Counted from the first letter of the stretch, positions 1 to 47,053 are shown. The stretch: 47,053 bases of DNA from Gemmatimonadota bacterium (GCA_022823225.1 JAJDXM010000012.1:1-47053), one strand, 5' to 3'. The notes: generated by a model from the sequence alone, not told the origin. Translations and numbers: made by a program.

Positions 1-72
1 CCCGACATCGTCAAGCTGATCTTCGAATGCGAGACCGCCGAGGAGTTCCTCCGGCGGGTGCGGGAGGCCTGA
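1..72 (+). CDS. C-terminal end of an unidentified protein (partial)
   Basis: Frame 1 is open from the first base and closes with TGA at 70-72. It encodes the last 23 residues of a protein whose start lies before the window, ending in EEFLRRVREA. The short acidic and arginine-rich tail looks like an amphipathic helix but is too short to assign to a family. It converges with the minus-strand propeller gene that ends at 166. The space between them holds an AT-rich tandem repeat. Confidence 0.5.
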   Translation, partial: PDIVKLIFECETAEEFLRRVREA

Positions 73-110
73 GGGCGTCAGCGATCACGCCCACGGACGC
101 CCCGGAATAC

Positions 111-159
111 GTAAAATGCGTAATTCATGTAAAATGCGTAATTCATGTAAAATGCGTAA
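111..159. repeat. 18-bp AT-rich tandem repeat, 2.7 copies
   Basis: The unit GTAAAATGCGTAATTCAT occurs perfectly at 111-128 and 129-146. A third partial copy of 13 bases follows at 147-159. The composition is far more AT-rich than the flanking coding DNA. It sits between two convergent gene ends, so it cannot be a promoter for either neighbour. Iterated protein-binding sites or a small variable-number repeat are possible. No hairpin or T-tract typical of a terminator is visible. Confidence 0.85.
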
Positions 160-165
160 ACGCCC

Positions 166-1452
166 TCACCTCTCGATCCAATACATCGCCACCCGCTCGA
201 CATCCAGCTCATCCCGCTCGCGCAGCAGCATGTAGTCGTCTCCGATTTCAAGGATGTCGCGCGCCGGCCCCGTCGTCATGCGGGCCAGTGGAAGAGCGTT
301 CTCGTCGAAGATGGTCCAGTTCAGTTGTTCCGTGTTGACCAGCATGGGCGACGGAACGTAGTCGGCGATCCAGAGGCGCCCGGAATCGTCGAACCGGAGT
401 TCGCTGAAGAACGGCACGCGGCCTCCAGTCGAAACCGTGCCCAGGTACTGCAGCGCCTGTTCCGCGACGCCCACGTTCTCAGGGTTGTCCACCAGGTCCA
501 TGATCGCCTCGAGGTGCCCCCGGGTCACAATCTGCGGTTCCCTGCTCACCCGCAGGATGCGCCTGAGGGCGCCGGAGGAGTCGCGAAACCTGACCTCCCA
601 GCGATCCGACTCGGCAAGCGCAAGCCCGCGCGGGCCGAAGGCCCTGTGCCCGTGAGGAGAAAAGAGTTCCGGAACGCTCCAGACTGCCAGCGTACCTCCC
701 ACCATCCACGAAATGTTGGCCCACCCCATGTCCGAAACGGAATCGAACAGCTCGACACCGTCTGCCACCTCGAGTGCCAGAGTGTGAGTCGTCCCCGGAT
801 ACCGGCGGACCACATTGTGTCTTGGCGGCGGCTCCGGTTCCTCCGGTTCCTGAGGGCCGAACCAGAAAGGGGTGCCGTCGCCGACGAGTCCGTCGAAGTA
901 GCAGCGGAGCGCACCGCGCGCGCGGAGGGTTTGAGTGACGGCCGAGCTGCACGCGGCCGATTGAGTCTCCACAAGCGCGGCCTGGTCGTCGAAGAACGTC
1001 AGTCTCCTCAGCGAACTATCGAACACCGCGAAGCCGCCTTCCCGCAGCTTTCGCATGAACACCACCCGCCTGAACTCTCCCGGACCTTCACCCCGCCGCC
1101 CGAACGCCCTGCGAAACACTCCGTCGGGACCGAAGACGCGGAACTCCAACCCATTCTCATCCACGATCACGATCTCGTCGGACGGCAGCCTGATCGCCCC
1201 GGCAATCATCCCGAACATGTATGGATCCTCGCCGGTATCGACGCCGATCGTAACCGCGGTCTCGCCGGACAGCGACCATTCGGGCAGGGTGTAGAGCGTT
1301 TCTCCGCCCACTTCCACGATCCGGATGTACGCCGAATCGGTGACGGTCACGCCCATGGAGACGGCACGGGGCACGGAATCCTGTGCGCAACCGGAGACCG
1401 ACGTGACCATGGCGATCACCAGGAGGAACGGAGGACTTTGGCAGGACGGCAC
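166..1452 (-). CDS. Exported 6-bladed beta-propeller lipoprotein
   Basis: This is a 428-aa protein of the 6-bladed beta-propeller (NHL/DUF5128-like) class. The N-terminus is a short hydrophobic segment ending in a lipobox (VSGC, then AQDS), so it is probably anchored to a membrane as a lipoprotein. The class signature RRGEGPGEF is present about a quarter of the way in. Repeated blade strands follow, such as SGRLWIADYVP near the C-terminus. The GTG start at 1452 is the only one that keeps the whole signal segment, although the n-region lacks lysine or arginine. It is the last gene of a long minus-strand run and starts 3 bp after a truncated copy of its own C-terminal third. The ligand or function is unknown. 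Confidence 0.85.
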   Translation of the reverse strand: MPSCQSPPFLLVIAMVTSVSGCAQDSVPRAVSMGVTVTDSAYIRIVEVGGETLYTLPEWSLSGETAVTIGVDTGEDPYMFGMIAGAIRLPSDEIVIVDENGLEFRVFGPDGVFRRAFGRRGEGPGEFRRVVFMRKLREGGFAVFDSSLRRLTFFDDQAALVETQSAACSSAVTQTLRARGALRCYFDGLVGDGTPFWFGPQEPEEPEPPPRHNVVRRYPGTTHTLALEVADGVELFDSVSDMGWANISWMVGGTLAVWSVPELFSPHGHRAFGPRGLALAESDRWEVRFRDSSGALRRILRVSREPQIVTRGHLEAIMDLVDNPENVGVAEQALQYLGTVSTGGRVPFFSELRFDDSGRLWIADYVPSPMLVNTEQLNWTIFDENALPLARMTTGPARDILEIGDDYMLLRERDELDVERVAMYWIER

Positions 1453-1455
1453 TGG

Positions 1456-1824
1456 TCAGTGCGCCGGTCCGCGCTCAATGCGATACATCGCCATGCTCTC
1501 CACATCCATGTCGTCCCGCTCGCGCAGCAGCATGTAGTCGTCTCCGATTTCGAGGATGTCGTCCGAAGGTCCGGTGGTCATGCGTGCAAGAGGCAATCCG
1601 TTCTCGTCGATAATCGTCCACCGCCACTCCTGTGGCACGACCAGTACGGGGTCAGGGACGTAGCTGGCAATCCAAAGGCGTCCGGATTCGTCAAAGCGCA
1701 TCTTTCCGATGAAGGGCATCGGGCCTCCGACCGTAACGTCGTTCAGGTAGTCCAGCGCCAACTCTGCGGGGCTCAGGCTTGCTGCGGTACCGATTAGCTG
1801 TCTGATCGCATCTTGGGTAACCAT
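1456..1824 (-). CDS. Truncated 6-bladed propeller copy (probable decaying duplicate)
   Basis: This 122-aa reading frame matches only the last third of the next gene (166-1452). Both share long stretches such as LARMTTGP, DILEIGDDYMLLRERD and SGRLWIA. Alignment begins at its first residues (MVTQDAIR against IVTRGHLE), so the signal peptide and the first four or so blades are missing. Without a signal it could not be exported like its neighbours. The DNA of the shared end is still closely similar, which points to a fairly recent partial duplication. The frame is intact and lies 6 bp after the preceding stop, so it may still be translated. I think it is a remnant rather than a working protein. 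Confidence 0.6.
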   Translation of the reverse strand: MVTQDAIRQLIGTAASLSPAELALDYLNDVTVGGPMPFIGKMRFDESGRLWIASYVPDPVLVVPQEWRWTIIDENGLPLARMTTGPSDDILEIGDDYMLLRERDDMDVESMAMYRIERGPAH

Positions 1825-1830
1825 ATAACG

Positions 1831-2991
1831 TCAACGCTGTCGCCCAGCAGGGCGTATTGTTAGAGACTGGATCAGCCAAAGGGGAACCCCAAGATCGTCG
1901 GCCGTGAGGCGCAGCGCAGTTTCGCCGCTCAAGAGGCCAAACACATATTGGTCGAATCGCTGAGTGGCAACGATCTCGTTGGTGTTCAAGTCGATAACCT
2001 CGACCATCGTGTCGAATCGGTTGTCTAGAGCGTCTCCGGACTGCGCAATCCGTGTCCCCGGAGGCGATGGAGTCCAACTCGGATCCGGTACTGGAACGAC
2101 GGTCCACAGACGCGAGCCGTCTCCCGAAATGCCAGCTAAGTGCGGCGAAACCTTGCCGTCGTCGCGACGGGTCGTTCGCAAGGGGAACCATTCCGCCTCG
2201 CGGGTCCAGACTCTCTCAATGGAACGTCCGTTCCACAGCTCAATCCGGTAAGGCCTGCCCGACGCCGAGGTCGAAAGGAAGCGCCCGTCGTCAAGCACTA
2301 TGACGTGGCGCCTGCCAACCCCCTCCGCTCCGGGCATAAGGCTGGCTTCCGGACCAAACGACTCGAGAATCGTCCCCCTGAGATGGACCAGATGAAAAGG
2401 AATCCCGGCCAGTTCCGGTGTCCGAATGGATGCACTGACCAGGAGAACAGAGTCGGAAACCGGGAGCGCCCAACTGATCCTGTGCGGGAAATAGTTGGAT
2501 TCGATGAACGTCCCGTCCCTTTCCAGGATCGAAACACGAACGTTGTCCTCGTCAAACACGGCCACCCGCCCACTCGGCAACTCCACGATGGGCATCGGCC
2601 GCTGGTATTCGCCGGGTCCCTCGCCCGATCTCCTGATCGTGAACTCAAGTTGGCCATCCGCACGGTAGAAGAACATCTCGCTCCCGCCCGCACCGAAATC
2701 GTGAACGTAGATGCGGCCGCTCGCCCCCCGATTGACGTAGACGCTGCCGGTCAGGAGGTTGTCGCCGTCATAGTCACCGCCAAGCACGGCGACCGTCTCG
2801 AATCTGATGCAGTCCCGGCAGATGTCTGCAGATTCCCTGAGTTGGACAACCTCTTGGGCAACCAGACCAACAGAGACGTTTCCCAGGATCAGGCCGGTAC
2901 TGACAACCACCGGCAGGACTCGTCGCGTCAGCGAGTCGAGAGCCTTGAAGCGCGGGGATTCGCCCGCTGGACATCCTCTGAAATGGCGCAT
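1831..2991 (-). CDS. Secreted 6-bladed beta-propeller protein
   Basis: A 386-aa 6-bladed beta-propeller. I chose the ATG at 2991 because a clear GGAGGT ribosome binding site lies just upstream. An earlier in-frame start at 3021 has no such site. The N-terminus has a classical Sec signal (hydrophobic stretch VLPVVVSTGLILGNVSVG, cleavage after a VAQ site) and no lipobox, so it is likely periplasmic or secreted. The mature protein begins with a cysteine pair, CRDC. The propeller signature RSGEGPGEYQRP follows. A 109-bp gap with hairpins separates it from the upstream propeller gene, so this could be an internal break in the operon. Confidence 0.85.
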   Translation of the reverse strand: MRHFRGCPAGESPRFKALDSLTRRVLPVVVSTGLILGNVSVGLVAQEVVQLRESADICRDCIRFETVAVLGGDYDGDNLLTGSVYVNRGASGRIYVHDFGAGGSEMFFYRADGQLEFTIRRSGEGPGEYQRPMPIVELPSGRVAVFDEDNVRVSILERDGTFIESNYFPHRISWALPVSDSVLLVSASIRTPELAGIPFHLVHLRGTILESFGPEASLMPGAEGVGRRHVIVLDDGRFLSTSASGRPYRIELWNGRSIERVWTREAEWFPLRTTRRDDGKVSPHLAGISGDGSRLWTVVPVPDPSWTPSPPGTRIAQSGDALDNRFDTMVEVIDLNTNEIVATQRFDQYVFGLLSGETALRLTADDLGVPLWLIQSLTIRPAGRQR

Positions 2992-3021
2992 CAGTTCACC
3001 TCCGGCAGCACGCCCGCACAC

Positions 3022-3056
3022 GGCGTGCCACCCACGCCGCGCACGCTTACGCGGCG
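3022..3056. repeat. Overlapping GC-rich inverted repeats upstream of a propeller gene
   Basis: Two inverted repeats share this leader region. GGCGTG (3022-3027) pairs with CACGCC (3033-3038) around a 5-base loop. CGCCGCG (3035-3041) pairs with CGCGGCG (3050-3056) around an 8-base loop. They overlap and so are mutually exclusive. They lie in the 109-bp gap between two propeller genes, upstream of the ribosome binding site at about 2998. No T-tract follows, so a classical intrinsic terminator is not evident. Confidence 0.4.
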
Positions 3057-3100
3057 CAGAGGGTTGAGCACGACCTTGTTTGAACGATCGGAAAATCCCT

Positions 3101-4333
3101 TCACCTGCCTCCCCCCGAGCGTACGAGCCTTCTCCCCACGACGTACCTCACCCCCAGCTCGTCGTAGCGTTCTCCCCACACATGGGTGTCGTTGACGTCG
3201 CGAGGGTTGAACTGCTCGGGCAGGACGATCCTGCGAATCGCTCCGTCGGTCTGGCCACGCGGGGCGGTGTACCAGACATGTGAAGCATTCTCCACAGGAG
3301 AGCGGAACCAGATGTCGCCGTTCGCCATCAACCGGATTCCCCTGATTGCGGGCCAGTATTCGGGGACAATGAGCGTCTCACGGATTCGTCGCTTCAGCGA
3401 AGGCGAAGGCACGCTGTCTCCCCCGGAACCTCTGGCAATCGTCGCAGCCGTCCGTTCAACGTCCGCCTCGACCTCTTGCTCACCGAGGGGAACGGGCGCC
3501 AACTGAAAACGGCGGACCCAGAGGGTGTCGCCGGACGCCGCAGCCACCTCCACCATCTCCACAACCCCCGGCGGCATGTCCTGAGTCCTTGCGCACACCA
3601 CACTCTCCGTCACGGCATCTGCCCGACACGTATCCTCGTAGACCCAGGTTTGCGAGAGCAGGCGCGGAAAGTCGTTTCCCGCAATCGGGAATACGATCGT
3701 CGTGTTCCGGATGCTCATCTGTGCGATCGTGTCCAGTGTCCACGACCCGTCCCTCTGACCGGCACGGAGGAAGGGAATCTCGTGCATCGGGTCGTCGCCG
3801 GTGAGTCCTTCCGTGACCATCCCGGGAAGCGTCGGGACGCCCAGAAAGCTGCCATCGTCCAGGAGCGCCTCGTTGGCAATCGGAAATCCCCGCCAGCTCA
3901 CAAACGGGGGCAGCACATCGCGAACGACGAATTCGCCTTCAAGCGAGAACGTTGTGAAACCTCGCAGGTCCCGCACTTGAAGCACGTCGTCCAGAAGGCG
4001 GACTTCGCCCGGCCGCCAGAGGTCGCCCGGTCCTTCTCCCTCCCGTCCGAAGCGGCGTATCAAGTCTCCGCCGGGGGTCCAGACACTGACTTCGGAAGCG
4101 GTCTGGTCCAGCACATACACTCTCGACCCATCGGTGGCTACATCCACGTCGACCACAAGTCCAAACAGGGCGTCACCGTCGAACACATCCCCGAATTCGT
4201 ACTCCGCCTGGGTGACCCATTCCTCGATGGGGGTAAGCGAAATATCGTCTACCCGCGTATCGCCGTCGCACCCGCAGACCGCCAAAAGGACCGACAGGCA
4301 CAGGGTCGCGTTCTCCGAAGGCCTTGTAGTCAT
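3101..4333 (-). CDS. Exported 6-bladed beta-propeller lipoprotein
   Basis: A 410-aa 6-bladed beta-propeller with a short signal sequence ending LLAVCGC, most likely a lipobox with the second cysteine lipidated, followed by the acidic linker DGDTRVDD. The signature REGEGPGDLWRPG lies about a quarter of the way in. It is a clear paralogue of the next gene upstream (4330-5550). Shared segments are EEWVTQAEYEFGD against QDWVTEPHYEFGD near the start and FNPRDVNDTHVWGERYDELG against FNPRDVTETHVWGERRDELG at the end. The two overlap by 4 bp (ATGA), so they are a tandem duplicate pair that is probably translationally coupled. Confidence 0.87.
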   Translation of the reverse strand: MTTRPSENATLCLSVLLAVCGCDGDTRVDDISLTPIEEWVTQAEYEFGDVFDGDALFGLVVDVDVATDGSRVYVLDQTASEVSVWTPGGDLIRRFGREGEGPGDLWRPGEVRLLDDVLQVRDLRGFTTFSLEGEFVVRDVLPPFVSWRGFPIANEALLDDGSFLGVPTLPGMVTEGLTGDDPMHEIPFLRAGQRDGSWTLDTIAQMSIRNTTIVFPIAGNDFPRLLSQTWVYEDTCRADAVTESVVCARTQDMPPGVVEMVEVAAASGDTLWVRRFQLAPVPLGEQEVEADVERTAATIARGSGGDSVPSPSLKRRIRETLIVPEYWPAIRGIRLMANGDIWFRSPVENASHVWYTAPRGQTDGAIRRIVLPEQFNPRDVNDTHVWGERYDELGVRYVVGRRLVRSGGGR

Positions 4334-5550
4334 ACGCCCGGTACAGGCGCGATCAAGCGCCGCCCCACCACGTACTCGATTCCCAGCTCGTCACGCCGCT
4401 CCCCCCACACATGGGTCTCGGTGACGTCTCGAGGATTGAACCACTCCGGCAGGGTAATCCTCCTGATCGGACCATCGCCGTCGGCCCTCGGAACCGCGTA
4501 CCACACACCGGGGACATCGCTCTTCGCTGCTCGAAACCATATCTCCCCATTTGACATCACGCGGATCCCCCTCGTCACGGGCCAGGCCTCGGGCACGACG
4601 ATCGCGCCGCGCACCCTCCGCCTCAGGGACTGCGAGGGTATGCTGTCGCCACCCCACGAGGCAAAGGCCGCGGCGGTACGATGCACGACCGCCTCGACTT
4701 CGTCGTTCGCGATGGGAACCGGTGGCAAGCGCACCTGCCTCGTCCACACCGTATCGCCGGCAGGGGAGATTTCGATGAGCTCGAGTGTCCCGGGCGGGGC
4801 TGCTTCCATTCGTGCCACGATTGCGTGCCCGCTCACCGGATCCCCCCGAAAGCTGTCCGGGACGACCCACTCCTGCGTCAGGTTGGCCGGAAGCGTCTCG
4901 CCCGGCAAACGGAAGGGCACCACCCAGTTCCGATAGCTGATCACGGCGAGCGTGTCCAACGCCCACGACGAGCCTTCCCTGAAGACCCGAACCGCCGGCA
5001 GAACATCGACGGGGTCGTCGCCCATCGAGCCAGCCATGATCCGGGTCGGGACGATCGGAGTGGCCACAACGCTACCGTCGGCGAACAGTGCCTCATGCCT
5101 CAACCTGAACCCGCGCCAGCTCATCGACGGTGGAACCATGTCGGTTCGCAGGAAGTTGCCGTCCAGTCCAAAAGTGGTGAACCGGCGCTCGTCCGAGACA
5201 TGGAACCTGTCCTGGAGGACTGCGAGGTCAACGGGCCTCTGGAACTCGCCCGGGCCCGGGCCGTCGCGCCCGACACGCCGGATCAGGGTGCCGTCCGCCG
5301 TCCATATGGTCACTTCCGCGGAACGGCCATCCAGCACATAGACGCGAAGCATCTCTGCGGAGGCATGGACATTCACATCGGTGACGGAGCCGAACACCGC
5401 GTCCCCTTCCATGGCGTCCCCGAACTCGTAGTGCGGCTCGGTGACCCAGTCCTGGACGGGCGTGAACTCGCTTCCGCCTTCGGGCGCGTCGTCCGAGCAA
5501 CCGACCAGGATGGGCATCGCCAGCCAGGCTGCCAGCCGTAGGGGTCTCAT
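4330..5550 (-). CDS. Exported 6-bladed beta-propeller lipoprotein
   Basis: A 406-aa 6-bladed beta-propeller. The ATG at 5550 gives a compact signal peptide (MRPLRLAAWLAMPILVGC) ending in a lipobox. A GGGGAA site lies upstream, within the end of the preceding small gene. Longer in-frame starts at 5604 or 5574 would add a signal-incompatible arginine-rich extension. The family signature RDGPGPGEFQRP is present. It is the tandem paralogue of 3101-4333. The acidic SDDAPEGG just after the lipid cysteine is a typical spacer for a surface or periplasmic lipoprotein. Substrate unknown. Confidence 0.86.
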   Translation of the reverse strand: MRPLRLAAWLAMPILVGCSDDAPEGGSEFTPVQDWVTEPHYEFGDAMEGDAVFGSVTDVNVHASAEMLRVYVLDGRSAEVTIWTADGTLIRRVGRDGPGPGEFQRPVDLAVLQDRFHVSDERRFTTFGLDGNFLRTDMVPPSMSWRGFRLRHEALFADGSVVATPIVPTRIMAGSMGDDPVDVLPAVRVFREGSSWALDTLAVISYRNWVVPFRLPGETLPANLTQEWVVPDSFRGDPVSGHAIVARMEAAPPGTLELIEISPAGDTVWTRQVRLPPVPIANDEVEAVVHRTAAAFASWGGDSIPSQSLRRRVRGAIVVPEAWPVTRGIRVMSNGEIWFRAAKSDVPGVWYAVPRADGDGPIRRITLPEWFNPRDVTETHVWGERRDELGIEYVVGRRLIAPVPGV

Positions 5551-5560
5551 GCGCGCCCTG

Positions 5561-5818
5561 CTATTCCCCGGCATTGGTCGTGACGGCGACCGGTGCCTGC
5601 CCAACGTCCCGCAAGTCGATCCGGGCTACGATGGTGTTGGCTCCGCACTTGCTTCGCAGCAGCAACCGGTCCCCACGTGTCGCGACATAGAAGTTGCCAT
5701 CGCCGGGCAACATCCCGCCGCTCTCGAATGCCCGAATCGCTGCATCCTGAGCGGCACCGAGTGCCATCGTCTGGCCTCCACCCTCACAGAAGTCACCGTG
5801 GTCGCGACCGAATCGCAA
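5561..5818 (-). CDS. Remnant of a cysteine-rich secreted protein family
   Basis: This 85-residue frame starts at a TTG and has no signal peptide. Its sequence around CEGGGQTMALGAA and RGDRLLLRSKCG lines up loosely with the C-terminal half of the cysteine-rich protein at 9575-10096 (CGDGGQMQALADA, RGDLVVEYLG). Upstream of the TTG the same frame stays open to a stop at 5864-5866 and reads cysteine-rich residues (CRGERPC, RHC). This looks like the broken end of the family's cysteine domain. I read it as a decayed copy. It lies between two propeller genes, 10 bp before the next start. The homology is by eye and weak. Confidence 0.45.
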   Translation of the reverse strand: MRFGRDHGDFCEGGGQTMALGAAQDAAIRAFESGGMLPGDGNFYVATRGDRLLLRSKCGANTIVARIDLRDVGQAPVAVTTNAGE

Positions 5819-5877
5819 GCCAAGTGTACAGTGTCTGGAACATGGTCTCTCTCCTCTGCAGTGTCAGGATGAATCGA

Positions 5878-7023
5878 TCATCTGCACGGTATGGGTAACG
5901 AGTATCGATCTATGATGAGGCCGGGCACTGTAGTCACCTGCCCGCTGCCCGGCCTTGTGGTCGAGATCCGGTAAACCTGGTACCGCACGGAACCAGCGGG
6001 CGTCACGGCGGTCCTGCCGATCATTCCCGGCGCGACGAAGTTGCTGAATTCCTCGTCCAGCCGAACCCGTCCGATCACTCGCAACGCATCGAGGTCGATG
6101 ACTTCGATGATGGTGTCAAAGAAGCCGTCACGGTCAGGATTGCCAGGATTCGCCTCCGATGCGTCCCGCCAACGTTCGTCCGCGACTTGGAGTTTGACCC
6201 ACAATTGAGAGCCTGTTGCCGCCAGGGATCCGAGTATCGCGTTCGGTCGTTCAGACCATCCATGGACCATGGTGGACAAGGTCGCTGCCGGGAACCACGG
6301 CACGTCGCGCACGAGAGAGCGTTCGAGACCGTCCGGTGTCCATAGCTCGATGCGGTACTCGTACCGCCGGGCCGCCCATACGGCGCCGGCCGGTCCTTCG
6401 GCAAGCACCCGACTCATTCCACCTGCGTCACTGAGCCGATACTCACCCGTCAAGGACCCAAAGGAGAGGCCCACGCTGCCGTCGTCCAGGTCGACGACGT
6501 GAAGCGGAAGGCCCGTTCGCTCAGGCGTTGGCACATTCGCTGCAATGACCATCCCCAGGCCATCGGCGTACACAACGCCGTTGCTGGTCGGCGCGAACGG
6601 CAACCGCGTTTCACGCAGGAGTTTGCCTGCAGAGTCGAAGAACTTGAGGCCGCTGGGGTCGTCAAGCACGGCGACGACGCCATCGTCGAACTGGAGAACG
6701 GATCTGATCAACCTGAACTCGCCGGGCCCCTCGCCGCTTCGACCGAAGCGATGCAGGAACCCGCCCGCACCGTCGTAGACCTTGACTGCGGTGGGTGGAT
6801 TGTCGACCAGGTACCAGCGACCGTTGTTGCCTGGGAAGCCTCGCACATACTCACCGAGCATCCCCGGCCCCTCATCGTCTCCGAATGTCCCCGCAAGCTC
6901 AACAACGAGCGGGCATGGCGCTTCGCATTCCGAAATCGGGATGAACTGCGCACTGATGTGGGCAACCGGAACACAGGAGGCGACAGTGGCAATCAGAAGC
7001 CAGCCCACCAGCTCCCGTTTCAT
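5878..7023 (-). CDS. Secreted 6-bladed beta-propeller protein
   Basis: A 381-aa 6-bladed beta-propeller. The ATG at 7023 overlaps the stop of the FGE-like gene upstream (ATGA) and gives a Sec signal (MKRELVGWLLIATVASC..., likely cut after HISA). A cysteine in the hydrophobic core could alternatively be read as a lipobox, but the cleavage at ISA is more conventional. The mature N-terminus carries a cysteine pair (SECEAPCPLVVELAG), like the CRDC of 1831-2991 and the DCEACP of the FGE-like neighbour. The signature RSGEGPGEF is present. It is probably in the same transcript as its neighbours. Confidence 0.85.
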   Translation of the reverse strand: MKRELVGWLLIATVASCVPVAHISAQFIPISECEAPCPLVVELAGTFGDDEGPGMLGEYVRGFPGNNGRWYLVDNPPTAVKVYDGAGGFLHRFGRSGEGPGEFRLIRSVLQFDDGVVAVLDDPSGLKFFDSAGKLLRETRLPFAPTSNGVVYADGLGMVIAANVPTPERTGLPLHVVDLDDGSVGLSFGSLTGEYRLSDAGGMSRVLAEGPAGAVWAARRYEYRIELWTPDGLERSLVRDVPWFPAATLSTMVHGWSERPNAILGSLAATGSQLWVKLQVADERWRDASEANPGNPDRDGFFDTIIEVIDLDALRVIGRVRLDEEFSNFVAPGMIGRTAVTPAGSVRYQVYRISTTRPGSGQVTTVPGLIIDRYSLPIPCR

Positions 7024-8168
7024 GGGCCTGCCCGGGCGGACCATGGTTGGCTCGCTACGCGCACCACTTCCACCATGGTTCCGTCGCCCCGTTTGTGTAC
7101 GACCGGAAAGGAATCCTGCTGCTCCACTCCAAACTGCGTCTCCGCCTGGGCGACACTCGAGCCGTCTGGAAGAAAGTGATCAACGCAGGGCGGGAGAAGC
7201 GTGACGCTTTTTGGTTCCCTACCGAGAAGATCCCGGGCCACCCGGAACCCCGCGTTACTCCGTCGGGTCACCGATTCCGCGAAGAAGCGGGCGGCCGAGC
7301 GCAGATTGACCTGGGTCGAACCCCACGAGCCGCCACGCCACACTCTCGACTCGCACAGGCCATCCGTCCATGCGCTGCCGTCGTCGGGAGCGCCGTCATA
7401 GACGTTGAATTGCGCCGCGGGGACCGGGACATCGCCGGGGGTCCGAAAGCAATCCTCCGTCCATTCGAAGACGTTCCCCACGAGGTCGTACACCCCGAAC
7501 CCATTCGCCTCATATGTCCCTGCCGGGGCGGTGTATACATACCCATCACTGCACTGTGTCGTCCTGCGGTGGGGGTTGGGAGAAGGGGGCAGAGCCGCGG
7601 CCGCGTCCAGGTCGTGACCGTTCGCGTGCCGACACTGATCCGACGGCGCGTCGCCCCAATACCACCTCGTCTCCGAGCCCGCGCGCGCAACGTACTCCCA
7701 CTCCGATTCGCTCAGTAGCCGGTACGACTCCCCGGTGTGGTCGGAAAGCCACTCGACGTACGCCTTCGCGTCATGCCAGTCGACGTTGATCACCGGGCGG
7801 CTTCCGCGGCCCCATCCTTCGTCGCCTGGGCGGTACCCTCCGCATCCTCCGGCTTCGACGCAGGCATCCCACTCAGCGAAGGTCACCTCGTACCTGCCGA
7901 CCGCAAACGGAGCCGCGAACGTCACTTCATGCTGCGGGCGCTCGGACCCTTGCCCCCCTTCCCCCGACAGTGCGGTTTCCGACTCCGGCGATCCCATCAG
8001 AAAGGTCCCCGCCGGCACTACGATCACAACCGGGCACGCCTCACAGTCCTGGATGACCTCTCCTGCTTCCTGACCGGCTGCCGGAAGTCCGGAAAGAAGA
8101 ACCAGGAACAAACCCAGGACCATAACGGTGCATCCGCGGCTCCACGCCAACCTCGTGGGAATCGTCAC
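7020..8168 (-). CDS. FGE-sulfatase-fold (SUMF1/EgtB/PvdO family) secreted protein, catalytic cysteines absent
   Basis: A 382-aa protein with a Sec signal (hydrophobic VMVLGLFLVLLSGLPAAGQ) and an FGE-sulfatase domain over roughly residues 45-320. Characteristic motifs are VPAGTFLMGSPESE, GRYEVTFAEWDAC, RLLSESEWEYVARAG, GVYDLVGNVFEWTED and RVWRGGSW, ending in GFRVARDL. True formylglycine-generating enzymes have two cysteines shortly after the RGGSW motif. Here that segment reads GSTQVNLRSAAR, so the enzyme activity is unlikely. A 55-residue tail follows the domain and matches nothing I recognise. The GTG start at 8168 has a GGGAGGG site inside the end of the upstream gene. It overlaps the next propeller gene by ATGA. 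Confidence 0.85.
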   Translation of the reverse strand: MTIPTRLAWSRGCTVMVLGLFLVLLSGLPAAGQEAGEVIQDCEACPVVIVVPAGTFLMGSPESETALSGEGGQGSERPQHEVTFAAPFAVGRYEVTFAEWDACVEAGGCGGYRPGDEGWGRGSRPVINVDWHDAKAYVEWLSDHTGESYRLLSESEWEYVARAGSETRWYWGDAPSDQCRHANGHDLDAAAALPPSPNPHRRTTQCSDGYVYTAPAGTYEANGFGVYDLVGNVFEWTEDCFRTPGDVPVPAAQFNVYDGAPDDGSAWTDGLCESRVWRGGSWGSTQVNLRSAARFFAESVTRRSNAGFRVARDLLGREPKSVTLLPPCVDHFLPDGSSVAQAETQFGVEQQDSFPVVHKRGDGTMVEVVRVASQPWSARAGP

Positions 8169-8171
8169 GGT

Positions 8172-9572
8172 TCAGCCCTCCCGGTCAATTCGGTAGCCCT
8201 CCAACCTCTCCCTCCCCAACTCGTCACGCCGCGTGATCACGAACATGTCCCTGTCGATCCAGCAAGGTGCAACGACCCTGCAGAGCCACGGCTCCGCAAG
8301 GCCTTCAAGTACGCCAAGCCATCGACCCTCCGGACTGAAGACGCTCCACTGATCCGGCATTCCGGTTTCCGACGCCGACCACTCCCGCACCCACAGATGT
8401 CCCTCGGTGTCGACGACCAGGGCGGCAACTGCGGGATATGTGTCTCTCGGGGGCAGCGCCCTGACGACTGCAGCCATGTAGTCCTGCCCCAATGAATCGG
8501 CCAGTGCCGCCAGGTACTGCTTCCTTGCCTCGTCCGCCCTTGGGGTCACCGCAAGCGGATCACCGCTGCGGCGGATGCTCCGCACCAGTGTTCCGTCAAG
8601 CGCGAATTGCTGTATCTCGTTGCGGTCACCGTTGCTGATGTAGACCATCGGCGGATCGCCCCCCACCGCGATGTGCGAATCGAGCATCATGTCCGCCGGG
8701 GCCACGTCCGGGATCTCATGTTCCTCATGAAGCCGCTGTGGCACCGCCCATGCCTCCGGACCGTCCCACGTGCCCCCCAGCGGGACAGGCATGTATGTGC
8801 TGGGGTCGATCCTCGAAAACTGTACGGACGGATACCGGAACATGGTGCCATCGGCCGGGCGCGCGAAGTCGGGATCCCAGTGCTCTACCGCGACCACGAA
8901 GGACCCATCCGGCAACGGCGTCGTCGGAGATTCAGCCGTGGCGTCCGGCAGCGAAGCCAGCGTGCGGCTACGGTCGGTCGGCCGTTCGGTGAGGAGCGTG
9001 CCGGTGGTGTCGAAGTAGCTCACGGGTCCCATCCAGTGTTCCCACACCGCCAACGTGTCGGGCGGCAGGTACTGCATGTGTTCAGGACGAACGAACTCTC
9101 CGGGACCCGGCCCTCTGCCTCCGATGGCACGGGAAAGCCTGCCGGATGGCTCGAAGACAACGACCTGATGGACCCCCGCGGACAGGACTGCGATGCGATG
9201 GTCCGCCAGGCGGGCCACTCCCCTGACCTCGAAGATCAGCGCAGCCAATTCCTCACGGGTACGACTATCCCCCCATTCCTCGTCCCAGGCCAGGCCGTGT
9301 TCGGTCCCACCCAGGACGAACTCCGGCTCCGCACTCAGCGACCAGAAGCTCCCGGGCGACCGCTCCGGTGCATGGTTCTCGACGATCTCGACGCCCGCCG
9401 AGTCATGGATCGTGACCCCCTGCAGAGAGGCCGGCCGGGGCGGGTCCGGCGAGTCGGAGTCACAACCGAATCCGCCAAGGATGATCGCGAGGGTGGCGGC
9501 GGCCGCCGGGCACGCTCGGGGGCGGGTGGCGGTGCCAGGGTGCGTCTGCAAGGCAGGTCGGTCGCCATCCAT
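8172..9572 (-). CDS. Exported 6-bladed beta-propeller lipoprotein
   Basis: At 466 aa this is the longest propeller here. A long arginine/proline-rich lead (about 20 residues) precedes a hydrophobic segment ending in a lipobox (IILGGFGC), then an acidic DSDSPD spacer. The family signature RGPGPGEFVRPE is clear, and the segment VISNGDRN-like strands continue the propeller. Start choice is between an adjacent GTG (9575) and ATG (9572); both overlap or abut the TAG of the cysteine-rich gene upstream. The 3-bp gap to the FGE-like gene argues for one transcript. Ligand unknown. Confidence 0.85.
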   Translation of the reverse strand: MDGDRPALQTHPGTATRPRACPAAAATLAIILGGFGCDSDSPDPPRPASLQGVTIHDSAGVEIVENHAPERSPGSFWSLSAEPEFVLGGTEHGLAWDEEWGDSRTREELAALIFEVRGVARLADHRIAVLSAGVHQVVVFEPSGRLSRAIGGRGPGPGEFVRPEHMQYLPPDTLAVWEHWMGPVSYFDTTGTLLTERPTDRSRTLASLPDATAESPTTPLPDGSFVVAVEHWDPDFARPADGTMFRYPSVQFSRIDPSTYMPVPLGGTWDGPEAWAVPQRLHEEHEIPDVAPADMMLDSHIAVGGDPPMVYISNGDRNEIQQFALDGTLVRSIRRSGDPLAVTPRADEARKQYLAALADSLGQDYMAAVVRALPPRDTYPAVAALVVDTEGHLWVREWSASETGMPDQWSVFSPEGRWLGVLEGLAEPWLCRVVAPCWIDRDMFVITRRDELGRERLEGYRIDREG

Positions 9573-9574
9573 CA

Positions 9575-10096
9575 CTACGGCACCCCAGACTTCATTGCTG
9601 CTTCAAGTTCCGCCCGGAACTCCGGGACAATCGCGACAGTAGCCATTGGGACAACCGGATCGCAAGGTAGCATGAAATCGATCCGACCCGCTTCCCCGAG
9701 ATACTCGACTACCAAATCCCCTCGGTCTTCGAGTATTGCTGCTGCAACCATCGTAACGTCTGCCGCGTTGAGGCCTGCCCGGACCTCCGAAACAGCGTCG
9801 GCCAAGGCTTGCATCTGGCCACCGTCACCACAGGGTTGATGGCAGGGGCCACTGCGCCAGTCCGTGTGACACTCCGACTCTCCCCCACAGCGGACGCAGT
9901 GCTCACCCGCTGGTTCATCGCAGTGAAACCCGCCGGCGGTAAAGCGGTGCTGCTTCCACAACCCCCAGCCCCTCTCCTCGCACCAGGCGCAGATCACTCC
10001 GTCCTGTGCTGCGGCTGGAACGGGAGCCACTGCGGACACCGTCAGGAGTGCCCAAACGGCGAGAAGAAGGGGAAAGAGTTTGCGTGAGCTAGGCAT
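9575..10096 (-). CDS. Secreted protein with an 8-cysteine domain
   Basis: A 173-aa protein with a textbook Sec signal (residues 1-30, ending PVPAAA). The mature N-terminal region carries eight cysteines (positions 36, 39, 59, 67, 70, 76, 85, 89) in a C-x2-C, HC, C-x2-C, C-x3-C arrangement with several histidines. This could be a disulfide-knotted or metal-binding domain. A cysteine-poor helical half follows, with one more cysteine at 145. No family name is recognised. A GAGGAGG site lies 6 bases before the ATG. The shared promoter-like element at 10159-10187 is about 60 bp upstream, making this the first gene of the propeller run. A relic of a related gene lies at 5561-5863. Confidence 0.75.
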   Translation of the reverse strand: MPSSRKLFPLLLAVWALLTVSAVAPVPAAAQDGVICAWCEERGWGLWKQHRFTAGGFHCDEPAGEHCVRCGGESECHTDWRSGPCHQPCGDGGQMQALADAVSEVRAGLNAADVTMVAAAILEDRGDLVVEYLGEAGRIDFMLPCDPVVPMATVAIVPEFRAELEAAMKSGVP

Positions 10097-10370
10097 TGAA
10101 GGCCTCCTCGGGGATGTGAGACGCTGTCATGGAGGCGGTTCCTCCATAGACTAACTGCATATCAGTTCTCGACGCCAGAACGTGCAATCCCGTGCCTGGG
10201 AGCACGTCCGCGATGCTGAAAATGCGTTCCGATGCTCTCTTCCAGTGGCCGACAGCGAGCGGCTGTATTGCCAGGAAGAGCGATTTGATTGACAGAGATG
10301 CGTATAGTGGAAAGCGATGGGCTGGGTCGCCAAGCACGAGGGCGGCGAAAAGCGGGACTGTTATTCTCAT
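10089..10370 (-). CDS. Possible small exported protein, doubtful
   Basis: A 93-residue frame from the ATG at 10370, preceded by a good GGGAGG site (8-base spacing) and by a copy of the shared promoter about 60 bp upstream. Both say that something here is expressed. The protein starts like a signal peptide (MRITVPLFAALVLG) but the next residues (DPAHRFPLY) do not complete a cleavage site. The rest shows no recognisable motif and weaker third-position GC than its neighbours. Another copy of the promoter lies inside the frame. It may be a frameshifted, degenerate small exported gene, or a leader transcript. It overlaps the next gene by 8 bp. If this frame is not real, 10097-10431 holds only promoter and leader sequence. 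Confidence 0.3.
   Translation of the reverse strand: MRITVPLFAALVLGDPAHRFPLYASLSIKSLFLAIQPLAVGHWKRASERIFSIADVLPGTGLHVLASRTDMQLVYGGTASMTASHIPEEAFNA
10159..10187 (-). promoter_or_regulatory. ECF-type promoter element (copy 1), upstream of the cysteine-rich/propeller run
   Basis: On the minus strand TTGCACGTT (hexamer TTGCAC at 10187-10182) is followed after 17 bp by TGATAT (10164-10159). The -35-like half is identical to the other four copies in this window and the spacer length is the same. The -10-like half is the most divergent copy (TGATAT against TGTCTA). It lies about 62 bp before the ATG at 10096 and would start transcription near 10152. Confidence 0.6.
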
Positions 10371-10431
10371 GGCATTGCCTCCCTCTGGGGTGAACTGATC
10401 ACTCGGCGGCGGAATCGCCCTTCTGATGACA

Positions 10432-10460
10432 TAGACAGTTCCGGGACGCGAAACGTGCAA
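10432..10460 (-). promoter_or_regulatory. ECF-type promoter element (copy 2)
   Basis: TTGCACGTTT (hexamer at 10460-10455), a 17-bp spacer, then TGTCTATGTC (hexamer TGTCTA at 10437-10432) on the minus strand. Both halves match copies 3 to 5 closely, and the spacing is the same. It precedes the doubtful small gene that starts at 10370, with a predicted start of transcription near 10425. Confidence 0.65.
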
Positions 10461-10497
10461 TTTGATTTTTCCCGGCGCACGCGCGGGCCACCTTCCG

Positions 10498-11100
10498 TTA
10501 CCCCGCAGAAGCCCGGTCCACAGCTCCCAACAGGGCGCCAGCCACTTCCTTCAACTTGCTGCCGTGGCCTTCACTGACGACGACGCCCTCCTCATCGATG
10601 GCGATAATCCATGGCGCACGCGCCGTGATCATCCGCGCCGTGTCGTAGTCGAGACTTTCCGGCGTCGCCACCGGGACGTGCCATCCCATTTCGCGGGCGT
10701 AAGCCGCCGCTGGACGGGCAGATCCGGGGGAGATGACGAGAATCTGCAGGTCTTCCGCGTGCACGCCCGAAAGCCACGCCGCCCAAGCCGGCGCCACCTG
10801 CCCCGTATGGGGACAGTCCGGATCGAAGACCAGCAACAGGGTGGGGCGTTCGGCACCCAGCTGAACCACCGTGCCGTCGACGAGGTCCATCGACAGCGTC
10901 GAGATGTCGTCGCCGACGGTCAAGAAATCCGATGGGCCGAAGGCGCGGGCCCGTGCACCGAGCGCTATGAGCTGTGCGACGGCGAGGACGCCCAATCCGA
11001 GAACCAGCGTGCGTCGGCGTTGCCTTGACCGGTGCGAAGGCAGATCGTGGCAACGTTCCCTGCGGTTGCTGGTTCGATTCCGGGGAAGAAGTGTGTGCAT
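10498..11100 (-). CDS. Membrane-anchored thioredoxin-like (redoxin/MauD-type) protein with a single active-site cysteine
   Basis: A 200-aa protein with an arginine-rich cytoplasmic lead, one transmembrane segment (about residues 31-48, TLVLGLGVLAVAQLIALG) and a periplasmic thioredoxin fold. The strand-turn-helix start reads LLLVFDPDCPHTGQVAPAW. The usual CxxC is replaced by CPHT, with one cysteine at 96, as in some peroxiredoxin-like redoxins. A cis-proline-like PWIIAIDEEG segment lies near residue 167. The ATG at 11100 has AGGAG upstream and a shared promoter copy about 70 bp before it. Its neighbours encode cysteine-rich exported proteins, so a role in their thiol or disulfide chemistry is plausible but inferred. 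Confidence 0.75.
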   Translation of the reverse strand: MHTLLPRNRTSNRRERCHDLPSHRSRQRRRTLVLGLGVLAVAQLIALGARARAFGPSDFLTVGDDISTLSMDLVDGTVVQLGAERPTLLLVFDPDCPHTGQVAPAWAAWLSGVHAEDLQILVISPGSARPAAAYAREMGWHVPVATPESLDYDTARMITARAPWIIAIDEEGVVVSEGHGSKLKEVAGALLGAVDRASAG

Positions 11101-11171
11101 CGGTAGAACTCTCCTGGTCCGTGGTGGCCACCGTTCTGGTCGCCAGGGTTGGTTGTGGCTATCACCACACA

Positions 11172-11200
11172 CAGACAGGTGCCGAACGAAGAACGTGCAA
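11172..11200 (-). promoter_or_regulatory. ECF-type promoter element (copy 3), upstream of the thioredoxin-like gene
   Basis: TTGCACGTTC (hexamer at 11200-11195), a 17-bp spacer and TGTCTGTG (hexamer at 11177-11172) on the minus strand. It matches copies 2, 4 and 5 except for one base in the -10-like half. The expected start of transcription is near 11165, about 65 bases before the ATG at 11100. Confidence 0.65.
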
Positions 11201-11228
11201 TCGAGCCGATGGACCAGGTGGTCCTCGA
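11201..11228. repeat. Inverted repeat after the anti-sigma-like gene
   Basis: GGACCA (11211-11216) and TGGTCC (11219-11224) form a perfect stem with a 2-base centre. TCGAG (11201-11205) can pair with CTCGA (11224-11228) outside it, with unpaired bases between. It lies 20 bp after the stop at 11249 and directly upstream of the next promoter element. It could therefore end the sigma operon or bind a regulator. No T-tract is present. Confidence 0.35.
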
Positions 11229-11248
11229 GTCGCCGCGTACCGTGACGC

Positions 11249-11626
11249 CTACCTTGCGCGATCCCTGTTCCAGAGGTACGCCGCAACCGCGCCGCCACAC
11301 ACGACCGACGCCGCTGCGCGAAGGAGGAGGGGCGCCGTTTCCGCTCCGGTCATTCGGCCAAGGAGGAAGGCGAACATCGCCACGCCGACGAGGAGCCCGG
11401 CTATGGCAGCCTCCCAGCGGGCGGGGGGCCGTTCGAGCTTCCGCTTTCGGGGTTCCAGCCGGGAAATGGCGGCCTCGATCAGGTCATGCCGCGCGTCGCC
11501 TGGCGGGTCCATTGCCATTCGGGTCCCCTCGACCAACGCATCAGGCCGGCCGCTCGTCGGCTCTTCCACCCGATCCTGGTCGTCGGCCCGAGGGTCCGCC
11601 GGTGATGTCGTATCCGGACGCTTCAT
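11249..11626 (-). CDS. Small two-TM membrane protein, candidate anti-sigma factor
   Basis: A 125-aa protein. Residues 1-70 are hydrophilic and probably cytoplasmic, including a predicted helix HDLIEAAISRLEPRKRKLE. Two hydrophobic segments follow, at about 72-90 and 98-118. The gene starts inside the stop codon of the sigma factor (ATGA overlap), so the two are translationally coupled. An ECF sigma factor is commonly followed by its membrane-bound anti-sigma factor. I infer that role from position and topology, since I see no zinc-binding HxxxCxxC anti-sigma motif. It could instead be an unrelated small membrane protein. Confidence 0.65.
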   Translation of the reverse strand: MKRPDTTSPADPRADDQDRVEEPTSGRPDALVEGTRMAMDPPGDARHDLIEAAISRLEPRKRKLERPPARWEAAIAGLLVGVAMFAFLLGRMTGAETAPLLLRAAASVVCGGAVAAYLWNRDRAR

Positions 11627-12219
11627 TCCCGATAGTCCTTCATCATGATGCGAAGCCTCTTTCTTGCGTGCCGAAGGTTGGACCGGACGGTTTCCGGGCG
11701 CACCCCCTGAACCCTCGCCGCCTCCGCGATGGTGTACTCCTCGACATGGACCAGAAGGAAGGTGTCGCCCTGCTTCCTGGGCAGCCGCGCCACACAGTAT
11801 CGCAGCCGATCCTTGAATTCGGTTTGCGCGAGGTGCTGGGCGGGATCGAACCCGTCCTGACCCGCACCGTTCATCGACACCGCCTCGGAGAGATACCTGG
11901 CCTCCTCTCTCCGCCGCGTCTTCCGTTTGTCGGCCCAGTTGGAGCAAACGCTGCCCGCCACCCTGTTGATCCATCCGCGCAAGGAGCCGCGACCCGTGTA
12001 CTGCATGCGCCGCTCCCACACTCGGATGCACACCAATTGGAACAGGTCGTCCCGGTCGCTCTGGTCACGGGCATACGAGGCCGCCACGCTCTCGATCAGG
12101 GGGCTGAAGTGCTCCAGCACCTGACTCAGACGGTCGAGGTCACCGCTCTGGAAGTCCTTGAAGTCGAGTTCGGCTTCGTCGTCACGCTTGTCGCGGGTAC
12201 TTCTGGAACCGTCACTCAT
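11623..12219 (-). CDS. ECF-family RNA polymerase sigma factor
   Basis: A 198-aa sigma-70-family protein of ECF size. Region 2 spans roughly residues 30-105, with DRDDLFQLVCIRVWERR and a GRGSLRGWINRVAGSVCSNW segment. Region 4 spans roughly 140-190, with LPRKQGDTFLLVH, EEYTIAEAARVQGVRPE and the recognition helix TVRSNLRHARKRLR. Regions 1 and 3 are absent, as expected. It is the middle gene of three coupled by ATGA overlaps, between two membrane proteins. Upstream of the operon is a copy of a promoter repeated five times in 3.5 kb, so it is probably autoregulated. The start at ATG 12219 is fixed by the overlap. Confidence 0.9.
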   Translation of the reverse strand: MSDGSRSTRDKRDDEAELDFKDFQSGDLDRLSQVLEHFSPLIESVAASYARDQSDRDDLFQLVCIRVWERRMQYTGRGSLRGWINRVAGSVCSNWADKRKTRRREEARYLSEAVSMNGAGQDGFDPAQHLAQTEFKDRLRYCVARLPRKQGDTFLLVHVEEYTIAEAARVQGVRPETVRSNLRHARKRLRIMMKDYRE

Positions 12220-13019
12220 ACATGGCGCTTGCGCGCGATGCCGAACAGCACCGCACTCAGCAGGAGTGGCACCACCAGCGGAATCCATGCGCCCAGGATT
12301 CCCGACCGCATCGTGCCGTCCCGCACGAATGGCTGCGTCGGTCCGGCCAGCACCACAGCCCCGAAGAAGGCCAGGCCGCCCAGCACCCCCAGCGCCAGCA
12401 GAGCGTTCCTCCGGGCACCGCGCCCGAAGTTCTCGGTGAGCTGATTGGCAAACACCCCCGCGAGCGTGTTGATCAAGCCGAACACGGCCATGGCGACGGG
12501 CAGGTGGAGGTGCCACCTGAGTACGTTGGGCGGAGCCCTTGTCTGTTCGCTGACGCGCAGACTGTATTCCGCCGGCTGACTGGCTTCAACCGAGCGTAGG
12601 TTCCGGAGGATTCCCGAGGGGGTTGCGGCCCCAAACGGGTGCAAGTCAACGACCTCTGGCCCCTGGGTTTCCCAATATCGCTTTTCCATTGCAGGGGCGC
12701 CCCACGCGGCAAGATAGTAGGAAGACGCGGCGACCGCGATACCAAAGGCCGCGGCGGTTGGAAGGAGGCGTCGCGAATAACCCATCACCCGGGCGATCCT
12801 CACACCGCCTGCGAAGAGCAGGAACGGCAAGATGAAGCTCAGGTCGTCGACGATCCACCAGACCCACCATGAAGGGACCGGGAACTGGTCGTCGGATGAC
12901 CATTGGAACAGCAGCAGAGTCCTAATCCCGACCAACAGCGCACACCAAGGCAGCATGGCTGCCAGGCCCGCCGCCGCGCAGGCCAGCACGGAGGGCCGCT
13001 CAGCTGCTATCGTCCGCAT
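12216..13019 (-). CDS. Multi-pass membrane protein of unknown function in the sigma operon
   Basis: A 267-aa protein with about six hydrophobic segments: near residues 10-37, 53-70, 82-107, 172-192, 205-228 and 240-262. Between segments three and four is a hydrophilic loop of about 65 residues. The segment HLPVAMAVFGLINTLAGVFANQL recalls the late membrane segments of LptF/LptG-type permeases, but this is only a faint resemblance. It overlaps the cysteine-rich mini-protein gene by 20 bp upstream and the sigma factor by ATGA downstream, so all four genes probably share one transcript. It could be a sensor or co-regulator of the sigma factor. Confidence 0.75.
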   Translation of the reverse strand: MRTIAAERPSVLACAAAGLAAMLPWCALLVGIRTLLLFQWSSDDQFPVPSWWVWWIVDDLSFILPFLLFAGGVRIARVMGYSRRLLPTAAAFGIAVAASSYYLAAWGAPAMEKRYWETQGPEVVDLHPFGAATPSGILRNLRSVEASQPAEYSLRVSEQTRAPPNVLRWHLHLPVAMAVFGLINTLAGVFANQLTENFGRGARRNALLALGVLGGLAFFGAVVLAGPTQPFVRDGTMRSGILGAWIPLVVPLLLSAVLFGIARKRHV

Positions 13020-13239
13020 TCCAGGTTTCCAGTGTGGAAGTCTCCAGATTCGGGTCTCTACACTGCGCGTCTGTCTGACAGTGGATGCCTAGCCAGCAGC
13101 ACTTCCGACAGCAGTACGCATCCTCCCCATCGCCCCGACAGCAGTTTATGAATCCACTCCCAGGGCTCGTCGTCGTCGTAGCCTGAGCGCCTCCCAGCGC
13201 GAGGTTGAGCAAGATGAGTACCATGGCGAATCTGCGCAA
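13000..13239 (-). CDS. 8-cysteine secreted mini-protein
   Basis: A 79-aa protein. The TTG start at 13239 is preceded by AAGGAG at a good distance and gives a signal peptide (MRRFAMVLILLNLALGGAQA). The first ATG (13224) would lose the basic n-region. The mature part is about 59 residues with eight cysteines at 33, 34, 43, 44, 47, 48, 54 and 60, three of the pairs being adjacent CC. Such density suggests a disulfide-rich or metal-binding peptide. It is the first gene of the sigma-factor operon, right after a copy of the shared promoter. No family is recognised. Confidence 0.65.
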   Translation of the reverse strand: MRRFAMVLILLNLALGGAQATTTTSPGSGFINCCRGDGEDAYCCRKCCWLGIHCQTDAQCRDPNLETSTLETWNADDSS

Positions 13240-13321
13240 CGTAGTCTCTCCTTGTTGCTGTGGGGCTCACCCGGTTCGGGATCATCGCCCGTCTCTAAAG
13301 GGTTGGCTTCTCTGGGGACTA

Positions 13322-13350
13322 TAGACAGCTGCCGGCGGCAATCCGTGCAA
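13322..13350 (-). promoter_or_regulatory. ECF-type promoter element (copy 4), upstream of the sigma-factor operon
   Basis: TTGCACGGAT (hexamer at 13350-13345), a 17-bp spacer, then TGTCTATAG (hexamer at 13327-13322) on the minus strand. It stands about 85 bp before the TTG start of the mini-protein that leads the sigma-factor operon. This is the copy that would make the sigma factor autoregulated. Confidence 0.65.
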
Positions 13351-13364
13351 AACCGGCCGGTCGG

Positions 13365-13598
13365 TCAGTCGGCTGCGGCGCGGTGCCGCTCCTCTGTTGA
13401 TTCCTCGGCGGACTCTTCCGTCGTGTCCGCTTCAAACACCATCACGAGCGCCTCTTCCCGGAACGTCGCGTGCTTCAGTTGGCCCTGGACGAAGTAGCTA
13501 CAGTGCACCTCCCTGTCCTCGGTGTCTTCGACCGTCATCCACGGGCCACCACTCCTGAGCATCACGATGTCTCCAGCGTGGGGGTATTCGCTCATCAT
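13365..13598 (-). CDS. YodC/DUF2158-like small protein
   Basis: A 77-aa protein matching the YodC (DUF2158) pattern: GDIVMLRSGGPWMTVED, then VHCSYFVQGQLKHATFREEAL. This small SH3-like domain is common in proteobacteria and has no established function. An acidic tail (EESAEESTEE) follows the domain. I chose the ATG at 13598, with GGAGGGG upstream. An ATG three bases later and a GTG at 13634 are alternatives. A copy of the shared promoter lies just upstream at 13654-13682, which puts it in the same regulon as the cysteine-rich genes. Confidence 0.75.
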   Translation of the reverse strand: MMSEYPHAGDIVMLRSGGPWMTVEDTEDREVHCSYFVQGQLKHATFREEALVMVFEADTTEESAEESTEERHRAAAD

Positions 13599-13653
13599 CT
13601 GCTTCGGTCTCCCCTCCGTCGTTGCCGGACGCACTTGTGGCTTTCAATAGACA

Positions 13654-13682
13654 TAGACAGCTGCCACGGGAGAAACGTGCAA
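13654..13682 (-). promoter_or_regulatory. ECF-type promoter element (copy 5), upstream of the DUF2158-like gene
   Basis: TTGCACGTTT (hexamer at 13682-13677), a 17-bp spacer, then TGTCTATGTC (hexamer at 13659-13654) on the minus strand. The last bases before the -10-like half (GGCAGC) are identical to copy 4. Transcription would start near 13647, about 50 bases before the ATG at 13598. Confidence 0.65.
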
Positions 13683-13752
13683 AACCGGCTTCGGCCCCAT
13701 CCGCCCTGTCGGCAGGCCGAGCGGCGCCCTGAGGAGCAGGGCTAGTAAGGAG

Positions 13753-13779
13753 AACGTGACATTATGTAATGTCGACGTT
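13753..13779 (-). terminator. Hairpin at the end of the Asp-box protein gene
   Basis: AACGT+GACATTA (13753-13764) pairs with TAATGTC+ACGTT (13767-13773 and 13775-13779) around a 2-base centre, with one bulged G. The stem overlaps the TAA stop of the minus-strand gene ending at 13778, where a terminator would sit. The T-tract after it is poor, so Rho-independent termination is only possible. A regulatory inverted repeat is the alternative. Confidence 0.4.
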
Positions 13780-16700
13780 ACATATCTCTCGCAATCTCCC
13801 CCATCCCCAGCCCCCTCAGCACCTCGTTCACCTCCGCCAGCTCTTCGCCCCACACCTCCTCCAGCGCCTCCAGCAGCCCGTCCAGCGTCCCCACCATGAT
13901 CCCGAACACCTCATGCATCCCGCTTCCCGGCCGCCCGTCCCCCCGCTCGGACATCGACAGCAGGTTGGCCAGCCGGTTGTTCACCTTGATCGGGAAGTTC
14001 AGCGGATCCTGGTTCGACCGGTTCCGAACCTGGTAGATCTCCCCCTCCACCGCGTCGAGCGCCCCCTGCAACCGCGCCCCCGTCACGTGCAGCCGCTCGT
14101 CGTCCGACGCCTCCAGCCGCTCCTCCAGCTGCGCCTCCACGTCGCGGATCTCGATCACCGCCCGGTTCGCGCGGTCCACCTGGTCCCGGATCCGCACACC
14201 GAACTCGTACTGCGCCACCAGGTCGTCGTCGGTCACGCCCTCGACCCAGGGGTTGCGCTTCACGATCAGGTCGCGCGACGCCACCGCCCCGCCCACCCGC
14301 AGCCGCACCGTGTACTCACCCGGCGGCACCACCGGCGCCATCGTCCGCACGCCCCACAGGATCATCCCGGGGAAGGTCGCCGCCGGATCGGTCCGCAGAT
14401 CCCACCGGAACCGGTTCCAGCCCGCCTCGACCCGCAGCGCCGGCCCGCTCCACCGGTCCCGCGCCTCGCCCTCTCTCGCAGGCTCGAAGGTGCGCACCAC
14501 TCGGCCGGTCGCGTCGAGGACCTCCAGCTTCGTGTCCTCCGCACTCTCCACCCCCTCCCCCACCCACCACGTTAGCACCGCCCCATTCGCCGACCGGTAC
14601 GCCGGCGCCGGTTCGAACATCACCAGGTCCCCATCGAGCATTCCCGGCCGGTACTCCCTCAGCGGTCCCACGTTGTCCAGCACCCAGAACCCGCGCCCGT
14701 GACTGGCCATCGCCAGCTCGTCGTGCTCGGGGATCACGTCGGTCACCGGCATGTCCGGCAGCCCCGGGTTCAGCTCCTGCCACCACGCGCCGTCGTCGAA
14801 CGTCACGTACACGCCGTGGTTCGTGCCCGCGTACAGGAGACCCTCGCGGTTCGGGTCCTCGCGCACCGAGTTCACATAGGCGTCGTCGCGGATGCCGTTC
14901 ACGATTCTGGTCCACGTCTCGCCGTAGTCGTCCGTCTTCCAGATGTGCGGCCGGAAGTCGTCGAGCAGCGGCAGACGCGCCGAAACGTACGCCTTGCCCG
15001 TGTCGAACGCCGACGCGTCGATCAGGCTGACGCGCCCGAAGTCCGGCATGTCCGGGGGGGTCACGTTGGTCCAGTTCGCGCCGCCGTCGCGCGTGACGTG
15101 CACGAGCCCGTCGTCCGACCCCGTCCAGATCACGTCGATGTCCACCTTGCCGGGGCCGACCGCGAAGATCGTCGCGTAGACCTCGGGGCCGTTCATGTCG
15201 CCGGTGATCGGGCCGCCGGAGTGGCCCAGCGTCATGGGGTCCGCGCGGGTGAGATCGTCGCTCAGGCGCTCCCAGTTGTTGCCGCCGTCGGTGGTCCGCC
15301 AGAGCCGGTTCGACGACGTGTAGAGGGTGTTGGGGTCGATGGGCGAAAAGATGATCGGAAAGGTCCATTGCCAGCGCTCGACCATGTCGATGGCCGGCTC
15401 GCCGGAGTAGAACCAGGGGTAGGGATTGACCTCGCGCGACATGCCCAGGCGCCGGTTGAACCGGTCCAGGTAGCGGCCGTTGTTGGTGCCCGAGAAGAAG
15501 ACGTCGAGGTCCTTCGGATCGGGCGCGATGTAGCCCGGCTCGCCGCCGCCCGCGCGGTAGTGCACGTCCATCGAGCCGCGGGTGATCGCGGGCACCCGGG
15601 CGCCGGCGGGGACTCCGCCGTGGGTGCCGGCATCGGCCGCGTCGCCCCTCCCGCCCGCCATCGCCGCCGCGAACCGCCCCGCGTTCCAGTCCGACGGCAG
15701 GCAGAGCGTGCTGTTGTCCTGCTGCGAGCCGCAGATGTGCCAGGGGATGTGCGCGGTCGTGACGCCGTGGTAGAACTGCGCGGTGGAAAACTCCTGGTCG
15801 GTCCACTCGCTGCCGGTGGTGAAGCTGACCGCGCCGCCGCCGTCGTTGGCGACCACGACGTGCGCGGGATCGTCGGGGTCGATCCAGAAGTCGTGGAAGT
15901 CGCCGTGGGTGCCGTTGTTGATGACTTCGTAGGTGGCGCCGCCGTCGGTCGAGCGGAAGAACGACGTATTCTGCACGTAGACGACGTCCTCGTCGTGATG
16001 GTCGGCGAAGACGTGCGTGTAGTAGAACGCGCGCTGCCGGATCCGCCGCTCGTCGTTGATGAGCTCCCAGGTGTCGCCGCCGTCGTCCGAGCGGAAGAGC
16101 CCGCCGTCGTCGTGCTCGAAGAGGGAGTAGACGCGGCCCGAGTTCGCGCTCGAGACCGCCAGCCCGATCCGCCCGACGACGCCTTCCGCCGGCATGCCGG
16201 GGTTGCGCGTGATCTCGGTCCAGGTGTCCCCGCCGTCGACCGATTTGAACATGCCGCTGCCCGGCCCGCCGGACGACATCGTGTACTCCTTGCGGAAGGC
16301 CTCCCAGAGCGCCGCGTACATCACGTCCGGGTCGTTGCGGTCGATCGCGATGTCGATCGCGCCGGTGCGCTCGTCGCGGAAGAGGATGCGCTCCCACGTG
16401 TCGCCCCCGTCGGTGCTGCGGAAGACGCCGCGCTCCTCGCTCGGCACGCCGTACTTGCCGAACGACGCAACGTACACGATGTCCGGGTTGGTGGGGTGGA
16501 CGCGGATCGTGGAGATCCCGTGCGACTCGGAGAAGCCGATGTGCTCCCAGGTCGCGCCCGCGTCGCGGCTGCGGTAGACGCCGTCGCCGGGCAGGATGTT
16601 GCCGCGGATGCAAGTCTCGCCGGTGCCGATGAAGACGAGGTCGGGGTCGGTTTCGGCCACCGCGACCGCGCCCACCGACGCGGACGTGATCTGGAAATCG

Positions 16701-16954
16701 GTGACGGGGAACCAGTCCTCGCCGCCGTTGACGGTCTTCCAGAGGCCGCCGCCGGTTGCACCGAAGTAGGCTTCCTGCGGGCGGCCGACGACGCCCGAGG
16801 TAGCGATCGAGCGGCCGCCGCGGTCGGGCCCGAGGTTGCGCCAGGAGTAGCCGGCCAGGAAGGCGGAGTCGAGGACGATTTGCTGGGCGGCGATGGGGGC
16901 GCCCGCGAGCAGGGTCGAGGCGAAGAGCAGGGCCGGGATTGTGAAACGTTTCAC
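13778..16954 (-). CDS. Secreted sortilin/VPS10-like Asp-box beta-propeller protein
   Basis: A protein of about 1,058 aa with a Sec signal (IPALLFASTLLAGAPIAAQQ). Many Asp-box/BNR repeats follow: SRDAGATWEHIG, STDGGDTWERIL, SVDGGDTWTEI, SDDGGDTWELI, TTDGGNNWERL and TRDGGANWTNV, as in sortilin-type 10-bladed propellers and xyloglucanase-like proteins. The C-terminal third (from about residue 760) has beta-sandwich-like segments (LRVEAGWNRFRWDLR, MAPVVPPGEYTVRLRVGG) and a helical end. I placed the start at the GTG at 16954, which has AGGA upstream and makes a normal signal. An upstream ATG at 17032 would add 26 residues with no signal character. It is probably periplasmic or outer-membrane associated. 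Substrate unknown. Confidence 0.9.
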   Translation of the reverse strand: MKRFTIPALLFASTLLAGAPIAAQQIVLDSAFLAGYSWRNLGPDRGGRSIATSGVVGRPQEAYFGATGGGLWKTVNGGEDWFPVTDFQITSASVGAVAVAETDPDLVFIGTGETCIRGNILPGDGVYRSRDAGATWEHIGFSESHGISTIRVHPTNPDIVYVASFGKYGVPSEERGVFRSTDGGDTWERILFRDERTGAIDIAIDRNDPDVMYAALWEAFRKEYTMSSGGPGSGMFKSVDGGDTWTEITRNPGMPAEGVVGRIGLAVSSANSGRVYSLFEHDDGGLFRSDDGGDTWELINDERRIRQRAFYYTHVFADHHDEDVVYVQNTSFFRSTDGGATYEVINNGTHGDFHDFWIDPDDPAHVVVANDGGGAVSFTTGSEWTDQEFSTAQFYHGVTTAHIPWHICGSQQDNSTLCLPSDWNAGRFAAAMAGGRGDAADAGTHGGVPAGARVPAITRGSMDVHYRAGGGEPGYIAPDPKDLDVFFSGTNNGRYLDRFNRRLGMSREVNPYPWFYSGEPAIDMVERWQWTFPIIFSPIDPNTLYTSSNRLWRTTDGGNNWERLSDDLTRADPMTLGHSGGPITGDMNGPEVYATIFAVGPGKVDIDVIWTGSDDGLVHVTRDGGANWTNVTPPDMPDFGRVSLIDASAFDTGKAYVSARLPLLDDFRPHIWKTDDYGETWTRIVNGIRDDAYVNSVREDPNREGLLYAGTNHGVYVTFDDGAWWQELNPGLPDMPVTDVIPEHDELAMASHGRGFWVLDNVGPLREYRPGMLDGDLVMFEPAPAYRSANGAVLTWWVGEGVESAEDTKLEVLDATGRVVRTFEPAREGEARDRWSGPALRVEAGWNRFRWDLRTDPAATFPGMILWGVRTMAPVVPPGEYTVRLRVGGAVASRDLIVKRNPWVEGVTDDDLVAQYEFGVRIRDQVDRANRAVIEIRDVEAQLEERLEASDDERLHVTGARLQGALDAVEGEIYQVRNRSNQDPLNFPIKVNNRLANLLSMSERGDGRPGSGMHEVFGIMVGTLDGLLEALEEVWGEELAEVNEVLRGLGMGEIARDM

Positions 16955-17053
16955 GAGTGCATTCCTGTGGGAGAAGACGTCGAAGTTGTCGTACACGCGG
17001 CTGGAGGTGAAGAGGTACTTCGGGGTGACCATGGCGAGGTCGAGCCGCCCCGC

Positions 17054-17983
17054 CTACCGCTCCCCGCCGATCCCCCTTCGTCTCTCGCGCGGCTGGAATA
17101 CCGCGGTGATCCGCACCGGTCCGCTAATCGTCATCCGGATGGCGCCTGCCCCGGGCACGGTATTGGTTCCCTCCATTTCCCGGTGGGATTCCAAATATGC
17201 CGGCAGGTTGAACTCGGTGTCCCACAGCACGAACCCCGTCGTGGTCCCCGTCATCTCCTGGGTGGACTGTTCGTCCTCCTCGCCCTGGACCGTTTCCAGA
17301 CTGACCTCGCCCCTCACGTCGAACTTCAGGAGCGTCCGGTCGCCGATCAGAGTGTCGCCCACCAGGGTGTAGCGGTAGATGGTGTTGTTTGTCGAGGCCG
17401 TCACTTCATCCACAACGTACCAGCTCACCGTGTCGACCCAGCTGTCGCCGGGGCCCACCGGGTATGCGGGCAGCCGAGGGAAGATCTCGAAGGCGATCCC
17501 GGGAAAAGGAGACAGATCCGCGACCGCGGTGTCGAAGACGGGCATCGTTCCGACCTCCACGTGGCCCCCGGGGCTCAACACCAGGGCAAACGGCCCGTCG
17601 ATGTCGTCGGCGTCTGCGGTCCGGATGCCCGCGAGCGAGTTTGCCGACACGGCGTTGAAGCCCACCACCGTGCCCACCACCCCGATGCCAGTGGGGTCGG
17701 GGCCGAACAGCATGCGCATCGACAGCTGCGTCGTGGTCATGACCTCCATGTCCCCCACGGGGGTGCTCACACCGACAAACAGCGAATCCTCGATGTGGTA
17801 GAGGCCGGTCGGGTTCGACGGCACCCTGTAGGCGAACCTGGTCGCACCGTCGGTCGAACGGGCGGCCGGACCAGTGGCGGGTCCCGCGGGTCCGGCCGGC
17901 GCCCCTGCACAGGCGGACATCACCGCCGCGCAGGCAGCCGCCGACAAAGTGCCGGCAAATGCAAAAGGTCTGTTGGTCTTCAT
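17054..17983 (-). CDS. Exported lipoprotein, G-D-x-W-x-D-T paralogue family (copy 1)
   Basis: A 309-aa protein with a signal ending in a lipobox (AAVMSAC) and a glycine/proline/alanine-rich spacer. The rest looks all-beta. It belongs to a family with three members in this window (also 18013-18876 and 32257-33060). Shared features are an N-terminal TPVGDM segment, FPRLPAYPVGPGDSWVDTVS mid-protein and GFVLWDTEFNLPAYLES near the end. I know no function for the family. The ATG at 17983 is best spaced from GGAGG; another ATG lies directly before it. It lies 29 bp after copy 2, so the pair is likely co-transcribed with the genes upstream. Confidence 0.75.
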   Translation of the reverse strand: MKTNRPFAFAGTLSAAACAAVMSACAGAPAGPAGPATGPAARSTDGATRFAYRVPSNPTGLYHIEDSLFVGVSTPVGDMEVMTTTQLSMRMLFGPDPTGIGVVGTVVGFNAVSANSLAGIRTADADDIDGPFALVLSPGGHVEVGTMPVFDTAVADLSPFPGIAFEIFPRLPAYPVGPGDSWVDTVSWYVVDEVTASTNNTIYRYTLVGDTLIGDRTLLKFDVRGEVSLETVQGEEDEQSTQEMTGTTTGFVLWDTEFNLPAYLESHREMEGTNTVPGAGAIRMTISGPVRITAVFQPRERRRGIGGER

Positions 17984-18012
17984 CATTTCCTCCGTCGCGG
18001 TTTCCTCGTCTT

Positions 18013-18876
18013 CTAGTTGATCAGGCGCATGTGGTGCGTCTGGACCGCGGTCATCGCCACCAACCCCAGACCCGGAACGAACGTGCTTCCATCTACGTCG
18101 GTGACGGTCATTGTTTGCAGGACAAGGCCGCGATCCGCGTCCCAGAGGTGAAAGCCCGACACCGAGGCCGCCAGGTTGACTGTCATCTGTCCCCCGCTCT
18201 CCTCGTCCATCAGCATATCGACCACAGTCATTCCCTCGACCGCGATGCGCAGAACCTCGCCGGCGCCGTTCCCGGCGTCTCCCTCAAAGGTATAGGAGCT
18301 GATCGTGACGGTTGTGCCCTCCATCGAGGCCCCGAGTTCGTCGACCTCCATGTCCTGGGAGTATTCCAGCGTGTCGGCCCAGGTATCGCCCGGCCGAATG
18401 GCGTGCGCCGGCCACTTGGGGAAGAGGCCGGCAGTCAGGTTGTTGGAGGGCCCGAGGTCCATGCCGGTAAGCCCGGCGAGTTCGGGGATGGCGACGCCCT
18501 GAATGACGCCCCTCTCGTTGATCACGAATTCGATGGTCTGCTCGCCCCGTGCATCGGGCATCGGCATGTCGCCCATCATGTCGCTGGACATGCTCGCCTG
18601 CTCGATGGTGATGACGCCGGTGACGCGCACTCCGTCCGGATCCTCCGCAAAGTCGAGATCCAGGCGCATCTGCATGATCATCGTCATCGTCATGTCCCCG
18701 AGCGGCGTGGCCTCCACGGTCATCAGCGTGGTGTCGGCGACCACGTAGCTGACGGCCGGCGGCGTTGGAACCCCGTAGGTGAGGGGTCCGACCTCCTGCG
18801 CCGCCGCGGTTCCGGGTCCGGCGAACGCCGGGACGGCCAGAGCCGCCAGGAGTGTGGCCAGGGATCTGCTCTTCAT
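18013..18876 (-). CDS. Secreted protein, G-D-x-W-x-D-T paralogue family (copy 2)
   Basis: A 287-aa protein with a Sec signal (MKSRSLATLLAALAVPAFAG, cut near AAAQ) and no lipobox. It is paralogous to 17054-17983 and 32257-33060. Matching landmarks are TPLGDMTMTMIMQ near the start, KWPAHAIRPGDTWADTLEYS in the middle and GFHLWDADRGLVLQTMT near the end. The middle contains a methionine-rich stretch. The ATG at 18876 has a GAGAGGAAGAG ribosome binding site. A longer frame from 19071 would overlap the CDGSH gene and add basic residues without a signal. Function unknown. Confidence 0.8.
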   Translation of the reverse strand: MKSRSLATLLAALAVPAFAGPGTAAAQEVGPLTYGVPTPPAVSYVVADTTLMTVEATPLGDMTMTMIMQMRLDLDFAEDPDGVRVTGVITIEQASMSSDMMGDMPMPDARGEQTIEFVINERGVIQGVAIPELAGLTGMDLGPSNNLTAGLFPKWPAHAIRPGDTWADTLEYSQDMEVDELGASMEGTTVTISSYTFEGDAGNGAGEVLRIAVEGMTVVDMLMDEESGGQMTVNLAASVSGFHLWDADRGLVLQTMTVTDVDGSTFVPGLGLVAMTAVQTHHMRLIN

Positions 18877-18905
18877 CTCTTCCTCTCGATCTTGTGAGTT
18901 GTTCC

Positions 18906-19334
18906 TCAGCTCGCGCTGAACCCCGATTCCCGGTGGGACCCGTCGCAGAACGGCTTCGTCGAGGACATTCCGCACCGGCAAAGGGCCCCTTTCGTTCCTG
19001 CGGAGGTCTTCCCGTCCGCCGCCACGACCGTGAGGGGACCGCGTACGAGCAGCGGTCCGTCCTTGGCGCATACGATCAAGACGTGTTCTTCGTTACCGGC
19101 CTGTCCCGCAGGCACCAGCCTGCCACCCCGGATCAGGCCGGGGTCGTCGAACCCGACTCTGCGGTGCGACCCGTCGCAGAAGGGCTTGTTGTTGGAATGG
19201 CCGCAGCGGCACAGCGCGACATCGTCGGTATCGGCGACGATTTCGCCGCCCGCCTCGACATGGATCCGCCCGGTCAGGCACAGGGGGCCGCCGGGCGCCA
19301 CGTCGGCCACATTGCCCCGTCGCGCATCGCTCAC
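18906..19334 (-). CDS. Double-CDGSH iron-sulfur protein
   Basis: A 142-aa protein with two CDGSH zinc-finger-type motifs: CRCGHSNNKPFCDGSH at about residues 57-72 and CRCGMSSTKPFCDGSH at about 120-135. Each has the C-x-C-x(n)-C-x3-H ligand set that binds a 2Fe-2S cluster in mitoNEET-like proteins. There is no membrane segment, so it is probably soluble and cytoplasmic. A GTG at 19334 is used because GGAG lies 7 bases upstream; the longer upstream frame would run into the ETF-QO gene. It follows ETF-QO by 34 bp, so the two may act in the same electron-transfer context. Confidence 0.85.
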   Translation of the reverse strand: MSDARRGNVADVAPGGPLCLTGRIHVEAGGEIVADTDDVALCRCGHSNNKPFCDGSHRRVGFDDPGLIRGGRLVPAGQAGNEEHVLIVCAKDGPLLVRGPLTVVAADGKTSAGTKGALCRCGMSSTKPFCDGSHRESGFSAS

Positions 19335-19368
19335 TGGTCGTCTCCTCGCTTTCGTGGCCGGCGGCGCG

Positions 19369-21045
19369 TCACATCCGCCGGTATCGCGGGCCGCTCCCGC
19401 CCTCGCGCGGCGACCACCTCGGCCCGAGCACATCGGTCGCCTTGCAGTCCACGCAGTTCGGCGCATTCACGCGCAGCTCGTCGCCGTCGCGCTCGTACAC
19501 CTCGGCGGGACACATGTGAACGTACATCTCGGCGACCTCTGCCGACATGTCTTCGCCCACGGTGAGGTGCGAGGGAATGTCGTCTCGGGTCTGGTTTCCG
19601 CTCTTGAAGACCGCGTCGACCTTGGAGACGGCGAGCGGGCCTGCCTGCGCGGTTGGCTCGGCGGCCGTCTCCGCCCCAAGCCACTTTGGCTCGGCCGCGT
19701 CGCTTTCCGTCCGAATCCTGCCCGCCGGGAGCCGCCCACCGGTCACCGTGGCGAGGCTGGCCTTCGCGCCGCCCAGGAAGAAGCCGCTCTTGAAGGCGAG
19801 CCGCATGTTCCGGTTGCGCCAGAGGTCGCGCACGATAAACGAATTGTCGACTGCTTCCGTGTACGGGGCGAGCGCCCCAGCCGATACATCGCCGGCCTTC
19901 AGCGCGGCATGGATGGCGCGCGCGGCCAGGATTCCGGACTGCATCGCGTAGTGGATGCCCTTGAGCGACGCGACATCCACGTAGCCCGCCGCGTCGCCCA
20001 CGATGCAGATCCCGCCGCCGTGCCTGCGCTCGGGGAGCGAATGGTACCCGCCCTCGGGGATGGTCTTGGCGCCCCATTCGACCATCTCGCCGCCCGCGAG
20101 GATCCGGTGGAAGAGCGGGTGGTGCTTCACGCGCTGCAGGAGCCCGTGCACGTCGAGGCGGGCGTCCGCGTAGTCGAGGCTCGCGACCAGCCCGAGGGCG
20201 ACGAGATCGTCGGCGAGCGGATACGCGAAGGTGCCGCCGAAGCCGTCCCGGATCAGGGGCCAGCCCATCGTGTGGATGATCCGGTCGAGGGGCCGCTTCA
20301 CCTCCCACAGCTCCTTGACGCCCAGGGAATGGATCTGCGGATTCGCCGACGCGATCTCCTGCCACTCCATGTACGCCTGGGTCAGCGCGCCGCGCGTCCC
20401 TTCGGAGAGCACGGTCACGCGCGCGGTGAGATCGACCGGGGGCATGTAGCCGGATCCGCCGGGTTGGCCGTCCCGGCCGAGGCCCCGGGGCACGGTCCTC
20501 ACGCCGATCACGTCGTCGCCGTCAACCAGGAGCGCGTCGGCGGGGAACCCCGGCAGGATCATCACGCCCGCTTCTTCGGCGCGCTCGCCAAGCCACCGCA
20601 CCACCTCGCAGATCGACGCGATGTGGTTGCCGTGGTTGCGCATCGTGGGGGGCGCGGGGATGCGCAGATGGGACCGCTCGGTCAGGAAGTACACCGCTTC
20701 CCGGGCGACGGGCCGCCGAAACGGGAACTCGTTGTCCGGCATGCCGGGGAAAAGCTCCCGGAACGGCCGCGGGTTGATCACGGCGCCCGAGAGGTTGTGG
20801 TCGCCGAGCCCCTCGGCCTTCTCCAGCACGCCGATCAGCAGGTCCCCGACCCCGTCTCCCGCTTCGTTCCCCTCGGCGACCAGCCGGGCCAGTTCGATCG
20901 CGCCGGCCAGCCCTGCCGGCCCGCCACCCACGAACACCACGTCCAGCGGCTCGGCCTCGGGGCCGGGCGGCTCGCGCACGATCAGCTTCTCGACCGGCAA
21001 TTCCGGCTGGTGCCGGTCCGGGTGAATGGGACTGCGGGATTTCAT
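19369..21045 (-). CDS. Electron transfer flavoprotein-ubiquinone oxidoreductase
   Basis: A 558-aa ETF-QO. It passes electrons from ETF to the quinone pool during fatty-acid and amino-acid oxidation. The FAD-binding GxGxxG motif is near residue 40 (VVFVGGGPAGLAGAIEL). Substrate-domain landmarks include HTMGWPLIRDGFGGTFAYPL and IVGDAAGYVDVASLKGIHYAM. The C-terminal iron-sulfur domain reads HMCPAEVYERD and then NCVDCKATDVLGPRW. In the usual family the last cysteine ligand lies in CKTC; here it is CKAT, so only three of the four cysteines are seen. The end GPRYRRM is typical. Length matches the family. Starts 17 bp from a divergent gene. Confidence 0.9.
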   Translation of the reverse strand: MKSRSPIHPDRHQPELPVEKLIVREPPGPEAEPLDVVFVGGGPAGLAGAIELARLVAEGNEAGDGVGDLLIGVLEKAEGLGDHNLSGAVINPRPFRELFPGMPDNEFPFRRPVAREAVYFLTERSHLRIPAPPTMRNHGNHIASICEVVRWLGERAEEAGVMILPGFPADALLVDGDDVIGVRTVPRGLGRDGQPGGSGYMPPVDLTARVTVLSEGTRGALTQAYMEWQEIASANPQIHSLGVKELWEVKRPLDRIIHTMGWPLIRDGFGGTFAYPLADDLVALGLVASLDYADARLDVHGLLQRVKHHPLFHRILAGGEMVEWGAKTIPEGGYHSLPERRHGGGICIVGDAAGYVDVASLKGIHYAMQSGILAARAIHAALKAGDVSAGALAPYTEAVDNSFIVRDLWRNRNMRLAFKSGFFLGGAKASLATVTGGRLPAGRIRTESDAAEPKWLGAETAAEPTAQAGPLAVSKVDAVFKSGNQTRDDIPSHLTVGEDMSAEVAEMYVHMCPAEVYERDGDELRVNAPNCVDCKATDVLGPRWSPREGGSGPRYRRM

Positions 21046-21062
21046 TCTGTTAACTTACCCCC

Positions 21063-22475
21063 ATGAACCCTCCCGAACCCACCACCCTCGGCGCCCTCAA
21101 GGCCACCGGCCATCGCTCCCGCTCGATCAAGGACGAACTCCGCGACAACCTGATCGCGAAGCTGGAGGCCGGCGAGACCCTCTTTCCGGGCATTCGGGGC
21201 TACGACGATTCGGTCGTGCCGCAACTCGTGAACGCCATCCTCGCCCGGCACGATTTCATCCTGCTGGGGCTGCGCGGCCAGGCGAAGTCGCGCATCCTGC
21301 GGCAGCTCGTCGACCTGCTCGACCCGCACATCCCGGTCATCGCGGGGAGCGAAGTGAACGACGACCCGCTCGCGCCGATCTCGAAGCACGGCCGCACCAT
21401 GATCGCCGAGCACGGCGACGACACGCCCGTCGAGTGGCTCGCGCGCGAGCAGCGCTACCTGGAGAAGCTCGCGACTCCCGACGTCACGATCGCGGACATC
21501 ATCGGGGACCTCGACCCGATCAAGGCCGCGCGGGGCGGCCACATCCTCTCCGACGAGCTCACCATCCATTACGGGATGCTCCCCCGCGCGAACCGGGGAA
21601 TCTTCGCGATGAACGAGCTGCCGGACCTGTCGCCGCGGATCCAGGTCGGGCTTTTCAACATCCTCGAAGAGGGCGATGTGCAGATCAAGGGCTACCCGGT
21701 CCGCCTCCGCCTCGACCTGCTGATCGCCTTCACCGCGAACCCTGAGGACTACACCGCGCGAGGCAAGATCGTGACCCCGCTAAGGGACCGGATCGCGGCC
21801 GAGGTGCGCACCCACTACCCGAAGGATGTCCGGACGGGGATGGAGATCACCGAACAGGAGGCGTGGACCGCGCGCAACGGTCGGCCGCTCCAGATCCCCG
21901 GTTTCGTGCGCGAGGTGGTGGAGCGGATGGCCCTCCTGGCGCGGATGGAGCAAAGGGTGGACCAGCGCAGCGGAGTCAGCCAGCGCATGCCGATCGCCGT
22001 GCTCGAGACGCTGGTGTCGAGCGCCGAGCAGCGCGCCATCCGCCAGGACGAGAACGAGGTCGTGCCGCGCATCGGCGACATCTACGCGTCGCTCCCCGCC
22101 GTGACCGGAAAGCTGGAGCTGGAGTACGAAGGGGAGCTCCAGGGTGCCGCACGGATCGCCCGCGAACTGGTGTCGGCCGCGGCCGGGATGACCTACGACG
22201 ACCGTGCCGGGGGCGCGGATGTCGAGCCGATCGTCGAGTACTTCGAGGGCGGCGGCGTGATGCAGGTCTCCGAGGACGCCGCCGCTTCGGCCTGCGTGAC
22301 CGGTTTCGGTCAGGTGCCCGGCCTGCTCGATCTCGCCGGATTGCTGGGGCTGGCGCCGGACGGCTCGTCGGACGGTCTCCGGGCCGCCGCCTGCGAGCTG
22401 ATCCTCGAGGGCCTGGTCGCCGACCGGAAGATCAGCCGGACGCGGGGCGGGGGCTACACCCGGGCCACTGCCTGA
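21063..22475 (+). CDS. ChlI/MoxR-like AAA+ ATPase
   Basis: A 470-aa AAA+ ATPase. The Walker A region reads LLGLRGQAKSRILRQL near residue 70, a GxxGxxKS form as in magnesium-chelatase ChlI and MoxR proteins. The acidic GGHILSDELTIHYGML segment and NELPDLSPRIQVGLFNILEEGDVQIKGY mark the AAA+ core. ANPEDYTARGKIVTPLRDRI covers the sensor region. A C-terminal helical domain follows. Such ATPases work with VWA-domain partners, and the VWA protein at 23685-24974 is the obvious partner. There is no good ribosome binding site before the ATG, and TAACTT lies 6 bases upstream, so the transcript may be leaderless. It overlaps mutY tail to tail by 22 bp. Confidence 0.85.
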   Translation: MNPPEPTTLGALKATGHRSRSIKDELRDNLIAKLEAGETLFPGIRGYDDSVVPQLVNAILARHDFILLGLRGQAKSRILRQLVDLLDPHIPVIAGSEVNDDPLAPISKHGRTMIAEHGDDTPVEWLAREQRYLEKLATPDVTIADIIGDLDPIKAARGGHILSDELTIHYGMLPRANRGIFAMNELPDLSPRIQVGLFNILEEGDVQIKGYPVRLRLDLLIAFTANPEDYTARGKIVTPLRDRIAAEVRTHYPKDVRTGMEITEQEAWTARNGRPLQIPGFVREVVERMALLARMEQRVDQRSGVSQRMPIAVLETLVSSAEQRAIRQDENEVVPRIGDIYASLPAVTGKLELEYEGELQGAARIARELVSAAAGMTYDDRAGGADVEPIVEYFEGGGVMQVSEDAAASACVTGFGQVPGLLDLAGLLGLAPDGSSDGLRAAACELILEGLVADRKISRTRGGGYTRATA

Positions 22476-23686
22476 CGGCGGTCGGGCCCCGCTCCGACGC
22501 TGCCCGGCCTGCGCGCAATCCACTCCTGGAGCAGCGTCCCGATCTTTTGCTGAGCGACCGGGAGCGCCCACTCGCCGAGGCGCGTGTGGTGGACCCAGGC
22601 GGCGGGCGGAGAGCCGGTGCCGGACGGCGTTTGCGGCCCGCCGGACGGCGTTTGCGGCCCGCCGGGCAGCGTTTTCGGCCCGCCGGGCAGCGTCTTCGGC
22701 CCGCCGGGCAGAATGATGGGGTAATAGGTTGCGCGAAGGTGGGTGAAGGCGTGGCGGACCGGGGGGAGGGGGTCCCCGGGGGCGTGGGCGCTCGCATGCT
22801 CCGATGCGACACCTCGGGCCGCCGCCACGATCGCTTCGCCGGCGGGCCGGGCCGCCGCCCCCCCCGCCCCCCCCGCCCCCAGCCGCACGGCGGGAAACTC
22901 CCACATGTTCGCGAGCAGTCCCTGCGGCGGCCGCCTCACCAGCAGCGTGCGCCCGGCGGCGTCCACGAGCACGGCCGTCGCGTACTCCACCCGCGGGACC
23001 GGTCGCCGCGTGCGCGGCGCGGGGCGTTCCTCGACCGTGCCCGCCGCTCGCGCGCGGCACCACCGCGCCACCGGGCACTCGCCGCAGCGGGGCGCCCGCG
23101 GGGTGCACAGGGTCGCGCCGAGCTCCATCATCGCCTCGTTGAAGTCTCCGGGACGCGCGGGGTCGAGGAGTCGCGCGGCTTCGCGGCGGAGCTGCGCCGG
23201 CGACGGCGCGGCGATGTCGAGAAGGCGCGCGAGGACGCGGCGGGTGTTGCCGTCCACCGCCGGGACGGCAATACCGAAGGCGATGCTGGCCACCGCCCCG
23301 GCCGTGTAGTCACCGACGCCGGGCAGGGCCCTGAGGGCGGCGGGGTCGGGGGGGAGGTGGCCGCCGAAGCGATCGCGCACCGTCCGCGCGGTGTGGTGGA
23401 GGTTGCGGGCGCGGGCGTAGTACCCCAGACCCTTCCATTCCCGGAGCACTTCGTCTTCGGTCGCGCCTGCCAGCGATTCCCAGTCCGGGAACCTCCGCAG
23501 CCATCGTTCGTAGTAGGGAACAACCGTCTCTGCCCGCGTCTGCTGCAGCATGAACTCCGACACCATCACCCGGTACGGGGTCCGCCCAGCGCGCCATGGC
23601 AGCGCCCGCCGCCCGCCGTCGTAGTGCGCCAGCAACGCCCGCCGAAAGCTGGCGGCCTCCGCGGGCTCGCCGATAGTGTTCATCAT
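22454..23686 (-). CDS. mutY: A/G-specific adenine DNA glycosylase MutY
   Basis: A 410-aa MutY, which removes adenine paired with 8-oxoguanine. The catalytic region includes PWRAGRTPYRVMVSEFMLQQTRAETVVPYYERWLRRFP, HhH motif LPGVGDYTAGAVASIAFG and DGNTRRVLARLL. The 4Fe-4S cluster cysteines are in CTPRAPRCGECPVARWC. A NUDIX-like C-terminal domain follows, into which a 7-residue repeat is inserted (LPGGPKT-type, see the repeat at 22622). Two ATGs (23686, 23683) are both possible, with AGGTGG upstream. The gene is nested antisense between the AAA+ and VWA genes, overlapping both. Confidence 0.93.
   Translation of the reverse strand: MMNTIGEPAEAASFRRALLAHYDGGRRALPWRAGRTPYRVMVSEFMLQQTRAETVVPYYERWLRRFPDWESLAGATEDEVLREWKGLGYYARARNLHHTARTVRDRFGGHLPPDPAALRALPGVGDYTAGAVASIAFGIAVPAVDGNTRRVLARLLDIAAPSPAQLRREAARLLDPARPGDFNEAMMELGATLCTPRAPRCGECPVARWCRARAAGTVEERPAPRTRRPVPRVEYATAVLVDAAGRTLLVRRPPQGLLANMWEFPAVRLGAGGAGGAAARPAGEAIVAAARGVASEHASAHAPGDPLPPVRHAFTHLRATYYPIILPGGPKTLPGGPKTLPGGPQTPSGGPQTPSGTGSPPAAWVHHTRLGEWALPVAQQKIGTLLQEWIARRPGSVGAGPDRRQAVARV
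22622..22705. repeat. 21-bp in-frame tandem repeat inside mutY
   Basis: Four units of 21 bp occur at 22622, 22643, 22664 and 22685. The first two are identical (GGACGGCGTTTGCGGCCCGC plus C) and the last two differ from each other by one base. A partial fifth unit follows. Each unit encodes seven residues of MutY (GGPKTLP or GGPQTPS types), so the frame is kept when copies are gained or lost. It falls in the NUDIX-like domain between two predicted strands. Confidence 0.85.
22858..22880 (-). other. Possible G-quadruplex in the mutY coding strand
   Basis: The plus strand carries C-runs of 8, 8 and 5 separated by single G bases. The minus (coding) strand therefore has G5-C-G8-C-G8, enough for a four-tract quadruplex with short loops. 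It encodes a glycine/alanine linker just before the NUDIX-like domain. Long homopolymers of this kind are also prone to slippage. Confidence 0.4.
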
Positions 23687-24974
23687 GCGCTTCACCACCT
23701 ACACGAAATACAGGAAGGGCTGGCTCGACGCCCTCAATCTTCAGGCCCTCATGGAGATGCTGTCGGAGTTTCTCCTGGACGGCGGCTTCGCGGGCGGGCC
23801 GCACTTCCATCCCTACTGGGGCTGGTCCGGACTTGAGGATACGTCTTCGCTCGACGCGTTGAAACAGGCGCTGCTGCGCGCGCTCATCGAGAGCGGCCAA
23901 CTCACCCCGGAGATGATCGAGGAGCTGCGGGGCGAGGGCCCGGGCAATCCCGAGGTCCAGCAGGAGATCGCCGACCTCCTCGACGAGATCGTCAACAAGA
24001 TGGTCGAGGAGGGCTACATCACCCTCGACGGCAAGCCGTCCGGCATGGGCGGCGCCACCGGCGAGGTCGACGGCGGCGGCCAGGTCGACGACGCCCGCAA
24101 GGCCGCGAGCCATGTGCACTTCAACCTCACCCGGCAGGGGTTGGACTTTCTGGGGTACCGGGCGCTCAGGAATCTTCTTGGTTCGCTGGGCCGCTCCAGC
24201 ATCGGGGCTCACGAGACCAGCGTGCAGGCGACCGGGGTGGAGGCCGACGCCGGCAGCAAGGCCTACGAATTCGGCGACACCCTCAACCTGGACATCCCCG
24301 AGACGCTGAAGAACGCGATCGCGCGCGACGGGCTTCAGGTCCCCATCGACCTCGACTACAAGGACCTGATGGTCCACCAGACCGACTACCGTTCGTCGTG
24401 CGCGACCGTCCTCATGCTGGACATCTCGCACTCGATGGTGCTCTACGGCGAGGACCGCTTCTCGCCGGCCAAGAAGGTTGCCCTGGCGCTCTCGCACCTG
24501 ATCCACACCGAGTTTCCCGGCGATTCGCTGCGCGTCGTCACCTTCGGCGACCGTGCCGAGGAGATCCCGCTGGCCCGGCTCGCCAGGGCCCAGGTCGGCC
24601 CTTTCCACACCAACACCGCCGAGGGCCTGGAGGTCGCCCGCCGGCTGCTGAGGGCGCAGAAGAAGGACATGCGCCAGATCATCATGATCACCGACGGCAA
24701 GCCGAGCGCGATCACTCTGCAGGGAGGCCGGATCTACAAGAATTCGGCCGGGCTGGACCGAAAAATTCTGCGCGCGACCTACCGGGAAGCGTCGGCCTGC
24801 CGCAGGGCAGGGATCCCGATCAACGTCTTCATGCTCGCCAACGATCCCTATCTGGTGCGTTTTGTTCGGCAGATCACGAAGATTGCGCGCGGCAAGGCGT
24901 ATTTCACCTCGACGATGACCCTCGGGCAGTACATCATGCTGGACTTTCTGAAGCGGAAGCGGCGCGCGGCCTGA
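23685..24974 (+). CDS. VWA-domain protein, partner of the AAA+ ATPase
   Basis: A 429-aa protein with a C-terminal von Willebrand factor A domain (about residues 235-425). The MIDAS motif DxSxS is seen as LMLDISHSM, followed by FHTNTAEGLEVARRLL and IIMITDGKPSAI. The N-terminal half is mixed helical and acidic, with RGEGPGNPEVQQEIADLLDEIVNKM. It resembles CoxE/YehP-type proteins that pair with MoxR/ChlI-like ATPases; the cognate ATPase ends 1.2 kb upstream at 22475. The ATG at 23685 has no ribosome binding site and overlaps the mutY start codons on the other strand. A GTG at 23676 is an alternative. Ends just before a convergent gene. Confidence 0.85.
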   Translation: MRFTTYTKYRKGWLDALNLQALMEMLSEFLLDGGFAGGPHFHPYWGWSGLEDTSSLDALKQALLRALIESGQLTPEMIEELRGEGPGNPEVQQEIADLLDEIVNKMVEEGYITLDGKPSGMGGATGEVDGGGQVDDARKAASHVHFNLTRQGLDFLGYRALRNLLGSLGRSSIGAHETSVQATGVEADAGSKAYEFGDTLNLDIPETLKNAIARDGLQVPIDLDYKDLMVHQTDYRSSCATVLMLDISHSMVLYGEDRFSPAKKVALALSHLIHTEFPGDSLRVVTFGDRAEEIPLARLARAQVGPFHTNTAEGLEVARRLLRAQKKDMRQIIMITDGKPSAITLQGGRIYKNSAGLDRKILRATYREASACRRAGIPINVFMLANDPYLVRFVRQITKIARGKAYFTSTMTLGQYIMLDFLKRKRRAA

Positions 24975-24987
24975 GCCTCGTCCGCTC

Positions 24988-26328
24988 TTACGCGACCCCC
25001 TCGAACGCCTCCGGATTGACCGCCGCGGCCCGCTGCGCCCGCAACTCCGGCATCACGCCGCGACGGGCCTGGTACACCAGGAAGAGTCCCTCGACCGCCA
25101 GGCCGAAGACGGCCAGGCCAACGCCCAGCACCGCTCCGCCGACCGCGGCGCCCTGTAGCAAAAGGGCGGCGGCGACGATGCTCACCACGCGCCACACCGC
25201 GCCGATCCCCACAAAGACCGGCTTTCCGGAACGGACGAAAAGCCCCTGGTAGTATTGCCGCAGCCCGTAGAGGAGCGGGTAGGCGGCGGCGATCGGAAGC
25301 GCGGGGCCGGCGATCCCCAGCAGCCCGGACTCCAGCGCGAAGAGAAAGCGCAGGATCGGTTCGCGCAGGGCGGGGAGCGACAGGAGGAGGAGCAGTCCCA
25401 TCATGGAGAAGGCCACGATCCCGCCCCATGCCCGGACGCGGCGGTGCGTCTCCGAACACTTCACCAGCGCGATGCTCGCGTGCTGCATCTGGCCGACCGG
25501 CGCGGCGATGAACCAGGCGACAGCCTCTACCACGGCGAAGGCGGCGATCGCGCGGTCCGGGTCCGCGGTGCGTGCCAGCACGGCCGTGATGATCAGCGGC
25601 GTCGCCCACCAAAGCAGCACGTTGAGCATCAGGGGCGCCGAGAAACGGGCGACATTCTCGCTGTCGAGCTCGCAGTCGTCGCGCTCCAGCTGCAGCCCCG
25701 GCGTGCGCGCCCACATGACCACCGCCATCTCCACGACCATGCCGGCGGTGAACGCCGCCGCCCCGAGCCAGGCGCCCCCACCCGTCGCGAGCAGGCTGAA
25801 GGCGACGATCGCCAGGATCGCGGTCCTGCCGCCGGTGGCCCCCGCGATGGGAACGGTTCGGTGGCCGGCCACCAGCCGCCCCTGGTGGGCTGCGCGAACG
25901 GCGGTCAGGAAGGGCACGGGCCAAAGCCACTGCATGGCCCGAAGCGACTCGCTCAGAACGTCCGGGCTCACGCCGATGAGGCGGGCGAAGAGGAGGTCGC
26001 CGGCCGCGGTGTACGCGATCAGCGCCCCGAACAGGGACAGAACCGCCCCCGTCAGGTAGGCGAAGCGGGTGACCGGCGAGAACGAGCCGCCGCCCAGAAG
26101 GCGCGCCGCGGCCACCTGCTGCACCACGAGCAGCGGGGCGTAGAGCACGCCGCAGACCGCGAAGGCTGCCTGGTAGCCGGCCAGCGCGGCCACGGGATCG
26201 ACGGAGCGCGCGAGGGCTGCAGCCAGGATCGGATTGGTGGCGGTGAGAAGGAGGCTGGTCGCCGCCAGCGGCGTGTAGAAGCGGGCGAACCCTCCCGCCG
26301 TGATGAGCGACTCGCCAGCCTTCAGCAT
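24988..26328 (-). CDS. MATE/MOP-superfamily-like membrane transporter
   Basis: A 446-aa integral membrane protein with about twelve hydrophobic segments, starting near residue 20 (SLLLTATNPILAAALARSV) and ending near 425. The pattern, with a repeated half-molecule and an internal NPILAAALA-type early helix, suggests the MOP flippase/MATE exporter superfamily, possibly the ANKH-like branch. The substrate cannot be told from sequence. The start overlaps the end of the Trm112-like gene by 7 bp, so the two are likely co-transcribed. Converges with the VWA gene with a 13-bp gap, so there is little room for a terminator. Confidence 0.7.
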   Translation of the reverse strand: MLKAGESLITAGGFARFYTPLAATSLLLTATNPILAAALARSVDPVAALAGYQAAFAVCGVLYAPLLVVQQVAAARLLGGGSFSPVTRFAYLTGAVLSLFGALIAYTAAGDLLFARLIGVSPDVLSESLRAMQWLWPVPFLTAVRAAHQGRLVAGHRTVPIAGATGGRTAILAIVAFSLLATGGGAWLGAAAFTAGMVVEMAVVMWARTPGLQLERDDCELDSENVARFSAPLMLNVLLWWATPLIITAVLARTADPDRAIAAFAVVEAVAWFIAAPVGQMQHASIALVKCSETHRRVRAWGGIVAFSMMGLLLLLSLPALREPILRFLFALESGLLGIAGPALPIAAAYPLLYGLRQYYQGLFVRSGKPVFVGIGAVWRVVSIVAAALLLQGAAVGGAVLGVGLAVFGLAVEGLFLVYQARRGVMPELRAQRAAAVNPEAFEGVA

Positions 26329-26582
26329 AGTTGCGACAGGTCGATCGATTCGTCGATGAGCATGATGGGAATCCCATCCCGCACCGGGTAGAGGATGCGG
26401 CCGTCCTCGCGCAACAGTCCGTGGGTGACCGAATCGCCTATCTTCTCGCCCCCCAGAGTCACGGCCGTGCCGTCCGCGATCGCGGCGTTCAGGCGCTCCA
26501 GCACTTCAGCGCCCGCAAAAGCGACGGGCTGCCTGCTCTCGGGACAGACCAGAATCTCGAGGAGTTGCGGGTCGATGGTCAC
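26322..26582 (-). CDS. Trm112-like protein
   Basis: An 86-aa protein of the Trm112 family: LLEILVCPESRQPVAF at the start and GRILYPVRDGIPIMLIDES at the end, both strong landmarks. In eukaryotes and some bacteria Trm112 proteins activate methyltransferases. Only one cysteine of the usual N-terminal CP-x2-C pair is present (CPES), as in many bacterial members, so a zinc site is doubtful. The GTG at 26582 has GAGG 6 bases upstream. It leads a two-gene unit with the transporter downstream. Confidence 0.85.
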   Translation of the reverse strand: MTIDPQLLEILVCPESRQPVAFAGAEVLERLNAAIADGTAVTLGGEKIGDSVTHGLLREDGRILYPVRDGIPIMLIDESIDLSQLC

Positions 26583-26695
26583 GGTGGCCTCATGGGTGCG
26601 GGGTCGCGAGGCGGGCCGCGCGATGCGATTTCGGGCTCCCCACCTCGGACACTAAACTATGGAAGCGCCCCAACGCACGCGAAAGCACGAGGGAG

Positions 26696-27238
26696 ATGAA
26701 GAGCATTCGCTGTCCGCGGATTGTCCCCGCACGATCGCTGGCCCCGCCAGCGTGCCTCGCCGTTCTTCTCCTGACCGCGTGTGGCTCCGGGGCCGGGCCG
26801 ATCGTCCGGAGCGTGCCGGCGGGTGCCGCGGCCGGCGCACTTCCCGTCCGGCTGCCCGCCCCCGGCATGGCGTGGGTCATCTTCGGCCCGGACACCGTCC
26901 ATGCGGAGGTCTCCGCCACGCCGGCCGCGCGCGAGCGGGGTCTCATGGGCCGCAATTCCATACCGGACGGGACAGGCATGCTCTTCGTGTTTCCGGAGCG
27001 CGAGGAGCGCCTTGTCTGGATGAAGGACACGAACATCGCCCTCGACATGGCGGTCTTCGACGAGCGCAACCGCGTGGTCGCCATCAAGCCGCTTGAGCCG
27101 CTCGACGAGTCGCTCACCGAATCCGACGTGCCGACATCGCTTCTGCTCGAAGTGCGGCAGGGGTGGTTTGCGGAGCGCGGGATCGCGGAGGGGGCGGTGG
27201 CGAAGGTGGTATTCCGGCCGGGGCTGAAGATCAGCTGA
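26696..27238 (+). CDS. DUF192 lipoprotein
   Basis: A 180-aa protein. The first 30 residues form a signal ending in a lipobox (AVLLLTAC). After an alanine/glycine/proline linker comes the DUF192 domain: VHAEVSATPAARERGLMGR, GMLFVFPEREERLVWMKDT, LDMAVFDERNRVVAI and a C-terminal segment. RGLMGR and the WMKDT box are the family hallmarks. The function of DUF192 is not established; it is a small beta-barrel fold. The ribosome binding site GAGGGAG abuts the ATG closely. A possible -10 box (TAAACT, 26653-26658) lies upstream. Confidence 0.88.
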   Translation: MKSIRCPRIVPARSLAPPACLAVLLLTACGSGAGPIVRSVPAGAAAGALPVRLPAPGMAWVIFGPDTVHAEVSATPAARERGLMGRNSIPDGTGMLFVFPEREERLVWMKDTNIALDMAVFDERNRVVAIKPLEPLDESLTESDVPTSLLLEVRQGWFAERGIAEGAVAKVVFRPGLKIS

Positions 27239-27257
27239 GGGAGGTAGGCGCCCGGGA

Positions 27258-27290
27258 CCAGGCGTCCGGCGGCCCCAGGCGTCCGGCGGC
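27258..27290. repeat. 16-bp direct repeat in an intergenic region
   Basis: CCAGGCGTCCGGCGGC occurs at 27258-27273 and again at 27275-27290, one base apart. It lies in the 201-bp gap between the DUF192 gene and the convergent aminotransferase gene. Nothing protein-coding is apparent here. Confidence 0.7.
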
Positions 27291-27328
27291 TGCCAGGCAT
27301 GGGGTGTTGTCCGGAAGGCCGTCCGAGA

Positions 27329-27388
27329 AAATCTTCCCGATCGGGAATAAAACGCCCGGTCGGCTTGCGAAATCTTCCCGATCGGGAA
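27329..27388. repeat. Pair of 14-bp palindromes in a 19-bp direct repeat
   Basis: AAATCTTCCCGATCGGGAA occurs at 27329-27347 and 27370-27388. Each ends in a perfect 14-bp palindrome TTCCCGATCGGGAA (27334-27347, 27375-27388), with centres 41 bp apart. The second is followed by A-rich sequence, so read on the minus strand it resembles a short terminator hairpin preceded by T. The convergent position between gene ends suits a bidirectional terminator. The conserved 19-bp unit and the near four-turn spacing would also suit a repressor. No promoter is expected here. Confidence 0.75.
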
Positions 27389-27439
27389 AAATTCGCCGGA
27401 CGGGCTACGGACATGCCCCACGGTGTGTCCACCGCCGTC

Positions 27440-28612
27440 TCAACGTGACATCAGCGCGGTCTCGAACGCGGCCACCAACGCTTCCATATCGTCCCTGGTG
27501 TTGTAGACGTTCGGCGAAACGCGCACGCTCGCGCCCCGGAACGACACGCCCACGCGCCGCCGGGCCAGACAGGCCTTCAGGCGCTCCAGGTCGGTCCCGG
27601 GCGGGAGACCGAGGCCGAAGAGGTGGGGGCAGCGCCAGCGGGGGTCCTCCACCCGCAGACCAAGTTCCCGCAGGCGCACGAAGACGCCCGCGGTCAGGGC
27701 GGCGCAATAGCCGGAAATCCGTTCCGGCCGCCACTCCAGGACCAGGTCCAGCGACGCGGAGAGCGCCGGGATCAGAGCGAAGTTGCTGCGCTGCCCGACA
27801 TCGAATCGAAGCGCGCCCGGCTGGTATTCGTCCACGTAGTCGACCAGCCCCGCGAAGTCCTCCGAGCCCCGGCGCCCGATCCAGGTCTCCTCCAGCGGGA
27901 TCCCGTCCAGGTAGCGGTCGCCGAACCACGCCAGCGACAGCGAGTACGGGCCGAGCAGCCACTTGTACCCGGCCACGATCAGGGCGTCGGGAGCCAGCGC
28001 GGCAACATCCAACGGCGCGGCGCCAACGGTCTGGGTGCCGTCCAGGATGAGCGCGGCGCCAACCTCATGGGTGCGCGCACGCACGGCTTCCACATCGAAG
28101 CGGGTCCCGTCGGTCCAGTGCACGGTCCCCATCGCGACCGCCACGGTGCCGCCGTCGACCCGTTCGAGTATGCGGTCGGTCCAGCCTTCGCCGCGGCCCC
28201 CCTCGCCCGGCGGCCCGACCACGCGCAACTCGCCCCCCTCTTCGGCGACCAGGCGCCGCCACGGGTACACATTCCCCGGGAACTGTTCATGCACGATCAC
28301 GACATTGCTCCCCGGCCCGGCGCGGGTGTTGCGCGTGATCGTCGACACCGCATACGACACCGACGGAACCGTCGCGATCCGGTTCGGCTCGGCCTCCCCG
28401 ATCAGGCGCGCAAACTTCGCGCGCAGCTCGTCGGCGGGCGCGAAGAAGTCCTCCGGCGAGATCGCCTGCGGGAAGCGCTTGGCCCGCAGTCCCGCGATTC
28501 CCGCCCGCTCGGCCGCCAGCGGCAGCGGCCCCATGTACGCGCAGTTCAGGTAGTGGAAGTCCTCCGGGAGCGAGAAGTGGTGGCGCTGGCAGGCGAGTGG
28601 GGCGCCAGTCAC
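27440..28612 (-). CDS. Class V PLP-dependent enzyme (isopenicillin-N-epimerase/cysteine desulfurase-like)
   Basis: A 390-aa protein of the aminotransferase class V fold. The PLP-binding lysine is in VAGYKWLLGPYSLS near residue 218. HEQFPGNVYPWRRL and LILDGTQTVGAAPLDV mark the cofactor and substrate-side regions. The C-terminal CLARRRVGVSFRGASVRVSPNVYNTRDDME is typical of the family. Substrate unknown. It starts with GTG inside the stop of the TAXI binding protein (GTGA overlap) and is probably the last gene of the TRAP operon. It might handle the imported compound, but that is inference from context. Ends before the paired palindromes. Confidence 0.85.
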   Translation of the reverse strand: MTGAPLACQRHHFSLPEDFHYLNCAYMGPLPLAAERAGIAGLRAKRFPQAISPEDFFAPADELRAKFARLIGEAEPNRIATVPSVSYAVSTITRNTRAGPGSNVVIVHEQFPGNVYPWRRLVAEEGGELRVVGPPGEGGRGEGWTDRILERVDGGTVAVAMGTVHWTDGTRFDVEAVRARTHEVGAALILDGTQTVGAAPLDVAALAPDALIVAGYKWLLGPYSLSLAWFGDRYLDGIPLEETWIGRRGSEDFAGLVDYVDEYQPGALRFDVGQRSNFALIPALSASLDLVLEWRPERISGYCAALTAGVFVRLRELGLRVEDPRWRCPHLFGLGLPPGTDLERLKACLARRRVGVSFRGASVRVSPNVYNTRDDMEALVAAFETALMSR

Positions 28613-29622
28613 GAGCCGCCGGGAAGGTTCGCGTCGACCCAGGTCTGCGTGACGTCGTGCAGCCGGATCGGCGCGTCGGCGAGCGCGTCCATCGTGATCT
28701 GGTGCACCATCTCGTGGACCTGCGCCAGTTCCTCGCGCTCGTCGGTGAGCAGCCGCACCACCGCCGCGACCACCTCGTCGGGCAGGTCGGCCATCGCGAC
28801 GACCCAGTTCATGATCCCAGCCGTGGGCACGGGCTCGGCGGTGCCCGGATACGTGCCGGCCGGGATCTCTCCGTGGACGTAGTAGGGATACCGTTCGCGC
28901 AGGGTGTCGACCCGGTCCGCCTCCATTGCGAGCAGCCGCGCGCCTCCGGTGGTGGTCGCTTCCAGGACCGCCGCCGCGGGATAGCCGACCGAGATGATCG
29001 CCGCGTCGATGGCGCCGTCCTTCAGCGCGGTGGACGACTCGTTGAAGCTGAGGTAGCGGGGCGTGACATCGTCGTAGGTCAGGCCGTACGCCTCCAGAAT
29101 CTGCCGCGACATCTGCTCGGTGCCGCTCCCGGGCGGCCCCACCGACACGACGCCGCCCGCCAGATCCGCCAGCGAGGTCGCAGTCGAGCCGCGCTTCACC
29201 ACGATGTGGGTCATGTTCGGGTACAGGGGCGCGAGGATGCGCAGGTCGGACACCGGCTCCGGGTAGTCCTGTCCCCCGGAGAACGCCTCGAAGACCGTAT
29301 TGCCGGTGGCGAAGGCGAGGTCGGTCTGGCGCTCGCGCAGACGGTTGACGTTCTCGACCGACCCGCCGCTGACCTCGGCCGTGTACTGCCGCAGCGTATC
29401 CGAAATGGACAGCCGCGCGGCCATCGCGCCGCCCAGCGGGTAGTAGATGCCGCCGGTGCCGGCGGTGCCCAGGCTGAGAAACTGGCGGGAGGCGGAATCG
29501 GAGCAGGCGGCGGATGCGGCCAGGGCGCCGGCGGCCGTGGCCAGTACGAACATGGGCCCGCCCATGCGCCGATGGCGCCGGTGCGGCCGATGCCGCGCGT
29601 GGAGGTGGTTCGATTGGGTCAT
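28609..29622 (-). CDS. TAXI-family TRAP transporter substrate-binding lipoprotein
   Basis: A 337-aa TAXI-type periplasmic binding protein. A basic histidine/arginine-rich n-region, a hydrophobic stretch and a lipobox (LAASAAC) predict a lipoprotein. Hallmarks are SLGTAGTGGIYYPLGGAMAARLS, the SGGSVENVNRLRERQTDLAFATGNT box and GPPGSGTEQMSRQILEAYGL. These proteins bind an organic acid or amino acid such as glutamate and deliver it to the fused TRAP permease upstream in the operon. The ATG at 29622 has no ribosome binding site; translation may depend on the permease gene 31 bp upstream. The actual substrate is unknown. Confidence 0.88.
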   Translation of the reverse strand: MTQSNHLHARHRPHRRHRRMGGPMFVLATAAGALAASAACSDSASRQFLSLGTAGTGGIYYPLGGAMAARLSISDTLRQYTAEVSGGSVENVNRLRERQTDLAFATGNTVFEAFSGGQDYPEPVSDLRILAPLYPNMTHIVVKRGSTATSLADLAGGVVSVGPPGSGTEQMSRQILEAYGLTYDDVTPRYLSFNESSTALKDGAIDAAIISVGYPAAAVLEATTTGGARLLAMEADRVDTLRERYPYYVHGEIPAGTYPGTAEPVPTAGIMNWVVAMADLPDEVVAAVVRLLTDEREELAQVHEMVHQITMDALADAPIRLHDVTQTWVDANLPGGS

Positions 29623-29653
29623 TCGTCGGGCTCGGAAAAGTGTTATCACGTAG

Positions 29654-31543
29654 TCAGGGTGTGCTGTCACCGCGGCTCACACCCAGGAACGCGGCCCCCA
29701 GAAGCGCCGCCAGGCCGGCCGCATCCCAAACCAGGCCAGGGGCGATCAGGGCAACCGCCGCCCCGATCAGGACGACCCTGCGCCAATGCGCCAACGGTCC
29801 CGTGACGTGGCCGATCACGGCGCCGGCGAGTGCGATCACCCCTACGAGCGCGGTCAGCGTTGTGGTCGCAATCTCGGCAGCGGAGCCCGCCAGGATCAAG
29901 GGGGGCGCGTAGATGAACATGAAGGGAACCAGGAACCCCGCCGACGCGAGGCCCATCGCCGTCCAGGCCGTCTTGAGGGGTGGCGAGTCCGCGATCCCCG
30001 CAGCGGCGTACGCGGCCAGCGACACCGGCGGGGTCACGTTCGAGATGCACCCGAAGTAGAAGATGAAGAGGTGCGCAGCGAGTAGCGGCACCCCGAGTTC
30101 GACGAGCGCGGGGGCGCCGAGTGCCGCCAGCACCACGTACGCCGCCGTGGTCGGGAGTCCCATCCCGAGGACGATCGAGCCCATCCCGGTGAGGATCAGG
30201 GCGACGAGCAGGTTCCCCTGGGACACGGTCACGATCAGCTCGGACATCCGCAGCCCGATCCCGGTCAGCGACGCCACCCCGACCACGATCCCGGCGGCCG
30301 CGCAGGCAGCCGCGACCTGCACCGCGCCCGAAGCGGCCTTTCGCAGCGCTTTTGCGACATCGCCGCGCCCCGGGCGCGTGCCGGGCAATGCGTACGCCGC
30401 CAGCACCGAGACCACCACGCCCCAGAAGGCGGCGCGCATCGGTGAGCGTCCCAGCGCCAGCATCACCACGATGATCAGCACCGGCAGCAGCAGGTGGATC
30501 CGCGCCAGCACCTCCCCGCCGCGCGCCGCGACCGACCCCTTGAGCCCCACCTTCGTCGCGCGGAAGTGGATGGCCCAGAGCAGCGCCGCGTAGTAGAGGA
30601 TCGCGGGGATCGCCGCCGCGAGGGCGACGCGCGCATAGGGGATGTTCGTCCAGGTCGCGAGGATGAACGCCCCGGCACCCATCACGGGAGGCATAAGCTG
30701 GCCGCCGGTGCTCGCCGCGGCCTCGATCGCGCCGGCGAAGAAGGGGCGGAAGCCGGAGCGGCGCATCAACGGGATCGTGAAGGCCCCGGTGGTGACCACG
30801 TTGGCGACCGCGCTCCCGGAGAGCGATCCCATGAAGGCGCTGGCCACCGCCGCCGTCTTCGCGGGCCCGCCCCGGGTGCGGCCGGCGATCCGGTCGGCGA
30901 GGCCGATCAGGAGCGCGCCCCCGCCAGCGACATCCAGGAAGGCGCCGAAGAGGACGAAGAGGAAGACGAAGTCGGCGGAGACGCCCAGCGGCACCCCCCA
31001 GATCCCCTCGGTGGAGAGGAAGAGCTGCTCGATCAGGCGGCCGGGATTGTAGCCCCGGTGCGCCAGGAATCCGGGAAGCCAGGGCCCCAGCAGTGCATAG
31101 GCCAGTGCGCCGCTCGCGACGACGACCAGGCCCCACCCCGTCGCCCTCTTCGCGAGGAGGAGGACCATCGCGACCACCACCGCGCCCGCCGCCAGGTCCG
31201 TCGCGGTGGGGCTCCCGGAACGCGCCACCAGCGCCTCGTGCTGGGACACGAGGTAGAACGCGCAGACCGCGAAGACCGCGCCGAGGACGGCGTTGAGAAC
31301 CCAGCCGGGCCGCGAGCGGGGCAGCAGGCGCACGCCCACGCCCAGGAAGGCGAGCGTGCCCATGAGCGCGAGATGGATCGGTCGCTGCACGAGGGCGGTG
31401 AAGGGCGCGACCCCCGCGCCGTACAGGTGGAAGAGCGCGGCGGCCGCGGCGACCAGGAGGACCGCGCGGCCGCGCCAGTCGGGATGGGCCGGCGGCGGGG
31501 CGGGTGGGGCGGCCGGACCGGCTTCAGGCGGCGGCTTGGTCAA
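29654..31543 (-). CDS. TRAP transporter fused permease (DctQM type)
   Basis: A 629-aa membrane protein with about 18 hydrophobic segments. The first four are an N-terminal 4-TM DctQ-like part, and the rest form the large DctM domain. DctM landmarks include GGGALLIGLADRIAGRTRGGPAKTAAVASAFMGSLSGSAVANVVTTG and AGAFILATWTNIPY, plus GMGLPTTAAYVVLAALGAPAL. It works with the TAXI binding protein downstream and uses a sodium or proton gradient. The start seems to be a TTG at 31543 with no ribosome binding site, 10 bp after the Yip1 gene, so translation may be coupled. Confidence 0.92.
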   Translation of the reverse strand: MTKPPPEAGPAAPPAPPPAHPDWRGRAVLLVAAAAALFHLYGAGVAPFTALVQRPIHLALMGTLAFLGVGVRLLPRSRPGWVLNAVLGAVFAVCAFYLVSQHEALVARSGSPTATDLAAGAVVVAMVLLLAKRATGWGLVVVASGALAYALLGPWLPGFLAHRGYNPGRLIEQLFLSTEGIWGVPLGVSADFVFLFVLFGAFLDVAGGGALLIGLADRIAGRTRGGPAKTAAVASAFMGSLSGSAVANVVTTGAFTIPLMRRSGFRPFFAGAIEAAASTGGQLMPPVMGAGAFILATWTNIPYARVALAAAIPAILYYAALLWAIHFRATKVGLKGSVAARGGEVLARIHLLLPVLIIVVMLALGRSPMRAAFWGVVVSVLAAYALPGTRPGRGDVAKALRKAASGAVQVAAACAAAGIVVGVASLTGIGLRMSELIVTVSQGNLLVALILTGMGSIVLGMGLPTTAAYVVLAALGAPALVELGVPLLAAHLFIFYFGCISNVTPPVSLAAYAAAGIADSPPLKTAWTAMGLASAGFLVPFMFIYAPPLILAGSAAEIATTTLTALVGVIALAGAVIGHVTGPLAHWRRVVLIGAAVALIAPGLVWDAAGLAALLGAAFLGVSRGDSTP

Positions 31544-31553
31544 GTGGCGGGCG

Positions 31554-32252
31554 TCAGAACGTCGGCGAAACCGCCGTAACGAAGCCCGCGCACGCGAGCG
31601 CGACGATCACCTGCAGCACCATCAGCACCGCGATGGTGCTCCCCGCGCTCCGCCTGGGGTCGAGCACGGCAAGCCCGATGCCGGTCACCGCAATCGCCCA
31701 CAACTGAAAGAGGGGCATCACATTCAGGAACGTGAGAAGGAAGCCATCGGGAAGAAACGGGGCGAACGTGCCGAGGGACAACGCCAGTTCGAGGTCGCCG
31801 GCGCGGATCTGCAGCGGAAGAGTGATGGCCGCCCCCGCCAGCGAGATGATCCCGGCGTGGGCTACAACGCAGAGGTGCTGCCTGTAGGTCGCCTCGTCGC
31901 CGCGCATGAAGACGAAGATGACATAGGTCACGGCACTGACAACCAGGGTCATGATCGGCAGGAAGATGATCGTCCCGGCAACCATCAATCCCTTTGCGAA
32001 ACCGCGTGCCGCGTCGACGTCCCCCGAGCCGAAGCCGCGCGCGCGCATCTGCTCTTCCATCAGCTCGAAGGGGATAAACGACAGGATGGCGCCGGTGGCG
32101 ACCGCGACGAGGAGCGTGATCGGAAACCACGCGGGGTTGCGGCCAAGGGACTCGAACAGCTTCCCGGGCTGCACGAAAACCATCCAGAACCGGTTCAGAA
32201 ACGCCGGGCGCCGGGGTTTTTCGCCGGCCTGCATCGTCGCCTGGTCGTCCAT
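31554..32252 (-). CDS. Yip1-domain membrane protein
   Basis: A 232-aa membrane protein of the Yip1 family, with a hydrophilic N-terminus (FLNRFWMVFVQPGKLFESLGRNPAWFPITL) and five or six hydrophobic segments from about residue 46 to 228. The PGKLFESL motif just before the first segment is typical. Function unknown in bacteria. It lies between the third G-D-x-W-x-D-T protein (4-bp gap) and the TRAP permease (10-bp gap), so it is probably part of the same operon. Confidence 0.8.
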   Translation of the reverse strand: MDDQATMQAGEKPRRPAFLNRFWMVFVQPGKLFESLGRNPAWFPITLLVAVATGAILSFIPFELMEEQMRARGFGSGDVDAARGFAKGLMVAGTIIFLPIMTLVVSAVTYVIFVFMRGDEATYRQHLCVVAHAGIISLAGAAITLPLQIRAGDLELALSLGTFAPFLPDGFLLTFLNVMPLFQLWAIAVTGIGLAVLDPRRSAGSTIAVLMVLQVIVALACAGFVTAVSPTF

Positions 32253-32256
32253 TGTC

Positions 32257-33060
32257 TCACCCCTCCAGTGTCAGACGGGTGGTCGCGGTGAAGCTGACCT
32301 CCACCTGGGTGCCGTCGGGCGCGGTCATTCCCCCCTCCTCCACGCGGGATATCTCCGACGAGGCCACCAGCCCGCGTTCCATGTCCCACAGATAATGCCC
32401 GGCTTCCGAGCCGGTGAGGTTCATCGACATCGGCCCTTCGGCGATCGTCAGGCTGCTTTCGCCCGAGACGGCGATCCTCAGATGGGCCCGCCCGTCGTGG
32501 TCGACCTCCCCCTCCAGGGTGTAGGTGTAGACGATAACCCTGTCGCCACCGTCGCCGACCCTGGCCGACACCGTATCGACCCAGTTGTCGCCGGCCTGCG
32601 CGCCAGCCGCTGGAAGACGTGGGAAGATCACCGCTTCCGGATTCACCAGGATGGGAAAGTCGCTGTCGAGCCGCCGCGTTTCAGAGACGATTTCAGCCAG
32701 TCCCCGCGGGCCCAGCAACACCTCGAAACTGTCGGCCACCCCGGCCTCGGCCCGGGATGCGGGGCTGCTTCCGGTCATCGGGTTGCTGTACGATGCCTCG
32801 AATTCCCCCAGTTCGCCCGCGACCCGGATTCCCTCTCCCTCGGCGGAAAATGTCAGCGAGAAGTTCCAGGTGGATTGTCCGCCAATCTCCAACGCCCCGG
32901 TGGGGCCGTCGAGCGACAGGTCCGTGCTGTCCACCATCGTGTACGTCGCCGTCGCCGGAGCAGGAAGAGCGTAGGCCAGTTGCTGCCCTGCGGCGGCGGC
33001 ACCGGGCACGGTCGCCACGACCATCAGGACGAAGGCTGCGATTGAGGACGAGCGGCGCAT
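32257..33060 (-). CDS. Secreted protein, G-D-x-W-x-D-T paralogue family (copy 3)
   Basis: A 267-aa protein with a Sec signal (SSSIAAFVLMVVATVPGAAAAGQQ). It is paralogous to the two proteins at 17054-18876. Landmarks are LPAPATATYTMVDSTDLSL after the signal, FPRLPAAGAQAGDNWVDTVS in the middle and GHYLWDMERGLVASSEI near the end. The ATG at 33060 has GGGAG 8 bases upstream; a longer frame from 33132 would add a non-signal lead. It is first in the minus-strand run ending at 27440 and diverges from the gene at 33239. Function unknown. Confidence 0.8.
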   Translation of the reverse strand: MRRSSSIAAFVLMVVATVPGAAAAGQQLAYALPAPATATYTMVDSTDLSLDGPTGALEIGGQSTWNFSLTFSAEGEGIRVAGELGEFEASYSNPMTGSSPASRAEAGVADSFEVLLGPRGLAEIVSETRRLDSDFPILVNPEAVIFPRLPAAGAQAGDNWVDTVSARVGDGGDRVIVYTYTLEGEVDHDGRAHLRIAVSGESSLTIAEGPMSMNLTGSEAGHYLWDMERGLVASSEISRVEEGGMTAPDGTQVEVSFTATTRLTLEG

Positions 33061-33097
33061 GGTTCGACTCCCGGCGCGGGTTGGCGTGACGATCAGG

Positions 33098-33126
33098 TTG
33101 ACAGGCAGTCCCTTTCCTGCTTCAAT
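33098..33126 (+). promoter_or_regulatory. Possible sigma-70 promoter for the gene at 33239
   Basis: TTGACA at 33098-33103 is a perfect -35 hexamer. After 17 bp, TTCAAT at 33121-33126 matches four of six -10 bases. It points toward the plus-strand gene at 33239, in the 178-bp divergent gap. Transcription would start near 33133, leaving a leader of about 105 bases. Confidence 0.4.
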
Positions 33127-33238
33127 GCTCATTCCGCGGTTCTGCGAGGAGCCGCCAACCTACCCGCCGAACGCTGGCCGGGCAACCTGGAAGGGGTTAT
33201 CCTTCCCGCCCCGAACGGAACGACTCCCCCGAGGCACG

Positions 33239-33808
33239 ATGAGCTACAGGACCAACCCCGACAGAATACTTGAGAATATCGACCGCGCCCGCAGCCGGGA
33301 TATCGAGCGCGCGCTTTCCCTGAACGACCGCCAGGCGCGGGGACGCGAGCTGGACACGGAGATTCCCGAAGGGGACTCGACCACGCCGGAGCGGATGCGG
33401 AGAATCTTCGGACTGGTCGAGGCCGGATACCGGCGTGCGGCGCAGGGGTCCGAGATGATGCCGCTGGCGGCGCGTTTTCGGGCGATCGGGGACATTTCCC
33501 ACCAGGATGCACGGGGCGATGTCACCGTGAGCGTGCACTATCACGACTCCGAGCGGCGGGACGACATCGGCGTCGCCCCCTTCGAGATCACGCCGCGCGA
33601 CCTGGAAGAGGCCAGGAAGGCGACGCGCACCAGCCGGCCCGACGTCAACGCGATGAAGGTGCTCCGGCTGCGCCTCCGGGACGGCGTGATGGCCGCCTAC
33701 ACCAAGATCGAGCCGCGGCTGCGCGACGCCCTCAAGGAGCGCGCGGACATCGGCCACGTGGAGGCCGAAATCACCCTGGATCTCCGTCCCACGGACACGA
33801 CGCTGTAG
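33239..33808 (+). CDS. Protein of unknown function upstream of gspE
   Basis: A 189-aa hydrophilic protein with no signal or membrane segment. The start at ATG 33239 has GAGG 5 bases upstream. The N-terminal 60 residues are charged and helical. The second half reads DVTVSVHYHDSERRDDIGVAPFEITPRD, then helical and basic stretches, ending in a strand-like EAEITLDLRPTD. I do not recognise a family. The gene is 57 bp from the GspE-type ATPase, so the two may be co-transcribed and it may work with the pilus or secretion machine. Confidence 0.6.
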   Translation: MSYRTNPDRILENIDRARSRDIERALSLNDRQARGRELDTEIPEGDSTTPERMRRIFGLVEAGYRRAAQGSEMMPLAARFRAIGDISHQDARGDVTVSVHYHDSERRDDIGVAPFEITPRDLEEARKATRTSRPDVNAMKVLRLRLRDGVMAAYTKIEPRLRDALKERADIGHVEAEITLDLRPTDTTL

Positions 33809-33865
33809 CGAAATCGGCGCATTCGGCCATGGAGGCGCCCCGCGCCCCGCGCAAACTTCCCCGGC

Positions 33866-35641
33866 ATGGAAAACGCCAGGGAGGACGTACTCGGAAGATT
33901 GCTGGTCGACAGCGGCGCGCTGACCGGGACCGCGCTCGAAGGTGCGCGCGAGGAGCAGCGCCGTTCGGGTAGACCGCTCGGCGCGGTCCTCCTGCGCAAG
34001 GGACTTGTCGACGAAGTGCAGGTGGCCCGGGCGGTCGCGACCCAGATGGGCCTCGCCTATGTCGCCCCACCCTTCGATCCGGATCCGGCGGCGCTGAAGA
34101 AGGTCCAGCCGGCCCTCGCGCGCAGCAAGGGCGTGCTCCCGCTGTCGCTGAAGGGCCGCAGGCTGACGGTGGCCGTCGGCGACCCGCTCGAGGCCGACGT
34201 CATCGACCACCTCCGATTCCAGTCGGGGTGTCACGTCGAGGCGGTGGTGGCGCCTCCCTCCGCGATCGCCCGGGCGGTGCGCGACGTGTACGGCGGCGAG
34301 CTCCCCGAATTGCTGGAGCGGCTCGGCTCCACCGGCAGCGCGGAGGGACGCAGCAATCTGCAGGTGCTCGAGCAGGAGGCCAGCGCGGCCCCGATCGTCC
34401 GGATCGTGGACCACCTGATCGCAACGGCCATCGACCGCCGCGCGAGTGACATTCACATCGAGACGCACGGCGCCGGTTCCCGGGTGCGCCTGCGCGTTGA
34501 CGGCCGGCTGACCACTGCCACGGAACTCCCGCCGGGCACCCACCGGGCCGCAATCTCGCGCGTCAAGATCATGGCCGGACTCGACATCTCGGTGCGGCGG
34601 CGCCCGCAGGACGGCGGCTTCACGGTGAGGCAGGGGAACGCCGAGCTGACCGTCAGGGTCTCCACCATCCCCACCCAGGCCGGGGAGAAGGCCGTGCTCC
34701 GCCTCCTCGATCCCGGCGACGCGCCGGCCGACCTGGCCTCGCTCGGCCTGTCGTCCCACGATCTCGTCCGCCTTCGCCAGATACTCAAGCGGCGGCAGGG
34801 CGTTCTGCTCGCCGCCGGGCCGACCGGTTCCGGCAAGACCACCACCCTGTCCGGAGCGGTGGCCGAGCTCTCGGGCGGCAAGATCAACATCGTCACCCTG
34901 GAGGACCCGATCGAGTACACCTTCCCGGGCGTCGCGCAGATGGAGATCGACACCAGGGCGGGGGTGGATTTCCCATCGGGACTGCGCGCGATCCTGCGCC
35001 AGGACCCCGACGTGATCCTCGTAGGCGAGATCCGCGACCGGGAGACGGCCGAGATCGCGATGTCCGCGGCGGTGACCGGTCACCTCGTTCTGAGCACCAT
35101 CCACACGGTCGACGCACCCAGCGCCGTGGTGAGGCTTCTCGAGATGGGGGTGCCGCCGTTTCTGGTGGCGGGGGGGCTGTCCGGGGTGGTCGCGCAGCGG
35201 CTTGTGCGGCGCTTGTGTTCGCGGTGCAACGGGCGCCACATCGCCGACTGCGCGGTCTGCACCAAGGGCTACCGTGGCCGGAGCGGCGTCTTCGAGGTGC
35301 TGGTGGTTGACGACGACATCCGGTCGGCGATCGGCTCCGGGGCTTCGCTGGCCACTTTGCGCACACTCGCGCGGCGCGGCGGCATGGGTTCGATGGCCCG
35401 CGATGCGATGCGGCAGGTCGCCGAGGGTGTGACCGCGCCGCACGAGGCCGGCCAGATCATGGCGCTGACACGCGGGGCCGCGGCGACCTGCGAGAGCTGC
35501 GAGACGCCGCTGCCGCCCGGCGCCCTGGGGTGTCCGGGATGCGGGAGGCCCCGCGCCAGGACCTGCGCGTGCGGCAATCCGCTGGAGAGGAGGTGGCGCT
35601 ACTGTCCGTCGTGCCTGCGCGCGGCGTCCGGGGCGGGCTGA
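33866..35641 (+). CDS. GspE/PilB-type secretion/pilus assembly ATPase with a C-terminal double zinc ribbon
   Basis: A 591-aa T2SSE ATPase. The N-terminal MshEN-like domain occupies about the first 150 residues. The Walker A motif is GPTGSGKTTTL near residue 320, followed by the Asp box (ITLEDPIEYTFPG-type, here IVTLEDPIEYTFPG), Walker B VILVGEIRDRETAE and the His box LSTIHTVDA. The tetracysteine motif is compressed: CSRC, only seven residues, CAVC. A tail of about 45 residues adds CESC, CPGC, CAC and CPSC, a double zinc ribbon not usual in the family. It powers type II secretion or type IV pili from the cytoplasm. No ribosome binding site is clear. Confidence 0.88.
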   Translation: MENAREDVLGRLLVDSGALTGTALEGAREEQRRSGRPLGAVLLRKGLVDEVQVARAVATQMGLAYVAPPFDPDPAALKKVQPALARSKGVLPLSLKGRRLTVAVGDPLEADVIDHLRFQSGCHVEAVVAPPSAIARAVRDVYGGELPELLERLGSTGSAEGRSNLQVLEQEASAAPIVRIVDHLIATAIDRRASDIHIETHGAGSRVRLRVDGRLTTATELPPGTHRAAISRVKIMAGLDISVRRRPQDGGFTVRQGNAELTVRVSTIPTQAGEKAVLRLLDPGDAPADLASLGLSSHDLVRLRQILKRRQGVLLAAGPTGSGKTTTLSGAVAELSGGKINIVTLEDPIEYTFPGVAQMEIDTRAGVDFPSGLRAILRQDPDVILVGEIRDRETAEIAMSAAVTGHLVLSTIHTVDAPSAVVRLLEMGVPPFLVAGGLSGVVAQRLVRRLCSRCNGRHIADCAVCTKGYRGRSGVFEVLVVDDDIRSAIGSGASLATLRTLARRGGMGSMARDAMRQVAEGVTAPHEAGQIMALTRGAAATCESCETPLPPGALGCPGCGRPRARTCACGNPLERRWRYCPSCLRAASGAG

Positions 35642-35650
35642 CCGTCGTCG

Positions 35651-36757
35651 CTACGCTTCGAAGACCTCCATCCGGGTGGTCAATGCCTCGATCCGCCCGG
35701 CCCGCGGCTCCACACCGATTCCGGGACCCCGCGGCACCGGCATCATCCCGTCCACCATCTCGAACTCGGGCGACACGATGTCCTCCTCCCAGTACCGGCG
35801 CGAGTTGGAGATGTCTCCCGGCAGCGTGAATCCCGGGAGCGACGCGAGCGCCACGTTGTGCGCACGCCCGATCCCCGATTCCAGCATGCCGCCGCACCAC
35901 ACCGGCCACCGCGCCGCGCGGCAGTCGTCGTGTATCGCGACGGATTCCCCCAGACCCCCCACCCGGCCGGGTTTGATGTTCACGATGCTGGCGGCTTTCA
36001 GGTGCAACGCGAGACGGGCGTCGCCCAGGGACCGAATCGATTCGTCCAGGCACACCGGCGTTTCGATGCGGCTTTGCAACACCGCGTGGTCGAGCAGGTC
36101 TTCGTGGCCCAGCGGCTGCTCGATCATCATCAGATCCAGATCGTCCAGTTCCCGCAGCCGCGCAAGGTCTTCCGGGAGCGAATAGGCGGAATTCGCGTCG
36201 GCCATGATCGGCGCTTCCGGAAAGCGGTCCCTCACCGCCCGCAGCATGTCGACATCGCGCCCCGGCTTGATTTTGATCTTGATCTTGCGGTAGCCTTCGC
36301 CCAGGTATCCTTCGACCCTGGCCAGCAACGCCGCATTGTTCTTTTGCAAGCCGATCGATACGCCCGCGGGCACGGCCCTCCCGGTGCCGCCCAAAAGGTC
36401 GCTCAACGACACGCTCCGGCGCTTCGCCTCCAGATCCCATCCGGCCATCTCCACAGCCGCGCGCGCCATGGGGTGCCCGCGCAGCCACGGTGCCGGGTTA
36501 AGGCGCCGGCCGTCCCGGACCTCGCTCCCCGTCAATTCGGGCAGGAGCCACCGAGTCAATACATGCCAGGCCGTGTCGGTCGTTTCGTACGAGTAGCCCG
36601 GCGTTTCGCCGGCAACGCACTCCGACCACCCCGCAACGCCGTCCGCCTCCAGGGTGAGAAGAAGCACGCGCCGTGCCTGCGTGCCTCCGCTGCTGATCTC
36701 GAAGTATTCCCTGAGCCTCAGAGGTATTTCGCGCAATACCGCCCGGGCGATGCGCAT
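35651..36757 (-). CDS. o-Succinylbenzoate synthase / N-acylamino-acid racemase (enolase superfamily)
   Basis: A 368-aa enolase-superfamily enzyme of the OSBS/NSAR group. The catalytic motifs are all seen: the KxK base IKIKIKPGRD near residue 163, the metal ligands in MADANSAYS, MIEQPL and CLDESI, and the lysine in NIKPGRVGG near residue 265. It makes o-succinylbenzoate for menaquinone, or racemises N-acyl amino acids; sequence alone does not decide. The M20 carboxypeptidase two genes upstream recalls the racemase arrangement of some Bacillota and Deinococci. It starts directly after the TGA of the basic protein (TGAATG). Confidence 0.85.
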   Translation of the reverse strand: MRIARAVLREIPLRLREYFEISSGGTQARRVLLLTLEADGVAGWSECVAGETPGYSYETTDTAWHVLTRWLLPELTGSEVRDGRRLNPAPWLRGHPMARAAVEMAGWDLEAKRRSVSLSDLLGGTGRAVPAGVSIGLQKNNAALLARVEGYLGEGYRKIKIKIKPGRDVDMLRAVRDRFPEAPIMADANSAYSLPEDLARLRELDDLDLMMIEQPLGHEDLLDHAVLQSRIETPVCLDESIRSLGDARLALHLKAASIVNIKPGRVGGLGESVAIHDDCRAARWPVWCGGMLESGIGRAHNVALASLPGFTLPGDISNSRRYWEEDIVSPEFEMVDGMMPVPRGPGIGVEPRAGRIEALTTRMEVFEA

Positions 36758-37249
36758 TCAGGCGTCGTCGGATCCCTTCTTCGCCTGCGCCTCCGCCTTT
36801 ATCTGATCGCGCCGCCGCACCGAGTGCAAACCCGTCAGCAGGGAGGTCGAAGACTTCGACCGGACGCCGCCGGCGACAAGCGCGTCGCGAATCTGGGGCA
36901 CGGTATAGCTGTGACCGAATTCGGCAATGAACTTCCGATAAGCCGCCGTCGGTCCCAGGCCCTGGTAGTGGTTCGCCCCAACTTCCGGATGCCCGGCACC
37001 CGCGCTGCCACGGGGCTTTCTGAGCCTCGGCATCGGCGCCCGCCGCGCCTTCTTCGCAGGCTTTGCCGCACGCTTTTTGGCAGGTTTCGTGGCTGGTTTC
37101 GCGGCCGGTTCCTCCGCGCCCAGTGCAAGCAGCGCCCTCAGGCTGGCCACGGTATTGCGCAAAGCTTCGCCGCGTTGATCATGTGCCGCAAGCTCGGCCT
37201 CGGCCTGACGCAGCGCTGCCTGGTACCTGCTCGGTGTCGCGTCACTCAT
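36758..37249 (-). CDS. Basic histone-H1-like protein
   Basis: A 163-aa protein. Residues 1-45 are a predicted coiled coil (RYQAALRQAEAELAAHDQRG). Then comes a lysine/alanine/proline-rich tract, KPATKPAKKRAAKPAKK, like the basic tails of bacterial histone H1-like proteins. The C-terminal third is a compact helical region (YRKFIAEFGHSYTVPQIRDALVAGG). The tract suggests nucleic-acid binding. The ATG at 37249 is preceded by AGGGAAAAAG and a strong promoter at 37334-37362. It abuts the OSBS gene. Not a family I can name. Confidence 0.65.
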   Translation of the reverse strand: MSDATPSRYQAALRQAEAELAAHDQRGEALRNTVASLRALLALGAEEPAAKPATKPAKKRAAKPAKKARRAPMPRLRKPRGSAGAGHPEVGANHYQGLGPTAAYRKFIAEFGHSYTVPQIRDALVAGGVRSKSSTSLLTGLHSVRRRDQIKAEAQAKKGSDDA

Positions 37250-37333
37250 CTCTTTTTCCCTCTCCCTGTGTTCCCATCGGGTTTGCTGGGCGCGGTTTCC
37301 GGCGGGAGCGCCGGATCCGGGTTCATGATGCGG

Positions 37334-37362
37334 ATTATATGCAGCCTCGCCCAAGTACACAA
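37334..37362 (-). promoter_or_regulatory. Sigma-70-like promoter for the basic protein
   Basis: On the minus strand TTGTGT (37362-37357), a 17-bp spacer, then a perfect TATAAT (37339-37334). This is the best sigma-70-type promoter seen in the window. Transcription would start near 37327, giving a leader of about 78 bases before ATG 37249. Confidence 0.65.
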
Positions 37363-37372
37363 GTCCCTGTAC

Positions 37373-38521
37373 TCACAATGTCTCGAAGAGGCCCGCCATG
37401 AGCGCAATTCGCCGTGGAAGGTCTTCGAGGACGACGCATTCCTCCAGCGCGTGCGCACCGGACCCGTCCGGCCCCAGGCCGTCAAGAGTCGGGCAACCCA
37501 CGCCTGCGGTGATGTTTCCATCACTTGCGCCGCCCGATTCCCCGGCACCGATTCCGAACCCCAGCGTTGCCGCGAGCGCGCGGGCCCTCTCAAAAAGGCC
37601 GGCCGACTCCTCGGTTTCCTCCAGAGCCCACCGGTTTATTCCCCCGCGGATCGACAGCTTGCAACGCTTGTCAAACGGCTGCGCCGCACACAAGGCGCGA
37701 TCCACGCGTTCCGCTTCGACCCTGGTCCAGAAGCGCACATCGGCCGTGCAATGCGCAAGCTCCGCCACTACGTTCTCGCGCGTTCCCCCGCCGACCACCC
37801 CCACGTTCAGGGTTGTACCCACGGCGGGCCTTGCGAGGTTGTACATCCAGTTGATCTGCCTCGCGAGTTCGTGCACGGCGCTGGCCCCTTTTTCAGGTTC
37901 GATGCCGGAGTGAGCCGCCTTGCCCGAAACCGTCAGATCGTATGCGGCGACACCCTTGCGCCTGCACTTTGCCGCGCCCCCGGGGACCGACGGTTCCACG
38001 ACCAGCGCGGCGCGCGCGGATCGTGCTTCGCTTTCGATCAACCCGCGTGAATCGGGTGAGCCGCGCTCCTCGTCGCAGGTGATGACAAAGGAGAGGTCGG
38101 CGCGCGGCCCCGTCCCCTTCTCGGCCAGCAGGCGAAGCGCCACGAGAGAGGTCGCGAGGCCGCCCTTCATGTCGTAGGCGCCCGGTCCCCACACCCGGCC
38201 TTCCCGAACCGCAAAGGGGAGGCGTTCGAGGGTTCCGACACCGTGCACCGTGTCCATGTGGCCGATCAGCAGAAGCGGCGCGCCGCCCCCGCCCGAAGTC
38301 CCCGCGAACCGGCCGGCCAGGTGGACCCCGAGACCGGGCGCCGGGACGCGCTCCACCCGCCCCCCGGCCCGGACGAGTTCGTCCTCCAGCAACGCGGCGA
38401 TCGACAGGTTGGCATCGACATCCCCGGTTGGCGTCTCCGTCTCGATCAGCGCACGCAGCAGCTCCACGCACTCCGCGGTGCGCAGCTCGGCGTCGGCGAC
38501 GCTCAGGGTCAGGCCGCTCAT
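37373..38521 (-). CDS. M20-family carboxypeptidase (CPG2/ArgE/DapE-like)
   Basis: A 382-aa M20 metallopeptidase. Zinc-ligand motifs are LIGHMDTVH near residue 87, WGPGAYDMKGG near 112, CDEERGSPDSRG near 150 and VVEPS near 177. A dimerisation domain follows, with SGKAAHSGIEPEKGASAVHE. The C-terminal half gives SGGASDGNITAGVGCPTLDGL. The set matches glutamate-carboxypeptidase-like members that cut N-acyl or peptide bonds. No signal peptide, so it is cytoplasmic. It starts inside the stop of glcF (ATGA overlap) and is the last gene of the glc run. It may act with the racemase downstream. Confidence 0.9.
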   Translation of the reverse strand: MSGLTLSVADAELRTAECVELLRALIETETPTGDVDANLSIAALLEDELVRAGGRVERVPAPGLGVHLAGRFAGTSGGGGAPLLLIGHMDTVHGVGTLERLPFAVREGRVWGPGAYDMKGGLATSLVALRLLAEKGTGPRADLSFVITCDEERGSPDSRGLIESEARSARAALVVEPSVPGGAAKCRRKGVAAYDLTVSGKAAHSGIEPEKGASAVHELARQINWMYNLARPAVGTTLNVGVVGGGTRENVVAELAHCTADVRFWTRVEAERVDRALCAAQPFDKRCKLSIRGGINRWALEETEESAGLFERARALAATLGFGIGAGESGGASDGNITAGVGCPTLDGLGPDGSGAHALEECVVLEDLPRRIALMAGLFETL

Positions 38522-39864
38522 CCTCCGCTCCTCCCGTAGACGCCGCCCCTCTCATAGCTCGCATCGAGAAGTTCCACGACGTGCAGAATTCTTGTCGTGC
38601 GACCCGCCAGGCGGAGTCCCGCGCCGATCTGCATCATGCATCCGGGGTTGCCGGTGACCAGCGCCGCAGCCCCGGACTCGACGACGCTGCGCACCTTGTC
38701 ACCGCCGATCCACGCACCCAGGTCACGGTGGGTCAGCCCGTAGATCCCCGCCCCCCCGCAGCACTCCGCCGCCCCCGCGAGCGGGACGATCTCGACGCCC
38801 GGCACCGCCCTCAACACGGTCTCGGGCGGCCCGGAGACGCCCTGCGCATGCAGGAGGTGGCACGGCGGGTCGTAGGTCACAGCGATGGCGATTTCGCCCC
38901 CCGGCAAGGGACCTCGCATGGCCAGGAGCTCCGACACATCGCGGACCCGCGCGGCGACCGCCTCGGCGCGGCCGGCGATCTCCTCGTCCCCGCCGAGCAG
39001 GGATCCGTACCCGGCCATCGCGGCCCCGCACCCCGACGCATTCAGCGCGATGTAGTCCGCGCCGGCCGCCTCGAAGGCCTCGACATTGCGCCTGGCCAGC
39101 TCGGCGGCGCGGCCGAGGTCGCCCGCGTGTGCGTGCAGCGCCCCGCAGCACCCCTGAGCGGGCGCCGCGACGACCTCGTAGCCGTTCGCGCGCAGTACCC
39201 GCACCGTGGCGGCGTTAACCCGCGCGAAGAGCCCCGCCTGGACGCATCCGGTCAGGATCGCGACGCGCGGGGCGGGGGTGGCGGGGCGGGGTGCGCGGGG
39301 GCGGGCGGCTTGGCGCCGGGTGCCGGGGGCGCTGGGGGCGCTGGGGCCGGGCCGGCCGCCCGGGGCGGAGGCCGCGAGCATCGCCATGCCGAGACGGATC
39401 GGGCCGGGCGGGCCGCCGCCGAAGCGCAATCGGGCCGCCAGCGCGGGGATCTTCGTCGCGCGGAAAAGGCGGGCCGCGAGCATCGCCGGGCGGGCGATCC
39501 ACGGCGTGCCGAACACCCGCGGCAGGAGGCGGGAGAGCAGGGATGGCCGCCGGGCTGCGCGGCCAACTCCCCGGGCGAGTTCGAGAAGGTGGCCGTACGC
39601 GACGCCCGACGGGCAGACCGGTTCGCAGGCCCTGCAGCCCAGGCACCGGTCGATGTGAAGCTGGTATGCGTCCGAGCCGGGGTCGAGGCGCCCCTCGGTG
39701 ACCGCGCGCATCAGGTGCAGCCTGCCTCGCGGCGAGTCGGCCTCGTCGCCGAGCCGGCGGTAGGTCGGACAGGCCGGCAGGCAGAAGCCGCAGTGCACGC
39801 AGTTGAGAAGGCCTTCCTCCTGCTCCTTCAGCGCCTCGGTGAGCGCTTCGCTGGCCCTGGTCAT
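38518..39864 (-). CDS. glcF: Glycolate oxidase iron-sulfur subunit GlcF
   Basis: A 448-aa protein. Two 4Fe-4S motifs are at the start: CVHCGFCLPACPTY near residue 22 and CLGCRACEPVCPSG near 75. Two cysteine-rich CCG domains follow, with GCCGALHAHAGD and ECCGGAGIYG. A low-complexity arginine/proline/alanine stretch (about residues 175-200) joins the halves and is longer than usual. GlcF passes electrons from GlcD/GlcE to the quinone pool when glycolate is oxidised. It overlaps glcE upstream and the M20 gene downstream by 4 bp each. Confidence 0.9.
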   Translation of the reverse strand: MTRASEALTEALKEQEEGLLNCVHCGFCLPACPTYRRLGDEADSPRGRLHLMRAVTEGRLDPGSDAYQLHIDRCLGCRACEPVCPSGVAYGHLLELARGVGRAARRPSLLSRLLPRVFGTPWIARPAMLAARLFRATKIPALAARLRFGGGPPGPIRLGMAMLAASAPGGRPGPSAPSAPGTRRQAARPRAPRPATPAPRVAILTGCVQAGLFARVNAATVRVLRANGYEVVAAPAQGCCGALHAHAGDLGRAAELARRNVEAFEAAGADYIALNASGCGAAMAGYGSLLGGDEEIAGRAEAVAARVRDVSELLAMRGPLPGGEIAIAVTYDPPCHLLHAQGVSGPPETVLRAVPGVEIVPLAGAAECCGGAGIYGLTHRDLGAWIGGDKVRSVVESGAAALVTGNPGCMMQIGAGLRLAGRTTRILHVVELLDASYERGGVYGRSGG

Positions 39865-41144
39865 GGCGGCCCCGCCGCCAGCACCGAGTCCGGGTCGAAG
39901 AGCGCCTTGATGCGCCCGCCGATCCCCCCCTCCCCACCCTCCGTCCCCGTCCAGCCCACCCTCGCGGCAAGAGCTCGCGGGGCCTCGCTCAGGGTCAGCG
40001 TGCCACCCCCCGCCTCCATCGCCTCACGGGCCGACCCCAGGCACCGCGCCAACTCGTCCACCCGGGACGCAGCGCAGCCCCCCTTCACCCGCACCAACCC
40101 GCTCATGGCATCGGCGGCGATCCGGCCCCGCAAGGCGCCGGCGACCTCGTCCGCGCACTCCACCGTGCGGCCGAGCCGGTCCGGCAGCGCCGCCAGCCGC
40201 GCGACCACGCGGGAATCGCCGGCCCTTGCATCGGCCTCCGCCTCCCAGCCGAGGCGGCCCCGGTGCAGGGCCTCGCTGCCCGCACCGCTCAGCACCTCGT
40301 CCGGCGCCTCCCCCACGCTTCCGGCCACTCTGTCGCAGGCTTCCCGCACCTCTTCGGCCCCACCGAGCAGCCGCACCACCACGGCCATCGCGTCGCCGCC
40401 GAAAACCTCCACCGACGCCGCCTGCACGGCACCGGCACAGACGGCCCGCGCCTTCGCCACCGCTTCCGGCGCATTCCCGGCTCCGAAACGCAGCGTCACA
40501 TCGGCCGCGGGAAGCGGGAAAAGGCGCACCGAGGCGCGCGTGATCAGCCCGAGGCTGCCACGGCTTCCCGTGAACAGCCGCACCATGTCGAACCCGGCCA
40601 CGTTCTTCACCACCCTGCCGCCGATCCTGAGGAGGCGGCCGTCCCCGGTCACCACCTCGAGGCCGAGCACGTTGTCGCGGACGCGGCCGTAGCGCGGCGC
40701 CAGCGGCCCCGACACCCCGCACGACACCGTCGCGCCGAGGGTCCCGCCGTCACAGCCCGGCCCGTCCGCCGCAAGCCACTGGCCGTTGGGCGCAAGCATG
40801 TCCGCCAGGGCATCCATCCCGATTCCGGCTCCCGCGGTCAGGGTGAGGTCCGCGGGTTCGTAGTGCGCAACCGCGTCCATGCGCGACATCGAGACAATCA
40901 CCCGGGCCTCGCGCCCCCAGCCCCCGGCGGCCAGCCAGCTTCCGCGGCCAGCCGGCAGCAGCCGCGTTCCCGTCTCGGCGGCCGCCCCGACGATCGCCAC
41001 CACTTCCTCCGCCGATTGGGGGAAGAGAACGGCCTCCGCACCGGTCCCCGACGCCCATTCCCGTGCGTGGCCGCCCGTCAGGACCCGGTTTCCCGGCAGG
41101 ACTCCGCCGAGTTGCGCCGCGGGGCTGGTGGCCGTGGCTTTCAT
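39861..41144 (-). CDS. glcE: Glycolate oxidase FAD-binding subunit GlcE
   Basis: A 427-aa FAD-binding protein. The PCMH-type FAD domain includes FPQSAEEVVAIVGAAAETG, LLPAGRGSWLAAGG, LTLTAGAGIGMDALADML and GGTLGATVSCGVSGPLAPRYG. Then come VVKNVAGFDMVRLFTGSRGSLGLI and an FAD-linked C-terminal domain. Shorter than GlcD, as usual. The ATG at 41144 is placed by the ATGA overlap with glcD. The same frame extends to 41726 but the extension lies in glcD on the same strand and is not coding. Works with GlcD and GlcF. Confidence 0.88.
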   Translation of the reverse strand: MKATATSPAAQLGGVLPGNRVLTGGHAREWASGTGAEAVLFPQSAEEVVAIVGAAAETGTRLLPAGRGSWLAAGGWGREARVIVSMSRMDAVAHYEPADLTLTAGAGIGMDALADMLAPNGQWLAADGPGCDGGTLGATVSCGVSGPLAPRYGRVRDNVLGLEVVTGDGRLLRIGGRVVKNVAGFDMVRLFTGSRGSLGLITRASVRLFPLPAADVTLRFGAGNAPEAVAKARAVCAGAVQAASVEVFGGDAMAVVVRLLGGAEEVREACDRVAGSVGEAPDEVLSGAGSEALHRGRLGWEAEADARAGDSRVVARLAALPDRLGRTVECADEVAGALRGRIAADAMSGLVRVKGGCAASRVDELARCLGSAREAMEAGGGTLTLSEAPRALAARVGWTGTEGGEGGIGGRIKALFDPDSVLAAGPP

Positions 41145-42619
41145 CCGTGCATCCCCGCGAGGGCCGGTGCGGCGCCCGCGGCCCCCGGTCCGGTGCGCGC
41201 CACCCCCTCGCCGGCGCCCGGCAACTCCGGATCGGTGTCTTCCGGCAGGACCTTGCCCGGATTCATGACGCCCGCCGGATCGAAGACGCGGCGCAGACCC
41301 CACATCGCGTCGAGTTCCGCGGGGCCGTAGATGAGCGGCATGTGGTGCTTCTTGTCGAGCCCCACGCCGTGTTCGCCGGTGATGGTGCCGCCCGCATCGA
41401 CGCAGAGCCGCATGATCTCCTTCGATGCCCGCTCGACACGCTCCAGGTCTTCGCGAATTCGCCGGTCGAAGAGGATGTTCGGGTGAAGGTTGCCGTCGCC
41501 CGCGTGGAAGACGTTGGCCACCACGAGGTCGTAACGGCGCGCGATCTCCGCGATGCCCCTGAGAATCGAGGGCAGCGTGGTGCGCGGGACCGTGGCGTCC
41601 TGCACCAGCAGATCGGGCGCGATTCGCCCCATGGCGCCGAAAGCCTTCTTGCGGCCCTTCCACAGCGCGAGGCGCTCGTCCTCGTCCTTCGCGGTGCGGA
41701 TCTCGCGCGCGCCCGCCCGGCGGCACAGCTCGGAGGCCCGCGCGGCGTCTTCGTCGAGGCCCGCCTCCAGTCCATCGAATTCGATCACGAGCGCGGCCTC
41801 CGCATCGGTCGGGTAGCCGGCGGCGAAGACGCTGTCCTCCACCGCCCTGATCGTGGGCCCGTCGATGATCTCCATCGCCGCGGGGAGAAGGCCGGCGCTA
41901 ACGATGTCCGAGACGGCCCTGCCCGAGTCCTCGATCCGGTCGAAGATCCCGAGCAGGGTACGGATGGCTTCGGGCACCGGGAGCAGCGCCACTTCGATCT
42001 CGGCGGCGATCCCGAAGCAGCCCTCGGAGCCGACGAAGAGCCCGACCAGGTCGTAGCCCGGGGCTTCCCGTGCACCGCCCCCCAGCTCGACCAGCGATCC
42101 GTCGGCCAGCACGACCTTCAGGCCCGTCACGTACCGGGAGGTGACTCCGTACTTCAGGCAGTGCGGCCCGCCCGAGTTCTCCGCGACGTTGCCGCCGATC
42201 GTGCACGCGGTCTGGGACGACGGGTCCGGGGCGTAGTAGAGGCCCTGACATGCCGCCGCGGCGGAGAGCTCCGCGTTGATGACGCCCGGCTGGAGGACCG
42301 CGCGCCGGTTGGGCGCGTCGATCTCGAGGATGCGGTTCATCCGCGCGGTCCCGATCACCACGGCGCCGTCCAGTGGCACGGCCCCCCCGGAAAGCCCCGT
42401 CCCCGCCCCGCGCGGCACGATCGGGAGGCCGAGGCGGGCCACCTCCGCGACGCTTCGCCGGAGCTCCTCGGTGGTGCGCGGAAGGACGACCGCGCCGGGC
42501 CGGTGCCGGTATGCGGTGAGGGCGTCGGACTCATAGACGAGGAGCCGGTCCGGGTCGACGATGACGCCGTCGCTGCCGCAAATCGCCGCCAGGCGCCCGG
42601 TCAGTTCGCTGGGGATCAT
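41141..42619 (-). CDS. glcD: Glycolate oxidase catalytic subunit GlcD
   Basis: A 492-aa FAD-linked oxidase. The PCMH domain reads VVLPRTTEELRRSVAEVA, VPRGAGTGLSGGAVP near residue 72, DPSSQTACTIGGNVAENSGG near 140 and LFVGSEGCFGI. The FAD-oxidase C-terminal domain includes VANVFHAGDGNLHPNI and GEHGVGLDKKHHMPL with the active-site HAGDGN and GEHG motifs. It oxidises glycolate (or D-lactate) to glyoxylate (or pyruvate). I placed the start at ATG 42619, 10 bp after the upstream hydrolase; no good ribosome binding site. First of glcDEF with M20 last. Confidence 0.92.
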   Translation of the reverse strand: MIPSELTGRLAAICGSDGVIVDPDRLLVYESDALTAYRHRPGAVVLPRTTEELRRSVAEVARLGLPIVPRGAGTGLSGGAVPLDGAVVIGTARMNRILEIDAPNRRAVLQPGVINAELSAAAACQGLYYAPDPSSQTACTIGGNVAENSGGPHCLKYGVTSRYVTGLKVVLADGSLVELGGGAREAPGYDLVGLFVGSEGCFGIAAEIEVALLPVPEAIRTLLGIFDRIEDSGRAVSDIVSAGLLPAAMEIIDGPTIRAVEDSVFAAGYPTDAEAALVIEFDGLEAGLDEDAARASELCRRAGAREIRTAKDEDERLALWKGRKKAFGAMGRIAPDLLVQDATVPRTTLPSILRGIAEIARRYDLVVANVFHAGDGNLHPNILFDRRIREDLERVERASKEIMRLCVDAGGTITGEHGVGLDKKHHMPLIYGPAELDAMWGLRRVFDPAGVMNPGKVLPEDTDPELPGAGEGVARTGPGAAGAAPALAGMHG

Positions 42620-42629
42620 CCGGGGCAAG

Positions 42630-43343
42630 CTATTCCTCGTCCGACAGGTAGTCCAGCATCGCCGCGACGCCGGATTCGGCCATCGCCCGCAAAGGCGCCG
42701 GGAGGGGCCCGTACACCTGCCGGGTGATCTCGGCAGGCTCGCTGTAGCCCCGCGCAAAGGCTCGGCGGACCTGCGCGATACGGGACAGGCGGTGCCGCCG
42801 GAAACTCCGGATCGCCGCTTCCGCGTTCCGGATCGGAGGGCCGTGCGCCGGGTAGAGGCTCGTCGCCCCCAGGCCTTCCAGTCGGTCGAGCGACTCCAGG
42901 TAGTCGGCGACGCCGCCCGGGTATTCGCCGATCCAGGTCGTGTTTCCCGTGCCGATCAGGAGGTCCCCGACGAAGACCGCGGCCGATTCGGGGTGGTGGA
43001 AGGAGAAGTGGCGGCGCGAGTGCCCCGGGGTCGACACCGCGATGAGCGGTCCCGCGCTCGTGTCGAAAGTCTCGCCGTCCTCGATTGCGCGGGCGCCGGG
43101 GCCGTGCACGGCGGCGTTCGTCAGCGCCGCAAGCCGCCCGGCGCCGGCCGCGTGATCGGCGTGGTCGTGGGTCAGAAGGATGACCACCCGGGACGCCCCG
43201 TCCAGCACCCCGGCGAGCGCGGTCAGGTGGGAGGCGACCTGCGGGCCCGGATCGATGACCGCCGCCGGGTCGTCCCCCACGATGTGGGTCCGCGTTCCAT
43301 CCAGGGTGAGGGGACCCGGGTTGGGAGCCAGAAGGAACCGCAC
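42630..43343 (-). CDS. Metallo-beta-lactamase-fold hydrolase
   Basis: A 237-aa protein of the MBL fold, LACTB2-like. The metal-binding HxHxDH motif is LLTHDHADHAAG near residue 58. Further ligands are in TPGHSRRHFSF and LIGTGNTTWIGEYPGG, YPAHGPPIRNAE. The C-terminal helical domain is like that in LACTB2/glyoxalase-II-like proteins (RRAFARGYSEPAEITRQVYG). It may be a thioester or RNA hydrolase; substrate unknown. GTG start with GGGGA 12 bases upstream. 22 bp from the GAF gene and 10 bp before glcD. Confidence 0.88.
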   Translation of the reverse strand: MRFLLAPNPGPLTLDGTRTHIVGDDPAAVIDPGPQVASHLTALAGVLDGASRVVILLTHDHADHAAGAGRLAALTNAAVHGPGARAIEDGETFDTSAGPLIAVSTPGHSRRHFSFHHPESAAVFVGDLLIGTGNTTWIGEYPGGVADYLESLDRLEGLGATSLYPAHGPPIRNAEAAIRSFRRHRLSRIAQVRRAFARGYSEPAEITRQVYGPLPAPLRAMAESGVAAMLDYLSDEE

Positions 43344-43364
43344 CGCATGTATCCCCGCGAGGCG

Positions 43365-43835
43365 CTACCGCCGTTCGTGGGCGATCTGCTCCGCGAGCTT
43401 GTCGGCGATCATCTGGATCGCCACTTCATCCTGGTTGGCGAAGGCATCCGGCTGGTGCGAGTCGATGTCGAACTGGCCGTAGATCTCGCTGCCGGCGCGG
43501 ATCAGCACCACCAGCTCCGACTTGACGTGCTCACTGCACGACAGGTAGCCGTCGAACTCCGAGACATCGGGCACGTTCTGGTTGGCCCCGTGGGCGATCG
43601 CCGTCCCGCAGACTCCTTCTCCCACCGCGATCTTCGCATGCTCGGTGGGGGCGCCAACGTAGTTGTGCAGCCAGAGTTCCAGCCTGTCGTCGTTGAGCAG
43701 GTAGACGCCCACCCAGTCGTAGTCGTCGCCGGAGTCGTAGAGGGTTCTCACTGCGTATCTGATCAGGGCATCCGAAAGGTAGCCTTCCTCTCGCATTTCC
43801 TGGATTTCGGTTACAACGGCACGTGCATCGATCAT
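43365..43835 (-). CDS. GAF-domain protein similar to free methionine-R-sulfoxide reductase
   Basis: A 156-aa single GAF-domain protein. The start of the domain is YDWVGVYLL, then VGEGVCGTAIAHGANQNVPDV and LSCSEHVKSELVVLI. Two of the three cysteines used by free methionine-R-sulfoxide reductase (fRMsr) are present, in VCGTA and LSC; the first (ACxxI-type) is replaced in TEHAKIAVG. It may reduce free Met-R-sulfoxide or simply bind a small ligand. The ATG at 43835 has GGAA upstream; a longer frame from 43901 would run over the promoter-like sequence. Lies before an MBL hydrolase gene. Confidence 0.82.
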   Translation of the reverse strand: MIDARAVVTEIQEMREEGYLSDALIRYAVRTLYDSGDDYDWVGVYLLNDDRLELWLHNYVGAPTEHAKIAVGEGVCGTAIAHGANQNVPDVSEFDGYLSCSEHVKSELVVLIRAGSEIYGQFDIDSHQPDAFANQDEVAIQMIADKLAEQIAHERR

Positions 43836-43880
43836 GGACTTGGTTTCCGCACCTTTCGGACCGCGATGAAGTGGGCAGTA

Positions 43881-43886
43881 AATATA
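43881..43886 (-). promoter_or_regulatory. Possible -10 box upstream of the GAF gene
   Basis: TATATT on the minus strand (43886-43881) in a short AT-rich island within GC-rich DNA. It lies about 46 bases before the ATG at 43835, with no convincing -35 box 17 bp upstream. It would give a leader of about 40 bases. Confidence 0.35.
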
Positions 43887-43925
43887 GCAGTCCGCGGACA
43901 AGCCCGCGTTGTGCCCGGCGCCCGC

Positions 43926-45002
43926 TCAGCCCCGGCCGAAGTCGGTTTCCCGGTCCAGCCGCGCCACGAAGGCGGCCAGGAGTTCCGCCGTGTGGAAGAG
44001 GTCGGGGATCGAAACCATCTCGCTGGGCGAATGCATGTACCGGTTGGGCACCGAGACCAGCCCGGTGGGGACGCCGCCCCGCGCCAGGTGAATCGCGTCG
44101 GCATCGGTGCTCGTGCGGAGCGGCGCGGCCTGAATCGAAAACGGGATCTCGTTTTCGCCGGCGGTCTCGGCGAGCAGCTCGAAGACGGCCGGGTGCGTCG
44201 CCGAGCCGCGGGTGAGCACCGGTCCGCCGCCGAGAGAGTGTTCGCCGACCTGGCTCTTCTCGACTTCGGGCACGTCGGTCGCGTGCGTCACGTCCACGAC
44301 GAGCGCCACGTCGGGCCGCAGTCCGAATGCGCTGGTGCGCGCGCCACCGCCGGAGTACCCGATTTCCTCCTGCGCCGTCGCCACCGCGACCGCACCCGCG
44401 CGGCCGTCCGCCGCGGCGATCCGGCGCAGCGCCTCCAGCACAATGAACGCACCGACGCGGTTGTCGATCGCGCGGCTCGCCACGCGGTCCCCCGCAAGGC
44501 GCACCATGCCGGCGTCGATCACGGCCGGATCACCCACGCGAACGCCCAGCTCCTTCAGCTCGTCCCTCGAGCCCGCCCCCACGTCGATCCAGAGCTTCTT
44601 CACCTTCACCGCCCGGTCGCGCTCCTTGGGCTCCATCAGGTGGATGGCCTTGCGCCCGATCACCCCCGGAACGTCGCCCTTCACGCCGAGCACCCGCACC
44701 CGCTGTCCCACCAGCACCTGCGGGTCCCATCCGCCGATGCCCCCGAAGTAGAGCAGCCCCGACTTGTCGGCGTGCGTGACCTGCAGTCCGATCTCGTCTA
44801 TGTGGCCGGCCAGGAGCGCGAGGGGCCGGGCGTCCCGCCGCACGGCCGCGTAGCTGTTGCCCACCACGTCCGACCAGGTGCGGGCGAAGGCGCCGGCCTC
44901 GTCCCTCCAGACGCGCGCCGGACGGGACTCGAAGCCGGAGGGGCCGGGGGAGTCGAGGAGGCGTTCGAGGAAGCTGATGTCGTGGCCGGGCTTCGGACTC
45001 AT
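43926..45002 (-). CDS. M42-family aminopeptidase
   Basis: A 358-aa M42 metallopeptidase (glutamyl aminopeptidase/PepA-TET type). Motifs include LLDSPGPSGFES at the start, LLAGHIDEIGLQVTH with the first metal ligand near residue 68, ASRAIDNRVGAFIVLEAL, ATAQEEIGYSGGGA with the catalytic glutamates and LVVDVTHATD. C-terminal: RTSTDADAIHLARGGVPTGLVSVPNRYMHSPSE. Cytoplasmic, tetrahedral oligomer in known members. Starts inside the FxsA stop (ATGA overlap). About 90 bp before the GAF gene, where a promoter-like -10 box lies. Confidence 0.9.
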   Translation of the reverse strand: MSPKPGHDISFLERLLDSPGPSGFESRPARVWRDEAGAFARTWSDVVGNSYAAVRRDARPLALLAGHIDEIGLQVTHADKSGLLYFGGIGGWDPQVLVGQRVRVLGVKGDVPGVIGRKAIHLMEPKERDRAVKVKKLWIDVGAGSRDELKELGVRVGDPAVIDAGMVRLAGDRVASRAIDNRVGAFIVLEALRRIAAADGRAGAVAVATAQEEIGYSGGGARTSAFGLRPDVALVVDVTHATDVPEVEKSQVGEHSLGGGPVLTRGSATHPAVFELLAETAGENEIPFSIQAAPLRTSTDADAIHLARGGVPTGLVSVPNRYMHSPSEMVSIPDLFHTAELLAAFVARLDRETDFGRG

Positions 45003-45430
45003 CGGCTGTCCTCCTCGTCCGAGAGGCCGCCGCCCGGCGTGAAGACACGAAACTGCACTGTCCCTTCCTCGATCCGGCGTTCCATTCTCCGCCGGATCAT
45101 TCGCTGAAGCCACCGCCGCGATGTCGGCAGCAGAAGACTGAACCCGGCGGCATCGGTGAGGATTCCCGGCGTCAGCAGGAAGGCGCCGCCCACCAGAATC
45201 GACAGACCGTCCAGGAGCGACCGCCCCGGCAACCGTCCCGCCGCCAGCTCCTGCTGTACCGCGAGAAGCGCCCTGATCCCCTGGTGGCGGGCGAGCGCGG
45301 CCCCGGCGATTCCCGTCGCCACGACGAGCCCCACCGTCGGCCACAGCCCGATCCACTGCCCCAACTGCAACAGGATGGCCAGCTCGACGAGCGGTATTGC
45401 GACGAAGAGGAAGATCAGTCGGCTCAGCAA
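44999..45430 (-). CDS. fxsA: FxsA-family membrane protein
   Basis: A 143-aa FxsA-family protein. The segment LLSRLIFLFVAIPLVELAIL is the first membrane helix, followed by GLWPTVGLVVATGIAGAALAR. The characteristic GRSLLDGLSILVGGAFLLTPGILTDAAGFSLLLP precedes a basic C-terminal tail. Best start is a TTG at 45430, with GGGAG 8 bases upstream; no ATG or GTG fits the first helix. FxsA relieves phage exclusion in E. coli, but the general role is unknown. Overlaps the M42 gene. Confidence 0.85.
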   Translation of the reverse strand: MLSRLIFLFVAIPLVELAILLQLGQWIGLWPTVGLVVATGIAGAALARHQGIRALLAVQQELAAGRLPGRSLLDGLSILVGGAFLLTPGILTDAAGFSLLLPTSRRWLQRMIRRRMERRIEEGTVQFRVFTPGGGLSDEEDSR

Positions 45431-45551
45431 GATTGGTGCTCCCTTTGATGTGTGCCCGGCGCGCCCCGGCTTGCCCGGCCCCACAGCCGCTCCGTCCCCC
45501 CGTCGGCCGCCCGTTCCGACCAGCCACTGTGTCGGCCCGCCGCAAGGAATG

Positions 45552-45557
45552 TATATT
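45552..45557 (+). promoter_or_regulatory. Possible -10 box upstream of ispH
   Basis: TATATT lies at 45552-45557, 65 bp before the ispH ATG, in an otherwise GC-rich divergent region between fxsA and ispH. No good -35 box is seen 16-18 bp upstream, so the call rests on the -10 match and location. Confidence 0.35.
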
Positions 45558-45622
45558 CTTCCCATCGGCGGGACGCTCCCGCACCCGGAATCTGCCGGGC
45601 CCCCGTCCCATGAGGGATTCGG

Positions 45623-46834
45623 ATGAAGGATACCTATTTCAGGAAGGGCTTCGGACTCAAGGCCGAGGTGAAGCCCGTCATCGATACGGAGTACCACTCC
45701 GCGCTTCTGGAGCGCATCCGCTCGCGCGCGTACACCGACCGCTTCGGCGACATCACGGTCCGGCTTGCCAAGGACTTCGGTTTCTGCTACGGCGTCGACC
45801 GCGCGGTGGACTACGCCTACCAGACCCGCCACAAGTTCCCCGACAAGAGGGTCTTCCTGGTGGGCGAGATCATCCACAACCCGCACGTCAACCACCGTCT
45901 GAAGGAGAAGGGCATCGAGTTCCTCTACCCGTCCGCCGAGGGCCGGTTCGACTTCAGCGAGGTGACCCCGGACGACGTGGTGATCATCCCCGCCTTCGGC
46001 GTCACGATCCACGACATGAAGGTGCTGCAGGAGAAGGGGTGCGTGCTGGTCGACACCACCTGCGGCTCGGTGCTTCTGGTGTGGAAGCGGGTCGACAGCT
46101 ACGCCCGTGACGGGTTTACCGCGATCATCCACGGCAAGTACCAGCACGAGGAATCGCGCGCGACAGCCAGCCAGGCGCTGCGCCACGAGGGGGGCAAGTA
46201 CATCGTCGTGCGCAACATGGCGGAGGCCGAGGTGGTGGGGGACTACATCACCGGCCGGCCGGGGCGGCTCGACCGCGACGACTTTGTGGCGCGGTTCCGC
46301 AAACGCTCATCGGACGGCTTCGATCCCGACCGGGACCTCCGCAAGGTCGGCGTCGCCAACCAGACCACGATGCTGGCCACCGAGTCGCTGGCGATCGGTG
46401 CGCGCCTGCGCGAAATGATGGTCGAATCGATGGGCGAAGAGCACGCTGCGGAGCATTTCCGCTCCTTCGGCACGATCTGCTCGGCGACGCAGGAGCGGCA
46501 GGACGCCGTGCTCGATATGATGAAGGAGCCGCCCGACATCATGCTCGTGGTGGGCGGCTACAATTCGTCCAACACCAACCACCTGGCGCACCTCTGCCGG
46601 GAGTACACCACGACCTTCCACGTGAAGGACGCCGAGTGCATCGACGCGGACAGCGGCGCGATCAATCACAAGCCGGAGCTGGACCCGCACGCCCCCGAGG
46701 TGACGGATTGGAACTGGCTGCCGCCTGGACCGCTGCAGCTGGGGATTACCGCCGGCGCCTCGACCCCGAACAACGAGATCGGCAAAGCCGTGGCCAGAAT
46801 CCTGGCGATCAGGGGGATCGAAGTCGACGACTAG
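45623..46834 (+). CDS. ispH: 4-Hydroxy-3-methylbut-2-enyl diphosphate reductase, long plant/cyanobacterial type
   Basis: A 403-aa IspH, the last enzyme of the MEP isoprenoid pathway. The three cluster cysteines are in LAKDFGFCYGVDRAV near residue 53, VDTTCGSVLLVWKR near 144 and FGTICSATQERQDAV near 287. GITAGASTPNNEIG closes the active site near the C-terminus. The length of about 400 residues, with an N-terminal extension FRKGFGLKAEV, matches the cyanobacterial/plant and not the short E. coli form. ATG with GAGG 7 bases upstream. Divergent from fxsA. Confidence 0.93.
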   Translation: MKDTYFRKGFGLKAEVKPVIDTEYHSALLERIRSRAYTDRFGDITVRLAKDFGFCYGVDRAVDYAYQTRHKFPDKRVFLVGEIIHNPHVNHRLKEKGIEFLYPSAEGRFDFSEVTPDDVVIIPAFGVTIHDMKVLQEKGCVLVDTTCGSVLLVWKRVDSYARDGFTAIIHGKYQHEESRATASQALRHEGGKYIVVRNMAEAEVVGDYITGRPGRLDRDDFVARFRKRSSDGFDPDRDLRKVGVANQTTMLATESLAIGARLREMMVESMGEEHAAEHFRSFGTICSATQERQDAVLDMMKEPPDIMLVVGGYNSSNTNHLAHLCREYTTTFHVKDAECIDADSGAINHKPELDPHAPEVTDWNWLPPGPLQLGITAGASTPNNEIGKAVARILAIRGIEVDD

Positions 46835-46953
46835 GACCCCCGCGGAATGGGGGCGGCGAAGCGTCCGCACCGGACTGGCAGCCGTGGATAATACCCGCGT
46901 CGCACCGAGGGCGGCGAGGCGCCGGGCTGGCAGGTTGCTGGTGGCGAAAATCA

Positions 46954-47008
46954 CGGCAAGAAGTCACGTAAGTCCAATCAGGACTGCACGATCTGCGCTT
47001 CTTGCCGT
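46954..47008. repeat. 11-bp inverted repeat enclosing a second hairpin at the window end
   Basis: ACGGCAAGAAG at 46954-46964 pairs perfectly with CTTCTTGCCGT at 46998-47008. Within the 33-base loop, AGTCC (46972-46976) pairs with GGACT (46981-46985) around AATCA. The nested shape could be a structured RNA, a terminator-like element or a small repeat. The 219 bp from ispH to the window end hold no other gene that I can support. A weak CCCCC/GGGGG stem lies just after the ispH stop (about 46837-46853). Confidence 0.6.
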
Positions 47009-47053
47009 TGGATCATAGCGAGTTCCGCCGAGCGCGAACAGCAAGAGAGTCGC

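Follow-up and report, generated by a model that had tools for sequence, protein, structure and literature searches.

Four promoter-like sites around an ECF sigma factor gene of a Gemmatimonadota bacterium as a predicted autoregulated regulon, and a fifth site of another class

The minus strand of the analysed contig (the window, 47,053 nucleotides from a Gemmatimonadota bacterium) carries five similar promoter-like sites around the gene of an ECF sigma factor, which raises the question of whether they form one regulon and which sigma factor reads them. The preliminary description had taken them for five copies of one promoter, all read by the neighbouring sigma factor. The features are listed in Table 1. 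The sites at 13682, 13350, 11200 and 10460 conformed to TTGCACG-N16-TGTCTRTR. The site at 10187 shared the -35 element and the spacer length with the other four, as had been described, but its -10 element was TGATAT, which differed from TGTCTA at four of six bases and not at three at most. The assignment of all five sites to one class was rejected on this deviating -10 element and on the match of 10187 and the module behind it to a clade-H locus. It is highly probable in our judgement that the ECF sigma factor encoded at 11623-12219 uses the four sites as its promoters, and that the fifth belongs to the class of another paralogue and was imported. In this explanation the sigma factor would be released by an envelope signal.

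Table 1. Positions of the predicted promoters and genes in the window
Feature	Position	Strand	Remark
Promoter 1 (clade A), TTGCACG-N16-TGTCTATG	13652..13682	-	same place in L103/L104
DUF2158-like small protein, 77 aa (89 aa with GTG at 13634)	13365..13598	-	
Promoter 2 (clade A), TTGCACG-N16-TGTCTATA	13320..13350	-	before sigma operon, predicted autoregulation
Cys-rich secreted peptide, 79 aa, TTG start	13000..13239	-	first gene of sigma operon
Six-helix membrane protein, predicted LptF/LptG fold	12216..13019	-	no periplasmic jellyroll
ECF sigma factor (sigma2 + sigma4), 198 aa	11623..12219	-	
Putative membrane anti-sigma, 125 aa, two hydrophobic segments	11249..11626	-	Hx3Cx2C lost
Promoter 3 (clade A), TTGCACG-N16-TGTCTGTG	11170..11200	-	
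Membrane-anchored redoxin/MauD-like protein, 200 aa	10498..11100	-	weak TIGR02661 and PF00578 matches
Promoter 4 (clade A), TTGCACG-N16-TGTCTATG	10430..10460	-	with leader
Fifth site, other class, TTGCACG-ttctggcgtcgagaac-TGATATGC	10157..10187	-	module shared with clade-H locus
Cys-rich exported protein, 173 aa	9575..10096	-	
6-bladed propeller protein (DUF5128-like)	8172..9572	-	module probably imported
FGE-sulfatase-domain exported protein	7020..8123	-	PF03781 1.2e-49; module probably imported, match from 7217
Run of DUF5128-like propeller proteins	166..7044	-	same strand; possible read-through targets

The site at 13682 was located 84 bp upstream of the DUF2158-like gene (start codon 13598), 13350 preceded the TTG start of the Cys-rich peptide at 13239 and then the sigma operon, 11200 preceded the start codon of the redoxin-like gene at 11100, and 10187 preceded the start of the Cys-rich exported protein at 10096. 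The earlier statement that every copy lies before a start codon failed only for 10460, downstream of which no convincing gene was found in the window before 10096. In the sister genomes, a small second ECF sigma gene begins 78 bp past the equivalent site; unlike in these relatives, it is missing in the window. The pattern TTGCAC-N17-TGTCTATG had two exact matches in the window and none in 100 shuffles. Pattern searches of the window's own genome (4.19 Mb) that tolerated no more than one mismatch to TTGCACG-N16-TGTCTATG gave only 10 places, namely the four in the window, C58:5813, C58:10112, C58:18603, C74:223, C74:2196 and C16:45938; a two-mismatch site, C59:39301, was also convincing. When three mismatches were allowed, the 45 matches were at the control level (54 for the reversed pattern). 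The promoter class was dispersed over at least five contigs of the genome, and the picture of a regulon compact within 3.5 kb was given up.

The relatives compared were Gemmatimonadota MAGs, several from sponge projects (judged by the isolate names) and one from sediment. G008 and G012, two sister genomes from within the genus, had sigma orthologues with 74-75% identity, and in both the motif stood at the same four places beside the same neighbours: the DUF2158 gene, the sigma operon, the redoxin gene and the fourth transcript. The exact motif gave 41 matches in 9 of the 98 relatives, all nine in the genus, and none in 75 genomes outside it; the reversed control also gave none. Single matches in G014 and G022 were inside genes, and those in G010 and G006 lay before an efflux-type operon; both kinds were left out of the regulon. 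The scan of relatives that had been proposed as a check was in agreement with the preliminary description, and the copy before the sigma operon (13350) was likewise conserved in the orthologues. Because the motif accompanies the sigma orthologues at identical positions and is absent outside the genus, an autoregulated ECF regulon with four sites here, spread over the genome, is well supported at the level of sequence.

Several of the sites are situated in divergent intergenic regions, where operators often lie, and the repeats might be read as transcription-factor operators instead of promoters. This reading is very improbable and was rejected on account of the strict 17-bp spacing, the orientation towards the gene start and the lack of palindromic symmetry; moreover, a T-tract follows the -35 element as in ECF promoters, and the divergent regions hold two opposite copies, one for each gene. 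Least probable of all is that the sites are functionless copies of one duplicated DNA segment. Some leaders behind sites of the fourth type are also alike, which would suit duplication, but unrelated genes stand behind the sites, the spacers differ, and the same sites persist where the flanks are only 76% identical.

Another sigma factor has to be considered as the reader. A clade-B paralogue is encoded on contig C58 of the same genome, and its promoter (TGTCTATTA against TGTCTRTG) has the same -35 element and spacing. Since the two promoters are nearly identical, proximity alone leaves the reader of each dispersed site unsettled, and cross-recognition of clade-A sites by paralogue B is possible. 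That the sites are read mainly by the clade-B paralogue, or by both sigma factors as one shared regulon, was nevertheless judged unlikely. The two -10 types occur 2 kb apart on C74, as a shared regulon would allow, but in G008 and G012, which possess both sigma factors, the -10 ending stays specific to the locus, with TGTCTRTG at the A loci and TGTCTATTA at the B loci, and the -10 class tracks the sigma tree. The earlier assignment of all the sites to the sigma factor in the window, made from proximity, is thus retained in silico for the four clade-A sites and withdrawn for 10187.

The relation between promoter and sigma factor was studied in a family set of 34 loci, made up of the window, C58 and 32 relatives with identities of roughly 30-75%, nearly all from the window's genus. 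No description of this Gemmatimonadota sigma family was found in the open-access literature. TTGCAC-N17-TGTC occurred 47 times in these loci, against 0-2 times at each gap of 11-22, once for the reversed pattern and not at all in 40 foreign ECF loci; six matches at gap 23 are probably due to the repetition of TGTC in TGTCTATGTC. Exact sites were present in 17 of the 34 loci, and the remaining loci, about half of the set, showed sites only with a relaxed -10 element, having the same -35 element and mostly the same spacing with TGTT, CGTC, CGTT, TGGTCTG or TCTC forms. The idea of promoter-less family loci was dropped, since sites appear once the -10 element is relaxed. Non-coding TTGCAC[A/G] was found within 4 kb in 34 of 34 loci (86 in total, some by chance, the control density being about one quarter). 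Positions outside the search pattern were also conserved, such as TT after the -35 element (88 and 80%) and GRGAAC before the -10 element. A same-strand start lay 35-450 bp downstream in 51 of 64 sites (median 112), with gene starts taken from a simple purpose-written caller and many relatives being fragmented MAGs. Furthermore, a blind search for repeated dyads was swamped by duplicated DNA, yet TTGCAC-17-TGTCAA was seen in distant paralogues.

On the sigma tree, the -10 classes, which had been set by eye in advance, required 10 changes, compared with a minimum of 8 and a shuffled mean of 24.4. The -10 mismatches within a locus averaged 3.32 against 4.48 between loci (0 of 5000 permutations), and distinct target genes of one locus had a common -10 element. 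The Mantel correlation between -10 distance and sigma distance was r 0.26 (1 of 5000 permutations as high) and dropped to 0.11 when close orthologues were left out; both the permutation and the tree statistics are inflated by related sequences. The recognition helix of sigma4 (TVRSNLRHA) was the most conserved stretch (0.76). The loop expected to face the -10 element, a role known from ECF sigma factors in general, had a conservation of 0.57 and varied by clade. The family in these marine Gemmatimonadota therefore appears to keep one half of its promoter, the -35 element, while the other half has diverged between clades; this would allow the regulons of several paralogues to be largely separate. 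The common ECF -35 element is of the AAC type, and TTGCAC differs from it. Paralogous alternative sigma factors with partly common and partly diverged promoters have been studied in Clostridium thermocellum, where the sigma-I factors are 36-45% identical and it is chiefly the upstream part of the -35 element that confers specificity, the A-tract and the -10 tetrad being largely kept (PMC6056542). In the Gemmatimonadota family the halves are reversed, and the sigma and anti-sigma families are different from those of C. thermocellum. The present family offers a natural series of paralogous sigma/promoter pairs, with one half fixed and the other free, in which the evolution of ECF specificity without cross-talk could be tested.

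The sigma factor contained regions 2 and 4 only, with PF04542, PF08281 and TIGR02937 (89 bits) all above cut-off. The frame of the Cys-rich peptide at the head of its operon was conserved in L123 and L124 with a CC..CC..CCW pattern. The gene of the 125-aa protein overlaps the sigma stop codon and has the class I layout (adjoining gene, N-terminal domain and membrane helix). The protein was about 30% identical to proteins that occupy this position in other clades and carry the zinc motif, and it matched no anti-sigma model; its homologue on C58 matched NF052375 at 7.6e-08, below cut-off. Hx3Cx2C, His and Cys included, was absent from the window protein and from L123 and L124, and was present in all other clades where a downstream anti-sigma was found, so that within the family the zinc motif was lost in the window's clade only. 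Class I anti-sigmas comprise groups with and without Hx3Cx2C, and mixed groups are known (PMC7406223), so the loss of zinc need not mean a loss of function. The candidate anti-sigma of the preliminary description is thus kept as putative on its position and homology, although it lacks the zinc motif.

The usual cassette of the family consists of the sigma factor, a membrane anti-sigma and a six-helix protein of LptF/LptG fold without jellyroll. The AF2 model of the window's six-helix protein (pLDDT 88.8) reached Z 14-17.6 with LptF/LptG, the next unrelated fold reaching 7.9; the best LptG match had Z 17.6 over 234 aligned residues with an rmsd of 3.4, and the Foldseek E value was 1.1e-3. The predicted fold is like that of the LptF/LptG permeases of the LPS exporter. 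Unlike these permeases, the protein is encoded directly upstream of an ECF sigma factor, its model has no strand and hence no periplasmic beta-jellyroll, and no LptB gene was seen in the sigma cassettes. Among 98 genomes, 48 six-helix relatives were counted, and when the two tables (six-helix relatives and family sigmas) were compared, 45 of the 48 lay no more than about 600 bp from a listed family sigma. The presence of an LptF/G-like protein hints at envelope sensing, and a protein of this fold is an unexpected partner candidate in ECF signalling.

In the mechanism that we propose, sigma4 would read the -35 element TTGCAC(G) and sigma2 the -10 element TGTCTRTG. One promoter would drive the sigma factor's own operon (Cys-rich peptide, LptF/G-like protein, sigma factor and membrane anti-sigma), and the others would drive the DUF2158 protein, the redoxin and the leader ahead of the exported Cys-rich and propeller proteins. 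The anti-sigma would keep the sigma factor at the membrane while the cell is at rest, until an envelope signal, perhaps relayed by the LptF/G-like protein, freed it; positive feedback would follow. Most ECF sigma factors autoregulate (PMC3817407). The operon resembles the RpoE/RseA, SigW/RsiW and SigR/RsrA types in its sigma2 + sigma4 protein, the membrane partner gene overlapping the sigma stop, the operon's own promoter and a small regulon with common -35 and -10 elements. It was different from these types in the accompanying jellyroll-less LptF/G-fold protein and in the loss of the zinc motif in one clade of a zinc-motif family.

Across the window's genome and its sisters, the genes preceded by the promoter encode DUF2158 proteins, redoxins, Cys-rich exported proteins and propeller operons. 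The DUF2158-like protein matched Pfam PF09926 with 28.2 bits (gathering cut-off 22.3), and its gene was kept behind site 1 in the sister genomes and behind one clade-B site; redoxin homologues were also found behind clade-B sites. The content of redoxin and Cys-rich proteins suggests a disulfide or envelope-redox theme. Regulators behind promoters in the sister genomes were small ECF sigmas (regions 2 and 4) and two proteins with an HTH, of LuxR type in one and of AraC type in the other. A regulatory cascade is thus likely in the relatives and, with the small sigma missing behind 10460, probably reduced in the window's genome. The regulon is predicted from sequence alone for an uncultured, largely sponge-associated lineage.

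The fifth site had a different history from the other four, judging by its surroundings. It was absent from both sister genomes, where the other four sit. Its -35 element and spacer, 23 bases, recurred unchanged at a site in a clade-H sigma locus (G012:C28), the -10 element of which reads TGGTATG. Positions 7217-9931 were 92% identical and positions 10103-10227, which hold the site, 89% identical to this clade-H locus, and positions 10396-13702 matched the clade-A loci instead (76% identity). In G008, the same propeller module is situated in a clade-B locus behind a clade-B promoter. The promoters of this clade-H paralogue read TGGTMTG; searches of the window's genome (96% complete) gave neither this motif nor a sigma of clade H. 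In three genomes the same effector module is thus preceded by three promoter forms. The site at 10187 is most readily explained as a promoter of another paralogue's class, orphaned or in decay, and the best explanation for its presence is that it came along with the imported propeller module. A wider reading, plausible but tentative, is that of a nearly genus-restricted signalling system. In it, an obligate pair of ECF sigma and jellyroll-less LptF/G envelope sensor would have multiplied as paralogues with constant sigma4/-35 and diverging sigma2/-10, propeller and Cys-rich effector modules could be re-wired from one paralogue to another by promoter exchange, and second-tier regulators (small ECF sigmas, LuxR- and AraC-type) would head target operons.

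The regulon was said at first to include Cys-rich, redoxin, DUF2158 and propeller proteins. The DUF2158-like protein, the redoxin and the peptide of the sigma operon do lie behind the sites, but only read-through, starting at 10460 or at the odd site 10187, would take transcription into the propeller run. A likeness to the NVEALA/propeller systems of Bacteroides was also suspected.

The module of DUF5128-like propeller and FGE-sulfatase-domain exported proteins was found in three genomes at three different sigma loci (window 7217-10227, L137, and L147), with 88-92% identity. The form of the promoter differed at each of these loci.

On another contig of the window's genome (G000:C59, L030:9404-11053), immediately downstream of a family promoter, a DUF5128-like propeller and a lipobox were fused in a single open frame to the receiver domain of a response regulator (PF00072, 5e-10). 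The start of this receiver was also observed, as a remnant, on contig C74 (L029:630).

A leader with a strong stem-loop was present downstream of promoters of the fourth-site type at L103:3211-3310 and L104 in the sister genomes, at L029:223 and 2196, and at 10430-10360 in the window; the stem-loop in the L103 and L104 leaders was GTCATC.CGTGGGC..GCCCACG.ATGAC. The same first ~29 codons of a small sigma also followed promoters of this type, truncated in some cases.

In two other relatives, G010 (L240:1883) and G006 (L241:1720), a motif match common to both genomes stood 150 bp before an efflux-type operon. The clade-A sigma was absent from both genomes, and the match may be due to chance.

Genes encoding secreted or exported products, or adjoining sigma loci
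Feature	Location	Remarks
Cys-rich secreted peptide	window 13000-13239	TTG start; pattern CC..CC..CCW..C; kept in sister genomes
MauE-family membrane protein and redoxin	L027:10212-11398 (G000:C58)	adjoin clade-B sigma locus
Exported protein, 1084 aa, sortilin/VPS10-type propeller (PF15902)	window 13778-17032	immediately upstream of promoter 1

The exported protein of the sortilin/VPS10 type (PF15902) upstream of promoter 1 was also present in the sister genome G012.
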